A DNA stretch of 64,000 nucleotides from Sporichthya polymorpha DSM 43042 (GTDB lineage: Bacteria > Actinomycetota > Actinomycetes > Sporichthyales > Sporichthyaceae). Position 1 is the first letter of the stretch, and each line of letters begins with the position of its first letter. Shown piece by piece: positions 1-64,000 of the stretch. The position numbers and the translations under genes are program-made. The notes below the pieces were generated by a model, which made no database searches, was not told where the DNA came from, and saw only the letters and a program-made list of their open reading frames with translations. The stretch covers positions 3,261,057-3,325,056 of the forward strand of contig NZ_KB913029.1 in the NCBI RefSeq assembly GCF_000384115.1, in the 5' to 3' direction.

Positions 1-1
1 C

Positions 2-223
2 GCCGACGGCTACGTGAAGGTCGCGCGTTACTTCGTCGAGGACACCGAGTGGGAGTTCACCGCCGTCGAGCGCGGGCAGATGCGCTCGATGGCCAAGGCT
101 CGCGGAGATGCGTACCACGGGCAGGCCGGGTCGGTCCGTCGCGTCGGGGACACCCGGACGCCGGTCTCCTCGACCGCCTGGATCGAGACGATGCCGCTCA
201 ACGGGCTCGACCGCCGGCGATGA
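2..223 (+). CDS. DUF7064-like hypothetical protein, C-terminal fragment
   Basis: Only the last ~73 codons lie in the window; the frame is open to the left edge. The end of the protein (motif RRVGDTR, then a Trp-Ile-Glu a dozen residues on) matches the end of the protein at 2245-3261 (RRVGDER, Trp-Ile-Glu), so it belongs to the same family, which I tentatively equate with the DUF7064/7065 hypothetical proteins. Function unknown. Its TGA overlaps the ATG of the next gene (ATGA), so the two are translationally coupled. The same pairing of this family with a DapB-like reductase recurs at 27.7-29.8 kb. The family assignment within the window is solid; the Pfam name is from memory. Confidence 0.7.
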   Translation, partial: ADGYVKVARYFVEDTEWEFTAVERGQMRSMAKARGDAYHGQAGSVRRVGDTRTPVSSTAWIETMPLNGLDRRR

Positions 224-1299
224 TCCGCGTCGCGCAGTGGGGGACCGGCAACGTCGGGTCCCTCGCCCTCGGCGCGATTCTCGACGACCCGACGCTGGAG
301 CTGGTCGCCCTCAAGGTCGGCCGTCCGGAGAACGTCGGCCGGGACGCGGCCGAGCTGGCGAAGCGTCCTGTCGGCACCGGTCCGACGGGCGTGCTCGCGA
401 CCACCGACCCCGGCGTCGTGCTCGCGGCCCGTCCCGACTGCGTCCTGTACATGGACCACGACCGGGACCGTGGCCCGCAGGTGATCGACGACCTCTGCGC
501 CCTGCTGAGCCGCGGCGTCAATGTGGTTGCGACGACGATGCCGATGCTCGTCCATCCCTACGGGGCGGGGCCGGAGGTCCGAGCCCGGTTGGACGAGGCG
601 TGCGCCGCCGGAGGCGCGTCGTTCCTCTGCACCGGGATCGAGCCGGGTTTCACGGCGGACGTCCTCGTGCTGCAGTTCGCGAGCCTGTGCCGGGACGTGC
701 GGTCGGTGCGCGTCTCGGAGGCGATGAACGTCGCGAGTTACCGGACCACGTGGCGCTCCGGTCTCGGCAACGACATCCGCACCGACGGGGAGACCTACCG
801 GCCTGGTCACATCGTGCGGGGCTGGGCCGGGACGATGCGACTGCTCGCCGACGGTCTGGGCCTGGAGCTCGACGACGTCCGGGAGGTGCGGCACGTCGCG
901 GCCGCGGGCCGGGAGTTCGAGGTCGCCGCCGGACGTTACGGCCCGGACGACATCGCCGCGCTGCACTTCGAGGTGCAGGGCATCGTCGACGGCAAGCCGC
1001 GTCTGGTCGTCGAGCACACGTACCGGCTGCTCGACGACGTCGGGCCGGAGTGGACCCAGCCGGTCGACCCCGGTCGACGCACCACCCGGATCCGGATCGA
1101 CGGCACCCCCGAGGTGGACGTGACCATGTCCCTCGGCGGCGACGGGCTCGACCCCACGGGCCAGGGCGTCCTCGGCACCGCGATGCGGGCGGTGCACGCG
1201 ATTCCGCTCGTAGTGGCCGCGGGGCCGGGTCTGCGGACGAACATCGACCTTCCGACGCCGAGTCAGATGCCGCGTCAGCCGAAGAACGTGTCCGCGTAG
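220..1299 (+). CDS. DapB-like NAD(P)-dependent oxidoreductase
   Basis: 359 residues. The N-terminus (MIRVAQWGTGNVG) is a Rossmann dinucleotide-binding motif, and the rest resembles dihydrodipicolinate-reductase-like and 2,4-diaminopentanoate-dehydrogenase-like proteins: alternating beta-alpha fold, then a GIEPGF segment near residue 145 in the substrate domain. The likely role is NAD(P)H-dependent reduction or oxidation of an unidentified substrate in the cytosol. The ATG start overlaps the upstream stop (ATGA). The 3' end overlaps the convergent LLM gene by 25 bp. A paralogue at 27676-28782 also sits next to a DUF7064-like gene, which suggests the two families act in one pathway. The substrate is not deducible. 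Confidence 0.75.
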   Translation: MIRVAQWGTGNVGSLALGAILDDPTLELVALKVGRPENVGRDAAELAKRPVGTGPTGVLATTDPGVVLAARPDCVLYMDHDRDRGPQVIDDLCALLSRGVNVVATTMPMLVHPYGAGPEVRARLDEACAAGGASFLCTGIEPGFTADVLVLQFASLCRDVRSVRVSEAMNVASYRTTWRSGLGNDIRTDGETYRPGHIVRGWAGTMRLLADGLGLELDDVREVRHVAAAGREFEVAAGRYGPDDIAALHFEVQGIVDGKPRLVVEHTYRLLDDVGPEWTQPVDPGRRTTRIRIDGTPEVDVTMSLGGDGLDPTGQGVLGTAMRAVHAIPLVVAAGPGLRTNIDLPTPSQMPRQPKNVSA

Positions 1300-2165
1300 G
1301 TGTGGAGTTCGTCGACCACGGCCTCGACGCTCGCGCCCGTCGGGCGAACCACGAAGTGGCCGACCCCCGCCTCGGCGAGGCGGCCGAGGTGGTCGCGGTG
1401 CTCCTCGACCGAGAAGCCGCCGCTGAGGTAGGCCGTCTGCGGGGTGTGGGTCTGGAGGAACAGGTCCCGGCCCGCGGCCTCGCGCACCTCGGCGATCTGG
1501 GCGCCGAGCTCCTCGACCGTCGAGATCTGGGGTGAGCGGATCGACGCCGCCTCCTCGGGTGTGGTGATCAGTGGCGTCCAGCCGTCGAGCCGGGCCGCGC
1601 GCTCGCGGGCGACGCGGCTCGCGCCGCCGACGATCAGCGGCGGCCCGCCCGGCTGCACGGGCCGGGGGAGGGCGGCGACGTCGGCCGCCTGCACGTGCTC
1701 GCCCGCGAAACTGAACGGCGACTGCCGGAAGACGCCGCGGATCACCGCCAGCGCCTCGTCGAAGAGCGCGTTCCGCGCCGCGAAGTCCGCCCCGAGGGCC
1801 CGGAACTCCGAGCGGAGGTAGCCCGTCCCGACCCCGGCGATCACGCGGCCCTCCGAGAGCAGGTCGAGCGTGATCAGCCCTTTCGCGGTGAGGAACGGGT
1901 TCCGGTAGGGGAGCACGAGCAGGTACGTCATCAGTTTGATGCGCGTCGTGTGCGCGGCGCAGAAACCGAGGGCGCTGAAGATGTCGAGCGACTCGTGCCC
2001 GCCGGCGTCCATCCACTTCTGCGACGGGGCGGGGTGGTCCGTGAAGGCGAGCGCCCCGTAGCCGAGCTCGTCGGCGGTGCGCGCGATCGTCGCCATTCCC
2101 TCCGGACGGAGGATCGCGGGGTCGTAGCCCGGGGCGGAGACGGGGTAGTCGACGGTGAATCTCAT
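1275..2165 (-). CDS. LLM-class F420-dependent oxidoreductase
   Basis: 296 residues with the bacterial-luciferase-like TIM barrel of the F420-dependent LLM family. Family landmarks are the ELGYGALAFTDHP strand near residue 32, an RIKLMTYLLVLPYRNP segment around residue 75, SEGRVIAGVGTGYLRSEF near 105 and LIVGGASR near 165. Members transfer hydride between F420H2 (or FMNH2) and diverse substrates, so this is probably a soluble redox enzyme of the cluster. The ATG at 2165 was chosen because residues before it are not family-like. It is divergent from the DUF7064-like gene at 2245, and both promoters would lie around the palindrome at 2202-2217. Substrate unknown. Confidence 0.82.
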   Translation of the reverse strand: MRFTVDYPVSAPGYDPAILRPEGMATIARTADELGYGALAFTDHPAPSQKWMDAGGHESLDIFSALGFCAAHTTRIKLMTYLLVLPYRNPFLTAKGLITLDLLSEGRVIAGVGTGYLRSEFRALGADFAARNALFDEALAVIRGVFRQSPFSFAGEHVQAADVAALPRPVQPGGPPLIVGGASRVARERAARLDGWTPLITTPEEAASIRSPQISTVEELGAQIAEVREAAGRDLFLQTHTPQTAYLSGGFSVEEHRDHLGRLAEAGVGHFVVRPTGASVEAVVDELHTYADTFFG

Positions 2166-2201
2166 CCGCGAAGCCTTGATCCTGGAGGACGTCCGGAGCA
2201 A

Positions 2202-2217
2202 TATAACGATCGTTATA
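2202..2217. promoter_or_regulatory. Perfect 16-bp palindromic operator, probably for the TetR at 3258
   Basis: TATAACGATCGTTATA is its own reverse complement and lies in the 79-bp divergent gap between the LLM gene (start 2165) and the DUF7064-like gene (start 2245). It is strikingly AT-rich in this genome. A TetR gene is the second gene of the rightward unit, so autoregulation of both directions is the simplest reading. Confidence 0.7.
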
Positions 2218-2244
2218 ACACGTCCCGTGTTCCCTGGAGGCGCG

Positions 2245-3261
2245 ATGTCCGGCTCCCACCCCCGCTACGGCGACTTCTCGTTCCAGGCGGTGGTCGACAC
2301 CTACGACCCCAAACTCCGCGACCTGCACCCCGGCGACCTGCGCCACGGCCTGACGCTGCAGAGCCAGTACCTGTACGGCGGTCTGCGTGACTCCGACGGC
2401 AAGACCTGGATGCTCGAGCGCAAGTTCTGCGGGCCCATGACCGGTGGACTCTGGATGATGTCGAACGAGAGCGGACACATCGCGCTGCACCCGCAGGCGC
2501 TCAACGCCTCGCGCGGTGAGGCGCTGCGGCTGATCGAGCCGGACCGCCGCCGCTGGACGAACCACCTGATGCACAAGCTCGCGCCGCAGTTCGGGATCAC
2601 CAGCCACCCGATGTCGATCGAGCTGGACGACGAGCACCTGGTCTGGAACGAGGGCGAGCTGTTCGAGCTCTCCGGGCCGCTGCAGGGTCCGGGCTTCCAG
2701 CACTACATGCCCGCGCGCGACGAGCCGCTGTTCTACACGACGCAGATCTACTGGGTCACCGGCGTCATCGACGGCAAGGCGTGCGAGGGCTTCATCGGCC
2801 TCGACCACGGGTACTTCGCCGCCGGCCAGGAGTGGAAGGAGTACCGGTACTTCACCGACCTCGAGCTCGCCTGGGGCGTGTTCGCCAACAAGCTCGGCGA
2901 CGGGACCATCGAGTACGGCGTCCTGGTGAAGGGCCGTCAGGGCTGGTCGGGTGCAGCCACGTTCGCGGACGGGGAGCTGGTCGCGAAGACCGACCGCGTC
3001 GGCGTGGAGTTCGAGCTCGACTCCGACGGCTTCATCGTCGACGCCGAGTACGACATCGACGGCGTGAAGTACTCGATGGTTGGCGCCGACGGCGGACGGT
3101 TCACCAGCTTCGCCGAGGCGCGCTGGGCGGGGTACCAGTCCCAGTCGGTGATCGTCCGCCGCGTCGGGGACGAACGTCCGCTCGACAGTGGCTTCTGCTG
3201 GATCGAGTTCTTCCCCGAGCGGATCCGCGCCCAGGGTCTCGACACCCGTGGGCGCAGGTGA
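2245..3261 (+). CDS. DUF7064-like hypothetical protein
   Basis: 338 residues, no signal peptide or membrane segment. The family signature is visible along the chain: a TYDPKLRDLHPGD entry, a segment with paired aromatics (LYGGLRDSDGKTWMLERKF), a central LFYTTQIYWVTGVIDGKACEGFIGLDHGYF stretch, and a carboxy-terminal RRVGDERP. Two other full-length paralogues (23533-24498 and 28783-29763) and one fragment (2-223) occur in the window. The beta-rich pattern suggests a lipocalin-like or double-barrel ligand binder, but this is inference. ATG 2245 is preceded by GGAGG at good spacing. It overlaps the downstream TetR by GTGA. Function unknown. Confidence 0.72.
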   Translation: MSGSHPRYGDFSFQAVVDTYDPKLRDLHPGDLRHGLTLQSQYLYGGLRDSDGKTWMLERKFCGPMTGGLWMMSNESGHIALHPQALNASRGEALRLIEPDRRRWTNHLMHKLAPQFGITSHPMSIELDDEHLVWNEGELFELSGPLQGPGFQHYMPARDEPLFYTTQIYWVTGVIDGKACEGFIGLDHGYFAAGQEWKEYRYFTDLELAWGVFANKLGDGTIEYGVLVKGRQGWSGAATFADGELVAKTDRVGVEFELDSDGFIVDAEYDIDGVKYSMVGADGGRFTSFAEARWAGYQSQSVIVRRVGDERPLDSGFCWIEFFPERIRAQGLDTRGRR

Positions 3262-3836
3262 GCCGCGACGCGCTGTTGCGTGCCGGCGCCGACCACTTCA
3301 GCGCCGCCGGGTACGCCGGGGCGAGCGTCCGCGCGATCCTCACCGACGCGGGCGTGACCGCCCCGGCGCTCTACCACCACTTCGAGAACAAGGCCGGGCT
3401 GTACATCGCCGTCGCCGAGACCGCCTACGCCGAGGTCGTCGGCCGCTTCCGCGCCGCCGCCGAGACGGCCGAGACGATGGACGGCCGCCTCGGTTCGATC
3501 CTCGACGCCGTCTGCGTCCTGCGCCGCGAGCACCCCCGCGTCGCCCGGTTCTTCGCGGTGATCGAGCAGGACGTCCGCCGGCACCCCGAGCTCGCCGAGC
3601 TCTCCGGCGTCCAGGACACCCTGAGCGAGTTCTGGTCGACCCTGCTCGCCCGCGCCACCCCGGCCCAGGTTCTCGCGGTCCGCGCGATCGTCGAGGGCCT
3701 CCTCGGCCTCGGCGACGAGACCCTCCCCGCCGCCCGGCTCCGCGCCACCGCCCGAGAGCTCAAACGCGCCCTCGCCGCCCTTGCCCTGCCGGATGTGAAG
3801 AAAGGGTGTCACCCCTTACTGCGCAGTAAGGGGTGA
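3258..3836 (+). CDS. TetR-family transcriptional regulator
   Basis: 192 residues. The N-terminal helix-turn-helix is clear (VRAILTDAGVTAPALYHHFENKAGLY, residues ~25-50), followed by a helical ligand-binding domain. The GTG start overlaps the stop of the DUF7064-like gene (GTGA), and GTG is the only sensible start immediately before the HTH domain. The gene is probably autoregulated through the palindrome at 2202-2217. Oddly, its last residues (KKGCHPLLRSKG) are encoded by the left arm of the terminator hairpin at 3799-3846, so the coding end and the terminator are the same DNA. The ligand is probably a CoA ester or lipophilic metabolite by analogy with catabolic TetRs; unproven. Confidence 0.87.
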   Translation: MSRDALLRAGADHFSAAGYAGASVRAILTDAGVTAPALYHHFENKAGLYIAVAETAYAEVVGRFRAAAETAETMDGRLGSILDAVCVLRREHPRVARFFAVIEQDVRRHPELAELSGVQDTLSEFWSTLLARATPAQVLAVRAIVEGLLGLGDETLPAARLRATARELKRALAALALPDVKKGCHPLLRSKG

Positions 3837-3846
3837 CACCCTTTCT
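3799..3846. terminator. 48-bp perfect palindrome, bidirectional terminator, copy 1 of a dispersed element
   Basis: Arms AGAAAGGGTGTCACCCC and GGGGTGACACCCTTTCT flank a central TTACTGCGCAGTAA; the whole 48 bp is self-complementary. It sits at convergent 3' ends (TetR right, acyl-CoA dehydrogenase left). Nearly identical copies are at 19214-19263 and 35585-35628. A transcript would form a long GC hairpin with A and U flanks, as expected for a two-way intrinsic terminator. Confidence 0.75.
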
Positions 3847-3856
3847 GGCGCCATCA

Positions 3857-3893
3857 AGGGTGTCACCCCCACTGTTGCTGCTGGGGTCAGGGG
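3857..3893. repeat. Second short hairpin repeat overlapping the 3' end of the acyl-CoA dehydrogenase
   Basis: AAGGGTGTCACCCCCA followed after a short loop by TGGGGTCAG. The same arrangement, with only a few differences, occurs at 62471-62505, where TCA of GGGGTCAG is likewise the complement of a leftward stop codon. It can form an ACCCC/GGGGT hairpin and probably acts in termination. Confidence 0.5.
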
Positions 3894-5077
3894 GAGCGGG
3901 GGAGGCCGAGGCCTCGTTCGGCGATCAGGGTGCGCAGAATTTCGCTGCTCCCACCGGCGATGGTGTAGGCGCGGGCGTAGAGCCACTCGTCCTGCCAGCG
4001 GCCGGCCTCGACGGCGGCGGGGTCGTCGGCGAGGGCGGGGCCGGTGGGGCCGAGGAGCTCGAGCCCGAACTCCGCGATCCGCAGGTTGAGCTCGCTGAAC
4101 ATCAGCTTCGCGTAGGGGGCGTCGGTGATCCGGCTGGTGCCGGCGACCCAGCGGGCGAGGCCGCCGCGGACAAGGGCCGCGAGGGCCTCGACCTCGGCGG
4201 CGAGGGTGCCGAGGGTCTCGACCACCGCGCCGTCCTCGATCGCGGGGCGACCGTCGCGGATCACGGTGCGGGCCAGCGCCGTCAGCGCCTCGACGCCCTG
4301 CTGCAGCCCGACGACCGCGGCACCGACGGCGGCGCGCTCGTGCGCGAGGGTCGAGTTCGCGATCAGCCAGCCCTGGCCGGGTGCCCCGATCATCGCGTCG
4401 GCGGGGACGGGGACGTCGTCGAGGAACACCTCGTTGAAGTCGGCGGTCCCGGTCAGCTCGCGAAGCGGACGGACCGTCACACCCGGCGCGCGCATGTCGA
4501 GCACGAACGCCGAGATCCCCTTGTGCTTCGGGGCGTCGGGGTCGGTCCGGGCGAGCAGGTACCCGAAGTCGGCCCAGTGCCCGTCGGTGGTCCAGACCTT
4601 CTGCCCGGTGACGCGCCAGCTGCCGTCGGGCTGGGGGACGGCCTTGGTCCGCAGCGACGCGAGGTCGCTCCCTGCGCCCGGTTCGCTGAACAGCTGGCAC
4701 CACAGCTCGGTCGCCGACCGGATCCCCGGCAGGTACCGCGCGCGCTGCTCCTCCGACCCGTGGTCGAGCAACGCCCGGGAGGCGAGCGTCGCCCCGCTGA
4801 ACGGACGCGGCAGGCGCGCCCGTGCGATCTCCTCGACGACCACGACGTCCTGCATCGGCTCGTGGTCGTCGCGCCCGCCGTACCCGGCCGGCCAGTCCGC
4901 GCCGATCAGGCCGTGGTCGAACAGCGCGCGGTTCCAGGCCCGCAGCTCGGCCAGTTCGCGTTCGTCCTCGGCGCTGCGGATCCCCGCCCGCGGCGGGACG
5001 TCCGGCGCGTGCTTCGCGATGACCTCGCGCACCCGGGCACGGAACTGCTCCAGGCCCGCGTTCGAGGAGTCAGCCAC
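3887..5077 (-). CDS. Acyl-CoA dehydrogenase, larger subunit of a pair
   Basis: 396 residues with full acyl-CoA dehydrogenase architecture: N-terminal helical domain, the middle-domain motif LWCQLFSEPGAGSDLASL near residue 130, WRVTGQKVWTT near 160, and a carboxy-terminal ARAYTIAGGSSEILRTLIAERGLGLPR. It would oxidise an acyl-CoA to a 2-enoyl-CoA with FAD. The GTG at 5077 starts 1 nt after the stop of the partner gene at 5079-6032, so the two are co-translated. The large/small pairing resembles heterotetrameric actinobacterial enzymes of the ChsE type used on steroid or isoprenoid side chains (family knowledge; substrate here not determined). Confidence 0.88.
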   Translation of the reverse strand: MADSSNAGLEQFRARVREVIAKHAPDVPPRAGIRSAEDERELAELRAWNRALFDHGLIGADWPAGYGGRDDHEPMQDVVVVEEIARARLPRPFSGATLASRALLDHGSEEQRARYLPGIRSATELWCQLFSEPGAGSDLASLRTKAVPQPDGSWRVTGQKVWTTDGHWADFGYLLARTDPDAPKHKGISAFVLDMRAPGVTVRPLRELTGTADFNEVFLDDVPVPADAMIGAPGQGWLIANSTLAHERAAVGAAVVGLQQGVEALTALARTVIRDGRPAIEDGAVVETLGTLAAEVEALAALVRGGLARWVAGTSRITDAPYAKLMFSELNLRIAEFGLELLGPTGPALADDPAAVEAGRWQDEWLYARAYTIAGGSSEILRTLIAERGLGLPRSP

Positions 5078-5078
5078 G

Positions 5079-6032
5079 TCAGACCTCCACCAGTCGCCGG
5101 GCGTGGGCGCCGGGGGTGCCGTCGAGCAGCTCGTCGGTCTTCGCGCGCCGCAGCAGCAGGTGCACGTCGTGCTCCCAGGTGAAGCCCATGCCGCCGTGCA
5201 GCTGCAGCGCCGTCGACGCGACCCGTGCCGCGGCCGCCCCGGCGTACGCGCACGCCGCCGCCACCGCACGGACGTGCTCCGCCGGCGACGTCCAGGAGAA
5301 CGCCACCGCGGCCTCGCGGGTGATCGCCTGCGCCGCCGCGACCTGCAACCCCATGTCCGCCGCCTGGTGCTTCACGGCCTGGAAGCTCCCGACGGGACGG
5401 CCGAACTGCTCCCGCTCGCTGACGTAACGCACCGTCATCTCCAGCAGTCGGTCCGCGGCCCCGACGGCGTCGACGACCCGCAGCAGCGCGAGCGCGTCGA
5501 CGACCGGCCCGGTCGACGGGCCGGTGGGCGGACCGGGGAACGACACCGACCCCCACGACCGGCTCAGGTCGAGCAGCGAGCGCCGGACGATGTCGAGCTC
5601 GGTGGCCGGCCGGACCGCCGGCTCGGACCCGACCAGCACGACCGCGTCCGCCTCGGGCAGCCCGCACACCGGCTCGGCGGACACCACCGGGACCACGACC
5701 AGCGACCCGTCCGCGACCGCGGCGGCCCGGTCGTCGCCGAAGTCCTCGAGCAACCGCGCCGCGATCGCGAGCTCGGCGAGCGGCAACGGGGACAGGCCGC
5801 GGCCGGCCTCCTCGACCACGACGGCGAGATCGGCGAGCGTGCCCCCGGCGTCGGTCAGCAGCAGGCCGAGCAGGCCCGCCTCGGCGGCGGGACGGAGGTC
5901 GGCGCGCTCGAACGCCGACGTCCCCGCGTCCAGGCGGGCGCGCATGGCCGGGACCGGGTCGGCCCGGGTCAGCCAGGACCGAACCATCTCGGCCAGGGCC
6001 TGGCCCTCCTCGGTCCGTTCGTCGCCCGCCAT
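5079..6032 (-). CDS. Acyl-CoA dehydrogenase, smaller subunit of a pair
   Basis: 317 residues, shorter than a classical ~380-residue enzyme, with a degenerate middle domain. The carboxy-terminal half is well conserved: SEREQFGRPVGSFQAVKHQAADM and LQLHGGMGFTWEHDVHLLLRRAK, the FAD/partner-contact segments typical of the small subunits of heteromeric acyl-CoA dehydrogenases. It is first in a two-gene operon with 3887-5077. The 64-bp divergent gap to the MaoC-like gene holds the shared promoter region. It probably cannot work alone. Assignment is secure; substrate unknown. Confidence 0.85.
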   Translation of the reverse strand: MAGDERTEEGQALAEMVRSWLTRADPVPAMRARLDAGTSAFERADLRPAAEAGLLGLLLTDAGGTLADLAVVVEEAGRGLSPLPLAELAIAARLLEDFGDDRAAAVADGSLVVVPVVSAEPVCGLPEADAVVLVGSEPAVRPATELDIVRRSLLDLSRSWGSVSFPGPPTGPSTGPVVDALALLRVVDAVGAADRLLEMTVRYVSEREQFGRPVGSFQAVKHQAADMGLQVAAAQAITREAAVAFSWTSPAEHVRAVAAACAYAGAAAARVASTALQLHGGMGFTWEHDVHLLLRRAKTDELLDGTPGAHARRLVEV

Positions 6033-6060
6033 GCACCCTCCCGGGAGGCCGTCGAGTTAG

Positions 6061-6096
6061 TTGACGTAGTAAGACAAGTGAGCCTACTTTAAGGGT
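6061..6096 (+). promoter_or_regulatory. Leaderless promoter of the MaoC-like gene
   Basis: TTGACG at 6061-6066 (-35), 18-nt spacer, TACTTT at 6085-6090 (-10), then 6 nt to the ATG at 6097. With transcription normally starting 6-7 nt after the -10, the mRNA would begin at or within a base or two of the ATG. No Shine-Dalgarno sequence is present. Confidence 0.6.
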
Positions 6097-7356
6097 ATGG
6101 ATTCGTCTGCCGTGACCGAACCCGATGCTGCTGTCTCCGCGCGGATCACTGACGAGGACGTGGAGCGGGCCCGGCGGCAGATCGGCATCCCGGCCTATCA
6201 GCGTGACGTGCCGTGGAACAAGATTCCCGACGCCTCGTCGATCAGTCATTTCGCGTTCGGCATCGGCGACGACAACCCGCTGTTCCACGACCCCGACTAC
6301 GGGCGGCACACGCGCTGGCGCGGGCTGATCGCGCCGCCCACCTACCTGATCAGCACCGGCATCGACGAGACGCCGAAGCCGACGGACCCCGAGACCAAGG
6401 AACTGTTCCGCGGTCTGTTCCGGGGCGTCGGCAAGTACTTCTCCGGCGTCAAGTGGACCTGGTACGCGCCGGTCCGCCCGGACGCGCCCGTCTTCTGCGC
6501 GACGTGGACCGAGGACGTCGTCGAGAAGCAGTCGAGCTTCTCCGGCGGCCGCTCGGTGCTGGAGACCTACCGCACCCTCTACGTCGACGCCGACGGCGGA
6601 CCGCTCGCGACGCGCGACGAGACCTACATCAGCGCCGAGCGCGGTGGCTCGAAGAAGTCCGGCAAGCTCTCGGACTGGGAGCGCCAGCGCTGGGACGACG
6701 AGTCGCTCGCCGAGGTCGAGGCCGCGTACGCCGCCGAGGAACGCCGGGGCGCGAACCCCCGCTTCGTCGAGGACGTGACGGTAGGTGAAGAACTGCTGCC
6801 GCTGACCAAGGGTCCGCTCACCGTCGTCGACATCATCTGCTTCCACCAGGCGTTCGGCTGGGTCGGCTACGGCGGCGGTCCGCTGCGGTACGCGCACCAG
6901 CTGCGCCAGCGCATGCCCGCGTTCTTCAGCAAGGACCGCTACGGCGTCCCGAACGTCGTGCAGCGCCTGCACTGGGACGAGGACTGGGCCAAGGAGATCG
7001 GCATCCCGGCCCCCTACGACTACGGCCAGATGCGCACCGCCTGGCTCGCGCACCTGCTCACCGACTGGGTCGGCGACGACGGCTTCGCCGCCGAGCTCGA
7101 CATCCGCGTCCGCAGCTTCAACTTCCACGGCGACGTGCAGACCTGCCGGGGTACGGTGACCGCCACCGACCCCGCCACCGGCGAGGTCCGCCTCGACGTG
7201 AGATGCACCAACCAGCGCGGCGAGGACACCGTGACGGGCACGGCCCGGGTGGTCCTGCCGTCGCGCGCGAACGGGCCGGTCGTGCTCCCGAAGGCCGACG
7301 ACGACCTCCGCCGCCGGGCCGCACGCATCGTCGCCCGGAACTCGACGAGCGCATGA
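6097..7356 (+). CDS. MaoC/FAS1-like dehydratase-domain protein (enoyl-CoA hydratase type)
   Basis: 419 residues, consistent with a double hot-dog protein. The first hot-dog carries the hydratase motif FAFGIGDDNPLFHD (catalytic Asp and His of the MaoC/R-hydratase family) near residue 58. A second hot-dog follows from about residue 230 (VTVGEELLPLTKGPLTVVDI). The expected reaction is hydration of a trans-2-enoyl-CoA or the reverse dehydration. It is first in the operon with the ligase (ATGA overlap) and an acyl-CoA dehydrogenase, so activation, desaturation and hydration are encoded together. The start is at a leaderless promoter. Confidence 0.82.
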   Translation: MDSSAVTEPDAAVSARITDEDVERARRQIGIPAYQRDVPWNKIPDASSISHFAFGIGDDNPLFHDPDYGRHTRWRGLIAPPTYLISTGIDETPKPTDPETKELFRGLFRGVGKYFSGVKWTWYAPVRPDAPVFCATWTEDVVEKQSSFSGGRSVLETYRTLYVDADGGPLATRDETYISAERGGSKKSGKLSDWERQRWDDESLAEVEAAYAAEERRGANPRFVEDVTVGEELLPLTKGPLTVVDIICFHQAFGWVGYGGGPLRYAHQLRQRMPAFFSKDRYGVPNVVQRLHWDEDWAKEIGIPAPYDYGQMRTAWLAHLLTDWVGDDGFAAELDIRVRSFNFHGDVQTCRGTVTATDPATGEVRLDVRCTNQRGEDTVTGTARVVLPSRANGPVVLPKADDDLRRRAARIVARNSTSA

Positions 7357-8861
7357 CAGCTCTCGTCGAGGCGCTGCGCCGGCTGCGTGACGCCCCCGCC
7401 GACGCCCCGCTCGTCGAGTACGAGGGCCGGTGGTGGACGTGGGGCGAGGTCTCGCGCCACGCGGCCCAGCTCGAGGCGCGGATCGAGGCGGCGACCGCCG
7501 GCGAGCACGTCCGCGTCGCCGTTGTCCTCGGCAACCGGCCCGCCTCGGTCGCGGCGCTGCTGGCGACGCTCGGCTCGGGCCGACCGATTCTCACGCTCAA
7601 CCCCATGCAGCCGGCGCCGCGCGTCGCCGCTGCGGCGGTCGCCGCGAAGCCTGACCTCGTCCTCGCCCCGCCGGCCCTGCTGGCCGACCCCGAGTTCACC
7701 GCTCCGCTGGCCGGGGTGCCGCTCCTCCCGCTTTCCGACGCCGCCGACCCCGACACTGCGCCGGCCCAACCCGGCGCGGGCATCGACGCGAAGCCCGGCG
7801 ACGTCGCGGTCGAGATCTTCACCAGCGGCACGACGGGCAGCCCGAAGCGCATCGCCCTGACGTTCCGTCAGCTCGAGGTCTCGCTCGCCAGCGCGCTCGC
7901 GCACACCCGCGGCACCGCCGCCGACCAGCCGCTGCTCTCCGGCCGCCCCGGCCTGGTGGCACTGCCCCTGGTGCACATCAGCGGCCTCTGGGGCGTGCTC
8001 CAGGGCCTGTGCGAGGCGCGGCCGTTCGTCCTGCTTCCGCGCTTCACGGTCGACGCCTGGGTGGCGGCGGTGGCGAAGCACCGGCCGCCGGTGACGGGTC
8101 TGCCGCCCGCGGCGATCCGCGCCGTGCTCGACGCCGACGTCCCGCGTGAACAGCTCTCCAGCCTCCGCGCGCTGAACTCCGGCACCGCGCCGCTCGACCC
8201 CGCCCTGTCGGAGGAGTTCACCGCGCGGTTCGGCATCCCGATCCTCTCGGTCTACGGCGCCACCGAGTTCTCCGGTGCGGTCGCCGGCTGGTCGATCGCC
8301 GACCACCGCCAGTACGCCACCGCGAAGAAGGGCAGCGTCGGGCGCGCGTTCCCCGGCGTCAGCCTCCGCACGGTCACGTCCGACGGCGCCCCCACCGCCA
8401 CCGGCGAGGTCGGGCAGCTCGAGGTCCGCACCCCGCAGGCCGGGCGCACCGACTGGGTCCGCACCAACGACCTGGCGCGCATCGACGACGACGGCTTCGT
8501 CTGGATCGTCGGCCGCGCGGACGACGTCATCATCCGCGGTGGGTTCAAGATCTCGCCGGTCGTGGTCGCGGCCGCGCTCACGAAGCACCATGCGGTCCGC
8601 GAGGCCTCGGTCCTCGGGCTGCCCGACTCCCGGCTCGGCCAGGTGCCGGTCGCGGCCGTCGAGCTCGAGCTGGACGTCGAGGCACCCGACCCCGAGGACC
8701 TGCGCGAGTTCTGCCGCGCCCACCTGACCGCCTACGAGGTCCCGACCGCCGTCGTGATCCTGCCCGCGCTCCCGCGCAGCGCGTCGATGAAGGTCGACCG
8801 CACCGCCCTCACCGCGATGGTGGAGGCGGCGCTGGTCGCGGGCGCGCCCGCCCCCGCCTGA
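7353..8861 (+). CDS. AMP-dependent acyl-CoA synthetase/ligase
   Basis: 502 residues of the ANL superfamily. Visible motifs are the phosphate loop IFTSGTTGSPKRIAL around residue 155, YGATEF near 300, the hinge-region RADDVIIRGGFKISP near 390, and a carboxy-terminal catalytic Lys in ASMKVDR. It would adenylate a carboxylic acid and transfer it to CoA. The start overlaps the upstream stop (ATGA) and the next gene begins 10 nt downstream, giving a three-gene operon. The protein is slightly short in the N-terminal subdomain, and the acid it activates is not predictable. Confidence 0.86.
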   Translation: MTALVEALRRLRDAPADAPLVEYEGRWWTWGEVSRHAAQLEARIEAATAGEHVRVAVVLGNRPASVAALLATLGSGRPILTLNPMQPAPRVAAAAVAAKPDLVLAPPALLADPEFTAPLAGVPLLPLSDAADPDTAPAQPGAGIDAKPGDVAVEIFTSGTTGSPKRIALTFRQLEVSLASALAHTRGTAADQPLLSGRPGLVALPLVHISGLWGVLQGLCEARPFVLLPRFTVDAWVAAVAKHRPPVTGLPPAAIRAVLDADVPREQLSSLRALNSGTAPLDPALSEEFTARFGIPILSVYGATEFSGAVAGWSIADHRQYATAKKGSVGRAFPGVSLRTVTSDGAPTATGEVGQLEVRTPQAGRTDWVRTNDLARIDDDGFVWIVGRADDVIIRGGFKISPVVVAAALTKHHAVREASVLGLPDSRLGQVPVAAVELELDVEAPDPEDLREFCRAHLTAYEVPTAVVILPALPRSASMKVDRTALTAMVEAALVAGAPAPA

Positions 8862-8871
8862 GGAGATTCCC

Positions 8872-10032
8872 GTGCTGCCACGCACCCTGTTCGAGCCTGA
8901 GCACGAGCAGTTCCGTCAGACCTGCCGTGAGTTCCTGGCCCGGCACGTGACGCCTCATCACGCCGAGTGGGAGGCCAACGGCATCGTCGACCGGGGGGTC
9001 TACGTCCAGGCCGCGAAGCAGGGCGTGCTCGGCTTCAACCTGCCCGAGGAGTTCGGCGGCGGGGGAGTGGACGACTTCCGCTTCAACGTCGTCGCGAACG
9101 AAGAGGCCGTGCGCGCCGGCGCGAGCGGCCCGGCGATCTCGCTGCAGTCGGACATCATCGCGCCCTACCTCGTCCGCCAGACCACCGACGAGCAGAAGGC
9201 CCGTTGGCTCCCGGCCGCGGCGCGGGGCGAGCTGATCGTCGCCGTCGCGATGAGCGAGCCCAACACCGGCAGCGACCTGCAGGGCATCCAGACCCGCGCC
9301 GTCCGGGACGGCGACGACTGGATTTTGACGGGCAACAAGATCTTCATCTCCTCCGGCATCCACGCTGACCTCGTGCTGGTCGTCGCCCGCACCGACCCGG
9401 ACGCCCCCGCGCACCGGGGCATGTCGCTGCTCGCCGTCGAGCGCGACATGCCGGGATTCACCCGCGGCCGCAAGCTGGAGAAGCTCGGGCTGCGCGCGCA
9501 GGACACCGCCGAGCTCAACTTCGACGAGGTCCGCGTCCCCGCGGCGAACGTTGTCGGTGAGGTCAACGGCGCCTTCGCGGTGCTGATGGCGAACCTGCCC
9601 GAGGAGCGGCTCTCGATCGCGGTGCACGCGGTCGCGAGTGCGCGCGAGATCCTCGACCAGACGCTGGAGTACGTGAAGACCCGCACCGCGTTCGGTCGTC
9701 CGATCGGCACGTTCCAGAACAGCCGCTTCGTCCTCGCCGAGCTCGACACCGAGGTCGGCATCGCGCAGGTCTACCTCGACCGCTGCGTGTCCGAGCTCGT
9801 CGCCGGGAAGCTCTCCGAGGTCGAGGCCGCGCGCGCCAAGTACTGGACCACCGAGCTGCAGAACAAGGTCATCGACCGCTGCCTGCAGCTGCACGGCGGC
9901 TACGGGTTCATGCTCGAGTACCCGGTCTCCAAGGCCTACGCGGACGCGCGGGCGCAGACGATCTACGGCGGGTCGACCGAGATCATGAAGGAGATCATCG
10001 GGCGTTCGCTCGGGCTGGGGGATCCGCGCTGA
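8872..10032 (+). CDS. Acyl-CoA dehydrogenase (stand-alone, homotetramer type)
   Basis: 386 residues, close to the classical length. Motifs: VAMSEPNTGSDLQGIQTRA around residue 125, WILTGNKIFISSG near 150, TRTAFGRPIGTFQNSRFVLAEL near 270, and the carboxy-terminal CLQLHGGYGFMLEYPVSKAYADARAQTIYGGSTEIMKEIIGR. This resembles the long-chain/isovaleryl class, in which the catalytic Glu is not at the IYGG position. GTG at 8872 is preceded by GAGGAG. The gene ends 38 bp inside the convergent HAD gene. It is likely to do the first beta-oxidation step on the product of the upstream ligase. Confidence 0.9.
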   Translation: MLPRTLFEPEHEQFRQTCREFLARHVTPHHAEWEANGIVDRGVYVQAAKQGVLGFNLPEEFGGGGVDDFRFNVVANEEAVRAGASGPAISLQSDIIAPYLVRQTTDEQKARWLPAAARGELIVAVAMSEPNTGSDLQGIQTRAVRDGDDWILTGNKIFISSGIHADLVLVVARTDPDAPAHRGMSLLAVERDMPGFTRGRKLEKLGLRAQDTAELNFDEVRVPAANVVGEVNGAFAVLMANLPEERLSIAVHAVASAREILDQTLEYVKTRTAFGRPIGTFQNSRFVLAELDTEVGIAQVYLDRCVSELVAGKLSEVEAARAKYWTTELQNKVIDRCLQLHGGYGFMLEYPVSKAYADARAQTIYGGSTEIMKEIIGRSLGLGDPR

Positions 10033-10693
10033 CGCGCGCCCCCAGCGCGGCGAGCTCCCGGCGGCACTGCGCCGGGTCGGAGAAGTGGATCGTCCGGATC
10101 CCCAGCTCCTGCGCCGGCGGCAGGTTCTCGGCGAAGTCGTCCACGAACACCACGTCGGCGGCCGGGCAGTCCAGGCGGCGCAGCAGCTCGGCGTATATGC
10201 CCGGGTCGGGCTTGCGCAGCTTCAGCGCGGCACTGTTGCAGATCAGGTCGACGGCTCCCGCCGGGAGCCCGCCCGGGGCGCCGCGCTGGAACATGTCGAC
10301 GAGGAAGTCGTCGTTGGCGGCGGTGTTGTTGGTCAGCACCGCGATGCGGTGATGCTGCATCAGTTCGGCGACCAGCTCGATCATCTCCGGCCGCAGCGCC
10401 CGGGCCTCCCGCAGCGCCTCGGCGACGGCCTGGACGTCGAGCCGGACGCCGTGCTCGGCCTCGACCCGGCGCAGGAACCCGCCGAACCACTCACGCAGAC
10501 CGAGCTCGCCCACCTCGAGGGCGGCGAAGTCGGCGTCCCCGCGGAAGTAGGGCTCCATCGACGACGCGATGCCGACGCTCGCGCAGTACGCGTCGAGCGG
10601 ACCGATCGGGTCGACGGCCAGCACGCCTCCGACGTCGAAGACGACGACCGGCGGGACCTTCCCGGACAGTGGCGCGGGATCAGTCGAGGACAT
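9995..10693 (-). CDS. HAD-superfamily hydrolase-like protein
   Basis: 232 residues of HAD subfamily IA. Motif I is VVFDVGGVL: the nucleophile Asp is present, but the second Asp of the usual DxD is Gly, as in sEH-N-like and ACAD10-like HAD domains. Motif II is VLTNN, motif III KLRKPDPGIY, motif IV VVFVDDFAEN. The substrate is unknown, and the altered motif I makes ordinary phosphatase activity uncertain. It is last in the five-gene leftward operon starting at 16361 and starts 14 bp inside the GntR gene. A second HAD gene with the same feature is at 39323-39952. Confidence 0.8.
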   Translation of the reverse strand: MSSTDPAPLSGKVPPVVVFDVGGVLAVDPIGPLDAYCASVGIASSMEPYFRGDADFAALEVGELGLREWFGGFLRRVEAEHGVRLDVQAVAEALREARALRPEMIELVAELMQHHRIAVLTNNTAANDDFLVDMFQRGAPGGLPAGAVDLICNSAALKLRKPDPGIYAELLRRLDCPAADVVFVDDFAENLPPAQELGIRTIHFSDPAQCRRELAALGARVSADPPARANAR

Positions 10694-11462
10694 CGAGCAC
10701 CGGGGTGTCGGCGCGGCCGGCGAGCAGGGCCTCGCCCGCGCCGCGCATGTGCCGCCGCCAGTGGGCCTCGGCGCCGGGGCCGTCGCCGTCGCGGACGAGC
10801 TCGACGAGCTTCGCGTAGGAGCGCACGAGCTTGCGGAACGCCGTCTCGGACAGGCCCTCGGTCTCCTCGATCACCGCGGCTCGCGTCGCGCGCTCGGTGA
10901 TCTCGTCGAGCATCCCGGCGACGATGCCGAGCGTCGTGTTGCCGGAGAGCTCGACCATCCGGCGGTGGAAGATTGCGGTGGCGCGGGCCAGCGCGGCGGG
11001 ATCGTCGCGGTAGGCGGGGGAGTCGGGAATCAAGGCCTCGAGCTCGGTCGCGGCGGCCGCGCCGCCGCGCTCGGCGAGCAGCCGCGCGGCCGCGGGCTCG
11101 ATCTCCATCCGCGCCGCGTAGACGTCGGCGACGGTGGCGCCGGCCAGCTCGAGCAGCAGCCCGGCGGGGCGGGCCACGATCTCCGGGCCGGGGACGCAGA
11201 CCTTCGCGCCGGTCCGGCTGCCGCGGCGCACCTCGACCAGGCGCTCGGACTCCAGCACCCGCACGGCCTCGCGCAGCGTCGGCCGCGAGACCCCGAAGTG
11301 CGCCATCAGCTCGGCCTCGTGGGGCAGGAAGTCGCCCTCGCCCAACTGGCCGGTGACGATCATGCGGCGCAGCGTCGCGGCGACCAGCTCCGCCGTCTTG
11401 GGCGACCGCAGCAACCGTCCGGTGCCCGCGGTCATCAGCGGGGCCAACGAGTTCGTCGACAT
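10680..11462 (-). CDS. GntR-family regulator, FadR/FCD subfamily
   Basis: 260 residues: winged HTH at residues ~20-85 (ETL-type sequence HFGVSRPTLREAVRVLESERLVEVRRGSRTG) followed by an all-helical FCD ligand domain with conserved His residues (IFHRRMVELSGN). Such proteins repress catabolic genes until an organic acid or acyl-CoA binds. ATG 11462 is used; a GTG two codons upstream also overlaps the LLM stop. It is located inside the operon it may control. Two more members of the subfamily lie in tandem at 21775-23293. The operator was not identified. Confidence 0.87.
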   Translation of the reverse strand: MSTNSLAPLMTAGTGRLLRSPKTAELVAATLRRMIVTGQLGEGDFLPHEAELMAHFGVSRPTLREAVRVLESERLVEVRRGSRTGAKVCVPGPEIVARPAGLLLELAGATVADVYAARMEIEPAAARLLAERGGAAAATELEALIPDSPAYRDDPAALARATAIFHRRMVELSGNTTLGIVAGMLDEITERATRAAVIEETEGLSETAFRKLVRSYAKLVELVRDGDGPGAEAHWRRHMRGAGEALLAGRADTPVLDVLD

Positions 11463-11464
11463 GG

Positions 11465-12496
11465 TCACCCTCCCGTTCCGTCGGCCGGTGCGCAGTGCGT
11501 GCGGCCGAGCTCGATCGCGGCGGCCTCGTAGCCGGCCTTGCGACGACGGCCGACGAGGAACGACGGCGGCGCGAGGAAGCCGAGCTCGGGGAGATGCGTG
11601 CGGGCGGCAAGGGCCTCGCGGGCCTGGGCGGTACTGCCGCACACGGTGATCGCGGCGAGCATCTCGTCGTCCACCGCTCGCGCCATCCCCTCCGTGTCGC
11701 CGCTCCGGAACGCGGCCCGGATCGCCCCCACCTGTTCCTGCCAGCCGTGCAGCTCGACCAGCCGGTCGTAGGTTCTCACGGTCAGGTAGAACGCCACCTG
11801 CCGACGCGCGTCGAGCACGGCCCGCTCGGGGTCGGCGTCGTCGACGGCGGTGATCACCCAGCCCCAGCGCAGCAGGGTCGCCGGGTCGCGGCCGGCGTCG
11901 GCCGCACCCGCGGCCAGCGCGGGATTGACGGTCTCGGCCCACCAGCGGTCGGTAAACAGCCCGTGACCGAGGACGCCGTCGGCGACGCGGCCGCACGTGC
12001 GCAGCATGACGGGGTTGAACGCACCGAGCACGATCGGCACGTCGAGCCTGCCCAGCACCGGCGCCTGAATCGCCGCGTCGATCGAGTAGAACTCGCCGGA
12101 GTGCTGGATCTTCTCGCCGTTCTCGGCGGTCAGGTACGCGCGGATCGCCTGCACCAGGTCGGCCATCCGCGCCGCCGGCCGGGACGCCTCGACCGAGAAC
12201 CAGTCGCCGTTCATGCGCGGCGTTCCGCTGCCGAGGCCGAGGAAGACGCGGCCAGGGGCGACGTTCGCGAGGTGGCGCACCGCCGAGGCGTGCGAGAACG
12301 GGGAGCGGGTGAACGCGTACGCGATGCCCGGGCCGAACCTCGCCCTCGACGTGCTCGCGGCCATCAGGGCGGAGGCGACGTAGGAGTCGTGGTCGGCGAA
12401 CTCCCCGGCGCAGAACGCGGCCGCGCCGGCCGCCTCGGCCGCGGCGGCCGTCTCGGAACCAGGCCAGGGCAGGCCCCACTCGCGCATCGGCTGCAT
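11465..12496 (-). CDS. LLM-class F420-dependent oxidoreductase
   Basis: 343 residues, luciferase-like barrel. Family landmarks: ARFGPGIAYAFTRSPFSHASAVRHLANVAPGRVFLGLGSGTPRMN (residues ~50-95), LGAFNPVMLRTCGRVADGVLGH near 155. The stop of the upstream P450 overlaps this ATG (TGATG), so the oxidoreductase and P450 are produced together. The role is probably F420- or flavin-dependent redox chemistry on the P450 product or substrate. Only distantly similar to the LLM enzyme at 1275-2165. Substrate unknown. Confidence 0.83.
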   Translation of the reverse strand: MQPMREWGLPWPGSETAAAAEAAGAAAFCAGEFADHDSYVASALMAASTSRARFGPGIAYAFTRSPFSHASAVRHLANVAPGRVFLGLGSGTPRMNGDWFSVEASRPAARMADLVQAIRAYLTAENGEKIQHSGEFYSIDAAIQAPVLGRLDVPIVLGAFNPVMLRTCGRVADGVLGHGLFTDRWWAETVNPALAAGAADAGRDPATLLRWGWVITAVDDADPERAVLDARRQVAFYLTVRTYDRLVELHGWQEQVGAIRAAFRSGDTEGMARAVDDEMLAAITVCGSTAQAREALAARTHLPELGFLAPPSFLVGRRRKAGYEAAAIELGRTHCAPADGTGG

Positions 12497-13707
12497 CACC
12501 ACTGGAGCTCCAGCCCGGTCAGGCCCCACACCTGCGCGCCCTCGAGCAGCGGCGTCTCGTGCAGTCGGTAGGTCGGGATGCGGCGGTGCCACTCCTGAAG
12601 CGCGAGCACCATCTCCTGCCGCGCGAGGTGCGCGCCGAGGCAGTGGTGCGGGCCGGAGCCGAACGTCAGGTGCCGACCCTCGGAGGCGGGGCGGTCGAGG
12701 TCGACGCGGAGCGAGTCGGCGAACACCTTCGGGTCGCGACCGGCAGCGGCGAGGGGGAACAGCGCCATGTCGCCCTTGCGCACCTGCACACCGGCGAACT
12801 CGGCGTCCCGGGTCGCCTTGCGCGCGGTCTGCACGGACGGGTAGACCCGCAGCACCTCCTCGACCAGTACCGGCCAGAGTTCGGGGTTCGCGACGCAGCG
12901 CTCCCGGTCCGCCGGGTGCGTGGCGAGGTGGTGCAGGGCGAACGCGAGCTCGTTCGCGACGGTGTCGAGCCCAGCCATGAACAGCAGCAGCAGACAGTTC
13001 AGCAGGTCCGCGTCGTCGACGGGCCGGCCGTCGAACTCCCACGACAGCGCCGCACGGACGATGTCGGCCGCCTCGGCGTCGGCCTCGGCCCGCCGCTCGG
13101 CGAGGAGCTCGCGGAAGTACTTCTGGATCCGGCCCCCGGCCGCGTTGCGGCGCTCGTTGCCGGGGTCCTCGGCGGGGGTCAGGTGGAGCAGGTCGTGCTC
13201 CCACTCGTAGAACTGCCCGAGCATCGACTGCGGCATCCCCATCAGCGAGAGGAAGATCGTCGACGGGTAGACGCGAGCGAAGTCTGACACCACGTCACAC
13301 CGGCCGCGGTCGGCGATCCCGGCGACCACGTCAACGGCCAGCCGGCGGTGCTCGTCGGCCATCGACTTCACCCGGCGCGGGGTGAACCAGGCGGCAAGCA
13401 GGTTGCGCCAGCGCACGTGCTCCGGGGCGTCGAGCATGACGGGGATCCAGAGCATCCGCGGCTCGGGGTCGGTCACCGTGATCACCTTCGACGACCACAG
13501 GTCGGTCTGCCGCAGCCCTTCGAGGATCGTCGTGTGGTCGGTGAAGATCCAGTAGCCCTGGGCGTCGGTGGACCACAGCACCGAGGAGTTGTGGTCGCGG
13601 TAGCCGTCGAAGCGCGCGAACAGACCGGGGAAGGGCGCGGGCTCCGGCTTGGTCTCGTCGTGGACCACCGGGCACCCGCGGGCGGCTGCCGTCGAGGACT
13701 CCGTCAT
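12496..13707 (-). CDS. Cytochrome P450
   Basis: 403 residues, soluble bacterial class. I-helix LFMAGLDTVANE (acid-alcohol pair D-T) near residue 240, ExxR as EEVLR near 285, heme loop FGSGPHHCLGAHLAR with the Cys ligand at about residue 356. It would hydroxylate or otherwise oxidise a lipophilic substrate using electrons from a ferredoxin and ferredoxin reductase. No ferredoxin gene is visible here, but an FprA-like flavoprotein is at 37178. The ATG overlaps the upstream fusion-protein stop (ATGA). Subfamily not assigned. Confidence 0.93.
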   Translation of the reverse strand: MTESSTAAARGCPVVHDETKPEPAPFPGLFARFDGYRDHNSSVLWSTDAQGYWIFTDHTTILEGLRQTDLWSSKVITVTDPEPRMLWIPVMLDAPEHVRWRNLLAAWFTPRRVKSMADEHRRLAVDVVAGIADRGRCDVVSDFARVYPSTIFLSLMGMPQSMLGQFYEWEHDLLHLTPAEDPGNERRNAAGGRIQKYFRELLAERRAEADAEAADIVRAALSWEFDGRPVDDADLLNCLLLLFMAGLDTVANELAFALHHLATHPADRERCVANPELWPVLVEEVLRVYPSVQTARKATRDAEFAGVQVRKGDMALFPLAAAGRDPKVFADSLRVDLDRPASEGRHLTFGSGPHHCLGAHLARQEMVLALQEWHRRIPTYRLHETPLLEGAQVWGLTGLELQW

Positions 13708-16361
13708 GCCGTGACCTCCGTTCCGTCGGCCGCGGTCGCCGACTCGAGCATCGTCACCGTGCCGGCATCGGCGTCCACCTCGACCAGGGCACCGGTGACC
13801 AGTCGTTCGCTGGCCTCCTGCGTGTCGACGACGCAGGGGACGCCGTACTCGCGGGCGACCAGCGCCGCGTGCGACATCAGCCCGCCGAGGTCGGTGACGA
13901 CCGCGGCGGCGTAGCCGAACAGGGCGGTGTAGCCGATGTCGGTGACGTGGGCGACGAGCACCTCGTCGGGCTCGAACTCCTCGACCGTGTCCGGGCCCAC
14001 GACGCGGACCCGGCCGCGGACCTTGCCGCCCCCGATGCCGATGCCGGCGAGGCTCTCACCGGCCCCCAGCGGCGTGGTGACCGGCCGCGCGGCCCAGGTG
14101 CCGGCGAACACCGCGGGCATCCCGAGCGCGGCCAGCCGGTCGCGCTCGGCCCGCCGGGCCCGGACGCGTTCGATCGCGTCGGCGGGCGGGTCGGCGAGCT
14201 CGTCGCGCAGCAGGTAGAACACGTCCTCCGGGTCGGCGAGCCGGCCCGCGGCGGTCATGCGCGCGCCCTGGGCGAGGGCGAGCCGGCGCAGCGCCGACAT
14301 CACACGGACCGTCAGATCGCGGTTGTCCTCGCGCAGGTGCAGCAGGTGGTCCGCGTACCGGCGCAGCGGCGAACGGCGTCCTGGGGTGGTGTGCGGCGCC
14401 TCTGCCGACACCGAGCGGGCCGCGCGGCCCACGGTCGCAAGCAGGCGGTCGACGTCGTCGCCGAAGCGGCGGGAGGAGAGCTCGGCCTCGCCCGGGCCGC
14501 GGTGGCCGAAGGCCTGCAGCGCGCGCGTGACCTCGGCCCAGAACGCCGGGAACTGCTGCCGCACGCGCTCGGCTCGGCCGGGAGAGACGTCGGTGAGGAC
14601 ATCGAGTAGTCCGGGCGTCCGGGCCGCGGTGCGCGCGAGCTCGGTGACGCCGCGCAGCGTCGCGGCGCTGGGCAGCTCGGCGCCGCCCGGCCCGTCCGCG
14701 GACCCGGCGCGGTCCAGGACGGCGCCGGAGACCAGGTTGAGCTGCCCCTGCACCGTCCACGCCCAGGCGAGGACGTCGGTGGCGAGCAACGTGCCCAGCG
14801 CGAGCCGCTCCGGGGGCAGGTCGTCCGCCCGGTCGGCGAGGGCGGTCAGCCGCGCGACCTGCCGGCGCAGTTCGGCGACGTCGCGCTGAACCGACGCGGC
14901 GAGCGCCAGCATCGCGACGCCGGCCCCGGCGACGGAGCGAACGCGCTGCAGCGCCCCGACCGCGGGTGCCTTCCAGGTGCCTGGGATCGCGGCCTTGCCG
15001 CCGGGCAGCGCGGCGACGTGCCGGCCCACCCACTGGTCGGCGAGCGCGTCGGGGGAGGTGCCGGGCATCTGCGCCGCGAGCTGCCAGGTGCCGCTGGCGT
15101 TGATGTAAAAGCAGTGGCCGTGCACGGCCTGCAGGCGCGCGCACGCCTCGGTCCGCAGCGGCTCGGGCAGGCCGAGCAACCGCGCGACGGCGGTCGTGGT
15201 GCCGCGCAGACCGCGGCCCTGGACGTCGATCGTCAGCGGCGTGCACGGGCCCGGCAGTGCCTCGGAGAGATTCGTCTGCGAGTAGACCGGGAAGCGGGGG
15301 TCGACGGGGGTGTCGAACTGACCCCGCGTCGCGTTGTCGGCGGCCCAGGCCAGCGGCGCACCGTCGGCGGGACCGACCGAGTCGGGGACGACCTGGTGGT
15401 CGTAGCCCGTCCGGCCCGGCAGGGCACGCACCCGGCCGCGGAAGGTCGAACGGCCCATCACGGCGAGGCGGGTGTCCTCCGCGGTCTCCGCGGACGACCA
15501 CGCCGGGGTGAAGCCGAACTCCTCGGTCAGGCGGGTGGTGTCGAGCTGCGGCATGCCGAAGGCGAACTCCAGCTCACCGGCGGCGATCCGCACCCCGGGG
15601 AGCTTCGTCGCCTTCCGCAGCACCGACGTGGGCACCGGGACGGCCGGGCGGCCGAGGGCCGCGGCGAGGTCGCGCAGCGGGACGCCGTCCGGCGCGACGA
15701 CGTTGACGACCCCGGTCGGCGCGCCCGGCTCGAGCGCGCCGACGAGGAACCGCGCGAGATCGTCGTGGTGGATCAGCTGCCACGGCAGGGCGCCCGGCGG
15801 CGCGACCTGCGCCGGGGCGGCGAGGGCCTCCTGCAACCGGTTGTCCGTCCCGCGTCCGAGGATGACGCCGGAGCGCACGGCGAGCGTCTCCAGCCCGCGC
15901 TCGGTCGCCTCCGCCAGCAGTTGCTCGCACCGGATCTTCTGGTGCGCGTAGGGGTGATCGGGGTGCGGGTGCGGCCCGTCGGCCTCGCGCAGCGTGCGCC
16001 GGTAGCGGTCCGGGTGCCCGCCGTACACCGTGGAGGACGACAGGAACACCACGCGGCGCGCGCCCGTGGCCTCCGCGGCCGCGAGGACGTTCGCGGTCCC
16101 GGTGAGGTTGACCGCCGTCATCGCGTCGGCCCCGGCCCGGTCGTCGAGCATGAACGCGCAGTGCAGGATCGCGTCGACGCCCGCGGCGGCCTCGCGCAGG
16201 CCGTCCGCGTCCCGGACGTCGAGCGAGCGGTGCCGCGCCCCGCGGGGGAGCTCGAGCGGCGCGGACCGGCTGACGCCGAGCACGTCGTGCCCCGCGCCGA
16301 CGAGGCGCCGGGCCGTGGCGAGGCCGACGAGGCCACTGACCCCGGTGATCAGAATTCGCAC
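13704..16361 (-). CDS. Fusion: NAD-dependent epimerase/dehydratase plus PEP-utilising swivel domain
   Basis: 885 residues. Residues 1-~320 are an extended SDR/epimerase: GVSGLVG nucleotide loop at 7-13, FLSSSTVYGG near 107 and the catalytic YxxxK as Tyr138-Lys142. From ~345 the sequence switches to a region like PEP-synthase/rifampin-phosphotransferase relatives (TNLSEALPGPCTPLT). It ends in a phosphohistidine swivel domain with GGLMSHAALVARE and candidate His831. No ATP-grasp nucleotide-binding domain is present, so phosphate would have to come from elsewhere, or the swivel is a structural relic. GTG 16361 has GGGAG upstream. It heads the operon with P450, LLM, GntR and HAD genes. A full paralogue is at 49275-51917. 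Confidence 0.82.
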   Translation of the reverse strand: MRILITGVSGLVGLATARRLVGAGHDVLGVSRSAPLELPRGARHRSLDVRDADGLREAAAGVDAILHCAFMLDDRAGADAMTAVNLTGTANVLAAAEATGARRVVFLSSSTVYGGHPDRYRRTLREADGPHPHPDHPYAHQKIRCEQLLAEATERGLETLAVRSGVILGRGTDNRLQEALAAPAQVAPPGALPWQLIHHDDLARFLVGALEPGAPTGVVNVVAPDGVPLRDLAAALGRPAVPVPTSVLRKATKLPGVRIAAGELEFAFGMPQLDTTRLTEEFGFTPAWSSAETAEDTRLAVMGRSTFRGRVRALPGRTGYDHQVVPDSVGPADGAPLAWAADNATRGQFDTPVDPRFPVYSQTNLSEALPGPCTPLTIDVQGRGLRGTTTAVARLLGLPEPLRTEACARLQAVHGHCFYINASGTWQLAAQMPGTSPDALADQWVGRHVAALPGGKAAIPGTWKAPAVGALQRVRSVAGAGVAMLALAASVQRDVAELRRQVARLTALADRADDLPPERLALGTLLATDVLAWAWTVQGQLNLVSGAVLDRAGSADGPGGAELPSAATLRGVTELARTAARTPGLLDVLTDVSPGRAERVRQQFPAFWAEVTRALQAFGHRGPGEAELSSRRFGDDVDRLLATVGRAARSVSAEAPHTTPGRRSPLRRYADHLLHLREDNRDLTVRVMSALRRLALAQGARMTAAGRLADPEDVFYLLRDELADPPADAIERVRARRAERDRLAALGMPAVFAGTWAARPVTTPLGAGESLAGIGIGGGKVRGRVRVVGPDTVEEFEPDEVLVAHVTDIGYTALFGYAAAVVTDLGGLMSHAALVAREYGVPCVVDTQEASERLVTGALVEVDADAGTVTMLESATAADGTEVTA

Positions 16362-16483
16362 GTCACTAGCTCCCGTTGCACTGGGCCTTGCTGCCCAGCC
16401 GGGCGTCGGCCACCAGGGCGGCGCCGGATCTCATCCGGCGAAGAGCGAGCTGCGTCACAGGAAGGAGTGTACCCAGAAATCTC

Positions 16484-16499
16484 ACCTGGTTTACTAGGT
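16484..16499. promoter_or_regulatory. Imperfect 16-bp palindrome in a divergent promoter region
   Basis: ACCT-GGTTTACT-AGGT has six of eight self-complementary pairs and lies in the 219-bp gap between the leftward epimerase-fusion operon (16361) and the rightward ligase gene (16581). The gap is the most AT-rich spot nearby and must hold both promoters. No other feature was recognised in it. Operator role inferred only from position and symmetry. Confidence 0.35.
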
Positions 16500-16580
16500 T
16501 CACGGAGTAACGGTGACCAGGGCGATATCTCCACTACCCGGGTTTCGCGATGTACTCGGGCACACGTAGAAGGCGGTGGC

Positions 16581-18203
16581 ATGGGACGCATCGAGGGCGG
16601 TTGGACGGTCGGGCCGCAGACCAACGTGGTGGACGTCGTCGCGAACGCCGCGCAGCGGTTCGGGAACCGCACGTGGCTGGAGCTCTCCGGGGTGGCGCAC
16701 TCGTTCACCGAGGTCTGGGAGCGGTCGCTGCGCGTCGCGCGCGGGCTCCGCGAGCTCGGCGTCGGCCCCGGCGACACCGTCGCCGCGGTGCTCGACACCT
16801 CCGTCGACGCCGTCGCGGTCTGGTTCGGGGCCAACGCGCTCGGGGCGATCTGGGTCCCGGTCAACACCGCCTACAAGGGTGAGTACCTGCGCCACCAGCT
16901 CGCCGACAGCGGGGCCGGCGTCGTCGTCGCGGAGCCGGACCACGCCGATCGCGTCCTCGCCGTCGCCGACGAGCTGCCCGAGCTGCGCGTGCTCGTCCAA
17001 CGGGGCGGGGAGATCCCGGCGGGGTCGTCCGTGCGGATCGAGCCGATCGAGGCGCTGACGCAGGCGGATGCGCTGCCCGCAGCGGAGGCGCTTCGTCCCG
17101 CCCCGGGTGACCTGGCGCTGTTGATCTACACCTCCGGGACGACGGGGCCGTCCAAAGGCTGCATGCTCAGCCACAACTACGTCTGCAACGTGGCGCGTGG
17201 GTCGATGCGCAACCGCGTCGCCAGCGACGTGCTCTGGTCCCCGCTGCCGCTGTTCCACCTCAACGCAGCGGCGACGACCGTGCTCGCCTCCGCGATGCTC
17301 GGCAACACCGCGGCGATCTTCCCGCGGTTCTCGCTGTCGAACTTCTGGCCCGAGATCCACCGCACCGGCGCGACCGTCGTGACGCTGCTCGGAATGATGA
17401 TCCCGCTGATCGCCAAGATGGACGACACCCCGGAACTGCTGGCCTGCAAGGGGCAGATCCGCGTCGCGGGCGGGGCGCCGTACACCCCGGAGACCGCGCA
17501 GATCTGGCACGAGCGTTTCGGCGCGCAGCACGTCGGCAGCTCGGTGTTCGGCCTGACCGAGACCACGTTCCTGACCTGGACGCCCGAGGGCGTGAAGCAC
17601 CCGTGGGGCTCGGCGGGCACGTACAACGACGACTTCGACGTCCGCATCTTCGACGACAACGACAACGAACTGCCCGTCGGTGAGGTGGGGGAGATCGTCG
17701 CGCGGCCGCTGCGGCCTTACGTCATGTTCTCCGGGTACTGGCGCCGGCCCGAGGCGACGCAGGCCGTCATGCGGAACATGTGGTTCCACACCGGCGACCT
17801 GGGTCGGTTCGACGAGAACGGGTGGTTGTGGTTCGTCGACCGCAAGAAGGACTACCTACGCCGCGGCGGGGAGAACATCTCCTCGATGGAGGTCGAGGGC
17901 ACGTTCCGCAAGCACCCGGCGGTCGCGGACGTCGCCGCGCACGCGGTGCCGAGCGACCTGTCCGAGGACGAGCTGAAGATCACCGTCGTCCTGAGGGAGG
18001 GTCAGACCCTCGACCCGGCTGAGCTGTGCCGCTGGTCGCTGGACCAGCTGCCGTACTTCGCGGTCCCGCGGTACATCGAGTTCCGCGACGACCTCCCGCG
18101 CAACCCGACGAACAAGGTGCTCAAGTACCAGCTCCGCGACGAGGGCGTCACCGCGACGACCTGGGACCGGAACGCCTCCGACATCGTCCTGAGCAAGCGC
18201 TGA
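16581..18203 (+). CDS. AMP-dependent acyl-CoA synthetase/ligase
   Basis: 540 residues, full-length ANL enzyme. Phosphate loop LLIYTSGTTGPSKGCMLSH near residue 177, FGLTETT near 322, MWFHTGDLGRFDENGWLWFVDRKKDYLRRGGENIS near 398-435, and the carboxy-terminal catalytic Lys in NPTNKVLKYQL. It resembles crotonobetaine/carnitine-CoA-ligase-like and FadD17-type proteins, which activate medium or polycyclic carboxylic acids. TGATG couples it to the kinase-like gene that follows. It is divergent from the epimerase-fusion operon across a shared regulatory gap. Confidence 0.88.
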   Translation: MGRIEGGWTVGPQTNVVDVVANAAQRFGNRTWLELSGVAHSFTEVWERSLRVARGLRELGVGPGDTVAAVLDTSVDAVAVWFGANALGAIWVPVNTAYKGEYLRHQLADSGAGVVVAEPDHADRVLAVADELPELRVLVQRGGEIPAGSSVRIEPIEALTQADALPAAEALRPAPGDLALLIYTSGTTGPSKGCMLSHNYVCNVARGSMRNRVASDVLWSPLPLFHLNAAATTVLASAMLGNTAAIFPRFSLSNFWPEIHRTGATVVTLLGMMIPLIAKMDDTPELLACKGQIRVAGGAPYTPETAQIWHERFGAQHVGSSVFGLTETTFLTWTPEGVKHPWGSAGTYNDDFDVRIFDDNDNELPVGEVGEIVARPLRPYVMFSGYWRRPEATQAVMRNMWFHTGDLGRFDENGWLWFVDRKKDYLRRGGENISSMEVEGTFRKHPAVADVAAHAVPSDLSEDELKITVVLREGQTLDPAELCRWSLDQLPYFAVPRYIEFRDDLPRNPTNKVLKYQLRDEGVTATTWDRNASDIVLSKR

Positions 18204-19209
18204 TGAACCTCGAATCCCTGCGTTCCGCCGCCCGTTCGACGGCAGCTCCGGCACCACGGACCGGCGGCGGCTCGGCGTCATCTGGAACGACGCCGGCGTC
18301 GCCGCCGGTCTGCCGGCCTCGCTGTACGTCAAGAGCACGCCGCTCTCGGCGAAGAACCGCACGATGGTCGCCTCGCTCGACATGGCGGTCAACGAGGTGC
18401 ACTTCTACCGCGAGGTGGCGCCGCAGCTCGGGGACCTGGTGCCGGCGGCGTACTGGACCTGGGCCGGCAACGGCGCGCGGCACCTGCTCGTGCTGGAGGA
18501 CCTGACGGCTCGTCAGTGCGTTCCGATGGCGCTGGGGTCGGACTGCGACCTCGCCCACGCCGAGGCGATGATGGACTGCTTCGCCAAGCTCCACGCGACG
18601 CACTGGGCGGACCCGCGCCTCGGCACCGCGTGGCCCTGGGCCCGCACGTGGTCCCGGCGCCCCGGCTACGGGGTCCTCAAGACGTTCTACAAGCAGGGCC
18701 GCGCGGGCGCGCTGAAGAAGGGCGAGAACGTCACGCCCGCGGTGCGCCGTCTGGTCGACGTTCTGAACTCCAAGTCGACGCAGTACCGGGAGTTCGAGGT
18801 CGGCCCGCTGACGCTGCTGCACGGCGACTCGCACCTCGGCAACACGTTCCGCATGCCCGACGGCCGCGGCGGCCTGCTCGACTGGCAGGTCGTCTGGCAG
18901 GGCCCGGGCCTGCGCGAGGTCACGTACTTCTGCGTCACCGGGCTGGAGGCGGACCTGCGTTCGACCCACGAGCGCGCCCTGCTCGAGCGGTACCTCGAGG
19001 GCCTGCGCTCCCACGGCGTCCGGGACGTCGACTCCCTGGACCGCGCCTTCTCCCGCTACCGCCTCTTCGCCGGCGAGGCCTGGGACGCCGCCGCGATGAC
19101 CGTCGCCTGGCCCGGACTCCAGGCCCCCGAGAACGTCAAGGCCAGCTGGCGCCGCTCCTCCGCCGCCGTCGAGGACCTCGACACCGCCGCCGCCGTCGCC
19201 CGCCTCTGA
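18203..19209 (+). CDS. Aminoglycoside/ecdysteroid-kinase-like phosphotransferase with an apparent N-terminal frameshift
   Basis: The ATG at 18203 overlaps the ligase stop (TGATG), but its frame gives only ~11 plausible residues before turning into low-complexity Pro/Ala/Arg. The conserved chain resumes in another frame from about 18235 (FDGSSGTTDRRRL, then GLPASLYVKSTPLSAKNRTM) and runs to 19209. Restoring one base near 18233-18235 would join them. Kinase motifs are intact: a Gly/Ser-rich loop, LVLEDLT, LTLLHGDSHLGN (catalytic Asp and Asn) and LLDWQ (metal-binding Asp). It probably phosphorylates a hydroxyl on a small lipophilic molecule or hydroxyacyl-CoA. It could be a sequencing error, a real lesion, or a short form starting at ATG 18364 that lacks the ATP loop. 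Confidence 0.65.
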
Positions 19210-19213
19210 CGAC

Positions 19214-19263
19214 AAGAAAGGGTGACACCCCTTACTGACGAGTAAGGGGTGTCACCCTTTCTT
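19214..19263. terminator. 50-bp palindromic bidirectional terminator, copy 2 of the dispersed element
   Basis: AAGAAAGGGTGACACCCC-TTACT on the left arm and AGTAAGGGGTGTCACCCTTTCTT on the right, around a GACG centre. It lies between the convergent kinase-like gene and enoyl-CoA hydratase gene and ends in a short T run, then TTTTCCACAG, which also recurs near 44870. Confidence 0.75.
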
Positions 19264-19277
19264 TTCCACAGGCGGGG

Positions 19278-20054
19278 TCAGCGCAGGGTCCACGTGGGCT
19301 TGGTGAAGGTCGCGCGATCGACCTGGGCCGTGGCGATCGGGTTGCCGATCTGGGTGTAGGCGAGGCCGTGGGCCTGGGCGACGGAACGGGCGAGGTCGAG
19401 GGACTCCCACACCGCGCGGACGGTGCCCTGGACGGCGGCGGGGGGCTTGGCGGCGATCGCGGCGGCGAGGGCGTGCGCCCGCTCCCAGAGCTGCTCGCGC
19501 GGGACGACCTCGGTGACGAGCCCGATCTGCAGCGCCCGCTCGGCGGACATGCGCTCGTCGAGGCCGAGCAGCGCGATGCGCAGGGTGTCGCCGAGGTTGA
19601 TCCGGCGGGCGAGGCCGATCGGCTCCAGCGCCGCGGTCAGCCCGTACGAGACGTGCGGATCGAAGAACTGCGTGTCCTCGGCGCACAGGATGAGATCCGC
19701 CTCGTTCAGCCAGTAGAAGGCGCCGCCGGCGGTCATCCCGTGGCAGGCCGCGATCACCGGTTTCCACACCAGGTTGGCCTTCGGCCCGAGCGCGGTACCG
19801 GGGTCGCGCTGGCTCCACGGGTTCTCCGGGAAGTCGAGGCCCTCCTGAACGTCGACGCCGGTGCAGAACGCGCGGTCGCCGGCCGCGCGCAGGACGACGG
19901 TGTGGATGTCGTCGTCGAGGCGCACGCGCTCCCATGCGGCGACGAAGTCCGCGAGCATCGCCTCGTTGAACGCGTTCAGCTTCTCCGGCCGGTTCAACGT
20001 GATCGTCGCGACGTGGTCGGTGCCGACGTCGAACAGGATCGTCTCGTAGCTCAT
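19278..20054 (-). CDS. Enoyl-CoA hydratase/isomerase family protein
   Basis: 258 residues, crotonase fold. ITLNRPEKLNAFNEAM near residue 17, AFCTGVDVQEG near 60 (acyl-CoA oxyanion-hole region), PVIAACHGMTAGGAFYWLNEADLIL near 95, and a family-like carboxy-terminus. The usual second catalytic Glu of true hydratases is not obvious, so it may be an isomerase, hydrolase or hydratase. ATG 20054 is the first start matching the family N-terminus. It follows the thiolase-like gene by 28 bp in a leftward unit with DUF35 and SCP-x genes. Confidence 0.85.
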   Translation of the reverse strand: MSYETILFDVGTDHVATITLNRPEKLNAFNEAMLADFVAAWERVRLDDDIHTVVLRAAGDRAFCTGVDVQEGLDFPENPWSQRDPGTALGPKANLVWKPVIAACHGMTAGGAFYWLNEADLILCAEDTQFFDPHVSYGLTAALEPIGLARRINLGDTLRIALLGLDERMSAERALQIGLVTEVVPREQLWERAHALAAAIAAKPPAAVQGTVRAVWESLDLARSVAQAHGLAYTQIGNPIATAQVDRATFTKPTWTLR

Positions 20055-20082
20055 GCGCAGTGTCCTTCGACTTTCTTCGACG

Positions 20083-21264
20083 TCAGCGTTCGCGGGTGAG
20101 GAGCAGGGCGCCGGCGAGCGGACCGCCACCGGCGGCGACGACGGCGACCTCGGCGGCGAAGACCTGCCGGTGGCCGGCCTCACCGCGGAGCTGCAGGCAC
20201 GCCTCGTGCAGGTGGCCGAAGCCGTGGAGGCGGCCGGCCGAGAGCTGCCCGCCTGACGTGTTCACCGGTAGGTCACCGCCGACGTCGATGCGCGTCCCGC
20301 CCTCGACGAACGGGCCGGCCTCACCGCGCGGTACGAGGCCGAGAGCCTCCAGCCACATCAGCGTGAAGATCGTGAAGCCGTCGTAGAGCTGGGCGCAGTC
20401 GACGTCGGAGGGCTGCAGGTCGGTGCGGGTCCACAGGTCGCGGCCGACCTCGGTGGCCATCATCTCGGCGCCGTCGCCGTAGGAGAACCAGTCCGGCCGG
20501 CCGCCGAGTGCGCTGCTCAACGCCTCGATGCGGACGCCCGGCGCGTTCAGTCCTGACGTGGCGTCAGCCCGGGACACGATGAACGCGGTCGATCCGTCGA
20601 CGGGGACGTCGCAGTCGTACAGCCCGAGGGGTTCGGCGATCGGGCGGGCCGCGAGGTAGTCCTCGAGCGTCAGCGGGTCGGTGTACACGGCCTTCGGGTT
20701 CAGGCCGGCGTACTGCCGCTGGATGACGGCGAGCCAACCGAGTTGCTCGCGGGTCGTCCCGAAGTCGTGCATGTGCCGGGTCGCGTACAGGGCGGCCCAC
20801 GTCGCGGCGGACATCGCGCCGAACGGGACGAGGTAGGAGGTCCAGCCGCTGACGCGGGCCGAACCGGAACCGACGACCGACGCCCGCCGGCCCTGCGCCA
20901 GCGTCGTCGCCGTCGACTCCCACACGGTCCGGAAGACGAGGACGTGCCGCGCGAGCCCGGCCTCGACGGCGGCGACCGCGTTCATCACGGCCCCGAGCTG
21001 CCCCGCGGTCTCGGACCCGCCGGAGAACCAGCGCACGTTCAGGCCGAAGGCGTCGACGACGTCGAACACACCGGCGCCGGAGAAGCCCGGCGCGGGGGAG
21101 TGGGCCCCGGGCCAGGTGCTGACGCCGTCGATGTCGGCGCGGTCGAGCCCGGCGTCGGCGAGGGCCGCGAGGACGGCCTCGCTGGTCAGCGACATCCCCG
21201 AGCGGCCGAGCCGGCGGCCGACCTCCGACTGCCCGACACCGGTGAGAACGGCATTGGTCGTCAT
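20083..21264 (-). CDS. SCP-x/lipid-transfer thiolase-like protein without nucleophilic Cys (Ltp2-like)
   Basis: 393 residues of the thiolase/SCP-x lineage. The segment where true thiolases have the acyl-accepting Cys reads WFSGGSETAGQL here, with no Cys. Later family motifs are kept: CAQLYDGFTIF with the Tyr used by Ltp2-type retro-aldolases, and LPVNTSGGQLSAGRLHGFGH. Together with the adjoining DUF35 protein (ATGA overlap), this matches the Ltp2-ChsH2(DUF35) aldolase arrangement that cleaves beta-hydroxyacyl-CoA side chains of steroids. The retro-aldol reaction is inferred from family knowledge; the substrate may differ. Confidence 0.82.
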   Translation of the reverse strand: MTTNAVLTGVGQSEVGRRLGRSGMSLTSEAVLAALADAGLDRADIDGVSTWPGAHSPAPGFSGAGVFDVVDAFGLNVRWFSGGSETAGQLGAVMNAVAAVEAGLARHVLVFRTVWESTATTLAQGRRASVVGSGSARVSGWTSYLVPFGAMSAATWAALYATRHMHDFGTTREQLGWLAVIQRQYAGLNPKAVYTDPLTLEDYLAARPIAEPLGLYDCDVPVDGSTAFIVSRADATSGLNAPGVRIEALSSALGGRPDWFSYGDGAEMMATEVGRDLWTRTDLQPSDVDCAQLYDGFTIFTLMWLEALGLVPRGEAGPFVEGGTRIDVGGDLPVNTSGGQLSAGRLHGFGHLHEACLQLRGEAGHRQVFAAEVAVVAAGGGPLAGALLLTRER

Positions 21265-21692
21265 GCCGGCTCCTGCGGAGTGAAGAGCGGGAGCCACACG
21301 TCCTCGTGCTGGGAGAAGACGACCCGCACCGGCAGGCCGACCCGCACGTCGGCGGGCTCGACGCCGGTCAGCCGGGTCACGAGGCGCAGGCCGGGCTCGT
21401 CGTCGAGCTCGACGACGGCCACCACGAACGGCACCGCCATCCCCGGCATCCAGGGCTGGTGGTTGACCGTGAAGGAGAACACCGTGCCGGTGCCGGCCGC
21501 GACCGCGGGGACGACGTCGGTGGACAGGCAGTGTCGGCAGACCGGGACCGGCGGGTGCAGCCACCGGCGGCACCCGCCGCACCGGCTGATGCGGAGCTCG
21601 CCGGTCTCGCCGCCGGTCCAGAACGCTCGGTTGTCGAGTTCCAGCTCCGGCAGCGGGGGATGGCCGGGGCCGTCCGGCGGCGGGGAAGCCAT
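21261..21692 (-). CDS. DUF35 OB-fold Zn-ribbon protein
   Basis: 143 residues. A rubredoxin-like zinc ribbon (CGGC ... CRHC) at about residues 38-55 is followed by an OB fold that binds acyl-CoA, the standard partner of SCP-x thiolases and Ltp2 aldolases. The ATG at 21692 is preferred over a TTG six bases upstream because it lies exactly 7 nt after a TACCAT -10 box (leaderless). The stop overlaps the thiolase-like start (ATGA), so a stoichiometric complex is likely. It is divergent from the GntR gene at 21775. Confidence 0.86.
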   Translation of the reverse strand: MASPPPDGPGHPPLPELELDNRAFWTGGETGELRISRCGGCRRWLHPPVPVCRHCLSTDVVPAVAAGTGTVFSFTVNHQPWMPGMAVPFVVAVVELDDEPGLRLVTRLTGVEPADVRVGLPVRVVFSQHEDVWLPLFTPQEPA

Positions 21693-21699
21693 GCCCAAG

Positions 21700-21714
21700 A
21701 TGGTAGATGATTTT
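21700..21714 (-). promoter_or_regulatory. Leaderless promoter with AATCAT-type element (DUF35/thiolase operon)
   Basis: Read on the minus strand: AAAATCATCTACCAT, 7 nt, ATG (21692). TACCAT is the -10 box. The AATCAT-C-TAC core is the same as in front of the SDR at 26058 and the genes at 37178 and 38142. The 83-bp divergent gap also serves the GntR gene at 21775. Confidence 0.55.
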
Positions 21715-21774
21715 CGGAGATTGGCCGCTACGCTGGAGGCGCGGCCGCGCTGGGCGCCGTCAGGGAGGTGAGCG

Positions 21775-22551
21775 GTGAGTCAGGACTTCCCTGACCTCGG
21801 CGCCGACCCGATGCGTGTCCCCAAGGTAGCGGAGCTGGTCGCCCAGGACCTGCGCCGGCGCATTGCGTCGGGCGCGTTCGCCGAGTCCGGCGAGCTTCCG
21901 CCGGGCACCGTGCTCATGCAGGCCTACGGCGTCTCCCGCCCCACGCTGCGCGAGGCCTACCGGATCCTGGAGTCCGAGAACCTGGTCGAGGTCGGCCGCG
22001 GCGGGCACGACGCGTTCGTCCGCCAGCCGTCGATCAAGGTCGCCGGCCGGTATGCCGGCGTCCACCTGCAGATGCGCGGGACGACGCTGCTCGACGTCGA
22101 GCGGGCGCGCGCGGTCGTCGAGCCCCCGGCCGCGGGGATGCTCGCGGCCCGTGGTGGCGACCCCGAGGTCCGCAAGGCCCTGCAGGAGGCTCTGCAGCGC
22201 GAGCGCGACTCCCTCGACGACCCGGCCGCGTTCAGCCATGCGAGCTTCGCCTTCCACGACCTCGTCGTCGAGCTCTCGGGGAACGTGACGCTGCACGCCG
22301 TCTTCGGTGTCCTCGGTGACGTGGTGCAGCGGCACACCGACGTCCGCGTCGCGGAGGAGACCCAGGTCTCGCCGGCCGCGACCGACCGGGCCGCGCTGAT
22401 GAAAGGTCACCGCGCGCACGTGCGGTTCGTCGAGCACGTCGAGGCCGAGGACGTCGCCGCCGCGACGGCGCTGTGGCGCACGCACGTCGAGGCGGTCAGT
22501 CACGCACTGGGCTCCGACACCGATCCGCGCGGCGTCGTGGACCTGTTCTGA
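21775..22551 (+). CDS. GntR-family regulator, FadR/FCD subfamily
   Basis: 258 residues. Winged HTH (MQAYGVSRPTLREAYRILESENLVEVGRGGHDAFV, residues ~43-78) then an FCD domain (SFAFHDLVVELSGNVTLH). GTG 21775 is preceded by GGGAGG. It is divergent from the DUF35/thiolase/hydratase operon, which it probably controls, and is followed 10 bp later by a related GntR gene, so the two may form a heteromeric or cross-regulating pair. The effector is unknown, probably an acyl-CoA or organic acid. Confidence 0.87.
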   Translation: MSQDFPDLGADPMRVPKVAELVAQDLRRRIASGAFAESGELPPGTVLMQAYGVSRPTLREAYRILESENLVEVGRGGHDAFVRQPSIKVAGRYAGVHLQMRGTTLLDVERARAVVEPPAAGMLAARGGDPEVRKALQEALQRERDSLDDPAAFSHASFAFHDLVVELSGNVTLHAVFGVLGDVVQRHTDVRVAEETQVSPAATDRAALMKGHRAHVRFVEHVEAEDVAAATALWRTHVEAVSHALGSDTDPRGVVDLF

Positions 22552-22561
22552 GGGACCGTCA

Positions 22562-23293
22562 ATGACTGAGATCGTCCCTCTGCACTCGACCGGCGCGGAC
22601 CGGCTCGCCTCGCAGCTGCGCCGCCAGATCGTCACGGGCGAGCTGACCGTCGGCGAGCGCCTCCCGCCCGAGCCCGAACTCCGCGAGCGCTTCGGCGCTT
22701 CGCGCGCGACGCTGCGTGCGGCGCTCGTCGTGCTGGAGTCCGAGGGCCTGATCAAGGTGCACCGCGGCGCCCGCGGCGGCATCGAGGTGACCCAGCCCGA
22801 CATCGGCACCGCCGCCCGCTACTTCGGCCTGATTCTCCAGTCGCGCTCGGCGTCGGTCGCGGACTACCAGGCCGCGCGTGTCGCGCTGGAGCCGCCGCTG
22901 GCCCGTATGGTCGCCGAGCGCGCGGCGAACGGCGCCGGCGTGGACGTCGTCGCCGCCCTCGAAGCCGCGATCGAGGCGGAGAAGGCCGACGGCGTTCTTG
23001 GCGCCCGTGCGGCGCTGACCTTCCACGCCGAGGTGGCCGCCCTCTCGGGCTCGACGTCCCTCGCCCTCGCGATGGACCTGCTCACCGGCGCGACCTCTCA
23101 TCTGTACGAGGCCCAGCTCGCCGCCGAGCCCCGCCGCAACGGCCGCGCCCACCGGGCCCACGAGGAGCTGCTGGAGAAGGTCCGCGCCGGTGACGCCGAC
23201 GGCGCGGAGGAGGTCTGGCGCGCCCACGTCGAGGAGATCGAGACCCGCCTCCTCAAGGGCGGCAAGGCCCGCACCGCGCCTCTCTTCGAGTAG
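22562..23293 (+). CDS. GntR-family regulator, FadR/FCD subfamily (tandem paralogue)
   Basis: 243 residues. Winged HTH with ELRERFGASRATLRAALVVLESEGLIKVHRGARGG (residues ~37-72) and an FCD domain (ALTFHAEVAALSGSTSLA). It is co-transcribed with the GntR gene just upstream and similar over its whole length, so the pair probably arose by tandem duplication. It ends in front of the palindromic repeat island at 23312-23484. Target not identified. Confidence 0.87.
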   Translation: MTEIVPLHSTGADRLASQLRRQIVTGELTVGERLPPEPELRERFGASRATLRAALVVLESEGLIKVHRGARGGIEVTQPDIGTAARYFGLILQSRSASVADYQAARVALEPPLARMVAERAANGAGVDVVAALEAAIEAEKADGVLGARAALTFHAEVAALSGSTSLALAMDLLTGATSHLYEAQLAAEPRRNGRAHRAHEELLEKVRAGDADGAEEVWRAHVEEIETRLLKGGKARTAPLFE

Positions 23294-23311
23294 CGGCCCG
23301 CCGGCCGCCCT

Positions 23312-23484
23312 GACACTCCGCTCATGCATGAGCGGAGTGTCGATTTTCGGGCGTCGGGTGTCCGATTTTCGACCTCCCGCTCATGCATGAGCAGGATGCG
23401 GCCGTGTCCGCTACTCATGCATGAGCGGGGTGTCGATTTTCGGGCGTCGGGTGTCCGATTTTCGACCTCCTGCTCATGCATGAG
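23312..23484. repeat. Tandem 93-bp repeat with CTCATGCATGAG palindromes
   Basis: Four copies of CTCATGCATGAG at 23321, 23380, 23414 and 23473. A-to-C and B-to-D spacing is exactly 93 bp, so a block of about 71 bp is duplicated. The first copy is the centre of a 30-bp perfect palindrome (23312-23341). Each block also contains the mirrored phrases TCGATTTTCGGG and CCGATTTTCGA. It fills the gap between the convergent GntR and DUF7064-like genes. It may terminate transcription, bind a protein, or be a REP-like element. The remaining gap to 23532 is a G/C-rich stretch with no recognisable feature. Confidence 0.75.
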
Positions 23485-23532
23485 CAGCGGGCGCCGTCGC
23501 CGCCACGGGCGGGGGCGGGGGCGGGGGTGCTG

Positions 23533-24498
23533 CTACATCAGGACGTCGGTGAGGCGGCCGTTGTAGGTCTCCATGAGGGCCTCGGTGGCGACGGGGCGAC
23601 GGGTCTCGCCCGCGCGGACGACCCAGCCCTGGATGCGGCGGTGGCCCTCGGGGAGGTCGGCGCGGATCGGGTCGCGGTAGCACTGAGGGTGGGCGGTCCA
23701 GATCCAGGTCTCGCCGCCGCCGGAGTAACGGACCTCGACCGGGTAGTCGTCGACGATGCGCACCGCCACGTCGATGTCGCGCAGCACGATCGGCTCCCCG
23801 TCGGTCCGGTGGATCAGGAGGATGTCGAAACCCTCGGTGCCCCAGACCAGATGCCCGGCGTGGACGGTGCCGTCCTCGAACTCGGTCGCGAACGCGACCC
23901 ACGCGGCCTGCAGGTCGGTGATGTACGCGCTGCGGATGAAGTCCTGGTCCGCCGGCATGTGCATCGAGTCGTGGAAGAACAGCCCGCGCACCGGCTGGCC
24001 CTTGATCGTCCCGGTCCCGCGGAACAGTCGTGAGGTGTAGACGAGCGGCTCGGCGGCGTCCGGCATGAAGAACTGGATCGCGGGGCCGACGAGTTCACCG
24101 TGGACGTCGAGGAACCCGGGCTCGGTCCAGCGGAACTCCGGCCCGTTCGTCGCGAGGACGGGGGAGCCGTCCGCGCGCCAGGTCCCGGTCCAGCCGTCGC
24201 GCTTCTCGGTCTCGACCGGCCCGACGTCGCACGCCTCGCCCTCCGGCGCCCAGACGAAGTCCACCGCGTCGCGCGCTTCCGACAGGTGCATCCGCCGACT
24301 CACGGACTCGTACGCCCCGCGGATCGGCCACCAGTACGTGCCGTCCTCGGCGCGCAGGGTCCCGTACGCGTAGGCCATGTTCATCGGCAGGCCGAGGATC
24401 GGCCCCCACTGGCTGTGGCCGTCGGGCTCCACCATCCCGCCGACGGGCTGGAAGCCGAAACGGCCGCTCGGACGGACGGGGGAGTTCTGCCGGCCCAT
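23533..24498 (-). CDS. DUF7064-like hypothetical protein
   Basis: 321 residues, no signal peptide. Shared family features: an early YAYGTLRAEDGTYWWP segment, central EPLVYTSRLFRGTGTIKGQPVRGLFFHD, AWVAFATEFEDGTVHAGHL and a terminal RRIQGWVVRAGETRRP. It is closest in layout to the paralogue at 28783-29763. ATG 24498 has GGAGG at good spacing; a TTG at 24504 is less likely. It is divergent from a TetR gene with a 22-bp palindrome between them, repeating the arrangement at 2.2 kb. Biochemical role unknown, perhaps binding or acting on a lipophilic metabolite. Confidence 0.72.
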   Translation of the reverse strand: MGRQNSPVRPSGRFGFQPVGGMVEPDGHSQWGPILGLPMNMAYAYGTLRAEDGTYWWPIRGAYESVSRRMHLSEARDAVDFVWAPEGEACDVGPVETEKRDGWTGTWRADGSPVLATNGPEFRWTEPGFLDVHGELVGPAIQFFMPDAAEPLVYTSRLFRGTGTIKGQPVRGLFFHDSMHMPADQDFIRSAYITDLQAAWVAFATEFEDGTVHAGHLVWGTEGFDILLIHRTDGEPIVLRDIDVAVRIVDDYPVEVRYSGGGETWIWTAHPQCYRDPIRADLPEGHRRIQGWVVRAGETRRPVATEALMETYNGRLTDVLM

Positions 24499-24532
24499 GG
24501 ACAACGCCTCCGATGACGGATCGCCAGGTCAG

Positions 24533-24554
24533 TAATATACCTGCGGGTATATTA
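24533..24554. promoter_or_regulatory. 22-bp near-perfect palindromic operator between DUF7064-like and TetR genes
   Basis: TAATATACC-TGCG-GGTATATTA: both 9-bp arms are exactly complementary and only one central pair is mismatched. AT-rich and centred in the 89-bp divergent gap, it is ideally placed to repress both directions. Confidence 0.75.
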
Positions 24555-24587
24555 GAGAGCGGTCCCGACGACGGCAAGGGTGTGCAG

Positions 24588-25196
24588 ATGGCGAGAGCGA
24601 CTCCGCGCCGCACGGCAGGCCGGCCCGCGGGCGACGCCCCGTCCGCCCGCGCTGAGATCCTGCGCGTCGCCCGGCGCTGCTTCGCCGAGTCCGGTTACGC
24701 GGCCACCAACGTCGGTGATGTCGTCGCGGCCGCCGGGGTCACGAAACCCGCGCTGTACCACCACTTCGGCAACAAGGCTGGGCTCTACGCCGCAGCGGTC
24801 ACCGCGGCGATCGACGAGATCGTGGCCGAGCTCGAACGCCGCGTACTGCCCGAACGCCGCGTGCTCGACCGCTTCGAGGCGACCATCGACGTCGGCATCG
24901 AGTTCATGCGCACCGACCCCACGCTGGCCCGCCTGGTCAGCGGGCTCGACGACGAGCTGGCCCATCACCCCGAGCTCGCCGACCTGGCCGACCAGGCTGC
25001 CCGGATCCCCGCCCTGTTCGCCTCGATGTGCGACGCCGACGACGACCTGGCCGCCCCGCAAGCGGACGTGGCGTTGATGTTCCAGGCGATCGTCTACGGT
25101 CAGATGCGCATGAGCGCCCGCGTCGACCCCGATCGCTACGAGCGGGCGGCGAACGCCTTGCGCCTGCTGGTCCGCGGGGAGCTGCGCCGGTCCTGA
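24588..25196 (+). CDS. TetR-family transcriptional regulator
   Basis: 202 residues. HTH: VGDVVAAAGVTKPALYHHFGNKAGLY (residues ~44-69), then a helical ligand domain. An in-frame GTG/ATG further upstream would add residues encoded by the operator itself, so ATG 24588 is preferred. The HTH recognition part (VTKPALYHHFGNKAGLY) is very like that of the TetR at 3258 (VTAPALYHHFENKAGLY), and both neighbour DUF7064-like genes, yet the palindromes differ in sequence. It probably controls the divergent DUF7064-like gene and itself. Confidence 0.88.
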   Translation: MARATPRRTAGRPAGDAPSARAEILRVARRCFAESGYAATNVGDVVAAAGVTKPALYHHFGNKAGLYAAAVTAAIDEIVAELERRVLPERRVLDRFEATIDVGIEFMRTDPTLARLVSGLDDELAHHPELADLADQAARIPALFASMCDADDDLAAPQADVALMFQAIVYGQMRMSARVDPDRYERAANALRLLVRGELRRS

Positions 25197-25203
25197 CGCA
25201 GAG

Positions 25204-26058
25204 TCAGCGAGCCGGCCGCGAGCTCGCCTTCACGTAAGCGCCGGCGTCGACGGGGAGCTGGGCGCCGGTGATCCACCGCGCCTGCTCGGAGAGCAGGAAC
25301 AGCACGGCGTCGCTGACGTCGCCGGGCTCCACCCAGGGCGTCGGCATCGCGTTCAGCGCGGGGAACGAGAGGCGGGCGTCCTCCGCGGTGGGGTTCTCCA
25401 GATCCGGGCGGAACGCCCGGTACATCGGCGGGCTCTGCAGCATCGGGGTGTCGGTGTTGGTCGGGTGCACCGCGTTGACGCGGATGCTCTTCGGCGCCAG
25501 CACCTTCGCCAGGTCGTGGACGTAGCTCGCGATCGTCACCTTCGACCAGCTGTAGCCGAGCCCGCCGCCGGCGTTGCGCGAGGTGCCGCCGGAGATCAGC
25601 CCGGCCAGCGAGCCGGTGCACACGATCGCGCTGCCGGCCTTCAGGTGCGGGATCGCCGCGCCGACGGTGTTGAGCACGCCACCGAGGTTGGTGTCGACCA
25701 CATCGACGAACGCCTGCGGGTCCTCGTTGCCGAGCGGGCAGATGCCGGCCTGGGCGACGACGTGCGTGAGACCGCCGAGGTCGGCGACGCCTCGCGCGAC
25801 GACGTCGCGCACCGCGTTGCGGTCGCGGGCGTCCGCCGGCACCAGCACCGCGCGCCGGTCGCGGGACTCGATGAGCTTGCGCGTCTCCTCGAGGTCGTCG
25901 AGCGTCGCCAGGGGGTACTCGTTGGTCGCGATGTCGGCGCAGATGTCGAAGCCGATGATGTCCGCGCCCTCGGCGGCGAGCCGGACGGCGTGACTGCGCC
26001 CCTGCCCGCGCGCGACGCCGGAGATCAGGACCACGGTTCCCGCGAAGCGATTCGTCAT
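25204..26058 (-). CDS. Mycofactocin-coupled type SDR oxidoreductase
   Basis: 284 residues. ISGVARGQGRSHAVRLAAEGADIIGFDIC (residues ~11-40) and the following ~20-residue insertion are the hallmarks of the mycofactocin-associated SDR family (carveol-dehydrogenase-like), whose NAD is bound non-exchangeably and recycled by mycofactocin. The catalytic Tyr and Lys are in GYSWSK near residue 180. It would oxidise an alcohol to a ketone or aldehyde. No mycofactocin biosynthesis gene is in the window. It starts at a leaderless promoter 41 bp after the lipoprotein gene. Confidence 0.85.
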   Translation of the reverse strand: MTNRFAGTVVLISGVARGQGRSHAVRLAAEGADIIGFDICADIATNEYPLATLDDLEETRKLIESRDRRAVLVPADARDRNAVRDVVARGVADLGGLTHVVAQAGICPLGNEDPQAFVDVVDTNLGGVLNTVGAAIPHLKAGSAIVCTGSLAGLISGGTSRNAGGGLGYSWSKVTIASYVHDLAKVLAPKSIRVNAVHPTNTDTPMLQSPPMYRAFRPDLENPTAEDARLSFPALNAMPTPWVEPGDVSDAVLFLLSEQARWITGAQLPVDAGAYVKASSRPAR

Positions 26059-26065
26059 GGGCAGA

Positions 26066-26079
26066 ACTGTAGATGATTT
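26066..26079 (-). promoter_or_regulatory. Leaderless promoter with AATCAT-type element (mycofactocin-type SDR)
   Basis: Minus strand: AAATCATCTACAGT, 7 nt, ATG (26058). TACAGT is the -10 box. Twenty bases (AACTGTAGATGATTTGCGCT on the plus strand) are identical to the copy at 27635-27654. Confidence 0.6.
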
Positions 26080-26099
26080 GCGCTTCTGCCGACCAGCGC

Positions 26100-27593
26100 C
26101 TACCGCGGCCGACAGGTCAGTCCCAGTCCGTCGGGCGCTCCGAACGGACCACCGTTGCGGGCCTCCATGACGAACCAGCAGCCGGAGTCCGGCGTTTTCT
26201 CACCCGCCGTCAGATTGATGGCGGGCACGAGTCCACCGAGGGTCTCGTTCCGAATCCCGTCCGCGGCCCGAAGCAGGACGGCCGAGGTGACGGACGGCGA
26301 GACCTTCGCGACCTCGTCGAGGAACCGCTCGAAGAGCACTCCCGACGTCCAGCCCAGCGGCACGGCCGGCCCGGGCGCGCGCAGGCCGCCGAAGCGCTCG
26401 AACGCCGTCAGGTAGCGCTGAAAGGCGGTGTTTTGCGCGTCCTTGCCGGTCAGGCAGCAGAACGGCATGGTCGGCATCTGCAGCCGGATGTTCCCGAGCC
26501 CCGGCTTCGTCGCGGTGTCCGAGTACACGCTCGCGTACAGCTGCACCCAGACCGGGTTGAACCCCTGTCGGGTGCAGGACTGGCCCATCCGCTGCAGACC
26601 GGACGGGTCGACGATCGCCGACACCACGGTCACGCCGGCGGCCTTCATCGCCGTGCACTCGCTGGTGAAGTCGAGCTGCGTCAGGCTGAACTGCTTGGCG
26701 TAGGCGAGCTCGAGGCCGTTCCGCTCGACGAACCGGTCGTCGACCATCCACTTGCGGCCGTTGGCGCACGCGGACGCCTCCTGGCAGTACAGGAAGGCGA
26801 ACTTCTTGTTCGCCGTCCCCGCCTTCGCCGCCTCCTGGGCGATGGCCCAGACGCTGGTCTCCGGTGCCGCGCACTGGTTGAAGAACACCGGGGAGGAGTT
26901 GTACACGTACGTCCCGCAGTCGCCGCCGATCGACGGCACGCGTTTGCTCTCCAGGTAGGACCGGTAGCCCGCGGCGGTGAGCGTTGCCATCCCGCCGACC
27001 AGCGCGACGGCGCCGTCGTTCTCGACGCAGGCGCGCACGTGCGCCAGCGCGACGTTGGGATCCGAGTTGGAGTCGCGGACGATCAGCCGGATCCGGTGCC
27101 CGTGGACCCCGCCGCGGCTGTTCACGTCGCCCACCCAGGCCTGCAGGCCGTTCACGCCCTGGGCGATCGCCGCGCCCGCCGGGCCGCCCATCTCGGAGAC
27201 CGAGCAGATGGTGATCGGCTGGTTGTCGGTCTTCGGTGCCGCCGACGCGGTTCGGTCGGACTTCTTCGCCCCGCCGGTCCCGGCCGTGGTGATTGGCGCC
27301 GCGCCCTCGCTCGGGCCGCCGGTCGGGGCCGCCGAATTCGCGGGGGCGGCACCACCCGGATCGACGGCCGGGACGGCCCCGGGCGAGGGGACCGGAGCGG
27401 CGACGACGTCCCCCGGGTCCGCGGCCGGCGCATCCGGGACGACGACAGTGGCGGTGCCGGCGTTCCGGGCGATCAGTTCGTCCTGGGACAGCCGGGAACC
27501 GCACCCGGCGAGCAGCGCCAGTGCCAGCACGGCCGGGAGGACGGGGTGCCGCCGCACCCCGGACGACGAGCGTGAACCGGCTTCACGACTCAC
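26100..27593 (-). CDS. Liv-type ABC transporter substrate-binding lipoprotein
   Basis: 497 residues. A lipoprotein signal (hydrophobic VLPAVLALALLAGC, lipobox LAGC) is followed by ~90 residues of Pro/Ala/Gly/Thr-rich linker and a type I periplasmic-binding fold (ITICSVSEMGGPAGAAIAQGVNGLQAWVGDVNSRGG). It is Cys-rich, probably disulfide-bonded outside the membrane. GTG 27593 gives the Arg-containing n-region. The close paralogue at 56606-58123 heads an ABC transporter operon, whereas this one stands alone, so it may feed the same permease. The ligand is probably not an amino acid, given the catabolic setting. Confidence 0.83.
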   Translation of the reverse strand: MSREAGSRSSSGVRRHPVLPAVLALALLAGCGSRLSQDELIARNAGTATVVVPDAPAADPGDVVAAPVPSPGAVPAVDPGGAAPANSAAPTGGPSEGAAPITTAGTGGAKKSDRTASAAPKTDNQPITICSVSEMGGPAGAAIAQGVNGLQAWVGDVNSRGGVHGHRIRLIVRDSNSDPNVALAHVRACVENDGAVALVGGMATLTAAGYRSYLESKRVPSIGGDCGTYVYNSSPVFFNQCAAPETSVWAIAQEAAKAGTANKKFAFLYCQEASACANGRKWMVDDRFVERNGLELAYAKQFSLTQLDFTSECTAMKAAGVTVVSAIVDPSGLQRMGQSCTRQGFNPVWVQLYASVYSDTATKPGLGNIRLQMPTMPFCCLTGKDAQNTAFQRYLTAFERFGGLRAPGPAVPLGWTSGVLFERFLDEVAKVSPSVTSAVLLRAADGIRNETLGGLVPAINLTAGEKTPDSGCWFVMEARNGGPFGAPDGLGLTCRPR

Positions 27594-27635
27594 AGCGCGA
27601 CCGTAGCGCCACGCGGGCGTCGAACGGAAGAGAAA

Positions 27636-27668
27636 CTGTAGATGATTTGCGCTCTTCTGGGCTACGGT
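27636..27668. promoter_or_regulatory. Divergent promoter with AATCAT-type element and leaderless -10
   Basis: The AATCAT-type element (TGTAGATGATTT on the plus strand, 27637-27648) points toward the lipoprotein gene. TACGGT at 27663-27668 followed by 7 nt and ATG 27676 gives a leaderless start for the DapB-like operon. Seven rightward genes depend on it. Confidence 0.55.
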
Positions 27669-27675
27669 ACGCGGC

Positions 27676-28782
27676 ATGGACACGCATCGGGTCGCGGTGT
27701 GGGGCACCGGGGACGTCGGGCACTTCGTCCTGCGGGGTGTCCTCCAGCGGCCCGACCTCGAGCTCGTCGGCCTGCGGGTCTGGAACCCGGAGAAGGCCGG
27801 CCGCGACGCCGGCGACTTTCTCGGTTGGGACGCGACCGGCGTCCGCGCGACCACGTCGACCGCGGAGATCCTCGCCGCCCGCGCGGACGTGCTGATCCAC
27901 TGCGGACCCTCGCGCAACGTCGACGGGCTGCCGGAGTTCCTCGCAGCCGGCGTCGACGTCATCACGCTCGGATCGGCGCGCCTCGCGCACCCGGCCTCGG
28001 CGCCGCCGGAACTGCGCGACCCGCTCGCCGCGGCCTGCGCCGCCGGGGGATCGACGCTGTTCTACGGCGGCATCGACCCCGGCTTCGCGGCGCATACGTT
28101 GCCGATCACGTTGTCCGCGATCTGCGAGCGCATCGAGCTGCTGACGTCCTACGAGGTCCGCGACTACGACCCGCTGCCGCTGCATCAGCTCGACTACTTC
28201 AACTTCGGCCGCGAGACCACCGACGGCGCGCGCTTCTTCACCCCCGGCGGCATCCGCGGGACGTGGGAGGCGCCGCTGCGGCTGATCGCCGAGGCGCTCG
28301 GTCAGGAGCTCGACGGCATCGAGGAGTTCTCCGAGACCGCGCCGGCGCCGGAGGACTTCGAGGTCCCCGCGATGCCGATCCCGAAGGGCACGATCGCGGC
28401 GGTCCGGTTCGGTCTGCGCGGGATGATCGGCGGCGTCGAGCGGATCCGCATCGAGCACGTCAACCGGCTGCGGCGCGACCTCGCCCCGGAGTGGATGGTG
28501 CGGCAGGGGTACGGCGTCCACGTCGAGGGCTCGCCGCGCTACCACCTGCACCTCGACCTGGAGGACCCCGACGGTGTCCAGCCGCGTCCGGCGTTGTGGG
28601 GCACGGCGATGTACATGGTCAACGCCGTTCCCGCGGTCGCTGCCGCGGCGCCCGGCCTCGTGACCGTCCTCGACCTCCCGATTCTCCGCGGCGCCACCGT
28701 CGGTGGCGAGCACCGGCCGGCCGGCTGGGGCCTGAGCGAACGCATCCGCCGCGGCGAGACCCGAACGACTGGAGCGCACTGA
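27676..28782 (+). CDS. DapB-like NAD(P)-dependent oxidoreductase
   Basis: 368 residues. HRVAVWGTGDVGHFVLRGVL is the Rossmann loop, and GGIDPGFAAHTLPITL near residue 130 corresponds to GIEPGFTADVL in the paralogue at 220-1299. It is first in a tightly packed seven-gene operon and is followed directly (TGA then ATG) by a DUF7064-like gene, mirroring the coupling at 220. A role on the same substrate as the DUF7064-like protein is inferred. Its natural substrate is not predictable; dihydrodipicolinate reductase activity itself is unlikely, because the catalytic HHxxK motif is not seen. Confidence 0.76.
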   Translation: MDTHRVAVWGTGDVGHFVLRGVLQRPDLELVGLRVWNPEKAGRDAGDFLGWDATGVRATTSTAEILAARADVLIHCGPSRNVDGLPEFLAAGVDVITLGSARLAHPASAPPELRDPLAAACAAGGSTLFYGGIDPGFAAHTLPITLSAICERIELLTSYEVRDYDPLPLHQLDYFNFGRETTDGARFFTPGGIRGTWEAPLRLIAEALGQELDGIEEFSETAPAPEDFEVPAMPIPKGTIAAVRFGLRGMIGGVERIRIEHVNRLRRDLAPEWMVRQGYGVHVEGSPRYHLHLDLEDPDGVQPRPALWGTAMYMVNAVPAVAAAAPGLVTVLDLPILRGATVGGEHRPAGWGLSERIRRGETRTTGAH

Positions 28783-29763
28783 ATGGTCACCCTGGTTCCG
28801 CAGCGTCGCGGCGACTTCAATCACCAGACGGTGGTGTCCGCGATCGAGGTCAACTTCCGCGAGATGCTCCCGACGTGGACGTACGGGCCGCTGATCCAGG
28901 ACGGGCTCTACCTGTACGGGTCGTTCCGCACCCCCGAGGGCAAGCTGCACACGCTGTTGCGCAAGGTCGCGAGTGAACTGTCCTACGGGCTCGTGCTCAA
29001 CGTCAGCGACGGGACGGCGCTGCAGACCTCGCCGCGGCAGCCCGACGCCTTCCGCGGCGGGTCGGTGCGCTTCACCGCCGACGACGACCACTTCCGCATG
29101 CACGTCGGGATGGCCCGCTCGCCGGGGGAGCCGTTCCTGCTCGAGGTGAGGAAGGAACCGGCGCAGGATCAGGTCGTCTGGGACGAGGGCGACATCCTCC
29201 ACCTGGAGGGCTTCATCGTCGGCAACGCCGGCGCGGCGATGTACGACCCGATGCGCGACGGCGGGAACCTCTACTGCTCCTACATGATCCGCGCGAGCGG
29301 TCACATCCTCGGCGAGCCCGTCGAGGGGTTCTTCGGCTTCGACCAGCAGCACCTGCGGCCGGGCACGATCTGGCGCACCGCGCCGTACTTCAACGAGCTC
29401 GAGATCGCCTGGCACACGATGACGACCGAGTACGACGACGGGACCATCGAGGTCGGTCAGATCTGCCACGGCGGCAAGGACTGGGGCTTCGCCGTGATGC
29501 TCAATTCGGACGGGCCGTTCAAGCTGACCACGGACGTCACGTCGAAGATCACCTTCGGCGACGACGAGTTCCCGCGGAAGGTCGAGTACCTGATCGACGG
29601 CGAGGAGTGGGACTGGGTCGCCTCGCCGGACGGGATCATGCCGTACTACGCGAAGGATCCGACCTACCGTCCGTGTGACGGCACGACCACCCGCCGCGGC
29701 GAGACCCGCAAGGTCGTCTGTTCCGCGGGCTTCCTCGACGCCTTCAACGACGGACGTTCGTAG
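28783..29763 (+). CDS. DUF7064-like hypothetical protein
   Basis: 326 residues. Family marks: LIQDGLYLYGSFRTPEGKLHTLLRK near residue 38, LYCSYMIRASGHILGEPVEGFFGFDQQHL near 165, AWHTMTTEYDDGTIEVGQI near 210 and a terminal TTRRGETRKVV. Soluble and leaderless of any export signal. Encoded between the DapB-like reductase and a P450 with no gaps (the stop TAG overlaps the next GTG as TAGTG). This is the clearest context for the family: an operon of oxygenase, reductases, epimerase and acyl-CoA dehydrogenase, so a catabolic enzyme or carrier role is plausible. Confidence 0.74.
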   Translation: MVTLVPQRRGDFNHQTVVSAIEVNFREMLPTWTYGPLIQDGLYLYGSFRTPEGKLHTLLRKVASELSYGLVLNVSDGTALQTSPRQPDAFRGGSVRFTADDDHFRMHVGMARSPGEPFLLEVRKEPAQDQVVWDEGDILHLEGFIVGNAGAAMYDPMRDGGNLYCSYMIRASGHILGEPVEGFFGFDQQHLRPGTIWRTAPYFNELEIAWHTMTTEYDDGTIEVGQICHGGKDWGFAVMLNSDGPFKLTTDVTSKITFGDDEFPRKVEYLIDGEEWDWVASPDGIMPYYAKDPTYRPCDGTTTRRGETRKVVCSAGFLDAFNDGRS

Positions 29764-31049
29764 TGAGCGATCTGCGCACCTGGATCCGCGACGCGGACGA
29801 CCGCGCCTACAGCGAGCACCTCGCGAAGGCGGAGGAGGCCTCGCCGCGGGCGCAGGTGGCCGAGTTCCACCGGCCGATCGCGGAGGCCCGCGCGCGCTGC
29901 CCCGTGCAGCCGCACAGCCAGTCGACGCTCGTGGGTTTCGAGGACTACCGCAAGGCGATGTCGGTGTTCTCCGAGCGGCCGGTGTTCGCGCTGATCGGCC
30001 ACGGCGAGACCAAGCGTGGGTTCATGGACACCGAGGTGTTCTCGTCCTCGATCCACAACGAGACCATCGCGCAGGTGTGGGGCGAGACGTTGCTCGGCAT
30101 GGACGGTGAGCAGCACCGCAGGTACCGCAACACGATCGCGTCGGCGTTCCGCAAGTCGGTGCTCGACCGCTGGGAGCGCGACGCGGTCGTGCCGATCGTC
30201 GAAGGGCTGATCGACCGGTTCGCCGCCCGGGGCCGCGCCGACCTGATCGGCGAGTTCACGCTGCTGTTCCCGGTCTACGTCGTCGCGGAGATGCTCGGTC
30301 TCCCGCGCGCCGACGTCCCGAAGTTCACGTCGTGGGCGGCGGACACGATCACGATCTTCTTCGACCCGCGGACCGCGCTCGCCGCCTCCGCGGCGCTGCA
30401 GACCTACCTGGACGCGGCGATCTCCGAGCGCCGCACGGCCCCGGGCGACGACCTGATCAGCCTGCTGATCGAGGCCGAGATCGAGGGTCAGCGCCTGACC
30501 AATCAGGAGATCGTCAACTTCTGCCGGATCCTGCTGCCCGCCGGCGCGGAGACGACGGCGCGGTCGACCGGCAGCCTGCTCCTCGGTCTGCTCACGCACC
30601 CGGACCAGCTGGAGATGGTCCGCGCCGACGTCGCGGCCGGGTCGACGGCGGTGGCCGAGCGCGCGATCGAGGAGGCGCTGCGGTGGGAGCCGCCGCTGAC
30701 GTCGGTCAACCGGATCAGCACGCAGGAGACCGAGGTCGCGGGGGTGCGGATCCCCGCGGGCGCGATCGTCGAGTGCAACATGAGCGGCGCGAACCGGGAC
30801 CCCGCGGTGTGGCCGGACCCCGACCGCTTCGACATCACGCGACCGGCGGCGCAGCACCTTGCCTTCGCGGCCGGGCCGCACCACTGCCTCGGCGTGCACC
30901 TGGCCCGGGCCGAGTCGCGCGTCGCGCTGACGACGTTGCTGCGCCGGCTGCCGGGGCTGCGACTCGACCCCGACGCCGCCGTGCCCGAGGCGCTCGGCCT
31001 CGGGTTCCGGTCGCCGCGCACGTTGCCCGCTCTGTTCGAGGCGTCATGA
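29763..31049 (+). CDS. Cytochrome P450
   Basis: 428 residues. I-helix LLPAGAETTARS near residue 260, ExxR as EEALR near 305, heme loop FAAGPHHCLGVHLAR with the Cys ligand at about residue 375. The second loop position is Ala rather than the usual Gly (FAAG instead of FGxG), a minor oddity. GTG start in TAGTG overlap. The operon also encodes an SDR, an epimerase and an acyl-CoA dehydrogenase. Some linalool- and terpene-hydroxylating P450s have similar I-helix sequences, but the subfamily cannot be set by eye. Confidence 0.92.
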   Translation: MSDLRTWIRDADDRAYSEHLAKAEEASPRAQVAEFHRPIAEARARCPVQPHSQSTLVGFEDYRKAMSVFSERPVFALIGHGETKRGFMDTEVFSSSIHNETIAQVWGETLLGMDGEQHRRYRNTIASAFRKSVLDRWERDAVVPIVEGLIDRFAARGRADLIGEFTLLFPVYVVAEMLGLPRADVPKFTSWAADTITIFFDPRTALAASAALQTYLDAAISERRTAPGDDLISLLIEAEIEGQRLTNQEIVNFCRILLPAGAETTARSTGSLLLGLLTHPDQLEMVRADVAAGSTAVAERAIEEALRWEPPLTSVNRISTQETEVAGVRIPAGAIVECNMSGANRDPAVWPDPDRFDITRPAAQHLAFAAGPHHCLGVHLARAESRVALTTLLRRLPGLRLDPDAAVPEALGLGFRSPRTLPALFEAS

Positions 31050-31930
31050 GCGGCCTGCCGGTGCCCCCGCCGCTGGGGACCGCGATGCTCCCGGCGGGGA
31101 CGTTCGCCGGGCAGGTTGTCGCGGTCACGGGCGGTGGGACCGGGCTGGGCAAGGCGATCGCGGTCGAGTTCGCGCGCCTCGGTGCCGCGGTCGCGGTGCT
31201 CTCCCGCAAGCCCGAGCACCATGCGAAGGGCGTCGCGGCGATCGAGGCGGTCGGGGCGAAAGCCGGCGCGTTCGCCGTCGACGTCCGCGACCCCGAGGCG
31301 ATCGCCGCCGCGTTCGACGAGGTCGAGGCCGCGCTCGGACCCGTCGACGTGCTCGTGAACAACGCGGCCGGCAACTTCCCGCAGCCGGCGGAGGACATCA
31401 GCCCGCGCGGCTGGCGGGCCGTCACCGACATCGTGCTCGACGGGACGTTCTTCGCCAGTACGGAGTTCGCGCGCCGCTGCCAGACGTCGGCGCGGCCCGG
31501 CGCGATCCTGAACATCGCCGCGACCTACGCCTGGACCGGCGGGCCCGGCACCGCGCACTCCGCTGCCGCCAAGGCCGGCGTCGTGAATCTGACGCAGTCT
31601 CTGGCGGTCGAGTGGGCACCGGACGGGATCCGCGTCAACGGCCTCGCGCCCGGCCTGTTCCCGCACGAGGACGTGCCGCCGCAGATGCGGGCGGACACGC
31701 CGGAGGGCCTGGCGTCGCTGGCCCGGACGGTGCCGGCCGGTCGGGTCGGGCAGCCCCACGAACTCGGCTGGGCGGCGACGTTCTTGTGCTCGCCGTACGC
31801 CGCCTACCTGACCGGGCACACGCTCGTGCTCGACGGCGGGAACTGGCTCCGCCGCGGCCTTCGCATGCCCGACTTCCTGCCGGTGCGGGACCAGTTCCCG
31901 CCGCCGTCCGACGCGAAGGACCGCTCGTGA
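31046..31930 (+). CDS. SDR, 2,4-dienoyl-CoA reductase-like
   Basis: 294 residues. VVAVTGGGTGLGKAIAVEFARLGA (residues ~24-47) binds NADP. NNAAGNFPQPAEDIS near 102 and AHSAAAKAGVVNLTQSLAVEWAPDGIRVNGLAPG near 172-205 match 2,4-dienoyl-CoA reductases, which lack the usual YxxxK Tyr; here the position is His-Ser-Ala-Ala-Ala-Lys. The likely reaction is NADPH reduction of a dienoyl-CoA, needed when unsaturated or isoprenoid chains are degraded. It overlaps both neighbours (ATGA, GTGA). It could also be a related trans-2-enoyl reductase. Confidence 0.8.
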   Translation: MSGLPVPPPLGTAMLPAGTFAGQVVAVTGGGTGLGKAIAVEFARLGAAVAVLSRKPEHHAKGVAAIEAVGAKAGAFAVDVRDPEAIAAAFDEVEAALGPVDVLVNNAAGNFPQPAEDISPRGWRAVTDIVLDGTFFASTEFARRCQTSARPGAILNIAATYAWTGGPGTAHSAAAKAGVVNLTQSLAVEWAPDGIRVNGLAPGLFPHEDVPPQMRADTPEGLASLARTVPAGRVGQPHELGWAATFLCSPYAAYLTGHTLVLDGGNWLRRGLRMPDFLPVRDQFPPPSDAKDRS

Positions 31931-33084
31931 GCGAACGTCCGCCCCTGCCCGGCACGCCCCCGCAGCGGCTGTACCACGGCCGGCCGATCGAGCCCTACCG
32001 GCTCGGCGTGATCGTCGACCTGCCCGAGCACCCGGGTCTGTCCGACGCGTTCCCGGACATGGCCCAGTTCGCCCTCGACGAGGCGCACGCGCGCGGCATC
32101 GTCGAGCGGCCCGTCGAGCTCGTCGTCCGCGAGGTGTACGGCCAGCCGTGGACGAACTCCCACGCGCTGCGCCGCGTCTACCGCGAGCTCGCCGAGCAGG
32201 ACGTCCTCGGCGTTCTCGGGCCGTTCACGACCGACAACTCGCTCGCGGTGCTCGACCTCACCGAGGAGCTGCGGCTGCCGACGATCTCGATCTGCGGCAC
32301 GCTCCACTGGCGCGGGCCGTTCGCGTTCGTGATCGCCAACGGCGGCCTGGCCGACGAGCCGTACGTGATGGCGTCGTGGCTCGCGCAGCACTCCCACCGT
32401 CGGGTGGCCGTGCTCCGCGAGCGGACGCAGATTGGCGAGGAGTACGCCGAGCACTTCCGTCGGGCGATCGCGCAGTACGGCATCGCCGTGGTCGCCGAGC
32501 CGCCGGTGTACCCGTCGATCCACGTCGAGGAGCTCGCGACGGTGCTCGAGGAGTGCCGCGCCGCCGATCCCGATGCGCTCGTGTACCTCGGCCTCGGCGG
32601 CATCAACCAGACCGTCCGCCCGGCGCTGGAGAAGATCGGCTGGGATCCGCCGCGGATCCAGACCACCGCGTACGTGTCCGCCGGGTACAGCGAGGAGCGG
32701 GCGCGGCGCATCGAGGGCTGGGTCGGGGTCGACCAGTACTCCGAGGAGAACCAGGTCTACGCCGCCGTGCTCGACCGGTTCGAGGCGCGGTACGGCTACC
32801 GGCCGGCGAACAGCGGCGGGACGTGCGGGTACGACATCGGGCACTGCTTCGCGGTGGGCCTGGGGCGGATGCGGACGGCAAGTCCCTGGGGTCTGCGGGA
32901 CGGTCTGGAGACGATCCGCCGCCTGCCGGCGTGCACCGGTGGGCCGGGGACGTCGATCACCTTCGGGCCCGAGGATCATCGCGGGCTCAAGGGCCCCGAT
33001 TTTCTGATCCTTCGTCGGTCGGTTGACGGGCGGAGTGTCCTGGAGGGGACCGCGCCGGTGTCGGGCTGGAACCAGCCGTCATGA
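31927..33084 (+). CDS. Liv/AmiC-type binding-fold protein without signal peptide
   Basis: 385 residues with a type I periplasmic-binding fold (YRLGVIVDLPEHPGLSDAFPDMAQFALDEAHARG; DVLGVLGPFTTDNSLAVLDL; VASWLAQ-type helices). No signal peptide or lipobox is present and the N-terminus is polar and Pro-rich, so it should stay in the cytoplasm. Cytosolic members of this fold (for example AmiC) are ligand sensors. It may sense or carry the pathway substrate, but a direct enzyme role cannot be excluded. GTG 31927 overlaps the SDR stop (GTGA), and an upstream extension would run inside the SDR gene, so a missing signal is not due to a wrong start. Confidence 0.72.
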   Translation: MSERPPLPGTPPQRLYHGRPIEPYRLGVIVDLPEHPGLSDAFPDMAQFALDEAHARGIVERPVELVVREVYGQPWTNSHALRRVYRELAEQDVLGVLGPFTTDNSLAVLDLTEELRLPTISICGTLHWRGPFAFVIANGGLADEPYVMASWLAQHSHRRVAVLRERTQIGEEYAEHFRRAIAQYGIAVVAEPPVYPSIHVEELATVLEECRAADPDALVYLGLGGINQTVRPALEKIGWDPPRIQTTAYVSAGYSEERARRIEGWVGVDQYSEENQVYAAVLDRFEARYGYRPANSGGTCGYDIGHCFAVGLGRMRTASPWGLRDGLETIRRLPACTGGPGTSITFGPEDHRGLKGPDFLILRRSVDGRSVLEGTAPVSGWNQPS

Positions 33085-34481
33085 GAGTCCTCGTCACCGG
33101 GGCGACCGGCGCGTTCGGAGCGCCGTTGTGCGAGGCCCTCGTCGCCGGCGGGGTCGAGGTGCTCGGCATGGCCCGTCGCCGGCCGGCCAACTTCCCGGCG
33201 GGCGCCGAGTTCGTTCCCGGCGACATCCGGGACGCGAACGCCGTCGACGCCGCGGTCGCCAAGGCCGACCGCGTCGTGCACCTCGCGTGGTTCATGGGCG
33301 TGGCGAAGGACCGGGAGGCGGCCGAACGGATCAACCTGGACGGCACGCGCAACGTCATCGCCGCGGCGCGCCGGCACGGGACCGAGAAGCTGATCTTCTC
33401 CTCGTCGGTGACCGCCTACGGGGTGACGCCGGGTCACGGGCCGTACCGAGAGGACGACGAGCGCCGACCCGACCCGGAGCTGCAGTACGCCCACCACAAG
33501 ATGGTCGTCGAGGACGAGTTGCTCGCCAGCGGTGTCCCGCTCGCGATGGTGCGGCCGAACATCGTGATCGGCCGCAGCGTGTCCTCGATGTCCGTGGCCG
33601 TCCTCGCGACGCCGGTGCTCGTCGGCGTCCGCGGCGAGGAGAACCCGTTCCAGTTCGTCCACCAGGACGACGTGATGCGCTTCCTGTACGCGGTGACGAC
33701 AGGGGAGCGGACCGGGCTGGTCAACCTCGCCGACTCCGGGACCGCGAGCCTCGAACGCGTCGGCGAGATCCTCGGCCGGCGTGTGGTGCGATTCCCCGCC
33801 GGGATGCTCGGCCGCAGCATGGACGCAATGTTCCGGCTCGGCCTGTCCGACGTCGACAGCGTCGCGCTCGACATGCTTCAGGAGTTCCCGGTCGCGGACA
33901 CCACCGCGCTGCGCGAGCAGTGGGGGTTCCGGACGACCTGGTCGATGGAGGACGCCCTGCGCGACACCCGGCGCGCGATCGCGGGCGTCAACGTGCTGGG
34001 GACGAAGTCGGTTCGCCGCCGCGACGCTCCGGTGCTGCCGCCGGTGGGTGGCGCCCTCGGCTCGGTGGCGAGTCTTGCGCCGGCGGTGGTGCGGACGGTC
34101 TCCGACATCCTGCCCGCCTCGCCGTTCCGCGACGACCTGCTGGCCCGCGCGGCCGGGGGCTGGGTCCAGCGGCGGAGTCACGACCGGCGGCACGTCGCGG
34201 TGTGGGCGCAGCGCGAGACCGCGTTGCTGCTCGGGCCGCGGCCGGGCGCGGACGACCCGCAGGTGGCGGTCGGCCGGGTTCATCAGCTCAGCGACCTGCT
34301 CGTCGATCTCGTCGCCCTGGCGACGGACGAACCGGCGGTGCTGCCGCAGGTCCGGACCGTCGCCGAGGCGCTGGAGCGGGCGGTGCCGCCGCTCGCGTCC
34401 GCGGTCGACCGTGAGCCGTGGGCGGCTCCGCTGGGCGAGCTCGTCTCCGCCGTCCGGACCGGGCCGACGGCGTGGCGGTGA
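33081..34481 (+). CDS. NAD-dependent epimerase/dehydratase-family protein with extra C-terminal domain
   Basis: 466 residues. Residues 1-~310 align with the epimerase half of the two large fusions (VTGATGAFGAPLCEALVAGG; FSSSVTAYGV; catalytic Tyr-Lys in YAHHK; QFVHQDDVMRFL). The remaining ~150 residues (WVQRRSHDRRHVAVWAQRE onward) have no phosphohistidine motif and do not resemble the PEP-swivel part; I do not recognise them. This is a third, differently equipped member of the same family in one window. The SDR part probably acts on a hydroxy or keto group of a CoA ester or terpenoid. Overlaps with both neighbours. Confidence 0.76.
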   Translation: MRVLVTGATGAFGAPLCEALVAGGVEVLGMARRRPANFPAGAEFVPGDIRDANAVDAAVAKADRVVHLAWFMGVAKDREAAERINLDGTRNVIAAARRHGTEKLIFSSSVTAYGVTPGHGPYREDDERRPDPELQYAHHKMVVEDELLASGVPLAMVRPNIVIGRSVSSMSVAVLATPVLVGVRGEENPFQFVHQDDVMRFLYAVTTGERTGLVNLADSGTASLERVGEILGRRVVRFPAGMLGRSMDAMFRLGLSDVDSVALDMLQEFPVADTTALREQWGFRTTWSMEDALRDTRRAIAGVNVLGTKSVRRRDAPVLPPVGGALGSVASLAPAVVRTVSDILPASPFRDDLLARAAGGWVQRRSHDRRHVAVWAQRETALLLGPRPGADDPQVAVGRVHQLSDLLVDLVALATDEPAVLPQVRTVAEALERAVPPLASAVDREPWAAPLGELVSAVRTGPTAWR

Positions 34482-35566
34482 GCACGGCAACGAGCATCGT
34501 GGAGGAGTTCGCCGCGTTGGTGGCGCAGGAGCTCCCAGCACACCGGCGCGAGCACCCCGACGAGTCGTGGGCCTCGCGGGTCGCGTGGCAACGACGGCTG
34601 CACGCGCACGGCTGGGCGGCGCCGGGGTGGCCGGTCGAGCACGGTGGCCGCGGTCTCGGGGCGGCGGAGCGGGTCGCCGTCGAGGCGGTCCTCGCGCGGG
34701 CCGGGGCGCCGATGGTCGCGGGCGTCCTCGGGATCAACAACGTCGCGCCCGCGCTGATGGCGTTCGGGACGCCGGAGCAGGTCGCGCACCTGCCGGCGAT
34801 CCTCGACGCCGCCGAGATCTGGTGCCAAGGCTTCAGCGAGCCCGAGGCGGGGAGCGACCTCGCCTCGCTGCGCACCCGCGCCCGCCGCGACGGCGACGCA
34901 TATGTGATTGACGGTCAGAAGGTCTGGACCTCGCAGGGCGTCGAGGCGACGCACTGTCAGCTACTGGTCCGCACCGACCCGGACGCGCCCGCGCACAGAG
35001 GGATCTCGGCGCTGCTGGTGCCGATGGACACCCCCGGCGTCACGGCCCGGCCGTTGCGCCAGGCCAACGGAGCGACCGAGTTCGCGGAGGTCTTCTTCGA
35101 CGGCGTCCGCGTCCCGGCGTCGGCGCTGCTCGGTGCGGAGAACGACGGGTGGCGCGTCACGATGACGACGCTCGCCCACGAGCGTTCGGGCCAGGTCGCG
35201 CTCGCGCAGGCCGTCGAGGCGGATTTGCGCCGCGCGCTGGGCCTGCTGAACCGTCCGCTCGACCCGATCGAGCGCGACCTCGTCGGCCGCCGGCTCGCCG
35301 AGGCCCGCGTCGCCGGGCTGTTGGGGGAGCGGGCCCTGCTCGCCGAACGTCCCGGCCCGGCCCAGTCGGTGGTGAAGCTCGCGTGGAGCCTCGCCCGGCG
35401 GCGGATGACTGAGACGGTCCAGGACCTCTCCGGCCCCGCCGGCCTGCTCGCGAACCACGCGTCGTCCGAGTACCTCTACGGCCGCGCCGCCACCATCGCC
35501 GCCGGGACCACCGAGATCGTCAAGGACCTCCTCGCCGACCGCGTCCTCGGCCTCCCCCGCCGCTGA
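34478..35566 (+). CDS. Acyl-CoA dehydrogenase
   Basis: 362 residues. WCQGFSEPEAGSDLASLRTRARRDGDAYVIDGQKVWTS (residues ~112-150), GRAATIAAGTTEIVKDLLADRVLGLPR at the carboxy-terminus. Of the large-subunit kind seen at 3887, 45654 and 46898, but no small-subunit gene is adjacent. It is last in the seven-gene operon and ends just before the terminator hairpin at 35585. GTG 34478 overlaps the epimerase stop (GTGA). It may pair with a small subunit encoded elsewhere in the window. Confidence 0.88.
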   Translation: MSTATSIVEEFAALVAQELPAHRREHPDESWASRVAWQRRLHAHGWAAPGWPVEHGGRGLGAAERVAVEAVLARAGAPMVAGVLGINNVAPALMAFGTPEQVAHLPAILDAAEIWCQGFSEPEAGSDLASLRTRARRDGDAYVIDGQKVWTSQGVEATHCQLLVRTDPDAPAHRGISALLVPMDTPGVTARPLRQANGATEFAEVFFDGVRVPASALLGAENDGWRVTMTTLAHERSGQVALAQAVEADLRRALGLLNRPLDPIERDLVGRRLAEARVAGLLGERALLAERPGPAQSVVKLAWSLARRRMTETVQDLSGPAGLLANHASSEYLYGRAATIAAGTTEIVKDLLADRVLGLPRR

Positions 35567-35584
35567 CCCGCCTTCGATGCGAAG

Positions 35585-35628
35585 AAAGGGTGACACCCCT
35601 TACTGCGCAGTAAGGGGTGTCACCCTTT
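35585..35628. terminator. 44-bp perfect palindromic terminator, copy 3 of the dispersed element
   Basis: AAAGGGTGACACCCCTTACTG and its exact reverse complement meet at a GCGC centre; a run of T residues follows. It separates the convergent acyl-CoA dehydrogenase and aldehyde dehydrogenase genes. The core is the same as at 3799 and 19214. Confidence 0.8.
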
Positions 35629-35651
35629 TTTCACAGGGGCGGCGAGGGTGG

Positions 35652-37136
35652 TCAGCCGGCGTGCCACTGGATCGTCTTCTGCTCGGTGAACTCGTCGAGG
35701 GCGCCCTCGCCGAGTTCGCGGCCGAGGCCGCTGCGGCGCCAGCCGCCGAAGGGGGCCCAGGGGCTCATGCCGCCGGTGCCGCCGTTGATCGAGACGTTGC
35801 CGGTCCGGAGGCGGCAGGCGAGGTCGTAGGCGTGGGCGGGGTCGCCGAAGACCGCCCCGGACAGGCCGTACTGCGAGTCGTTGGCGATCGCGACGGCCTC
35901 GTCGTCGGTGTCGAACGGGATCGCGAGGAGCACCGGGCCGAAGATCTCGTCCTGGGCGACGGGGCTGGAGTTGTCGAGGCCGGTGACGAGCGTCGGCCGG
36001 TAGTAGAAGCCGCGGTCGAGGCCCTCGGGGCGCGTGCCGCCGGCGACGACCTCGCCGCCGCCGGAGCGCGCGAGCTCGACGTAGGACTCGACCCGCGCGC
36101 GCTGGGACTCGCGGATCAGCGGGCCCATCACCGTCGACGGGTCGCGGGGGTCGCCGACGGTCACCTTGTCGAGCCCGCCGGCGAGCATGCCGACGTACTC
36201 GTCGAAGCGGCTGCGGTGGACGAGGTGCCGCGTCCACAACGCACAGCCCTGCCCGGAGAACGTCGCGGCCTGCGCGACGCCGCCGGCGACGGCCTGCGCG
36301 AGGTCGGCCTCCGGCAGCACGATCATCGCGGACTTGCCGCCGAGCTCCAGGAGCACGCGCTTCATCGTCGGCGCGGCCTGGACGAGGATCTGCTCGCCGA
36401 CCGCATCCGATCCCGTGAACGTCACGGCGTCGACGCGGGGGTCGGTCGTCAGCTGCTGCGCGACCTCCAGCCCACCGGTGACGACGTTGAGCACACCGGG
36501 CGGAAGCTCGGCCTCCTCGGCGGCCCGCGCGATCAGCAGCGCCTCCAGCGGCGTGTACGGCGAGGGTTTGAGCACCAGCGTGCAGCCGGCAGCCAGCGCC
36601 GGCGCGAGCTTCATGACGTTGAGGAAGAACGGGGCGTTGAACGGCGTGATCGCGGAGACCACCCCGATCGGCTCGCGGCGCAGCACGCCGGATCCGAGGA
36701 CGCGGCCGTGCCGGCCGGTGATGGTCGTCGCGGGGAGCGGGGTCTCCGGCCGCCAACCGTGCAGGTGCTCGACGAACCACTCGAGGTGCCGCAGCGGGGT
36801 GTCCACCTGCGCGCGCCGGGCGGTCATGGCCGAGGTGCCGACCTCGTCGATGACGACGTCGGCGATCGCGTCGGCCCAGTCGGTGAAGACGCCGAGCAGC
36901 CGCTCCAGCGCCGCGCCTCGCTGACGGGGCGTCAGCTGGGGCCACGGCCCGGTGTCGAAGGCGCGGCGGGCGGCGGCGAGGGCGAGGTCGGTCTCGACCG
37001 TACCGCCGACCGGAGCCGACGCGATGGCGGCCTCCGTCGCGGGGTTCAGCACCGGTTCGCTCGCCGCGGTGGGCACCCAGCGCCCGTCGACGTAGAGCCC
37101 GTCGAAGACGCGCAGGTCCGGGGCCGCAGCCGCCAT
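35652..37136 (-). CDS. Aldehyde dehydrogenase (NAD(P)+)
   Basis: 494 residues, standard length. ITPFNAPFFLNVMKLAPALAAGCTLVLKPSPYTPLEA (residues ~165-200; Asn of the active site), general-base Glu in LLELGGKSA near 262, nucleophilic Cys in FSGQGC near 297, EIFGPVLLAIPF near 392. Oxidises an aldehyde to the acid, which the ligases could activate. ATG 37136 has GAGGAGG just upstream and is preferred to an ATG at 37163 lying in the promoter. Divergent from the FprA-like gene. Confidence 0.92.
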   Translation of the reverse strand: MAAAAPDLRVFDGLYVDGRWVPTAASEPVLNPATEAAIASAPVGGTVETDLALAAARRAFDTGPWPQLTPRQRGAALERLLGVFTDWADAIADVVIDEVGTSAMTARRAQVDTPLRHLEWFVEHLHGWRPETPLPATTITGRHGRVLGSGVLRREPIGVVSAITPFNAPFFLNVMKLAPALAAGCTLVLKPSPYTPLEALLIARAAEEAELPPGVLNVVTGGLEVAQQLTTDPRVDAVTFTGSDAVGEQILVQAAPTMKRVLLELGGKSAMIVLPEADLAQAVAGGVAQAATFSGQGCALWTRHLVHRSRFDEYVGMLAGGLDKVTVGDPRDPSTVMGPLIRESQRARVESYVELARSGGGEVVAGGTRPEGLDRGFYYRPTLVTGLDNSSPVAQDEIFGPVLLAIPFDTDDEAVAIANDSQYGLSGAVFGDPAHAYDLACRLRTGNVSINGGTGGMSPWAPFGGWRRSGLGRELGEGALDEFTEQKTIQWHAG

Positions 37137-37157
37137 CGGTCCTCCTCGAAGTCCGCT

Positions 37158-37170
37158 AATCATTTACACT
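37158..37170 (+). promoter_or_regulatory. Leaderless promoter with AATCAT-type element (FprA-like gene)
   Basis: AATCATTTACACT, then 7 nt and GTG 37178. TACACT is the -10 box. It shares AATCATTTACACTGT (15 bp) with the promoter at 38122. Confidence 0.6.
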
Positions 37171-37177
37171 GTAACCC

Positions 37178-38101
37178 GTGCCTGCACCTGCAGAACGACT
37201 CGTTGCGGTGATCGGTGCGGGCCCCGCGGGGCTGGCCGTTGTCGAGGCCCTGCTCGCCCGGGCGAACTCCGCACTCGCCGTCGAATGGCTCGAGCGGTCC
37301 CCGCGCCCCGACGCGATGCTCCGCCACGGTCCGGCCTCCGGCGCGGAGGTGCTCCGCGGCGTCGCCCGCCGCCTCGCGGCCGTCCTCGCCGACCCGCGCG
37401 TGCGCTTCCGCGGGAACGTCTCGGTCGGAACCGACCTCTCCTGGGACGAGGTGCGCGACCGCTGCACCGCTGTCGTCGCCGCCACCGGGGCCCCGGCCGA
37501 CCGGGCGCTGCGCATCCCCGGCGCGGACGCGGTCGGCGTCGGGACGCTCACCTACCTGCGCGCCGCCCGCGCGGGGAGTGCGGACACGTACACGCCGGCG
37601 ATCGACCCGGTCGTCGACGCCGCCGTCGCCCTCGAGCCCACGGCAGCGGACGTGACGGACCTGCTCGCCGGGGTCCCGCGCGTCGAGCTGCTTGCCGGCG
37701 TCGAGCTGGTCGGCATTGTCGGGCGCAACCGGGCCCGCGCGATCCGCGTCGCCGAGCGCGGCCCCGACGGCCGCCTGCGCATCCGCGACCACCGCGCCCA
37801 GCTGGTCCTGCGTCCCCACGACCCGCGCGCCGCCGACGCCCCGCCCGCCGACGTTCTCCGCGCCGGGTGGGTCGGCCGCGACCCGGTCGTCGGCGGCTCG
37901 CACCGGGAGGACGCCGGCGCGGTCGTCGAGGCGGTGATCGCCGCCACCACGCCGGCCACCGGGCTCCCCGAACTCGGCACCGGGCTCGGGGCCTGGGACC
38001 CGATCACCGAGGTGGAGACGCTGCTCGCCCGGTTCGCGGTGGAGGGGACGCGGCCGCTCGCCGACTACGACGCCCTGCTCGCGGATGCGGACGACGACTG
38101 A
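37178..38101 (+). CDS. FprA/adrenodoxin-reductase-like flavoprotein, short form
   Basis: 307 residues. VAVIGAGPAGLAVVEALL (residues ~9-26) binds FAD, CTAVVAATGAPADRALRIPGAD near 92-115 and the terminal AGWVGRDPVVGGSHREDAGAVVEAVI region match ferredoxin-NADP reductases of the adrenodoxin-reductase class. It is far shorter than the ~450-residue family norm, the NADP domain being reduced. It might supply electrons to the P450s through an unlinked ferredoxin, or be a divergent enzyme. The GTG start is leaderless. Confidence 0.65.
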   Translation: MPAPAERLVAVIGAGPAGLAVVEALLARANSALAVEWLERSPRPDAMLRHGPASGAEVLRGVARRLAAVLADPRVRFRGNVSVGTDLSWDEVRDRCTAVVAATGAPADRALRIPGADAVGVGTLTYLRAARAGSADTYTPAIDPVVDAAVALEPTAADVTDLLAGVPRVELLAGVELVGIVGRNRARAIRVAERGPDGRLRIRDHRAQLVLRPHDPRAADAPPADVLRAGWVGRDPVVGGSHREDAGAVVEAVIAATTPATGLPELGTGLGAWDPITEVETLLARFAVEGTRPLADYDALLADADDD

Positions 38102-38121
38102 TCCTCTGCACAAACTGCGCG

Positions 38122-38134
38122 AATCATTTACACT
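38122..38134 (+). promoter_or_regulatory. Leaderless promoter with AATCAT-type element (amidohydrolase)
   Basis: AATCATTTACACT, 7 nt, ATG 38142, overlapping the end of nothing upstream (the FprA-like gene stops at 38101). Same 15-bp core as at 37158. Confidence 0.6.
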
Positions 38135-38141
38135 GTTGCGC

Positions 38142-39326
38142 ATGCCTCTGCAGGACTGGATGAAGCTCGTGTCGGTCGACGACCACGCGATCGAGACCGC
38201 CGACGTCTGGACCTCGCGGGTCCCGGCGAAGTACGGGGACGCGATCCCGCACGTCGAGGAGGTTGAGGTCGACGCGGCCCGCCTCCAGCTCGGCGCCACG
38301 GCGCACGGGCGCGTGCAGACGTGGGTCTACGCGGGCAAGCAGTACCCGCAGATCGGGCTGAACGCCGTCGCGGGCAAGGACCCGCGGACCTGGGACGTCG
38401 AGCCCGCCCGCTACGACGACATGCGCCCCGGCTGCTACGACCCGGTCGCCCGGCTCGCGGACATGGACGCCGACGGCGTCTGGGCCCAGCTCTGCTTCCC
38501 GAGCTTCGCGCGGTTCGCCGGCACCCGCTTCCTCGAGGGCGACGACCGCGCCCTCGCGCTCGACTGCATCCGCGCCTGGAACGACTGGATGCTGGAGTAC
38601 TGGTGCGGCGCCGCCCCGGACCGCTACGTGCCGGTCTGCGTCCTGCCGCTGTGGGACGTCGACGCGTGCGTCACCGAGCTCCGCCGCGCGATCGACCTCG
38701 GGGCGCGCTGCATCTCGTTCCCGGAGAACTGCTCGCCGCTCGGCCTCCCGTCGTTCCACACCGACCACTGGGACCCGGTTTTCGCCCGCGCCGAGGAGGC
38801 CGGGATGCCGCTGATGATGCACTTCGGCACCTCGGGCCGGACGCCGTTCGTCAGCCCGGACGCGCCCACGCCCGTGACGATCACTCAGATGGGCCTGAAC
38901 AGCATGTCGGCGATGGCGGATCTGCTGCTGTCGCGGACGTTCCACCAGTTCCCGGCGCTCAAGGTCGCCTTCGCCGAGGGCGGCACGGGCTGGATCCCCT
39001 ACATGCTCGAGCGCATCGACTCGGTCTGGGAGCGCCACCGCTGGTACTCCGGTGTGGACGTCGAGACCCGGCCCTCAACCCTGTTCGCCCGCAACGTCTG
39101 GGGCTGCTTCATCTCCGACCAGGCCGGCATCGACTTCCGCCACCGCATCGGCGTCGACCGCATCACCTACGAGAGCGACTACCCGCACTCGGACAGCCTG
39201 TGGCCGCACTCGCGCAAGCACCTGGCCGAGGCGCTGATCGACGTCCCCGACGAGGAGGCGCACCGCATCGTCGAGCTCAACGCGTGTGAGCTCCTCGGCT
39301 GGCGGCCCTGGGCCGAGTCGGCATGA
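38142..39326 (+). CDS. Amidohydrolase-2 family protein, copy 1
   Basis: 394 residues, metal-dependent amidohydrolase/decarboxylase fold (ACMSD-like). N-terminal SVDDHAIE corresponds to the metal-binding region, ISFPENCSPLGLPSFHTDHWDP near residue 195, MMHFGTSGR near 230 (metal His), and YESDYPHSDSLWPHSR near 345 (conserved Asp). It would hydrolyse or decarboxylate a pathway intermediate. Its product is about nine-tenths identical by eye to that of 40002-41177. Overlaps the HAD gene (ATGA). Confidence 0.83.
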   Translation: MPLQDWMKLVSVDDHAIETADVWTSRVPAKYGDAIPHVEEVEVDAARLQLGATAHGRVQTWVYAGKQYPQIGLNAVAGKDPRTWDVEPARYDDMRPGCYDPVARLADMDADGVWAQLCFPSFARFAGTRFLEGDDRALALDCIRAWNDWMLEYWCGAAPDRYVPVCVLPLWDVDACVTELRRAIDLGARCISFPENCSPLGLPSFHTDHWDPVFARAEEAGMPLMMHFGTSGRTPFVSPDAPTPVTITQMGLNSMSAMADLLLSRTFHQFPALKVAFAEGGTGWIPYMLERIDSVWERHRWYSGVDVETRPSTLFARNVWGCFISDQAGIDFRHRIGVDRITYESDYPHSDSLWPHSRKHLAEALIDVPDEEAHRIVELNACELLGWRPWAESA

Positions 39327-39952
39327 CGCCGGCGGCGCCGGTCGCGCTGTTGTGCGACTACGCCGGTGTCCTGACGACCTCGATGTACGGCGCCGCCCAG
39401 CAGGTCTGCCGGGAGTTCGGCGTCGACTACCCGCACTTCCGTGCGACCCTGCGTGCGCTGCGCGACGTCGACGACCCCGTCGAGCGCATCGAGTGCGGTG
39501 AGGTCGTCCGTACCGAGTTCCTGGAGCAGTTCCACGTCCAGCTGACCGAGTCGCTCGGCGGCCTCGACGGCGAGCGGTTCCTCGACCGGATGGCCGAGCT
39601 GATCCAGCCCGAGCCGGGCATGAACGCGGCCGTCGAGCGGCTCCGCGCCGCGGGGATCCCGACGGCACTCGTCAGCAACAGCTGGGACAACGCCTACCCG
39701 CCGGAGGTGCTGGCGCGCTTCGACGTCGTGGTCCTCTCCGGCGAGGTCGGGTTGCGCAAGCCCGACGCGGACATCTTCGAGCTCACCGCGAAGCAACTCG
39801 GCGTCGAACCGGATCAGTGTGTCCTCGTCGACGACTTCGAGGTGAACACCGCCGGGGCCTCGGCCCTCGGGATCCGCACGATCCTTCACACCGACGTCGA
39901 TGCGACGCTCCGTCAGCTCTCCGCCTGGTTCGGCGTCTCCCTCGCGCTCTGA
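39323..39952 (+). CDS. HAD-superfamily hydrolase-like protein
   Basis: 209 residues. Motif I LLCDYAGVL has the nucleophile Asp but Ala in place of the second Asp, motif II LVSNSW, motif III LRKPDADIF, motif IV CVLVDDFEVN. As in the HAD protein at 9995, this variant motif I is typical of sEH-N/ACAD10-type domains. It is placed between the two amidohydrolase copies, coupled by ATGA to the first. Substrate unknown. Confidence 0.8.
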   Translation: MTPAAPVALLCDYAGVLTTSMYGAAQQVCREFGVDYPHFRATLRALRDVDDPVERIECGEVVRTEFLEQFHVQLTESLGGLDGERFLDRMAELIQPEPGMNAAVERLRAAGIPTALVSNSWDNAYPPEVLARFDVVVLSGEVGLRKPDADIFELTAKQLGVEPDQCVLVDDFEVNTAGASALGIRTILHTDVDATLRQLSAWFGVSLAL

Positions 39953-40001
39953 CGCCGAGGTACGGTAGGAACGGCCGATCGGCTCACCGAGGAGCGGTCC
40001 C

Positions 40002-41177
40002 ATGCCGCTGCAGGACTTCATGAAGCTGGTCTCCGTCGACGACCACGCGATCGAGACCGCGGACGTCTGGACCTCCCGCGTCCCCGCGAAGTACGGGGAC
40101 GCGATCCCGCACGTGGAGGAGGTGGAGGTCGACACCGTCCGGCTGCAACTGAACGCGACGGCGCACGGCCGGGTGCAGACGTGGGTCTACGCCGGGAAGA
40201 CCTATCCCTCGATCGGGCTGAACGCGGTCGCGGGCAAGGACCCGCGAACCTGGGACGTCGAGCCGGCCCGGTTCGACGACATGCGGCCGGGTTGCTACGA
40301 CCCGGTCGCGCGGCTCGCGGACATGGACGCCGACGGGGTGTGGGCCCAGCTGTGCTTCCCGAGCTTCCCGCGCTTCGCCGGGACGCGTTTCCTCGAAGGT
40401 GAGGACCGCGCCCTGGCGCTCGACTGCATCCGCGCCTGGAACGACTGGATGCTGGAGTACTGGTGCGGCGTCGCGCCGGACCGGTACATCCCCGTCTGCG
40501 TGCTGCCGCTGTGGGATCTCGACGCGTGCGTGACCGAACTGCGGCGCGCGATCGACCTCGGGGCGCGCTGCATCTCGTTCCCGGAGAACTGCTCGCCGCT
40601 CGGGCTGCCGTCCTTCCACACCGACCACTGGGACCCGGTTTTCGCCCGCGCCGAGGAGGCCGGGATGCCGCTGATGATGCACTTCGGCACCTCGGGCCGG
40701 ACGCCCTTCGTCAGCCCTGACGCCCCGGCCCCGGTCGTGGTGTCGCAGATGGGCTTGAACAGCATGTCGGCGACGGCCGACCTTCTTCTCTCGCCCACGT
40801 TCCACAAGTTTCCCCGGCTTCAGGTCGCCCTCGCGGAGGGCGGGACGGGCTGGATCCCGTACCTGCTCGAGCGCATCGACTCGGTGTGGGAGCGCCACCG
40901 CTGGTACTCCGGCGTCGACGTCGAGACCCGGCCCTCCACCCTGTTCGCCCGGAACATGTGGGGCTGCTTCATCACCGACCAGGCCGGCATCGACCTCCGC
41001 CACCGCATCGGCGTCGACCGCCTGCTGTACGAGAGCGACTACCCGCACTCCGACAGCCTGTGGCCACACTCGCGCAAGCACCTCGCCGAGGCGCTGACCG
41101 ACGTCCCCGACGACGAGGCCCACCGGATCGCCGAGCTCAACGCCTGCGAGCTGCTGCGCTGGCGGCCCTGGGTCTAG
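40002..41177 (+). CDS. Amidohydrolase-2 family protein, copy 2
   Basis: 391 residues, near-duplicate of 38142-39326 with all metal-binding positions kept (SVDDHAIE, MMHFGTSGR, YESDYPHSDS). Differences are scattered conservative changes; the carboxy-terminus is three residues shorter. A 92-bp stretch (40614-40705) is base-for-base identical to copy 1 while flanking codons differ at silent sites, suggesting gene conversion. ATG 40002 has AGGAG upstream, unlike the leaderless copy 1, so the two are controlled differently. Confidence 0.83.
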   Translation: MPLQDFMKLVSVDDHAIETADVWTSRVPAKYGDAIPHVEEVEVDTVRLQLNATAHGRVQTWVYAGKTYPSIGLNAVAGKDPRTWDVEPARFDDMRPGCYDPVARLADMDADGVWAQLCFPSFPRFAGTRFLEGEDRALALDCIRAWNDWMLEYWCGVAPDRYIPVCVLPLWDLDACVTELRRAIDLGARCISFPENCSPLGLPSFHTDHWDPVFARAEEAGMPLMMHFGTSGRTPFVSPDAPAPVVVSQMGLNSMSATADLLLSPTFHKFPRLQVALAEGGTGWIPYLLERIDSVWERHRWYSGVDVETRPSTLFARNMWGCFITDQAGIDLRHRIGVDRLLYESDYPHSDSLWPHSRKHLAEALTDVPDDEAHRIAELNACELLRWRPWV

Positions 41178-41181
41178 CGCC

Positions 41182-41931
41182 TCAGGGCTGGACCGCGGGC
41201 GGCATCCGGAGCCGGACCGGGGGAGCGGGAGTCGTGCGGCGGGCGGCGTCGAGGCGGGCCAGCAGCGGGATCATCACCCCGAGGTCGACGACGAGCATCA
41301 GCAGGCCGGCGAGGCGCTGGTCGGCGACGACGGAGAGCCCGCCGAGTCCGTCCGTGCCGCCGTGCATCGGGTCGGTCGTGAGGAGCAGCGCGAGGCCGAG
41401 GAGCGCGTTCGCCTGTCCGGCGAGGACGAGCGCGATCTGCCGTGCGGCCGGTGGAGCGACGCGGTGCCCGGTCCCGAGAACGCATCGCCAGAACAGGTAG
41501 CCGGTCGCGAGGACGCTGATCGCGCGCACGATCTCCCACGTCGTCTCCTCGACCGCGCCGTGGACGTCGGGCAGGTGCCAGAACCACATCACCGCGGGAG
41601 CGGCGAGGGTGGCGGCGAACAGCAGCCGCCGAGCGCCGGGACGCGGCCGCGGATCGTTCGCCGGCAGCGTCAGCGCGAGCACCAAAGGCACCAGGACGCC
41701 GAGCGCGACGAGTTGCGTCATCAGCACGAGGTGCGAGCCGGTGCCGTCGTGCTGATGCCCCGTCACGGGAGCGGTCAGGCTCCGCGCGATCGCCCACGCC
41801 GTCCCGAGCTCCACGACGGCGACGCCGAGCAGCAGGCCGAGACTCGGCCCCCGCGACCGCGCGCCGTCGCCCAGCCCGAGCAGCCGCCGCAACCGGGCGA
41901 TCATCATCGCCACGAGCAGGCAGCAGGCCAC
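41182..41931 (-). CDS. CtaG-like membrane protein (cytochrome c oxidase assembly family)
   Basis: 249 residues with about six or seven hydrophobic helices. The caa3_CtaG pattern is visible: GSHLVLMTQLVALGVLVPLVLAL, MWFWHLPDVHGAVEE, LLGLALLLTTDPMHGG and VVADQRLAGLLMLVVDL. Family members are linked to copper delivery to oxidases. Here it ends an operon with an SDR and a linalool-dehydratase-like protein rather than with oxidase genes, which is unusual. GTG 41931 leaves 7 nt to the upstream stop; ATG codons at 41907 and 41904 are alternatives. Confidence 0.72.
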   Translation of the reverse strand: MACCLLVAMMIARLRRLLGLGDGARSRGPSLGLLLGVAVVELGTAWAIARSLTAPVTGHQHDGTGSHLVLMTQLVALGVLVPLVLALTLPANDPRPRPGARRLLFAATLAAPAVMWFWHLPDVHGAVEETTWEIVRAISVLATGYLFWRCVLGTGHRVAPPAARQIALVLAGQANALLGLALLLTTDPMHGGTDGLGGLSVVADQRLAGLLMLVVDLGVMIPLLARLDAARRTTPAPPVRLRMPPAVQP

Positions 41932-41938
41932 GGTGGCC

Positions 41939-43792
41939 CTACCCGGCCCGCAGGTCGAGGGTGGTCGGGCCGGTCAGCCGCACGCGGTGCTGCGCGCGCC
42001 CGTCCGCGTCGGCGGCGAAGGACTCGCCCGCGAGCCGGTACGTCGCACCGGGGCGCAGCCGGTCGAACGCGAGGTCGGTGTCGGTCGCCTGGCCCGCGAC
42101 GTCGAGGACGAACGACGCCCCGTCCGGGGTCGGGTACGCGGCCCGCAGCACGACGTCCGAGCGCGACACCGCCGCCAGGCGCGGCCCGTCGTACCGGCTG
42201 CGGCCGGTCAGGGCGGCGTGCAGCCCACCGGGAACGCCGAGGCGGCCCATCGCCGTCATGTTCCGCGTCATGCTGGACAGCCCCGCGCGGTTCCCGGCGG
42301 CGTCGGCCGGCCAGGTGCGATCGATGGTTCGGATCGCGTCGTCGGCGATGTCGACGTCACCCATCTCGCGGGCCGCGGCGGCCAGCACCGAGTGCGCGGC
42401 GGCGGTGTTGCGGCGGTAGTTGCCGGGGTCGAGGTTGTCGAGCGGCGTCGTCGTGAGGCGGACGAGGCCGTCGTCCCCGATCCGGACGAACTGATGCCGG
42501 TAGATCGCCCACTGCCGCGCGGCGATGTCGGGGTAGAGGCCGTGGAGCAGAAACGTCACGTACAGGTCCGAGGCCCGCGCGGTGCCGGGGAGGAAGGCAC
42601 CGAGGTGTTTGCTCCGCACGACCTTGAGTGAGCCGTCCCGCAGCGTGAACTCGCGCTCGAGCGTCTCGCGGAAGCGAGGGCGCAGGTCCGCGCTGTACTG
42701 CGTGCCGGTCGCGGAATCGTGGGCGGTGAGACCGGAGAGCGCGATGACGTTGCAGATCAGGTACGTCCAGTTCGGCTCGCACGGGTACGCGCAGACGTAG
42801 GACTCGGCCATCTGGCGCGCGACCTGCTCGGCGATCGTGTCCGCGTCGTAGGCGTACCGGTGCCGGCCGTCGTCGAAGGTGAGCGCGCCGGGGGAGCGGA
42901 ATCGCTGGTCGCCGGTCGCGGCCTCGTAGAGCCCGATCGACAGCAGGAGATACCCGCTGAGCATGACGTTCTCGCGGTGGATGGGATCGGGGTCCCAGCG
43001 CAGGTTGCCGACGAGGTTCTCGTACCGCCAGTACGTCCACACCTTCGGCGCGAGGTGCTTGACGATGAGGTTCCGCTGCGCCTCGCCGAGCCACCCGTCG
43101 AACGCGGGGTACCGGCCGGCGTGGGCGAGCGAGAGTGCCCACCCTGCGGTCGTGAGCTGGTACCGCCAGGCGGCTTCGCGGAACTGGTCGATGGTCGTGA
43201 AGCCCTCGAAGCTGTCCAGCGGCTGCAGCGCGAGATCGGTCAGCGGGCGCAGCGCGTCGAGGTCGGCGTCGGTGAACGGCTCCGGGGCCGGCGGCGTGGG
43301 GACGGCCCACGAACGGTTCGTCAGGACCTCGTTGAGTTCGCGCCCGCGGCGCCGGGCCACGCTCTGCTTCGCCCGGTCCGCCACCGCGGCGAGGGCGACC
43401 AGCAGGACCACGGTGACCGGGACCGCGAAGCGCGTCTCGTCCGCACGGCCGTCCGCGGCGACGGCGCCGAGCAGGGCGGCCGTCGCCCAGACCAACGGGG
43501 GACCGAGCACGATTCCGACGAGCAGCCAGCCGAACAGCGCGGCGAGGAACAACCCGGCCGCGACGGGGGCGAGCCACCAGAGCTCGCCCATCAGCAGCCC
43601 TGCGCCGGGGAGGGCCAGGCCGGCGCCGATCGCGGCGACGCGGTCGTTGCCGAGCGCGATCAGGGCCAGCGCGAGACCTTCGAGGGCGAGGAAGGACAGC
43701 AGCGCCCGGCGGACGATCCGCGCCGTGTTCGGTCCCCGCGCCGGGGCTTCCGGGTCCAGCAGGGGCAGGGGACGTTCGGCGACAGCCGTCAT
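41939..43792 (-). CDS. Membrane-anchored linalool dehydratase/isomerase-like protein
   Basis: 617 residues. About four to five hydrophobic helices occupy residues 28-140, followed by an alpha-alpha-barrel domain like linalool dehydratase/isomerase (Ldi). Seen directly: DQFREAAWRYQLTTAGWALSLAH (from Asp202), WTYWRYENLVGNLRWDPDPIHRENVMLSGYLLLSIGLY (252-289), and AYPCEPNWTYLICN with Cys338 and Cys347. The nine-residue spacing equals that of the catalytic Cys171/Cys180 of Castellaniella Ldi (from memory). A beta-rich tail follows residue ~540. Ldi isomerises or dehydrates tertiary allylic terpene alcohols; here a membrane-bound relative is expected. Operon: SDR upstream (1 nt gap), CtaG-like downstream. 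A second copy starts at 63206. Confidence 0.85.
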   Translation of the reverse strand: MTAVAERPLPLLDPEAPARGPNTARIVRRALLSFLALEGLALALIALGNDRVAAIGAGLALPGAGLLMGELWWLAPVAAGLFLAALFGWLLVGIVLGPPLVWATAALLGAVAADGRADETRFAVPVTVVLLVALAAVADRAKQSVARRRGRELNEVLTNRSWAVPTPPAPEPFTDADLDALRPLTDLALQPLDSFEGFTTIDQFREAAWRYQLTTAGWALSLAHAGRYPAFDGWLGEAQRNLIVKHLAPKVWTYWRYENLVGNLRWDPDPIHRENVMLSGYLLLSIGLYEAATGDQRFRSPGALTFDDGRHRYAYDADTIAEQVARQMAESYVCAYPCEPNWTYLICNVIALSGLTAHDSATGTQYSADLRPRFRETLEREFTLRDGSLKVVRSKHLGAFLPGTARASDLYVTFLLHGLYPDIAARQWAIYRHQFVRIGDDGLVRLTTTPLDNLDPGNYRRNTAAAHSVLAAAAREMGDVDIADDAIRTIDRTWPADAAGNRAGLSSMTRNMTAMGRLGVPGGLHAALTGRSRYDGPRLAAVSRSDVVLRAAYPTPDGASFVLDVAGQATDTDLAFDRLRPGATYRLAGESFAADADGRAQHRVRLTGPTTLDLRAG

Positions 43793-43793
43793 G

Positions 43794-44561
43794 TCAGTCC
43801 ACGAGGTCGGCGAGGCGGGTGTTCTGGACCTTGCGCATGATGGCCGGGCTGATCCGTTCCGCGATCGCGCCGCCCTTCGCGACGGCGCCCGGCACGATCA
43901 TCAGCTTCTTGCGTGCGAGGCCCTTCTCGATCCCGGCGACGATCTTCTCCGGCGTCGTGGCCATCGAGCGCTTGCGCTTCTTGGGGTCGGCGAAGAAGTC
44001 CTTCGCCATGGGTGTCGCGACCGCGGCCGGGCAGACGATGCCGATCGTCACGCCCTGGTGGCCGTGCTCGTGGTGCAGGCTGACGAGGTAGTTGATGACG
44101 GCGGCCTTCGTCGCGCCGTAGGCGGCCATCTTCTTCGGCGGGACGAGGCCGGTCGCGGAGGCGAGGATCGCGAACTCGCCACGGCCGCGCGCGAGCATCA
44201 GCGGGAACACGGTGTCGACGAGGTTCACGACGCCGAAGAAGTTCACCCGCACCATGAGTTCGACGTCGGCCTGGGAAACCTCGAGCGTCGGACCGACGCG
44301 CGCGATGCCGGCGCTGCCCAGGACGTGCTCGATCGGCCCGACCGCCTCGATCTGACGGACCGTCTCGGCGAGGGCGGCCCGGTCGCCGACGTCGGTGTTC
44401 CAGGGCATCACGGCGGTCCCGAACTGCTCGACGACCGCGTCGAGGTTCTGCTTCGCGACGTCGATGACCGCGACCCGGTACCCGCGCTGGACGAGTCGGC
44501 GCGTGGCCGCGAGGCCGATCCCGCTGGCGCCGCCCGTCACGAGAGCGATCGGCTGAGCCAT
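43794..44561 (-). CDS. SDR-family oxidoreductase
   Basis: 255 residues, classical SDR. ALVTGGASGIGLAATRRLVQRGY (residues ~6-28), SAGIARVGP near 83, catalytic YGATK near 150. It probably oxidises or reduces the alcohol or ketone made by or fed to the linalool-dehydratase-like enzyme. ATG 44561 has GGAGG; an upstream ATG at 44573 is less well placed. It is first in the operon, with the operator-like palindrome 44574-44593 only 12 bp before the start. The carboxy-terminal ~50 residues are basic, as in SDR members annotated only as oxidoreductases. Confidence 0.86.
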   Translation of the reverse strand: MAQPIALVTGGASGIGLAATRRLVQRGYRVAVIDVAKQNLDAVVEQFGTAVMPWNTDVGDRAALAETVRQIEAVGPIEHVLGSAGIARVGPTLEVSQADVELMVRVNFFGVVNLVDTVFPLMLARGRGEFAILASATGLVPPKKMAAYGATKAAVINYLVSLHHEHGHQGVTIGIVCPAAVATPMAKDFFADPKKRKRSMATTPEKIVAGIEKGLARKKLMIVPGAVAKGGAIAERISPAIMRKVQNTRLADLVD

Positions 44562-44573
44562 CTGGACCTCCAT

Positions 44574-44593
44574 CTGGTACCGGCTGGTTCCAG
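44574..44593. promoter_or_regulatory. Operator-like palindrome CTGGTACC-ggct-GGTTCCAG
   Basis: Two 8-bp arms with a 4-bp spacer and a single mismatch. It is almost identical to the perfect palindrome at 63153-63172 next to the TetR at 62502. It lies immediately in front of the SDR/linalool-dehydratase-like/CtaG-like operon, so that operon is a probable TetR target. Confidence 0.75.
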
Positions 44594-44620
44594 ATCAATC
44601 GTAGGTGCTGGGCGGGTGTT

Positions 44621-45649
44621 TCACCAGGCCCGAGCGGCGGGTCCGTCGAGGACCGCGGCGCGCACGTCGGCGGCGTCACCCAGCCGGGCCCGCAGTCCGT
44701 GCGCCCGCCGGAGCCGCAGGTGCGCGTCGACCTCCCAGGTGAAGCCCATGCCGCCGTGGTTCTGGATGTCGTCGCGGGCGTTCGTCACCGCCGCGTCGCT
44801 CGCGACCAGCAGCGCGCTCGCCGCCAGCTGCCCCGCACCCCCAGGGGGTGTCACCCTTTCGTCGGGGTTTTCCACAGCGGCGAGCGCGGCGAGGAGGGCC
44901 AGCTGGGTCGCGGCGTCGGCGCGGGTGGCCATGTCGGCGCAGCGTTGCTGGACCATCTGGAACGACCCGATCGGGCGGCCGAACTGCTCGCGGACCGCGG
45001 TGTGAGCGACGCTGGCCGCGACCGAGGCCTGGGCGAGGCCGGCCAGGTAGGCGGCGACGAGGACGGTCGCGAGCGTCCAGGCCGCCGGGCCCTCGGCGTA
45101 CCGGGCCGCGGCGTCGACGGCGACCCGGGCCGGGCGGGCGCCGGGGTCCATCGAGTCGGGCGTCGGCTCGACCGTCACGGCCGCCTCGACGAGCGCCGCC
45201 CCGGTGGGGGAGAGGACGAGCCAGGCCGCGGCGTCCTCGCGGTCGTCGGTGCGGAAGGTCCCGGTGACGCGGGGACCAAGTGCTGACGGTGCGTCAGCAA
45301 CCCCGTCGGCAACGAGGACGCCGACGGGCAGGCCGCCGATCAGCTCGGCGGACGGGAACAGGGTCGCGGCGACCGTGGTCCCGAGATAGGGCCCCGCGGT
45401 CAGGGTGCGGCCGAGCTCGCGGTGGAGCAGGGCGAGCTCCCCGGCGCCGAGGCCGAGACCGCCCGCCTCCTCGGGAACGGCGAGGCCGAACCAGCCCTGG
45501 GCGGCGGCCTTCTCCCAGACGCCGGCGTCGCGAACGGGGCCGTCGGCGCGGGCGCGGAGGGCCGCGGCGGCTGCCGCCGGGTCGAGCAGGTCGACGGCGG
45601 CGTCGACGATCGCGCGCTGCACGTCGTCGGGGACGAGGTCGAGAGGCAT
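44621..45649 (-). CDS. Acyl-CoA dehydrogenase, smaller subunit of a pair
   Basis: 342 residues. FGLAVPEEAGGLGLGAGELALLHRELGR near residue 54, VREQFGRPIGSFQMVQQRCADMATRADAATQ near 215, DIQNHGGMGFTWEVDAHLRLRRAHGL near 292: the small-subunit pattern also seen at 5079 and 48145. An in-frame piece around residues 257-270 (VENPDERVTPPGG) is encoded by DNA matching half of the dispersed terminator element (44846-44876), as if the repeat had entered the gene without breaking it. The partner is probably 45654-46817, 4 nt upstream. Confidence 0.84.
   Translation of the reverse strand: MPLDLVPDDVQRAIVDAAVDLLDPAAAAAALRARADGPVRDAGVWEKAAAQGWFGLAVPEEAGGLGLGAGELALLHRELGRTLTAGPYLGTTVAATLFPSAELIGGLPVGVLVADGVADAPSALGPRVTGTFRTDDREDAAAWLVLSPTGAALVEAAVTVEPTPDSMDPGARPARVAVDAAARYAEGPAAWTLATVLVAAYLAGLAQASVAASVAHTAVREQFGRPIGSFQMVQQRCADMATRADAATQLALLAALAAVENPDERVTPPGGAGQLAASALLVASDAAVTNARDDIQNHGGMGFTWEVDAHLRLRRAHGLRARLGDAADVRAAVLDGPAARAW
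44846..44876. repeat. Half-copy of the dispersed terminator element inside a coding region
   Basis: GGGTGTCACCCTTTC followed after a few bases by GTTTTCCACAG, the same succession as the right arm and flank of the element at 19214-19263. It lies in frame within the acyl-CoA dehydrogenase gene on the minus strand. Confidence 0.5.
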
Positions 45650-45653
45650 CGGC

Positions 45654-46817
45654 TCACCGCCCCCGGGGCAGACCGAGGACGCGTTCGGCGACGATGCCGC
45701 GCTGGACGTCCTTGGTGCCGGCCGCGATCGTCGTCGCGAACAGGTAGAGGTAGTCGTGGACCCACGGGCTGCCCTCGGCCAGGCCCTCGAGCCCGCGCAG
45801 GTCGACGGCGAGTGCCGCGACCCGCTGCTGCAGTTGCGAGAAGAGCAGCCGGACCATCGACGCCTCCGGCCCCGGCTGCGAGCTGCGGGCGTTGCGGCTG
45901 ATGACGGCGAGGGTCATCGCCAGCACCGCGTGCGCCTCGGCGCGGGCGGTGGCGAGACGCTCGGCGAGACCGGAGTCCTCGATCAGCGCCCGGCCGGCGC
46001 GGTCGGTCCGGGTCCGGGCGAGGTCGACGAGCTCGTCCACCCGGGCGACCAGCTCGACCTGCTCGGGGAGGAAGCCGGTGCCGCGCTCGAAGGAGAGCGT
46101 CGACATCGCGACGCGCCACCCGTCGTCGACGGCGCCGACGACGTTGGTCAGCGGGATGCGGACGTCGTCGTAGAAGACCTCGCAGAAGTCGTCGTGCCCG
46201 GTGATCGTGCGGATCGGGCGGACCTCGATGCCGGGGGTGTCCATCGGGCACACGACCCAGGTGATCCCGTCCTGGCGGCGCGCGCCGGTGGACGTGCGCA
46301 CGAGCAGTTCCTGCTGCTGGGCGTGGTGGGCGTAGGACGTCCAGATCTTCTGGCCGTTGACGACGAGGTGGTCGCCGTCGATCACCGCGCGCGTCGAGAG
46401 GCCGGCGAGGTCGCTGCCCGCGCCGGGCTCGCTGAAGCCCTGGCACCAGATCTCCTCGCCGGAGAGGATCCGCGGCAGGTGACGCTGCTTCAGTTCCTCG
46501 TCGGCGCAGGCGATCAGCGTCGGGCCGGCGTGCGCGTTGCCGACGAAGCAGACCCCGGTCTCGGTCGGCGCCCCCGCGCGGGCGTACTCGGAGTACCAGA
46601 TCACCTGCTGCACGAGCGAGAGCCCGCGGCCGCCGTACTCGGCCGGCCAGGAGATGCCGGCCCACCCCGCGTCGAACTGCCGGCGCTGCCAGGCGACGTC
46701 GAACTCGACCATCGCCGGACCGGCCGGTGGGCGGCGCTCGCGGGGCGCGTTCTCGGCGAGCCAGGTCGCGACCTCGTCGCGGAAGGCGCGCTCGGAGGCG
46801 TTGAGGGTGAGATCCAC
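45654..46817 (-). CDS. Acyl-CoA dehydrogenase, larger subunit of a pair
   Basis: 387 residues. WCQGFSEPGAGSDLAGLSTRAVIDGDHLVVNGQKIWTSYAHHAQ (residues ~125-168), YDDVRIPLTNVVGAVDDGWRVAMSTL near 215, and FATTIAAGTKDVQRGIVAERVLGLPRG at the end. FAD-dependent alpha,beta-desaturation of an acyl-CoA is expected. Co-transcribed with the small subunit 4 nt downstream. GTG 46817 start; the 80-bp gap to the divergent gene at 46898 contains an AATCAT-type element. Confidence 0.88.
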   Translation of the reverse strand: MDLTLNASERAFRDEVATWLAENAPRERRPPAGPAMVEFDVAWQRRQFDAGWAGISWPAEYGGRGLSLVQQVIWYSEYARAGAPTETGVCFVGNAHAGPTLIACADEELKQRHLPRILSGEEIWCQGFSEPGAGSDLAGLSTRAVIDGDHLVVNGQKIWTSYAHHAQQQELLVRTSTGARRQDGITWVVCPMDTPGIEVRPIRTITGHDDFCEVFYDDVRIPLTNVVGAVDDGWRVAMSTLSFERGTGFLPEQVELVARVDELVDLARTRTDRAGRALIEDSGLAERLATARAEAHAVLAMTLAVISRNARSSQPGPEASMVRLLFSQLQQRVAALAVDLRGLEGLAEGSPWVHDYLYLFATTIAAGTKDVQRGIVAERVLGLPRGR

Positions 46818-46861
46818 GGCGCTCCGGTCGGGGTGCGGCGTCGGCGGAGGATCGCCAACTG

Positions 46862-46891
46862 TGAAGATGATTTTATCTGTTCGGGTACCCT
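46862..46891. promoter_or_regulatory. Divergent promoter with AATCAT-type element and leaderless -10
   Basis: TGAAGATGATTTT (46862-46874; reverse AAAATCATCTTCA) and TACCCT at 46886-46891 with 6 nt to ATG 46898. An AGAT-N6-ATCT inverted repeat overlaps the element. Confidence 0.5.
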
Positions 46892-46897
46892 AGCGCC

Positions 46898-48058
46898 ATG
46901 GTTGACCTGGCGGGGCGAGACGACGCGGAGGCGGAGACCGAGCTGCGCGCGCGCCTGCGCGACCTGGTGGCCTCGCACCTGCCGCCCCGGCCGAAGGACA
47001 AGGCCGAGCGGCTCGCCTGGGCCCGACGCTTCCAGGCGGCGCTGTACGACGCGGGGCTCGCCGCCCCGTCGTGGCCGGTCGAAGCGGGCGGCATGGGCCT
47101 GACCGTCCGGATGCAGCTCGTCCACCACGACGAGCTCGCGAAGGCGGGCGCGCCGTCGCACCCCGCGCCGATCGGGTTCATCGTCGGGCCGACGCTGGTC
47201 GCGGTCGGAACCGAGGCCCAGCGCGAACGCTTCCTCCGTCCCCTGCTGCGCGCGGACGAGCTGTGGTGCCAGGGCTTCAGCGAACCGGGCGCCGGCAGCG
47301 ACCTCACCGCGCTCACGACCAGGGCCGTCCGCGACGGGGACGACTACGTCCTCACCGGGCAGAAGGTCTGGACGACCGGTGCCCAGCAGGCCGACTGGAT
47401 GTTCGCGCTCGTGCGCACCGGCCCGGCCGGCCCGAACGGGGCGGGCATCACCTACCTGCTGCTGCCGATGGACTCCCCGGGCCTGCAGGTCCGGCCGTTG
47501 CGCGACATCACCGGGACCGCGCACTTCGCCGAGGTGTTCCTCGACGAGGTCCGCGTCCCGGTCGCCAACCGCGTCGGCGCCGAGGGGGAGGGGTGGCAGG
47601 TCGCGCGCACCAGCCTCGGCTTCGAGCGCTCGACCGCGTTCGCCGCGGGGGAGATGAAGAGCCGCGCGCTGCTCGAGCGGATCGTCGGCGTCGCCGCCCG
47701 GACCGGTGCGCTCACCGACCCGCTGATCCGGCAGGAGATCGCCCGCGCCGAGGCCGACGTCCGCATCTCCGGTCAGCACAACGCCCGTGCCCTCGCCGAC
47801 GCGCTCGCCGGCCGCGCCCCCGGGCCGCTCTCGAGCCTGAACCGGCTCGGCCGCGCCGAGTCCGAGCAGCGCCTGCACGAGCTCGCGCTGCGGATCCTCG
47901 GCCCCGACGCCCTCCTCGGCACCGGCCCCGACGCCCCCGACCGCGGCGCCTGGGCCTACGGCTACCTGATGACCCGGGCCTCCACCATCGGCGCCGGGAC
48001 CTCCCAGATCCAGCGCAACACCCTCGCCGAGAAGGTCCTCGGCCTCCCCCGCGACTGA
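46898..48058 (+). CDS. Acyl-CoA dehydrogenase, larger-subunit type
   Basis: 386 residues. ELWCQGFSEPGAGSDLTALTTRAVRDGDDYVLTGQKVWTTGAQQ (residues ~122-165), LDEVRVPVANRVGAEGEGWQVA near 215, and RASTIGAGTSQIQRNTLAEKVLGLPRD at the end. Leaderless start. It converges on 48145-49275, a small-subunit type, across a strong hairpin, and could form a heteromer with it although they are on opposite strands. Acyl substrate unknown. Confidence 0.88.
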   Translation: MVDLAGRDDAEAETELRARLRDLVASHLPPRPKDKAERLAWARRFQAALYDAGLAAPSWPVEAGGMGLTVRMQLVHHDELAKAGAPSHPAPIGFIVGPTLVAVGTEAQRERFLRPLLRADELWCQGFSEPGAGSDLTALTTRAVRDGDDYVLTGQKVWTTGAQQADWMFALVRTGPAGPNGAGITYLLLPMDSPGLQVRPLRDITGTAHFAEVFLDEVRVPVANRVGAEGEGWQVARTSLGFERSTAFAAGEMKSRALLERIVGVAARTGALTDPLIRQEIARAEADVRISGQHNARALADALAGRAPGPLSSLNRLGRAESEQRLHELALRILGPDALLGTGPDAPDRGAWAYGYLMTRASTIGAGTSQIQRNTLAEKVLGLPRD

Positions 48059-48064
48059 CCGCCA

Positions 48065-48110
48065 TGGAGATGACATCTCTTGTGCACGTGCACTGAAGAT
48101 GTCATCTCCA
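48065..48110. terminator. Bidirectional terminator hairpin
   Basis: Perfect 14-bp arms TGGAGATGACATCT and AGATGTCATCTCCA with an 18-nt loop that itself holds the 12-bp palindrome GTGCACGTGCAC. It lies between two convergent acyl-CoA dehydrogenase genes. It is unrelated in sequence to the dispersed GGGTGACACCC element and lacks a U tract. Confidence 0.65.
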
Positions 48111-48144
48111 GTGCAGGGGCGGGCGACGAGGCAGGGGCGAGGGG

Positions 48145-49275
48145 TCAGGAGGCAGCGGCGGCGACCTGGCGTTCGAGGACGGAGACGGCGCGTTCGCGCC
48201 AGTAGGACGGAGAGCCGAAGAGGACCTCGTCGGCCTTCGCGCGCCGGAGGTAGAGGTGGCAGACGTGCTCCCAGGTGAAGCCGATGCCGCCGTGGACCTG
48301 GAGGCAGTCCTGGGCGACCTTGACGGCGGCGTCGGCGCAGTGGCCCGCGGTCGTGGCGCAGACGAGCTCGGCCTCGTCGTCGGTCGGGTCGGCACCGCGG
48401 CCGTCGTCGAGGATCCCGGTGGCGCTCCACAGCAGGCTGCGTGAGCCCTCGACGGCGAGGAGCATGTCCGCGCACAGGTGCTTGATCGCCTGGAACGACC
48501 CGATCGGCTTGCCGAACTGGACGCGGACCTTCGCGTACTCGACGGCGAGGTCGAGGCACGCCTGCGCGAGGCCGACCTGCTCGGCGGCGAGGAGGACGGC
48601 CGCGGTCCGCGACCAGGTCAGCAACGCCTCGGCGGCGGGGACGCCCTCGAGCAACAGGGTCGCGGGCGCGGAGGACAGGGTCACGGTCCCGACCGGACGC
48701 AGCAGGTCGAGGCCGCCGTGGACCTCGACGGTGGCGACGCCGGGCTCCACCACGAACAGCCCCGGCCCGTCGGGGGTCGTCGCGCTGACGACCAGCCGCG
48801 CGCCCACCGGGTCGGTCACGTAGCACTTGACGCCGGTGAGCTCCCACCCGTCGCCGGCCGGGACCGCGCTCGTCTCGGGGGCTGCGAGCCAGCCCGCGGA
48901 GCCCTCCGCGAGCGCGACCGTGACGACCGATCCCGCGGCCGCGTCGGCGAGCAGCGCCGGAACCGACGGGGCACCGGTGGCCGCGAGCAACGAGACCGCG
49001 ACACCCACCGACAGCAACGGCGACGGCGCGAGGGCGACACCGCACTCCTCGAGCGCGGCCGCGAGGTCACCGGGCGATCCACCCTGACCGCCGAGTTCCT
49101 CGCCGACGTGCAGCGTCGGCAGCCCGACCTTCACCAACGCGGACCACAGCGCCTCGGACGGGCCGGAGTCCAGCGCCGCCCGCACCTGCTCGGGGCTCGC
49201 GTGGTCGGCCAGCACGTCGCGCACGGCCTCGCGCAGCGCGGTGCGGTCCTCGTTCTCGCCCTCCACAGCGGGCAT
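48145..49275 (-). CDS. Acyl-CoA dehydrogenase, smaller-subunit type
   Basis: 376 residues. A weakly conserved first half (LPTLHVGEELGGQGGSPGDLAAALEECG near residue 52), then YAKVRVQFGKPIGSFQAIKHLCADMLLAVEGSRSLLW near 245 and DCLQVHGGIGFTWEHVCHLYLRRAKADEVLFGSP near 318. It is last in the leftward ABC-transporter operon, overlapping the epimerase-fusion stop (ATGA), so import, epimerase and desaturation functions share one transcript. Probable partner: 46898-48058. Confidence 0.86.
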   Translation of the reverse strand: MPAVEGENEDRTALREAVRDVLADHASPEQVRAALDSGPSEALWSALVKVGLPTLHVGEELGGQGGSPGDLAAALEECGVALAPSPLLSVGVAVSLLAATGAPSVPALLADAAAGSVVTVALAEGSAGWLAAPETSAVPAGDGWELTGVKCYVTDPVGARLVVSATTPDGPGLFVVEPGVATVEVHGGLDLLRPVGTVTLSSAPATLLLEGVPAAEALLTWSRTAAVLLAAEQVGLAQACLDLAVEYAKVRVQFGKPIGSFQAIKHLCADMLLAVEGSRSLLWSATGILDDGRGADPTDDEAELVCATTAGHCADAAVKVAQDCLQVHGGIGFTWEHVCHLYLRRAKADEVLFGSPSYWRERAVSVLERQVAAAAS

Positions 49276-51917
49276 CAGTTCTCCCCGTCGGGTCGGGCGC
49301 CGATCTCAAGTCCGTCGCTCAGCACGGTAACCCGGCCGGTGCTGCCGTCCACCTCGACGGTCTGCCCGGTCCGGAGCCGGCGGCTCGCCGCCGGCACCGA
49401 GACGACGCAGGGAATCCCGCACTCCCGCGCGACGACCGCCGCGTGCGACATCTGCCCACCGGTGTCGGTGATGACGGCGGCCGCGAGACCGAAGTACGGC
49501 GTCCAGCCGGCGTCGGTGTAGGCCGCGACGAGGATCTCGTCGGGCTCCAGATCCTCGAGGGCGTCGGCGTCGAGCACCCGGACCGTCCCGCGCACGACCC
49601 CGGGAGAGACGCCGATCCCCGTCGCCGTGTCGCCGGCGTGCAGGGACTCGTCGGCGGCCTCGGGCTCCCACGTCCTCGAGAAGAACGTCGGGACGCGGAT
49701 GCTCTTCAGCCGCTCCCGCTCGGCCCGCCGTCGCGCGACCACCGCGCGCGCGTCCGCCGGGGGTGCGAGCAACTGATCGAACGTCAGGTAGAACGCGTCG
49801 TCGGGACCGTCGAGGACACCGGCGGTCATCAGCCGCCGGCCCCGTTCCAACGCGGCGAGCCGATAACCGTGGGTGCCCCGGACCCAGGCGTCGCGCCCGA
49901 GCTCGCGGTCGTGCTGCAGCCGGTGGCACCAGGCGGCGAGCGGCCGCAGGTGGGCCGGGACCGCGGGCGGAGGCGTCAGCGCGCGGGGCGGGTGCTGCGC
50001 CAGCTTCGCGATCACCTCCAGGAACCGGTGCGGGGCGACGGCGAAGACGTCGCTCGCGAGCTCCAGCTCCCGCGGGCCCCGGTGCCCGTGCTCGGCCAGC
50101 GCGGCGCGGACCCGCTCGGCGAAAGCCGGATGCGTCCGGGCCAGCACGGCCGGGGCGGCCGGGCCGTCGGCCAGCGCGGCGGTCACGGCCGCGGGGAGAG
50201 TGCCGTCGGCGCGGACCTCGTCGGCCAGCCGGCCCGCGGCCCGCAGCGCCGCGGCGCTCGCGAGGTCGGTGTCGTCCGCCCGTCCGGTGATGAGCACGTC
50301 GAGGCCGCGCTGCTCCAGCGCACTTGCGACCGCCGCCACGAACGCGGCCGCGTTCGAGGACACCGTCGACGCGTCGATCGTGACGTCGTGCAGCAGCCCG
50401 AGCCGGGCGATCAGCTGCTCGTCGGTCAGTTCGCGCAGTGCACCGGGGTCGAGCACCACGCCGCGCACCTCCCGGTCCACACGCTCCGACTCCCGCCGGA
50501 CCGCCGCGATCGCGCGCACGGCGGCGGCACCGATGCGGGCCTTGTCCCGCACGCTCAGAGCGAAGTGAGGCGCCGTCACCTTGGCGTCGCCGAACAGCGA
50601 CTCCCACCCGGCGTCCTCGCTCGCGCCGGGCATCGCGTTGGACAGGGCGACGATCACCGACATGTTGGCGAACACGCCGTGGCCGAACGACGCGGTCGAG
50701 CGGTCCGCGACCAGTTCCGCGATCTCGTGGGGGAGTTGAACCAGATCGCCCATCGCGGCCCCCGCGGTGCGCATGCAGTTCAACGAGAGCTCGAGGGCCA
50801 GCGGCGTCATCGGCCCCGGCATCGCCTCGGAGGTGTTCGCCGAGGAGTAGTCCGGCAGCGCCGGGTCGACGAGGGAGTCGAACTCGCCGTTGAGCCCCTC
50901 CGGACCGGCCGGATACATCGACTCCGTGACCGGCGCCGCCGGCCGGACGTGCCCCCGGTACCCGAACGGCGAGCGGGCCGGCAGCGCGCGGCCGAGGATG
51001 TGGGTCCGCCCCGCCGCTGCCCGCGCGAAGTCCTCGACGCACTCGCGCGAGGTCCACGCGCAACGGAAGCCCAGTTCGTCCAAGCGCGCGGGGTCGACGA
51101 TCGGGAACCACAGCAGGCCCCGGAAGCTGCCCGGGTCGAGTTCGCCCACCCCGGCCCGCCACAATCCGGCGACCAGCTTCTCCAGCGCGGACCGCGAGAG
51201 CTCCACGTACCGGCGTCCGAGGATCGACGCGATCTCACGCATCGTCAGGGTGTCGGGGGCGGCGAGGTTCACCGGCCCCGCCCAGCGCTCCCCGACCGCC
51301 TGGGCGAAGAACCGCCCGACGTCCTCGGGGTGCACGAACTGCATCGTGTTCGTGTAACCCTTCACCCCCGGGAGCACCGGCGTCGCGAAGTTCGACGCGA
51401 TGATGTTGTCCGCCGAACGCCCGATCACGGTCCCGGCGCGCACCATCAGCGCGTCCAGCCCGGCCTCGACGATCATCCGCTCCGCGTCGACCTTGTGGAG
51501 CGAGTAGAAGCTCTCCGGATCCGGCCGCTGCGGGGAGGTCTCGCTCAGTCGTGGCGGGTTGTCCGGGTGGCACCCGTAGGACATCACGCTGGACGCGAAT
51601 ACCAGTCGCTTCACGCCGTGCGCGTTCATGGCGTCGACGACGTTGCGCGTCCCGCCGAGGTCGATGCTGCGGGTGATCGAGACGTCCTTGTTCGGCACCA
51701 GGTTCCACGCGAGGTGGACGACCGCGTCCATGCCCTCGACGGCGCGCCGGACCCCGTCGGCGTCGCGGATGTCCGCGGCGCGGTAGTCGGCCATGCCCGC
51801 CGGCAGCCGTTCGGGCCGCGACCGAGACAGGCCGACGACCTCGTGCCCGTGCAGCGCGAGGCGCCGGACGACGTCCCGGCCGAACACCCCGGACGCCCCG
51901 GTGACGAGGACCCTCAC
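49275..51917 (-). CDS. Fusion: NAD-dependent epimerase/dehydratase plus PEP-utilising swivel domain (paralogue)
   Basis: 880 residues, same architecture as 13704-16361. Epimerase part: VTGASGVFGRDVVRRL, FASSVMSYGCHPD, catalytic Tyr-Lys in YSLHK. Middle part: SSANTSEAMPGPMTPLALEL. Swivel part: GGQMSHAAVVARECGIPCVV with candidate phospho-His825. No ATP-grasp domain. GTG start overlaps the LivF-like stop (GTGA). The conserved fusion in two otherwise different operons argues for a real bifunctional or scaffolded enzyme. The phosphoryl donor and the substrate are unknown. Confidence 0.82.
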   Translation of the reverse strand: MRVLVTGASGVFGRDVVRRLALHGHEVVGLSRSRPERLPAGMADYRAADIRDADGVRRAVEGMDAVVHLAWNLVPNKDVSITRSIDLGGTRNVVDAMNAHGVKRLVFASSVMSYGCHPDNPPRLSETSPQRPDPESFYSLHKVDAERMIVEAGLDALMVRAGTVIGRSADNIIASNFATPVLPGVKGYTNTMQFVHPEDVGRFFAQAVGERWAGPVNLAAPDTLTMREIASILGRRYVELSRSALEKLVAGLWRAGVGELDPGSFRGLLWFPIVDPARLDELGFRCAWTSRECVEDFARAAAGRTHILGRALPARSPFGYRGHVRPAAPVTESMYPAGPEGLNGEFDSLVDPALPDYSSANTSEAMPGPMTPLALELSLNCMRTAGAAMGDLVQLPHEIAELVADRSTASFGHGVFANMSVIVALSNAMPGASEDAGWESLFGDAKVTAPHFALSVRDKARIGAAAVRAIAAVRRESERVDREVRGVVLDPGALRELTDEQLIARLGLLHDVTIDASTVSSNAAAFVAAVASALEQRGLDVLITGRADDTDLASAAALRAAGRLADEVRADGTLPAAVTAALADGPAAPAVLARTHPAFAERVRAALAEHGHRGPRELELASDVFAVAPHRFLEVIAKLAQHPPRALTPPPAVPAHLRPLAAWCHRLQHDRELGRDAWVRGTHGYRLAALERGRRLMTAGVLDGPDDAFYLTFDQLLAPPADARAVVARRRAERERLKSIRVPTFFSRTWEPEAADESLHAGDTATGIGVSPGVVRGTVRVLDADALEDLEPDEILVAAYTDAGWTPYFGLAAAVITDTGGQMSHAAVVARECGIPCVVSVPAASRRLRTGQTVEVDGSTGRVTVLSDGLEIGARPDGEN

Positions 51918-52606
51918 GCACCCACCCCCATGTACTCGGCGAAGATCGCCGAGCTGTCCAGTTCGCCGGGCTCGCCGCGGAAGGCGACGCGCCCGTGGTT
52001 GAGCAGGAAGACGTAGTCCGCGATCTCCAGCGCCCGCGTCACGTACTGCTCGACGAGCAGCAGTGCGACGCCCTCGGAGGCGAGCCGGCGCAGGAACTCG
52101 AAGATCTCGTCGACGACCTTGGGCGCGAGCCCCATCGACACCTCGTCGAGCAGGACGTAGGCGGGGGACGAGACGTAGGACTTCGCGAGCGCGAGCATCT
52201 GCTGCTCACCGCCGCTCATCGTCCCGGCGAGCTGGGACAGCCGCTGCCCGAGCCGCGGGAACGCGGCGGTGGCCTTCTCGATCCCGTCGCCGACGTTCTT
52301 GCCCCGCGCCTGCACCAGCAGGTTCTCGCGCACCGTCAGCGACGGGAACACCCCACGACCCTCGGGGACGTGGCAGACCCCGGCCCGCGAGACCGCGTCG
52401 GCCCCGCGCGGGAACGGCCGGCCGTCGACGGTGATCCGCCCGCTGCTCGGCCGCAGCAGTCCGCTCGCGACCCGCAACGTCGTGGTCTTCCCGGCCCCGT
52501 TCGGCCCGAGCAGCGCGACGACGCTGCCGCGCGGCACCCACAACGACAGGTCGCGCAGCACGGTGACGCCGCCGTACCCGGCGCGGACGTCGGTCAGTTC
52601 GAGCAC
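51914..52606 (-). CDS. livF: ABC transporter ATP-binding protein, LivF-like
   Basis: 230 residues. Walker A GPNGAGKTT at ~34-42, VCHVPEGRGVFPSLTVRENL (Q-loop region replaced by the LivF-type PEGR), signature MSGGEQQMLALAK near 130, Walker B YVLLDEVSMGL near 150. Energises the Liv-type permease encoded just upstream (TGA-C-GTG junction). GTG 52606 was chosen because it starts directly before the LELTDVRAGYG strand. A LivG partner is absent from the operon. Confidence 0.9.
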   Translation of the reverse strand: MLELTDVRAGYGGVTVLRDLSLWVPRGSVVALLGPNGAGKTTTLRVASGLLRPSSGRITVDGRPFPRGADAVSRAGVCHVPEGRGVFPSLTVRENLLVQARGKNVGDGIEKATAAFPRLGQRLSQLAGTMSGGEQQMLALAKSYVSSPAYVLLDEVSMGLAPKVVDEIFEFLRRLASEGVALLLVEQYVTRALEIADYVFLLNHGRVAFRGEPGELDSSAIFAEYMGVGA

Positions 52607-52607
52607 G

Positions 52608-54500
52608 TCACGCCCCCCGCGCCGCAGTGACGCGAGCCCGCACCGGCCCACCCCGGGCCCGGAGCGACTCCCGGGTGCTGGCGAGCGCCTCGCCGCCGCC
52701 GACGCGGCCGGTCGGACGCCCCGTCAGCAGAACGGCGGCGATCGCGGCGAGGCCGAAGCCGGGGAGGAACAGTTTGGTGACGTCGGGGTCGCTGACGTAC
52801 CCGTAGGGCAGCGTCAGCAGCGCCGCGGCGAAGATCGGCGCGGTCACCGCGCCGCGCCCACTGATCGCGAGCACCGAGAGCCAGAGCAGGGACGTGATCG
52901 GGAAGAACGCCTGGCTGGACGTCGACAGCCCCTGTGCGCCGAGCAGCGCCCCGGCGATCGCGGCCATCCACGCCGAGATGCAGAACACCAGCACCTTGGT
53001 GACGTTGACGCTCGTCCCGGCCGTCGCCAGGGCCAGCGGGCTGTCGGACATCGCCTGCAGCAGGCGCCCGAGCCGCCCCGCGTTGATCGCCGCCACGAGG
53101 GCCAGCGCGACCACCGCCGCCACGAGCAGCACGTAGTAGAAGGACCGGTCGGAGGTGAACCCGCTCGGTCTCGCGACCGGCTGATTGTTCAGCGCCCCGA
53201 ACATGAAGTCGGTCGTGAACAGCAACTGCTGGATGAGCACCCCGAAGCCGAGTGTCGCCAGCGCGAGGTAGATGCCGGTGAGCCGGATGGCGGGCAGCGC
53301 CACGAGCGCGCCGGCCGGGACCGCGACGAGCCCGACCCCGAACAGCGCGAGCAGCCACGGCACCCCCGCGTCCTGCAGGTGGTGGAAGGTCGTACCGCCG
53401 AGTGCCGCGAACGCCGCGTGGCACAGCGAGATCTGACCCGACGTCCGCACGAGCAGGTTGAGGGAGGCGAACAGGACGACGAACGCCGCGGCGGTCGCGT
53501 ACAGCGGCAGCCGGGCGCCGACCAGGTCGGGGACCAGCACCGCCCCGACGAGGGCGAGCACCAGCAGCGGCGCCTTCGCCGGGCCGGGGATGATCTGCAG
53601 CGGCGGGGCCAGACGGCGGTCCGCGCCGGCGGCGCCGAGCCGCGACGACCGCACCGTCACCAGGACGACCACCAGCACGAGGAACGGCACGGCGGTCGGC
53701 AGACCGGACAGCGACTGGTACTGCGCGACCTCCTTGCCGACCAGCGCCTGCGCGACGCCGATCCCGAGTCCGCCGAGCAAGGTCAGCGGCAGGCTGCGGA
53801 ACAGCCCGACCGCGGCGGCGCCGAACGCCTGCAGGACCAGCAGTGAGAGGAACAGCGCGTCGAGCCCGGAGGTCGGCGCGATGAGGATGCCCGACAGCGC
53901 CGCGAACACCGATCCCGTCACCCACGCCGTCCGGCGCACCCACGCGGTGCTGGTGCCCGCGAGCGCCAGCAGGTCCGGGTTGTCGACGACCGCGCGCATC
54001 TGCGTGCCGAGCGCCGAGAACCGGAAGAACACCACCAACGCGCCGACCGCGCCGAGCGCGATGAGGAAGGTCGCGAGCTGGTCGTAGCCGACGACGATGC
54101 CGGCGAGCGGGAACCCATCGGTCGGCAGGAAGCCGGGGAACACGAGCGGGGTCGCGCCGTAGTGCGCAATCAGCAGACCGACGATGCCGATCTGCAGCCC
54201 GATCACCGCCACGACCTTGTACGCCACGGTGGTCTCGGCCAGGCGACGCGCGAGCAACTCGAGCAGCAGCCCGAACAACGGCGCCACGACCCCGAGCACG
54301 AGCAGCAGCGACAACCACGCCGGCAGCCCCTGCTTCGCCCGGAACTCGTAGTAGGCGTACGCCCCGAGCGCGCCGGTCGACCCGTGGGCGAGGTTGAACA
54401 CGCCGCTGGTGACGTAGGTGAGCGTCAGGCCGGTCGCGGTCAGCGCGTAGATCGCGCCCGACGCGAGCCCGACGACGAGGACGGCGAGATAGGCGTCCAT
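52608..54500 (-). CDS. LivH-LivM fused permease of a Liv-type ABC transporter
   Basis: 630 residues, highly hydrophobic, about 16-18 membrane helices. The N-terminal half is LivH-like (GLASGAIYALTATGLTLTYVTSGVFNLAHGSTGALGAY; MRAVVDNPDLLALAGTS), and from ~310 the second half is LivM-like (LPLYATAAAFVVLFASLNLLVRTSGQISLCHAAFAALGG; MSDSPLALATAGTSVNVTKVLVF). The two usual subunits are one polypeptide. It lies between LivF-like and small membrane genes with TGATG coupling. The substrate is probably a lipophilic acid or terpenoid rather than an amino acid (inference from neighbours). Confidence 0.88.
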   Translation of the reverse strand: MDAYLAVLVVGLASGAIYALTATGLTLTYVTSGVFNLAHGSTGALGAYAYYEFRAKQGLPAWLSLLLVLGVVAPLFGLLLELLARRLAETTVAYKVVAVIGLQIGIVGLLIAHYGATPLVFPGFLPTDGFPLAGIVVGYDQLATFLIALGAVGALVVFFRFSALGTQMRAVVDNPDLLALAGTSTAWVRRTAWVTGSVFAALSGILIAPTSGLDALFLSLLVLQAFGAAAVGLFRSLPLTLLGGLGIGVAQALVGKEVAQYQSLSGLPTAVPFLVLVVVLVTVRSSRLGAAGADRRLAPPLQIIPGPAKAPLLVLALVGAVLVPDLVGARLPLYATAAAFVVLFASLNLLVRTSGQISLCHAAFAALGGTTFHHLQDAGVPWLLALFGVGLVAVPAGALVALPAIRLTGIYLALATLGFGVLIQQLLFTTDFMFGALNNQPVARPSGFTSDRSFYYVLLVAAVVALALVAAINAGRLGRLLQAMSDSPLALATAGTSVNVTKVLVFCISAWMAAIAGALLGAQGLSTSSQAFFPITSLLWLSVLAISGRGAVTAPIFAAALLTLPYGYVSDPDVTKLFLPGFGLAAIAAVLLTGRPTGRVGGGEALASTRESLRARGGPVRARVTAARGA

Positions 54501-54940
54501 CAGCCGCAGATCCCGCACGCCGGCGCCCCGGCCGGGGCGGGGGAGGTCGGCTTCCCGGAGACCAGCGGGCACTCCGGCCGGTGGGCCCGGGTCATGCCGG
54601 CGGCGACGACCAGTCCGTCGCCGACGGGAGCAGACGGGACGTCAGAACTCAGCCACGACCGCGAGCCCAGCGCCGCGAACTGAGCCGACCGCCGCTCGGC
54701 GACCCGTCGCCGGGCCCGGGACAGGGTCCGGCCGGCGAGGATCCAGTAGCCGAGGACCGCCGCGGTGCCGAGGTTCAGCCACGGCAACTGCTCGCCGGGA
54801 TCGCCCTCGCCCGAGGCCTGCCACCAGCACAGGACCAGGGCGGCGATCGCGAGCACACCGACGACCCCGACCCACCACGTCTCGCGGGGGAGCCAGGGCA
54901 CGGCGGGTGCCGCGGAGGGGGAGGTCACCGGGGCCGTCAC
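54500..54940 (-). CDS. Small membrane protein with Cys-rich tail, unknown function
   Basis: 146 residues. Two hydrophobic helices (TWWVGVVGVLAIAALVLCWW and LPWLNLGTAAVLGYWILAG), a basic Arg-rich stretch, and a tail with HRPECP and ACGICG that could hold a metal. GTG 54940 begins 2 nt after the preceding stop, and the stop overlaps the permease ATG (TGATG). Not recognised as a known family. The tight operon position suggests an accessory part of the transporter. Confidence 0.6.
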   Translation of the reverse strand: MTAPVTSPSAAPAVPWLPRETWWVGVVGVLAIAALVLCWWQASGEGDPGEQLPWLNLGTAAVLGYWILAGRTLSRARRRVAERRSAQFAALGSRSWLSSDVPSAPVGDGLVVAAGMTRAHRPECPLVSGKPTSPAPAGAPACGICG

Positions 54941-54942
54941 TC

Positions 54943-55305
54943 TCAAGCGTGCTCGCGCGCCGGGGACGGGATGTCGTGGGCGTTGCGCTCGGCCGGGGCC
55001 GTGGCCGGCAGCGCCCCGGGCGCCAGGTTGCGCAGGATCTCGTTCTGCTCGAGGACGGCGGCCTCGACGGCGTCCATCTTCCGCCACTCGTCGCGGAGGT
55101 CGGCCGACAGCCACAGCGTGGTCGCGGTCGCGAGCGCGAACAGACCACCGAGCCCGCAGGAGATCAGGTAGGGGATCTGACCCGCGACGATGCCCTGGTC
55201 GCTGACGCCGAACCAGCCGACGACCAGCAGGACCACGCCGACCACCGCGGCCAGCACCGCGGCCGCGCGGTCGGGCTGGGAGCGGACGAACGTCACCGGG
55301 TCCAC
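54943..55305 (-). CDS. Small membrane protein with coiled-coil-like tail, unknown function
   Basis: 120 residues. Two hydrophobic helices (AAAVLAAVVGVVLLVVGWFGVSD and IPYLISCGLGGLFALATATTLWLS) then a charged helical segment (DLRDEWRKMDAVEAAVLEQNEILRNLAP) likely to form a coiled coil in the cytoplasm. GTG 55305 has AAAGG upstream and overlaps the previous gene by 13 bp; GTG 55296 (GTGA overlap) is an alternative. Unrecognised; probably a transporter-associated scaffold. Confidence 0.58.
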   Translation of the reverse strand: MDPVTFVRSQPDRAAAVLAAVVGVVLLVVGWFGVSDQGIVAGQIPYLISCGLGGLFALATATTLWLSADLRDEWRKMDAVEAAVLEQNEILRNLAPGALPATAPAERNAHDIPSPAREHA

Positions 55306-56618
55306 GGGACGACCTTTCGCAACGGGGAGACGAGACCGCTCGAGACGAGCAACGCCAGCCCGGCCAGGCCGAGGACGGCGTAGAACGACAGCACCGACCC
55401 GGAGGAGAACCACCCGGTGCGGATCACCTGCGTCGCCGGCGAGGCGAGGTTGACGGTGGGCGCGGTGCCCGGGACGACGCCGGTGCTCGGCACCAGACCC
55501 GGCGCCCCGGCCGCGTCGACCCCGGGCACGGGTGCGGCGGGCACGGCGCCGGGCGAGGTGGCCGCGTCGACCGGGGACGTCGCCGGCCCGGCGGCGGTGT
55601 CGAAGCTCTGCGCGTCGGCGCTGGCGGTGACCTGCCCGAACACCCAGCGGGTGATGACCGGCAGCCCGCTCTGCGGGTCCTGCTGCGTCATCGTGATCTG
55701 CAGGCCGGCCGAGGTGATGCTCGTCTTCGTGCGCGTCTCCGTGATCCAGGTCAGCTCGATGCCCGCGTTCTTCAGGATCGCGTTGATCGCGCTGACGTCC
55801 ACCGGCGTGCTGTTCGCGGGGCTGGTGAAGCCCTTGGGTCCGAAGCTGACCGGCGTCCCCGCGACCGAGATCGTCCCGATGCCGAAGGTGCTGTCCGGGT
55901 TGAACGTTCCGCTCGGGTTCACCGTCGCGGCGGCGGTGGCGGTCAGGCCCGAGAGCTGCAGCAGCCCACCGGCGACGTTGATGCCCGTCGCCTCCGACGT
56001 CCCGACCGCCGACGTCAGACCGTCGGCGTCCTGCGCGGCCCGGGCGATCGCGGCGACGTGACCCACCGTCAGCCCGACCCCGCCCTGGACGCTGGAACTC
56101 CCTGAACTCGCCTTCGCCTCCGCGCTGCTCGGGCCGCAGGTCGAGGTCATCGTGTAGGGGAGTGAGCCCGGCAGGCCGGCCCCCTCGGTGTCGGGGACCT
56201 TCGTGGTCCGGTTGTCGTCGGTGCACCGGGAGTTGGCGACCATCGGGTAGCCGGGCACCGCGAACGGCAACGGGTACCCCTGATCGGCGGCGAGACCACC
56301 GATGAGCCCGGGTGCCGCCGCGGCCAGGCTGCCCGGGTACGGATAGCTGGCGAATGCCTGCTGCTCGACCGACGACGAGGACGCCTGCGCCATCGGCGCG
56401 GTCACGTCGATCGGGCTCTGCTCCACCGGGAACGCCTCGGAGGAGATCGTGAACCGCAACCCCTGGGCCGCGGCGCTCGCCTGGTAGCTCCCGGCGGCGG
56501 TCGCGCTGCCGGTCGTCGTCGCGATCGCGCCGGCCGCCCCCGTCGCGAGCAGGACGACCGCGAGCCCGGCGCGCACCGCACGCCGTCTCCCGGTCCGGGG
56601 CTCCGTCACTTCCGGCAT
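55293..56618 (-). CDS. Exported, C-terminally anchored protein of unknown function
   Basis: 441 residues. RTGRRRAVRAGLAVVLLATGAAGAIATTTGSATA is a signal peptide with a twin-Arg-like n-region. The mature part is rich in Ser, Ala, Gly and Thr with a few Cys (SRCTDDN, TSTCGPS), then a Pro/Ala spacer, and one carboxy-terminal membrane helix (SFYAVLGLAGLALLVSSGLVSPLRK). It therefore sits outside the membrane, anchored at its end. It lies between the binding lipoprotein and the transporter genes, so it may help deliver a lipophilic ligand. Family not recognised. GTG 56609 is an alternative start. Confidence 0.62.
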   Translation of the reverse strand: MPEVTEPRTGRRRAVRAGLAVVLLATGAAGAIATTTGSATAAGSYQASAAAQGLRFTISSEAFPVEQSPIDVTAPMAQASSSSVEQQAFASYPYPGSLAAAAPGLIGGLAADQGYPLPFAVPGYPMVANSRCTDDNRTTKVPDTEGAGLPGSLPYTMTSTCGPSSAEAKASSGSSSVQGGVGLTVGHVAAIARAAQDADGLTSAVGTSEATGINVAGGLLQLSGLTATAAATVNPSGTFNPDSTFGIGTISVAGTPVSFGPKGFTSPANSTPVDVSAINAILKNAGIELTWITETRTKTSITSAGLQITMTQQDPQSGLPVITRWVFGQVTASADAQSFDTAAGPATSPVDAATSPGAVPAAPVPGVDAAGAPGLVPSTGVVPGTAPTVNLASPATQVIRTGWFSSGSVLSFYAVLGLAGLALLVSSGLVSPLRKVVPWTR

Positions 56619-58123
56619 GTCTGCTTCAGTCCGTTCGGGGCCGTGAACGCACCGCCGTCGCGGGCGACCTGCAGGAACCAGCACTTGGAGTCGGGGGTCT
56701 TCTCCCCGGTCGTGAAGTTCGCAGGCGCGATGGCGCCGCCGAGGGTCTCCTTCTTGATGCCGCTCGCGGCCTGCAGCAGGGCGGCCGACGTGACGGACGG
56801 ACTCTTCTGGGCGACCTCGGTGACGAAGCGCTCGAACAGCAGCCCGGCGGTGAAGCCGATGACCGCGGACGGGCCCGGCGGCTTGCCGTCGCCATAGCGC
56901 TGATACGCCGTCAGGTACCGCTGATAGGTGGGGTTCTGGGCGTCCTTGCCGGTGATGCCGTCGAACGGCATGACCGGCATGCTCAGGACGATGTTGCCGA
57001 GTCCGGCCTTCTTGGGTGTGTCCGGGTAGACGCTGGCGTAGGGCTGCGACCAGACCGGGTTGTAACCCTGGCGGGCGCACGACTGGCCCATGCGCTGCAA
57101 CCCGGACGGGTCGACGACCGCCATCACGACCGTCACCCCGGCGGACTTCATCGCGGAGCACTCGCTGGTGAAGTCCAGCTGGGTGAGGCTGAACTGCTTG
57201 CTGTACGCGAGCTCGAGACCGTTCTTCTGCGGGAACTGGTTGTCGATCCACCACTTCTTGCCCTCGGCGCAGGTCTGCGCCTCTTGGCAGTAGAGAAATC
57301 CGAGCTTCTTGTTCTCCGTTCCCGCGCGGGCCGCCTCGTAGGCGAGCATCCAGTAGTTGGACTCCACCGACGGGCACTGGTTGAAGAACACCGGCGAGTC
57401 GTTCCAGGTGCTGGAGCCGCAGTCACCGCCGATCGACGGCACACCCTTGGACTCCAGGTACTTCTGCATGCCGCGGTTGCTCAGCGGCGACAGGGAGCCG
57501 ACGAGCGCGACCGCGCCCTCGTTCTCCACACACGTGCGCGCGTGCGCGAGCGCGACGTTCGGGTCGGAGTTCGAGTCCTTCACGACCACGCGGATCTTGT
57601 GGCCGGCCACCCCGCCCCGGGAGTTCACGTCTCCGACCCACGACTGCAGGCCGGCGATGCCCTGGGCGAACGCGGCGCCGGCCGGACCCCCGAGCTCGGA
57701 CACCGAACACACCGTCAGGGGCTTGTTGTCGGTCTTCAGGGCGGCGGTCGCGGGGCCGCTCTTCCTCCCACCGCCCGAGCCGCCGGTCCCGGGCGCCGTC
57801 GTCGCGGTGGTCGTTCCGGGCCGGGCGGCGGTGCCGCCGGCGGCGGGGGTCGCTCCCGGCTGCGCGCCGGGGGCCGCGGCGTTCGGGTCGACCGCCGGGG
57901 CGCCGGGATCGGCCGGGACGGCGCCGGGGACGCCCCCGGAGATGTCCGACGGCGCACCGCCGGGCTCGCTGCCCGGGACCGCCGTGACCGTCCCGCCGTT
58001 CATCGCGACGAGCTCGTCCTGGGTCAGTCGCGTCCCGCACCCGGCCAGCAGGACCAGCGCCAGCGCCGATGCCAGCGCCGGCGCGACGACGGTGGGGAAG
58101 GCGCGGATTCGGGGGCCGGACAT
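56606..58123 (-). CDS. Liv-type ABC transporter substrate-binding lipoprotein
   Basis: 505 residues. Signal ALASALALVLLAGC with lipobox LAGC, a ~100-residue Pro/Gly/Thr linker, then a type I binding fold (LTVCSVSELGGPAGAAFAQGIAGLQSWVGDVNSRGG; ACVENEG-like Cys positions). Paralogue of 26100-27593. It heads the transporter operon: exported protein, two small membrane proteins, LivHM permease, LivF, epimerase fusion, acyl-CoA dehydrogenase. The 106-bp divergent gap to the enoyl-CoA hydratase contains an AATCAT-type element. Ligand unknown. Confidence 0.85.
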   Translation of the reverse strand: MSGPRIRAFPTVVAPALASALALVLLAGCGTRLTQDELVAMNGGTVTAVPGSEPGGAPSDISGGVPGAVPADPGAPAVDPNAAAPGAQPGATPAAGGTAARPGTTTATTAPGTGGSGGGRKSGPATAALKTDNKPLTVCSVSELGGPAGAAFAQGIAGLQSWVGDVNSRGGVAGHKIRVVVKDSNSDPNVALAHARTCVENEGAVALVGSLSPLSNRGMQKYLESKGVPSIGGDCGSSTWNDSPVFFNQCPSVESNYWMLAYEAARAGTENKKLGFLYCQEAQTCAEGKKWWIDNQFPQKNGLELAYSKQFSLTQLDFTSECSAMKSAGVTVVMAVVDPSGLQRMGQSCARQGYNPVWSQPYASVYPDTPKKAGLGNIVLSMPVMPFDGITGKDAQNPTYQRYLTAYQRYGDGKPPGPSAVIGFTAGLLFERFVTEVAQKSPSVTSAALLQAASGIKKETLGGAIAPANFTTGEKTPDSKCWFLQVARDGGAFTAPNGLKQTCRK

Positions 58124-58203
58124 GCATCTCCCGGGCGTGCGGAAACGGGACGTCTGCTGAAGCAGGACGATACGTGCCGCACGTCACTTCGGGAAGCGAA
58201 GAG

Positions 58204-58222
58204 TGAAGATAATTTGTAGAGT
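58204..58222. promoter_or_regulatory. Divergent promoter with AATCAT-type element and leaderless -10
   Basis: TGAAGATAATTTG (58204-58216; reverse AAATTATCTTCA) abuts TAGAGT at 58217-58222, then 7 nt to ATG 58230. One base departs from the AATCAT core. Confidence 0.5.
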
Positions 58223-58229
58223 TGTCGCC

Positions 58230-59006
58230 ATGACCGACGAGACGGCACCGGTTCGCGTGCAGGTCGCCGACGGTGTGGCGACGCTGTCGCTGAACCGGCC
58301 GCACCGGCACAACGCCATCGACGACGCGCTCCACGAGCAGCTGGTCGAGGCGTGGGACGCCGTCGTCGCGGATCCGGACGTCCGCGTCATCCTGCTCCGC
58401 GGCGAGGGGCGCTCGTTCTGCTCCGGCCGCGACACCGCCCAGCTGGGGGAGCGGCCGGCGGGGGAGAGCGACCGTGCGTTCATCCGCCGTCACCAGGAGT
58501 TCCGCGAGCGGCAGCTGAGCGCGCCCAAGCCGGTCGTCGCCGCGCTGCGCGGTGCGACGTTCGGGGGCGGGCTGGAGCTGGCGCTGGCCGCGGACCTGCG
58601 GGTCGCCGCCACCGACGTCCAGCTGGCGTTCCCGGAGATTCGGTTCGGCCTGATGGTCGACACCGGCGGGACGCCGCTGACGACGATGCTCGCCGGGCCC
58701 TCGCGCGCGAAGTGGATGCTGATGACCGGTCGCACCGTCGGCGCCGAGCAGGCGCTGGCGTGGGGGCTGGTCGACGAGGTCGTCGAGCCCGAGCGGCTCG
58801 ACGAGGTCGCGGCGACGCTCGCGGCCGAGCTCGCGGACAAGCCGTCCGACGCCCTCGCGCTGATCAAGAGCACCGTCGACGGCATCTGGGACGGCGCGGT
58901 CCGCGCCGCCCTGCGCGCCGAGCTCGCCGGCCAGGTCGCGCTGTTCGCGGGGGAGGACTACCGCGCCCGCAAGCAGGCCCGCCTACGTCGTCCTGACCTG
59001 AGCTAA
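58230..59006 (+). CDS. Enoyl-CoA hydratase/isomerase family protein
   Basis: 258 residues. VATLSLNRPHRHNAIDDAL near residue 12, SFCSGRDTAQLGE near 65, KPVVAALRGATFGGGLELALAADLRVAATDVQLAFPEIRFG near 97-137 (oxyanion hole and Glu region). Likely hydration of a 2-enoyl-CoA. First of the gene set with thiolase, SDR and ligase. An in-frame ATG at 58203 would sit in the promoter element, so the leaderless ATG 58230 is used. Confidence 0.87.
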   Translation: MTDETAPVRVQVADGVATLSLNRPHRHNAIDDALHEQLVEAWDAVVADPDVRVILLRGEGRSFCSGRDTAQLGERPAGESDRAFIRRHQEFRERQLSAPKPVVAALRGATFGGGLELALAADLRVAATDVQLAFPEIRFGLMVDTGGTPLTTMLAGPSRAKWMLMTGRTVGAEQALAWGLVDEVVEPERLDEVAATLAAELADKPSDALALIKSTVDGIWDGAVRAALRAELAGQVALFAGEDYRARKQARLRRPDLS

Positions 59007-59061
59007 AATCGATACAGGATTTTTCGCCCGCCATCTTTCCCCTGAGCAGTGAGGATCTTCC

Positions 59062-60210
59062 ATGGTTGACGCAGTGATCGTCGAGGCCGTCCGGACCCCG
59101 GTCGGTAAGCGGAACGGAGGCCTCGCCGGCGTCCACCCCGTCGACCTCTCGGCGCTCGTGCTGAACGAGCTCGTCCGCCGCGCGGGCGTCGACCCGGCCG
59201 AGGTCGAGGACGTCGTCTGGGGCGTCGTGGGCCAGTTCGGCGAGCAGACCTACGACACCGCGCGCATGGCGGTGCTCGCGGCCGGCTGGCCGGAGGAGAT
59301 CCCCGGCGTCACCGTCGACCGCCAGTGCGGTTCGTCGCAGCAGGCGATCCACTTCGCCGCGCAGGCCGTGATGTCTGGCGCAGCCGACGTCATCGTCGCC
59401 GGTGGTGTCGAGTCGATGACGCGCATCCCCATGGGCGCGACGATCTCGGCCGACTCCAACCCGTACACCGCGAAGGGCTGGATGGACCGCTACGGCGAGG
59501 TCCCGAACCAGGGCATCGGCGCCGAGATGATCGCCGAGCGTTGGGGCCTGACGCGCACTCAGCTCGACGAGTTCAGCCTCCGTAGCCACGAGCGCGCCGC
59601 GGCTGCGCAGGACCGCGGGGCCTTCGAGGCCGAGATCGTTGCCGTGCCGACGGACGAGGGCGACTTCAGCGTCGACCAGGGCATTCGGCGCGGCGGTTCG
59701 GTCGAGAAGCTCGCCGGCCTGCAGCCGGCCTTCAAACCGGACGGCGTCATCCACGCCGGCAACTCCTCGCAGATCTCCGACGGCGCGGCCGCACTGCTCG
59801 TGATGAGCAGCGAGAAGGCGAAGGCGCTCGGCCTGACGCCGATCGCGCGCTACCACACCGGCGTGCTTGCCGGGGCCGACCCGATGATCATGCTGACCGC
59901 CCCGATCCCGGCGACGGAGAAGGCCCTCAAGCGCAGCGGCCTGTCGATCGGCGACATCGGCGCGTACGAGGTCAACGAGGCGTTCGCCCCGGTCCCGATG
60001 GCGTGGGCCAAGGACCTCGGCGCCGACGACGAGCGCCTGAACCCCAACGGCGGCGCGATCGCGATCGGTCACCCGCTCGGTGGCTCCGGCGCCCGCATCG
60101 CCACCACGCTGCTGCACCACATGCGGCGCGAGGGCATCCGCTACGGCCTCCAGACCATGTGCGAGGGCGGCGGCCAGGCGAACGCGACGATCTTCGAGCT
60201 GCTCGGCTGA
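59062..60210 (+). CDS. Acetyl-CoA acyltransferase (thiolase)
   Basis: 382 residues with all thiolase catalytic parts: nucleophilic Cys in VDRQCGSSQQAIHFAAQ near residue 90, EVNEAFAPVPMAW near 305, His in NPNGGAIAIGHPLGGSGAR near 340, and second Cys in QTMCEGGGQANA near 370. Cleaves 3-ketoacyl-CoA with CoA, the last beta-oxidation step; similar to FadA5-like enzymes. GAGGAT RBS before ATG 59062. TGATG overlap couples it to the SDR. Confidence 0.92.
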   Translation: MVDAVIVEAVRTPVGKRNGGLAGVHPVDLSALVLNELVRRAGVDPAEVEDVVWGVVGQFGEQTYDTARMAVLAAGWPEEIPGVTVDRQCGSSQQAIHFAAQAVMSGAADVIVAGGVESMTRIPMGATISADSNPYTAKGWMDRYGEVPNQGIGAEMIAERWGLTRTQLDEFSLRSHERAAAAQDRGAFEAEIVAVPTDEGDFSVDQGIRRGGSVEKLAGLQPAFKPDGVIHAGNSSQISDGAAALLVMSSEKAKALGLTPIARYHTGVLAGADPMIMLTAPIPATEKALKRSGLSIGDIGAYEVNEAFAPVPMAWAKDLGADDERLNPNGGAIAIGHPLGGSGARIATTLLHHMRREGIRYGLQTMCEGGGQANATIFELLG

Positions 60211-60980
60211 TGGAGATCACCGGGAAGTCGGCACTCGTCACCGGCGGCGCCGGCGGCCTCGGTGAGGCGACGGTCCGCCGGTTGGTGGCCGAGGGCGCGA
60301 AGGTCGTCATCGCCGACCTCGCCGACGACAAGGGCGCGAAGCTGGCGGCCGACCTCGGCGGGTCCGCGGTGTACGTCCGCACGGACGTCACCGACGAGGC
60401 GTCGGTTCACGCGGCCCTCGACGCGGCGGCCGAGCTCGGTGAGCTCCGCGTCGCGGTGAACAGCCACGGCGGGCCGGTCGCGGGGATGCGCGTGCTGAAC
60501 CGCGACGGCTCGCCGATGCCGCAGGAGCTGTTCGACCGGACGGTGTCGCTGTACCTGTCGGGGACCTTTCAGGTCCTGCGGCTCCCGGCGGCCCGGATGG
60601 CGGCGCTCGAGCCGCTGGAGTCCGGCGTCCGCGGGCTGGTCGTCAATACCGCGAGCATCGCGGCGTTCGAGGGGCAGGTCGGGCAGAGCGACTACAGCGC
60701 GGCGAAGGCCGGCGTCCACGGGCTGACGCTCGTCGCGGCGCGCGACCTGTCGGCCGTCGGGATCCGCGTCGTCACCATCGCGCCGGGGACCTTCTTCACC
60801 CCGGCGTTCCGGATGGAGGAGGACCAGGCGCAGGAGCTCTGGGGCAAGTCCGTGCCGTTCCCCAAGCGGATGGGCCGCGCCTCCGAGTACGCCGATCTCG
60901 TCGCGTTCCTCGCCCGCAACGACTACGTCAACGGCGAGACGATCCGCATCGACGGCGCGCAGCGCTTCGGTCTGAAGTAA
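60210..60980 (+). CDS. SDR, 3-hydroxyacyl-CoA dehydrogenase type 2-like
   Basis: 256 residues. ITGKSALVTGGAGGLGEATVRRLVAEGAKVVIADL (residues ~3-38), VNSHGG near 85, VNTASIAAFEGQVGQSDYSAAKAGVHGLTL (Ser, Tyr and Lys of the active site, ~145-172), and PGTFFTPAF near 190. This layout matches HSD17B10-type enzymes that oxidise 3-hydroxyacyl-CoA or hydroxysteroids with NAD. Coupled to the thiolase, it would feed its 3-keto product straight to it. Confidence 0.87.
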   Translation: MEITGKSALVTGGAGGLGEATVRRLVAEGAKVVIADLADDKGAKLAADLGGSAVYVRTDVTDEASVHAALDAAAELGELRVAVNSHGGPVAGMRVLNRDGSPMPQELFDRTVSLYLSGTFQVLRLPAARMAALEPLESGVRGLVVNTASIAAFEGQVGQSDYSAAKAGVHGLTLVAARDLSAVGIRVVTIAPGTFFTPAFRMEEDQAQELWGKSVPFPKRMGRASEYADLVAFLARNDYVNGETIRIDGAQRFGLK

Positions 60981-60992
60981 CGCATCCTCACC

Positions 60993-62471
60993 GTGCACCC
61001 CGGGACCTTCGCGGCATCACGGCCGGATCATCCGGCCGTGGTGCTGCACCCGGGCGGGGGTGTCCAGACCTACGCCGAGCTCGACGCCGCCGCGAACCGG
61101 TTCGCGCACGCCCTGCGGCGGCTCGGGCTGCGGCCGGGCGACCGGATCGCGATCCTGCTCCCGAACGGCCTGCGCTACCTGGAGATCGCGTGGGCGGCCC
61201 AGCGCAGCGGGCTGTACTACGTCCCGGTCAATCACCACCTGAAGCCGGCGGAGACCGAGTACATCGTCCGCGACTGCGGGGCGAAGCTGCTGGTGGGTTC
61301 GTCGGAGCTCGTGGCCGGCGTCGCCTTCGACGGCCCCGTCGTCACGGTCGACGGCAACTACGACGAGCTCTGTGCGGTCGAGCCGCCGACGCTGCCGGAC
61401 GACGCGGCCGAGGGCGTCTGGATGTTCTACTCGTCCGGCACGACCGGCCGGCCGAAGGGGATCGTGCCCGACGCCGTCGGCGACCCGCTCGGGACGTTGA
61501 AGCCGTTCGACCACATCGTCCGCCACCACTTCGGGTACGACGAGAACCTGCGCTACCTCGTCCCCGCACCGCTGTACCACGCGGCTCCGCTGGGGTGGTC
61601 GATCGCGGCGCACCGCGTGGGCGGCACCGTCGTCGTCCTGGAGCGCTTCGACGCGGAGGAGTGTCTCGCCGCGATCGAGCGGTACCGGATCACCCACGCG
61701 CAGTTCGTCCCGACGCACTTCGTGCGGATGCTCAAGCTCCCGCCCGAGGTCCGGGCCCGCTACGACCTGTCCAGCCTGCGGGTCGTCATCCATGCCGCCG
61801 CGCCGTGCCCGGTCGACGTCAAGGAAGCGATGATCGACTGGCTCGGCCCGATCGTGACGGAGTTCTACTCCGGCAGCGAGGGCGTCGGGTTCTGCATGAT
61901 CTCCAGCGAGGAGTGGCTGGCCCACCGTGGATCGGTCGGCCGCCCGGCCCTCGGCGTCCCGCACATCCTCGACGACGACGGCAACGAGCTGACGACGGGT
62001 CAGATCGGGCAGATCTGGTTCGACACCCCGAACACGTTCGACTACCACAACGATCCCGACCGCACCGCGCAGTCGTGGAACGACCGCGGCTGGGCGACCT
62101 TCGGCGACCTGGGGTACCTCGACGCCGAGGGCTACCTCTACCTCGCCGACCGCCGCGCGGACCTCGTCATCAGCGGGGGAGTGAATCTCTATCCCCGCGA
62201 GGCCGAGGACGTGCTCGTGCTGTACCCCGGCGTCGCCGACGTCGCCTGCGTCGGTGTCCCCGACCCGGAGCTGGGGCAGGTCCTCGTCGCCGCCGTCCAG
62301 CCGGCCGCCGGAGCCGACGCTGCGGCCCTACCCACCGAGCTCGATGCGTTCGCCCGCGACCGACTCTCCGGCTTCAAGTGCCCCCGCCGCTACGTCGTCG
62401 TCGACGAGGTCCCCCGCCTCCCGACCGGCAAGCTCCTCCGCCGCGACCTCCTCACCCGCCTCTTTCAATAA
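60993..62471 (+). CDS. AMP-dependent acyl-CoA synthetase/ligase
   Basis: 492 residues. Phosphate loop VWMFYSSGTTGRPKGI near residue 145, FYSGSEGVGF near 291, FGDLGYLDAEGYLYLADRRADLVISGGVNLYPREAED near 370-406, catalytic Lys in LPTGKLLRRDL near the end. Fatty-acid or bile-acid-type CoA ligase. GTG 60993 follows the SDR by 12 bp with no strong RBS. Completes a unit containing ligase, hydratase, dehydrogenase and thiolase; only the acyl-CoA dehydrogenase is supplied from elsewhere. Confidence 0.89.
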   Translation: MHPGTFAASRPDHPAVVLHPGGGVQTYAELDAAANRFAHALRRLGLRPGDRIAILLPNGLRYLEIAWAAQRSGLYYVPVNHHLKPAETEYIVRDCGAKLLVGSSELVAGVAFDGPVVTVDGNYDELCAVEPPTLPDDAAEGVWMFYSSGTTGRPKGIVPDAVGDPLGTLKPFDHIVRHHFGYDENLRYLVPAPLYHAAPLGWSIAAHRVGGTVVVLERFDAEECLAAIERYRITHAQFVPTHFVRMLKLPPEVRARYDLSSLRVVIHAAAPCPVDVKEAMIDWLGPIVTEFYSGSEGVGFCMISSEEWLAHRGSVGRPALGVPHILDDDGNELTTGQIGQIWFDTPNTFDYHNDPDRTAQSWNDRGWATFGDLGYLDAEGYLYLADRRADLVISGGVNLYPREAEDVLVLYPGVADVACVGVPDPELGQVLVAAVQPAAGADAAALPTELDAFARDRLSGFKCPRRYVVVDEVPRLPTGKLLRRDLLTRLFQ

Positions 62472-62505
62472 GGGGTGTCACCCCCAGTGTTGATGGTGGG
62501 GTCAG
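62471..62505. repeat. Short hairpin repeat at the convergent ligase/TetR ends
   Basis: AGGGGTGTCACCCCCAGTG, loop, then GTGGGGTCAG. Counterpart of 3857-3893. It can fold as ACCCC/GGGGT and probably terminates both genes. Confidence 0.5.
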
Positions 62506-63116
62506 CGGGACGCGACGGCGATCGCGGCGAGGCAGAGTTGGACGGAGGTCTCGACGACCTCGTCCCGGGAGAGGTCGGCCGGGTCGCCGCGAAGCCAGTG
62601 GGTCAGGGCCTCGGTGACGCCGCTGACGAGGGCGTAGAGCGCGAAGCGGGTCGACGGGACCTCCGGGTCGAGGTCGGCGACAGCGCCGAAGAGTCCGGTG
62701 AACCGGTCGAACGCGGCGGTCCGGAGCTCCAGCAGGGCGGGCTCGGACTCGGCCTCGGCGTAGAGGCGGGCCGTCCCGGGTTCGGCCTCCAGGGTCGCGA
62801 GCAGCGAGCGGACCGCGTGGCGCAGCCGGCCTTCCAGCTCGGTGGGGACGTCGACGATCTCGCTCGTCGTCCGGGCGTAGAAGTCGTCGAAGAAGGCGGT
62901 GAGCAGGTCGACGAGCAGAGCGTCGCGGGTCGCCCAGCTCTCGTAGAAGTAGCGCTTGTTGAGCCCGGCCGCGGCGCAGACGGAGTTGACGGTCGCGGCG
63001 GTCGTGCCGCCGGCCGCGATCAGCTCGAGGGCCGCCTCCCGCAGCGCCGCCCGGCGCGCGGCCTGACGCTCGCCGGCGCCGAGGCCGCCATAGGTCTTCT
63101 CGGGCGACGTGGTCAT
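62502..63116 (-). CDS. TetR-family regulator of the linalool-dehydratase-like genes
   Basis: 204 residues. HTH: ATVNSVCAAAGLNKRYFYESWATRDALL (residues ~41-68), unusual in having KRYFYESW in the recognition helix, then a helical ligand domain. ATG 63116 gives the family-like N-terminus. It is divergent from the second linalool-dehydratase-like gene, and the perfect palindrome at 63153-63172 lies between. A near-identical palindrome in front of the operon at 44561 suggests it controls both, probably derepressed by a terpenoid or CoA ester (inference). Confidence 0.87.
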   Translation of the reverse strand: MTTSPEKTYGGLGAGERQAARRAALREAALELIAAGGTTAATVNSVCAAAGLNKRYFYESWATRDALLVDLLTAFFDDFYARTTSEIVDVPTELEGRLRHAVRSLLATLEAEPGTARLYAEAESEPALLELRTAAFDRFTGLFGAVADLDPEVPSTRFALYALVSGVTEALTHWLRGDPADLSRDEVVETSVQLCLAAIAVASR

Positions 63117-63152
63117 GGCGAAAGGTTGACACCCCTGCGACGGCGGAAGAGT

Positions 63153-63172
63153 CTGGTACCGCACGGTACCAG
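63153..63172. promoter_or_regulatory. Perfect operator palindrome CTGGTACC-gcac-GGTACCAG
   Basis: Two exact 8-bp arms with a 4-bp spacer, centred in the 89-bp gap between TetR (start 63116) and the linalool-dehydratase-like gene (start 63206). Matches the palindrome at 44574-44593 with one arm base changed. Confidence 0.82.
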
Positions 63173-63205
63173 TTGATGCCCACTCGCCCGAGAGGAACCG
63201 GTGGC

Positions 63206-64000
63206 GTGACGACCCTGGCCCACCCGAACGCCGAAGCAGACCTCCTGATCAGTCCGCGGACCGGGGGAGGTCCGGTCGCCAAGGTGCGCCGCCGGCGCAG
63301 CGTCGCCGTCTGGATCGTGCTCTGCGTCCTCGGCGCGTTCCCGAGCCTGCTCGACGCGGGCGCCGGCCGGCAGGCCGCCGGGCTCGGCCTGTTCTTCCCC
63401 GGTGCCGGGTTCCTCGCCGCCGAGGGCTGGATGGTCGTCCTCGTCCTGCCGTGCCTGCTCCTGATGGGCCTCGCCTGGGTCGCGTGGTTCGGCGCGGGCA
63501 TGGTCGTCGCCCCGGTGATCGTCTGGCTCGGCTCCGCCGCGGCCGCCGGTGCCCTCGTCGGCGACACGACCGACGCGGGCCTGCCGATCGTCGCCGCCGT
63601 CACCGTCGTGGGTCTGCTCGGCGGTGCCGTCGCCTCCCGTGCCCAGCAACGCAAGGCCGTCGCCCGACGGGAGGAGCGCAACACCGTGCTGCCCGCGCAG
63701 CTCGACGAGGTGAACGCGATCCGCGCCCGGGCGATCGCGGCACCCAAGGCGCCCGAGATGAGCGCCGAGCAACTCAAGGGGATCCGGTACGCGCTCGACC
63801 TCGCGATGCAGCCGAAGGACGACTGGAGCGGCTTCAACCGCGTCGACCAGTTCCAGACCTCGGCGCTGCGCTACCAGATCAACCAGCTCGGCTGGATGCT
63901 GGCGCTCGCGCAGAGCCGTTACGCCCCGAGCCACCACGGTGAGCTGAGTGAGGGTCAGATCCGGCTGGTCGACCGGTACCTGCAGAAGGACGTCTGCAGC
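63206..64000 (+). CDS. Second linalool dehydratase/isomerase-like membrane protein, N-terminal part
   Basis: The frame from GTG 63206 stays open for 265 codons to the window edge. Residues ~33-145 form four to five hydrophobic helices (including GLFFPGAGFLAAEGWMVVLVLPCLLLMGLAW). From ~195 the sequence ALDLAMQPKDDWSGFNRVDQFQTSALRYQINQLGWMLALAQSRY matches TDLALQPLDSFEGFTTIDQFREAAWRYQLTTAGWALSLAHAGRY in the protein at 41939-43792, so it is a paralogue with the same layout. The catalytic Cys pair lies beyond the edge. AGAGGA precedes the start. Regulated by the adjacent TetR through 63153-63172 (inferred). Confidence 0.83.
   Translation, partial: MTTLAHPNAEADLLISPRTGGGPVAKVRRRRSVAVWIVLCVLGAFPSLLDAGAGRQAAGLGLFFPGAGFLAAEGWMVVLVLPCLLLMGLAWVAWFGAGMVVAPVIVWLGSAAAAGALVGDTTDAGLPIVAAVTVVGLLGGAVASRAQQRKAVARREERNTVLPAQLDEVNAIRARAIAAPKAPEMSAEQLKGIRYALDLAMQPKDDWSGFNRVDQFQTSALRYQINQLGWMLALAQSRYAPSHHGELSEGQIRLVDRYLQKDVCS

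Follow-up and report, generated by a model that had tools for sequence, protein, structure and literature searches.

The locus considered here raises the question of what a protein resembling the linalool dehydratase/isomerase (Ldi) of Castellaniella defragrans does when it is fused to a set of membrane helices and encoded between a short-chain dehydrogenase (SDR) and a CtaG-like membrane protein. The window, i.e. the whole stretch of 64,000 nucleotides of Sporichthya polymorpha DSM 43042 that was analysed, also contains part of a second gene of the same family, and the features on which our answer is based are collected in Table 1.

Table 1. Features of the Ldi-like locus (positions counted from the first nucleotide of the window)
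Feature	Position	Strand	Basis
Membrane-anchored Ldi-family protein (PF18566), 617 aa	41939..43792	minus	ORF, ATG start
N-terminal membrane domain, residues 21-158	43319..43732	minus	AlphaFold2, hydropathy, K/R profile
(alpha/alpha)6 barrel, residues 167-534	42191..43294	minus	AlphaFold2 and VIA-align
C-terminal beta domain, residues 538-616, mostly beta strands, common to Lis	41945..42181	minus	AlphaFold2, full-length alignment
Cys338, equivalent of Ldi Cys170	42779..42781	minus	alignment, 97/97 Cys
Cys347, equivalent of Ldi Cys179	42752..42754	minus	alignment, 97/97 Cys
SDR, upstream of the Ldi-like gene with a 1-nt gap	43794..44573	minus	adh_short E 2.8e-45
Divergent CtaG-like membrane protein, downstream of the Ldi-like gene with a 7-nt gap	41182..41931	minus	Caa3_CtaG E 3.1e-13
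Acyl-CoA dehydrogenase-like protein	44621..45649	minus	Acyl-CoA_dh_1 E 4.8e-17
Acyl-CoA dehydrogenase	45654..46817	minus	PimC model E 5.5e-67, under its cut-off
Second Ldi-family paralogue, N-terminal part, runs off the window end	63206..64000	plus	start codon chosen by position

The open reading frame has a third-position GC of 0.94, and its product matches the Pfam Ldi family with an E-value of 2e-82 (277.7 bits for a curated cut-off of 26.1) and the PDB Ldi sequence with an E-value of 6.9e-15. In the AlphaFold2 model (pLDDT 93.3), membrane helices, an (alpha/alpha)6 barrel and a beta tail follow each other from the N- to the C-terminus. This order bears out an earlier note on this DNA, which had described about 140 residues of membrane helices in front of Ldi-like segments and a beta-rich tail behind them, and had proposed structure prediction as a check for an alpha-alpha barrel. 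Indeed, the best match of the barrel is Ldi itself (5i3t_B; VIA-align Z 37.1, 331 aligned residues, rmsd 2.4, 20% identity), the next fold outside Ldi reaching Z 21.0, and Foldseek gives an E-value of 6e-12 for the barrel against Ldi.

The membrane domain is composed, in the model, of helices 21-46, 50-60, 64-68, 74-92, 97-112 and 120-158. It encloses a conserved PG.G motif at residues 62-65, with P62 and G93 invariant in 44/44 relatives, and clusters of Lys and Arg lie ahead of the first helix and behind the last one. The model suggests four transmembrane helices and, probably, a re-entrant hairpin around PG.G; five membrane helices would be a less likely arrangement. Neither a sequence profile search of this domain against the PDB (no match at E <= 0.001) nor structure searches (Foldseek best E 3.3; VIA best Z 4.0) gave a clear match, which does not imply a new fold. 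The idea of a widely used anchor was rejected, since a search of the own genome with the membrane-domain profile returned the two Ldi-family proteins only (2/2, E 0.01). For the C-terminal beta domain, the sequence profile search against the PDB gave nothing at E <= 0.001 (best 0.011).

The two cysteines with nine-residue spacing to which the earlier note had drawn attention align with the catalytic Cys pair of Ldi, and their invariance in all 97 collected sequences excludes a chance resemblance. This count is valid for the collected set: the weak relatives L010, L011 and L018 were left out of every family count, and L010 and L011, in which no hydrophobic 19-mer exceeds the threshold and neither a CEP nor a CQP motif occurs, indicate that a more divergent group without membrane part and Cys motif exists. 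The Tyr65 and Met124 columns of Ldi are likewise identical in 97/97 (Tyr211 and Met277 in the window protein). The Asp38 column contains D in 90 and E in 4 of the 97 sequences; Asp186 occupies it in three MAFFT modes, while the global alignment of hhalign shifts the register by two residues. At the column of the active-site His128, where W (44), F (28), Y (24) and N (1) are found (n=97), the window protein has Y281. This tyrosine is no argument against activity, because Lis, the isomerase-active enzyme of Thauera linaloolentis, carries E at the Asp38 column and W at the His128 column. The whole protein contains three cysteines (334, 338 and 347), and the disulfide Cys48-Cys101, which caps the cavity of Ldi, has no equivalent in it (A248 at the Cys101 column), as expected for the reducing cytoplasm. 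With changes near the Cys pair, it departs from most of the 44 relatives at several positions, namely W261V (W in 44/44), G283L (39), N327Q (41), L335A (39) and G351A (38).

Compared with Ldi (LinD; PDB 5HLR/5G1U/5I3T), the window protein thus has the same (alpha/alpha)6 barrel, the equivalents of Cys170/Cys179, Tyr65 and Met124 and, judging from the alignments, probably that of Asp38, whereas His128 and the disulfide are not kept and Tyr44 has no clear counterpart. Ldi is a soluble periplasmic enzyme secreted via a signal peptide, both of its reactions needing the same reduced Cys pair (PMC6600392), and its mature chain of 371 residues is too short to include the membrane domain or the tail; the window protein has membrane-type helices instead. 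In Ldi, a neighbouring subunit of the pentamer completes the active site. The different topology claimed by the earlier note therefore stands against the secreted Castellaniella enzyme. It is not new, because the membrane-anchored architecture of Lis from T. linaloolentis 47Lol (EC 5.4.4.4) was published in 2016 (PMC4791888) and is common in the family, 92/97 collected sequences passing a crude test for it; a "new topology for Ldi" was consequently rejected, the architecture being already known from Lis. Among the titles and abstracts found in literature searches, a membrane-anchored enzyme of the Ldi family is named in the Thauera paper only.

Lis and the window protein share the order of their parts (a membrane domain of about 140 residues with four predicted helices, the Ldi barrel and the beta tail) and are co-linear over 648 columns, with 32% identity over the full length (E 7e-87). 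Both have the Cys pair and an aromatic residue instead of His128, and both lack the Cys48-Cys101 disulfide. For the window protein, the positive-inside pattern and the missing disulfide agree with a putative cytoplasmic barrel of the Lis type. Lis and Ldi are not alike in stereoselectivity, nor, as reported in PMC4791888, in dehydratase activity; the different reaction that the earlier note had considered may thus apply to the window protein as well. Lis is characterised by a linalool/geraniol isomerase activity that a reductant activates, and its expression in E. coli gave an inactive enzyme (PMC4791888). The lis gene is described downstream of atuCFE (PMC4847356), and our locus L066 (record NZ_AMXE01000039), with a 644-aa lis gene and a 545-aa AtuC upstream, is the published one, the gene lengths agreeing with that paper. 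The gene partners differ, since acyl-CoA dehydrogenases (ACADs), the SDR and the CtaG-like gene accompany the window gene and atuCFE precedes lis (PMC4847356). Orthology between the two proteins was rejected by a constraint tree (p-AU 0.00016), for which the Lis clade was chosen after the first tree had been seen. As the window protein falls outside the Lis clade, the activity of Lis is not transferable to it. Linalool is a possible substrate that we do not favour.

A scan of genome records gave 158 relatives. The best 80 of them come from Actinomycetota, Pseudomonadota, Myxococcota and one unlabelled record; they were ranked with the full-length query, which favours members of the membrane type, and 34 of the 80 loci are shorter than 19 kb. 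To our knowledge, Lis is the sole one among these best 80 of the 158 relatives to have been assayed. The 92 of 97 collected sequences with a membrane part were recognised by a crude test; the five below its threshold have weaker stretches (L034, L067 and L015) or are N-terminally truncated as called (L063 and L090). Three loci (L012, L013 and L017) are repeats of the window gene, L009 and L006. With the Pfam model, the phylum sample gave 10 matches in 6/296 genomes, nine full-length with an N-terminal extension and one fragment, and eight of these nine pass the membrane threshold (L015 being weak). The class sample gave 21 matches in 14/393 genomes (17 strong, 4 weak and partial), membrane helices having been checked in part of the 21; the class scan itself, in which up to 6 candidates were scored per genome, gave at least 3/393. 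Among viral contigs, 5 pattern matches contained no relative. The first tree had 98 rows and the second 90, leaving out Ldi, three long-branch rows, two duplicates and two truncated ORFs. The window protein is an isolated lineage; at the deeper nodes, these two trees position the window pair differently.

The earlier note had also placed the SDR and the CtaG-like protein in one operon with the Ldi-like gene, in agreement with the common strand and the gaps of 1 and 7 nt. Upstream of the SDR, and in the same orientation, lie both acyl-CoA dehydrogenase genes. The product of the shorter one, which is perhaps a small subunit, also matches the IpdE2 model (E 3.6e-28), yet far under the cut-off of that model. 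The CtaG-like protein matches PF09678 with 50.1 bits (cut-off 27.7) and is the weakest of the six CtaG matches in the genome. It looks dedicated because the five stronger genes sit elsewhere, and it may have a role other than oxidase assembly. P450s and many ACADs are present in the window. The better-scoring models for its thiolase and CoA ligase are general ones, the steroid thiolase and steroid-24-oyl-CoA synthetase models coming among the lower-ranked matches, below their cut-offs. A search of the own genome with the Thauera AtuC found eight homologues, three of them at 45-48% identity, among which geranyl-CoA and methylcrotonyl-CoA carboxylases were not told apart.

This operon is kept in genome G003, with identities of 93% for the acyl-CoA dehydrogenase, 69% for the acyl-CoA dehydrogenase-like protein, 83% for the SDR, 75% for the Ldi-like protein and 66% for the CtaG-like protein. 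In genome G002, of the same genus, the surrounding genes are kept (SDR 96%, CtaG-like 91%) and exactly this Ldi gene is lacking. The SDR and CtaG-like genes thus do not depend on it, although G002 encodes two further members of the Ldi family at full length. Rows of Ldi, SDR, CtaG-like and aldehyde dehydrogenase (ALDH) genes were found, from ORF lists and a profile, in three mycobacterial relatives (L026, L037 and L059; 3/80 relatives), and a CtaG-like gene of this type in none of the 20 control stretches. In these rows the same three gene types adjoin as in the window, and the Ldi-like proteins are 35% identical to the window's. Unlike in the window, Ldi comes first and ALDH fourth, the SDR and CtaG-like genes overlap after Ldi in L026 and L037, and the mycobacterial Ldi-family proteins form a separate clade of the tree; L059 has a further Ldi-family gene behind ALDH. 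We know of no assay of the Ldi-family genes of these three loci. Recurrence in 3/80 relatives and in G003 makes the SDR/CtaG operon more than a coincidence, and the low identities between the two settings (26-30% for the SDR, about 34-37% for the CtaG-like protein) suggest that it might have been assembled twice.

For catabolic genes in general (ACAD, ALDH, SDR, ECH, thiolase, CoA ligase and P450), the surroundings of the 80 relatives showed no significant enrichment over 20 control stretches of the genome to which the window belongs (Fisher p 0.11 to 1.0), a control that favours the own genome because the queries come from it; the SDR of locus L102, where neighbouring frames are fused in the ORF list, was located by tblastn. 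The transport genes of the window are rarer near the relatives than in the controls: ABC transporter genes in 4/80 vs 7/20 (p 0.001), binding-protein genes in 0/80 vs 3/20 (p 0.007) and permease genes in 0/80 vs 2/20 (p 0.038).

The second paralogue is complete (653 aa) in locus L009 and is 36% identical to the first copy. The two belong to the same family and the same region of the genome, and both have the membrane part. L009 differs by grouping with Nocardioides marmoriginsengisoli in a different clade, and its neighbours are an enoyl-CoA hydratase, a thiolase, an SDR, a CoA ligase and a TetR gene.

We propose that the window protein is a Lis-like, membrane-anchored member of the Ldi family which shifts the hydroxyl of an allylic isoprenoid alcohol, the SDR oxidising the product; taken as a whole, this explanation seems to us reasonably probable. 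The transmembrane helices and the PG.G hairpin would keep the barrel at the cytoplasmic side of the membrane, and an allylic isoprenoid alcohol dissolved in the membrane would enter it. The reduced Cys338 and Cys347, aided by an acid (probably Asp186), would take off the hydroxyl as water, which would re-add at the far end of the allyl cation, so that a tertiary alcohol would become a primary one by a 1,3 hydroxyl shift; some alkene may be formed or hydrated on the way. The SDR, together with the aldehyde dehydrogenase of the same row in the mycobacterial version, would convert the primary alcohol into the acid; CoA activation of this acid and its degradation through acyl-CoA dehydrogenases and thiolases would follow. 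As the SDR and CtaG-like core persists without this Ldi gene, the probable contribution of the Ldi-like enzyme is a way in for tertiary alcohols.

An enzyme that acts mainly as a hydratase/dehydratase between alkene and tertiary alcohol, with little isomerase activity, would agree with the use of one reduced Cys pair for both reactions of Ldi (PMC6600392) and with residue 351, which is Ala in the window protein and in Ldi and Gly in 38/44 relatives. We regard it as unlikely, however: the residue equivalent to His128 is aromatic as in Lis, whose dehydratase activity differs from that of Ldi (PMC4791888), the architecture and the tail go with Lis, and the adjoining SDR, plus ALDH in mycobacteria, suits a primary alcohol product better. 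The substrate may also be a larger isoprenoid, e.g. a steroid or triterpenoid with a tertiary alcohol in its side chain, the hydroxyl of which would be moved or removed before this chain is degraded. For Sterolibacterium, an Ldi-like step that turns 25- into 26-hydroxycholestenone has been proposed (PMC3691188), records of Steroidobacter, Sterolibacteriaceae, Mycobacterium and Rhodococcus include relatives, and the P450s, the ACADs and the low-ranking steroid models mentioned above point the same way, as do the smaller side chains of W261V and L335A, which could widen the pocket. This substrate nevertheless appears quite improbable, given that no steroid-ring degradation gene was identified within the window, that the thiolase and the ligase score better with general models, and that G283L and G351A would point the opposite way.

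Finally, the isolated lineage, the changes at otherwise conserved positions and the sister genome that does without the gene could be read as signs of a membrane protein that has lost its catalysis or been repurposed. Against this stand both cysteines, Tyr211 and Met277, all kept, and the copy of G003, which at 75% identity in the same operon fits continued selection; we hold such a loss to be very improbable. The hydroxyl shift followed by oxidation remains our preferred explanation.

A more far-reaching version of the proposal, possible but rather doubtful in our eyes, is that of a membrane module of Actinomycetota made of an Ldi-like hydroxyl mutase with a gated membrane part, an SDR and a divergent CtaG-like partner that is not an assembly factor. 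An isoprenoid dissolved in the membrane, not linalool, would pass a gate formed by the PG.G hairpin, P62 and G93; the CtaG-like protein would be the partner of the enzyme in the membrane, and the SDR would act next. The Ldi gene itself would be an entry piece that can be exchanged and that the sister species naturally lacks. As a lead, the recurrent CtaG-like partner was not met in the literature passages covered. G002, of the same genus and without exactly this gene, offers a natural comparison. Needing no cofactor to make or break tertiary allylic alcohols, enzymes of the Ldi type are of use in terpene and alkene chemistry, and the window protein adds to them a candidate that is well modelled, stems from an isolated lineage and has conserved gene partners.

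The Ldi-like gene of the window encodes 617 residues, with a coding-like codon-position GC, and Pfam recognised in its product a single family, that of the linalool dehydratase/isomerase (Ldi) of Castellaniella defragrans (PF18566, residues 210-496, E 2e-82); a search of NCBIfam at E 0.1 returned nothing. The significant matches of a single-sequence search against the PDB were Ldi entries only (best E 6.9e-15). The AlphaFold2 model, computed from 45 aligned sequences (that of the window protein plus 44 taken from named genome records), reached a mean pLDDT of 93.3 and a pTM of 0.92, with predicted helices at 21-46, 50-60, 64-68, 74-92, 97-112 and 120-158, then a helical barrel, and mostly strands at 538-616. 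Ldi chains ranked top in Foldseek (E 6e-12), and in VIA-align model residues 167-534 matched 5i3t_B with Z 37.1 (331 aligned, rmsd 2.4, 20% identity), versus Z 21.0 for the best non-Ldi barrel, GH105. Because Ldi ranks top in both comparisons, the alpha-alpha barrel expected by the earlier note is recovered and no objection can be drawn from the fold.

The same note regarded the topology as distinct from that of Ldi. The membrane helices ahead of the barrel and the beta tail are present, but this membrane-anchored architecture is already known, since the linalool isomerase (Lis) of Thauera linaloolentis 47Lol aligned with the window protein over its whole length (209/648 identical, 32%, E 7e-87). 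As described by Marmulla et al. in 2016 (PMC4791888), Lis has 644 residues, four predicted transmembrane helices within the first 139 and a predicted cytosolic C-terminal domain with 20% identity to Ldi; its activity, located in the inner membrane and activated by a reductant, converts geraniol into both linalool enantiomers, and expression in E. coli gave no activity. Our genome scan recovered the Lis locus (L066, NZ_AMXE01000039), where the 644-aa Ldi-family gene lies downstream of a 545-aa AtuC, a layout that agrees with PMC4847356.

The mean hydropathy of the 45 sequences shows a high stretch between residues 30 and 136, approximately. Lys/Arg are frequent at 24-29 (98% in column 29) and once more beyond about 138, with low frequencies in between (31% in column 53, 13% in column 121, 18% in column 137, at most 11% in the others). 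Judged from this pattern, the domain fits four membrane helices with both ends cytoplasmic, leaving some room for a fifth, and 50-68 fits a re-entrant hairpin around a conserved PG.G motif. Predicted alone, the membrane domain gave the same helices (pLDDT 91.0); its model had no clear match among PDB structures, and its profile matched only the two Ldi-family proteins in the window genome.

Active-site columns were read across 97 collected family sequences, using a mature Ldi sequence identical to 5HLR (371/371 residues). PMC12455561 gives His128, Tyr44, Asp38, Cys179 and Cys170 as key residues of Ldi, and according to PMC6600392 its cavity is capped by a Cys48-Cys101 disulfide while Cys170 and Cys179 stay reduced. 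The pair Cys338/Cys347, proposed earlier as the counterpart of the catalytic cysteines, indeed falls in the Cys170 and Cys179 columns and is invariant (97/97), as are Y211 (Tyr65 column) and M277 (Met124 column). D186 occupies the Asp38 column in three MAFFT modes (D in 90 and E in 4 of 97), the global hhalign alignment being 2 residues off, and Y281 occupies that of His128 (W 44, F 28, Y 24, N 1). In this alignment of 97 sequences, Ldi Tyr44 has no clear counterpart in the window protein, and Cys48 and Cys101 are absent from it. Thauera Lis carries E in the Asp38 column and W in the His128 column, so that isomerase activity is compatible with the loss of His128. These two residues of Lis could also bear on the difference in stereoselectivity between Ldi and Lis.

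A genome-contig scan yielded 158 relatives, and the best 80 of the 158, which were retained, are labelled Actinomycetota, Pseudomonadota or Myxococcota, apart from one unlabelled bacterium. By a crude threshold the membrane domain is present in 92 of the 97 collected sequences, a set biased towards such members; the weak relatives L010 and L011 have neither the membrane part nor the Cys motif. PF18566 occurs in 6/296 sampled genomes of the phylum and 14/393 of the class. The only tree partner of the window protein is a G003 protein that shares 75% identity with it (G003 is of the same family but another genus). The two form an isolated pair, separated from Lis by about 3.3 changes per column in the second tree, and their deeper placement differs between the two trees. 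Constraining the pair to group with the Lis clade, a grouping chosen after the first tree, was rejected (cost of 98 log-likelihood units, p-AU 0.00016). Of the columns conserved to 85% or more among 44 relatives, the window protein deviates at 18, including W261V, G283L, N327Q, L335A and G351A in the barrel, and the aligned G003 protein carries the same letters at all five. Since A335 and A351 lie on either side of the Cys pair, and L283 comes after the His128 position, the pocket may be remodelled.

Features of the window, with identity to the G003 counterpart
Feature	Position	Strand	Remarks	Identity (%)
Acyl-CoA dehydrogenase (ACAD)	45654-46817	-	first in same-strand row	93
ACAD	44621-45649	-	second	69
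Short-chain dehydrogenase (SDR)	43794-44573	-	third, 1-nt gap to Ldi-like gene	83
Ldi-like	41939-43792	-	fourth	75
CtaG-like	41182-41931	-	fifth, 7-nt gap from Ldi-like gene	66
Second membrane-type Ldi-family gene	63206-64000, on to ~65164 beyond the window	+	36% identical to first, other clade	
Amidohydrolases	38085-39326; 40002-41177	+	HAD hydrolase between	
Long two-domain proteins	13704-16361; 49275-51917	-	N-terminal NAD-epimerase, C-terminal PEP-utiliser mobile domain	
EcKL/APH-like kinase	18364-19209			
Periplasmic-binding-type proteins	26100-27965; 31612-33084; 56606-58123		with ABC ATPase and BPD_transp_2 permease	

The operon with SDR and CtaG-like genes announced by the earlier note holds, both genes adjoining the Ldi-like gene on the same strand, and these gene types recur in mycobacteria, where three relatives (L026, L037 and L059) have Ldi-like, SDR, CtaG-like and aldehyde dehydrogenase (ALDH) genes in a row. 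In L059 (8941-16146) a second Ldi-family gene follows the ALDH. The mycobacterial SDRs are 26-30% and the CtaG-like proteins about 34-37% (best local matches) identical to those of the window; the L037 CtaG-like protein scores just above the Pfam CtaG cut-off, and those of L026 and L059 have no Pfam match, though 46-49% identical to it. A profile built from five CtaG-like proteins, including those of G003, L026, L037 and L059, detected this type in these 3 of the best 80 of 158 relatives and in G003, all four within the profile, and in 0/20 control stretches. At E 1e-15 this type occurs in at least 3 of 393 sampled genomes of the class (the window's, G003, and G002, which is of the same genus as the window genome). 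Given its recurrence beside Ldi-like and SDR genes, and five other, stronger CtaG genes in the window genome (E 1e-54 to 1e-82, against only 2e-12 for this one), the CtaG-like gene probably forms a set with the SDR and Ldi-like genes rather than encoding the general oxidase assembly factor.

G002 keeps the listed window genes, ALDH through binding protein, in the same order (70-99% identity), but the Ldi gene is missing (L159, G002:C14:84000-103900, ~5698-7214), the SDR stop codon overlapping the CtaG-like start codon; tblastn of the window Ldi protein against this locus gave no match at E 1. As the more distant G003 has the gene at the same place, the simpler explanation is that G002 lost it. 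One gene, and no other, is naturally absent from this locus. G002 carries two further full-length Ldi-family genes, one of which shares 93% identity with the second Ldi-family gene of the window genome.

The wider region contains further ACADs, two P450s, thiolases, enoyl-CoA hydratases, CoA ligases, an aldehyde dehydrogenase and branched-chain-type ABC transporter parts, and the second Ldi-family gene adjoins enoyl-CoA hydratase, thiolase, SDR, CoA ligase and TetR genes. Such catabolic gene types lie near the Ldi-family gene at 6 to 16 loci of the best 80 of 158 relatives, against 0 to 2 of 20 stretches taken as controls from the window's own genome, which is no significant excess (Fisher p 0.11 to 1.0); transporter genes are less frequent at the relatives' loci than in these controls. 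These counts do not establish a general catabolic setting for the family as a whole. The two amidohydrolases share 92% identity across 390 residues and are a tandem duplication, present in G002 too. The long protein at 49275-51917 aligns lengthwise with the PRK05865 model, far below its cut-off, and PEP synthase structures align with the C-terminal part of the protein; its gene is near the Ldi operon in G003 too. A cluster with an APH-type phosphotransferase representative lies near the Ldi-family gene in 14/80 loci (best 80 of 158; e.g. L047:9599-10645), and the window has its EcKL/APH-like kinase; a link to alcohol phosphorylation is possible. The three binding proteins, with the ATPase and permease, possibly form an uptake system for the catabolic region.

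From the family, fold, residues and gene neighbourhood, which the analysis established, we infer chemistry, sidedness and pathway order, with the Ldi/Lis mechanism as the best-supported reading. The substrate would be drawn from the membrane; Ldi/Lis-type acid-base chemistry, by reduced Cys338/Cys347 and an acid, would form an allyl cation, with a subsequent 1,3 hydroxyl shift, and the product would be oxidised by SDR and ALDH before CoA-dependent breakdown. Three carboxylase subunits in the window genome have 45-48% identity to Thauera AtuC, geranyl-CoA and methylcrotonyl-CoA carboxylase not being told apart. Other substrates can be envisaged: for cholesterol side chains, a step of Ldi type has been proposed in the past (PMC3691188), and conversion of myrcene to geraniol by a Rhodococcus strain is reported in PMC4097962, with an unclear enzyme system. 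Within the known membrane-anchored kind, the window protein is a separate lineage with recurrent SDR and CtaG-like partners.
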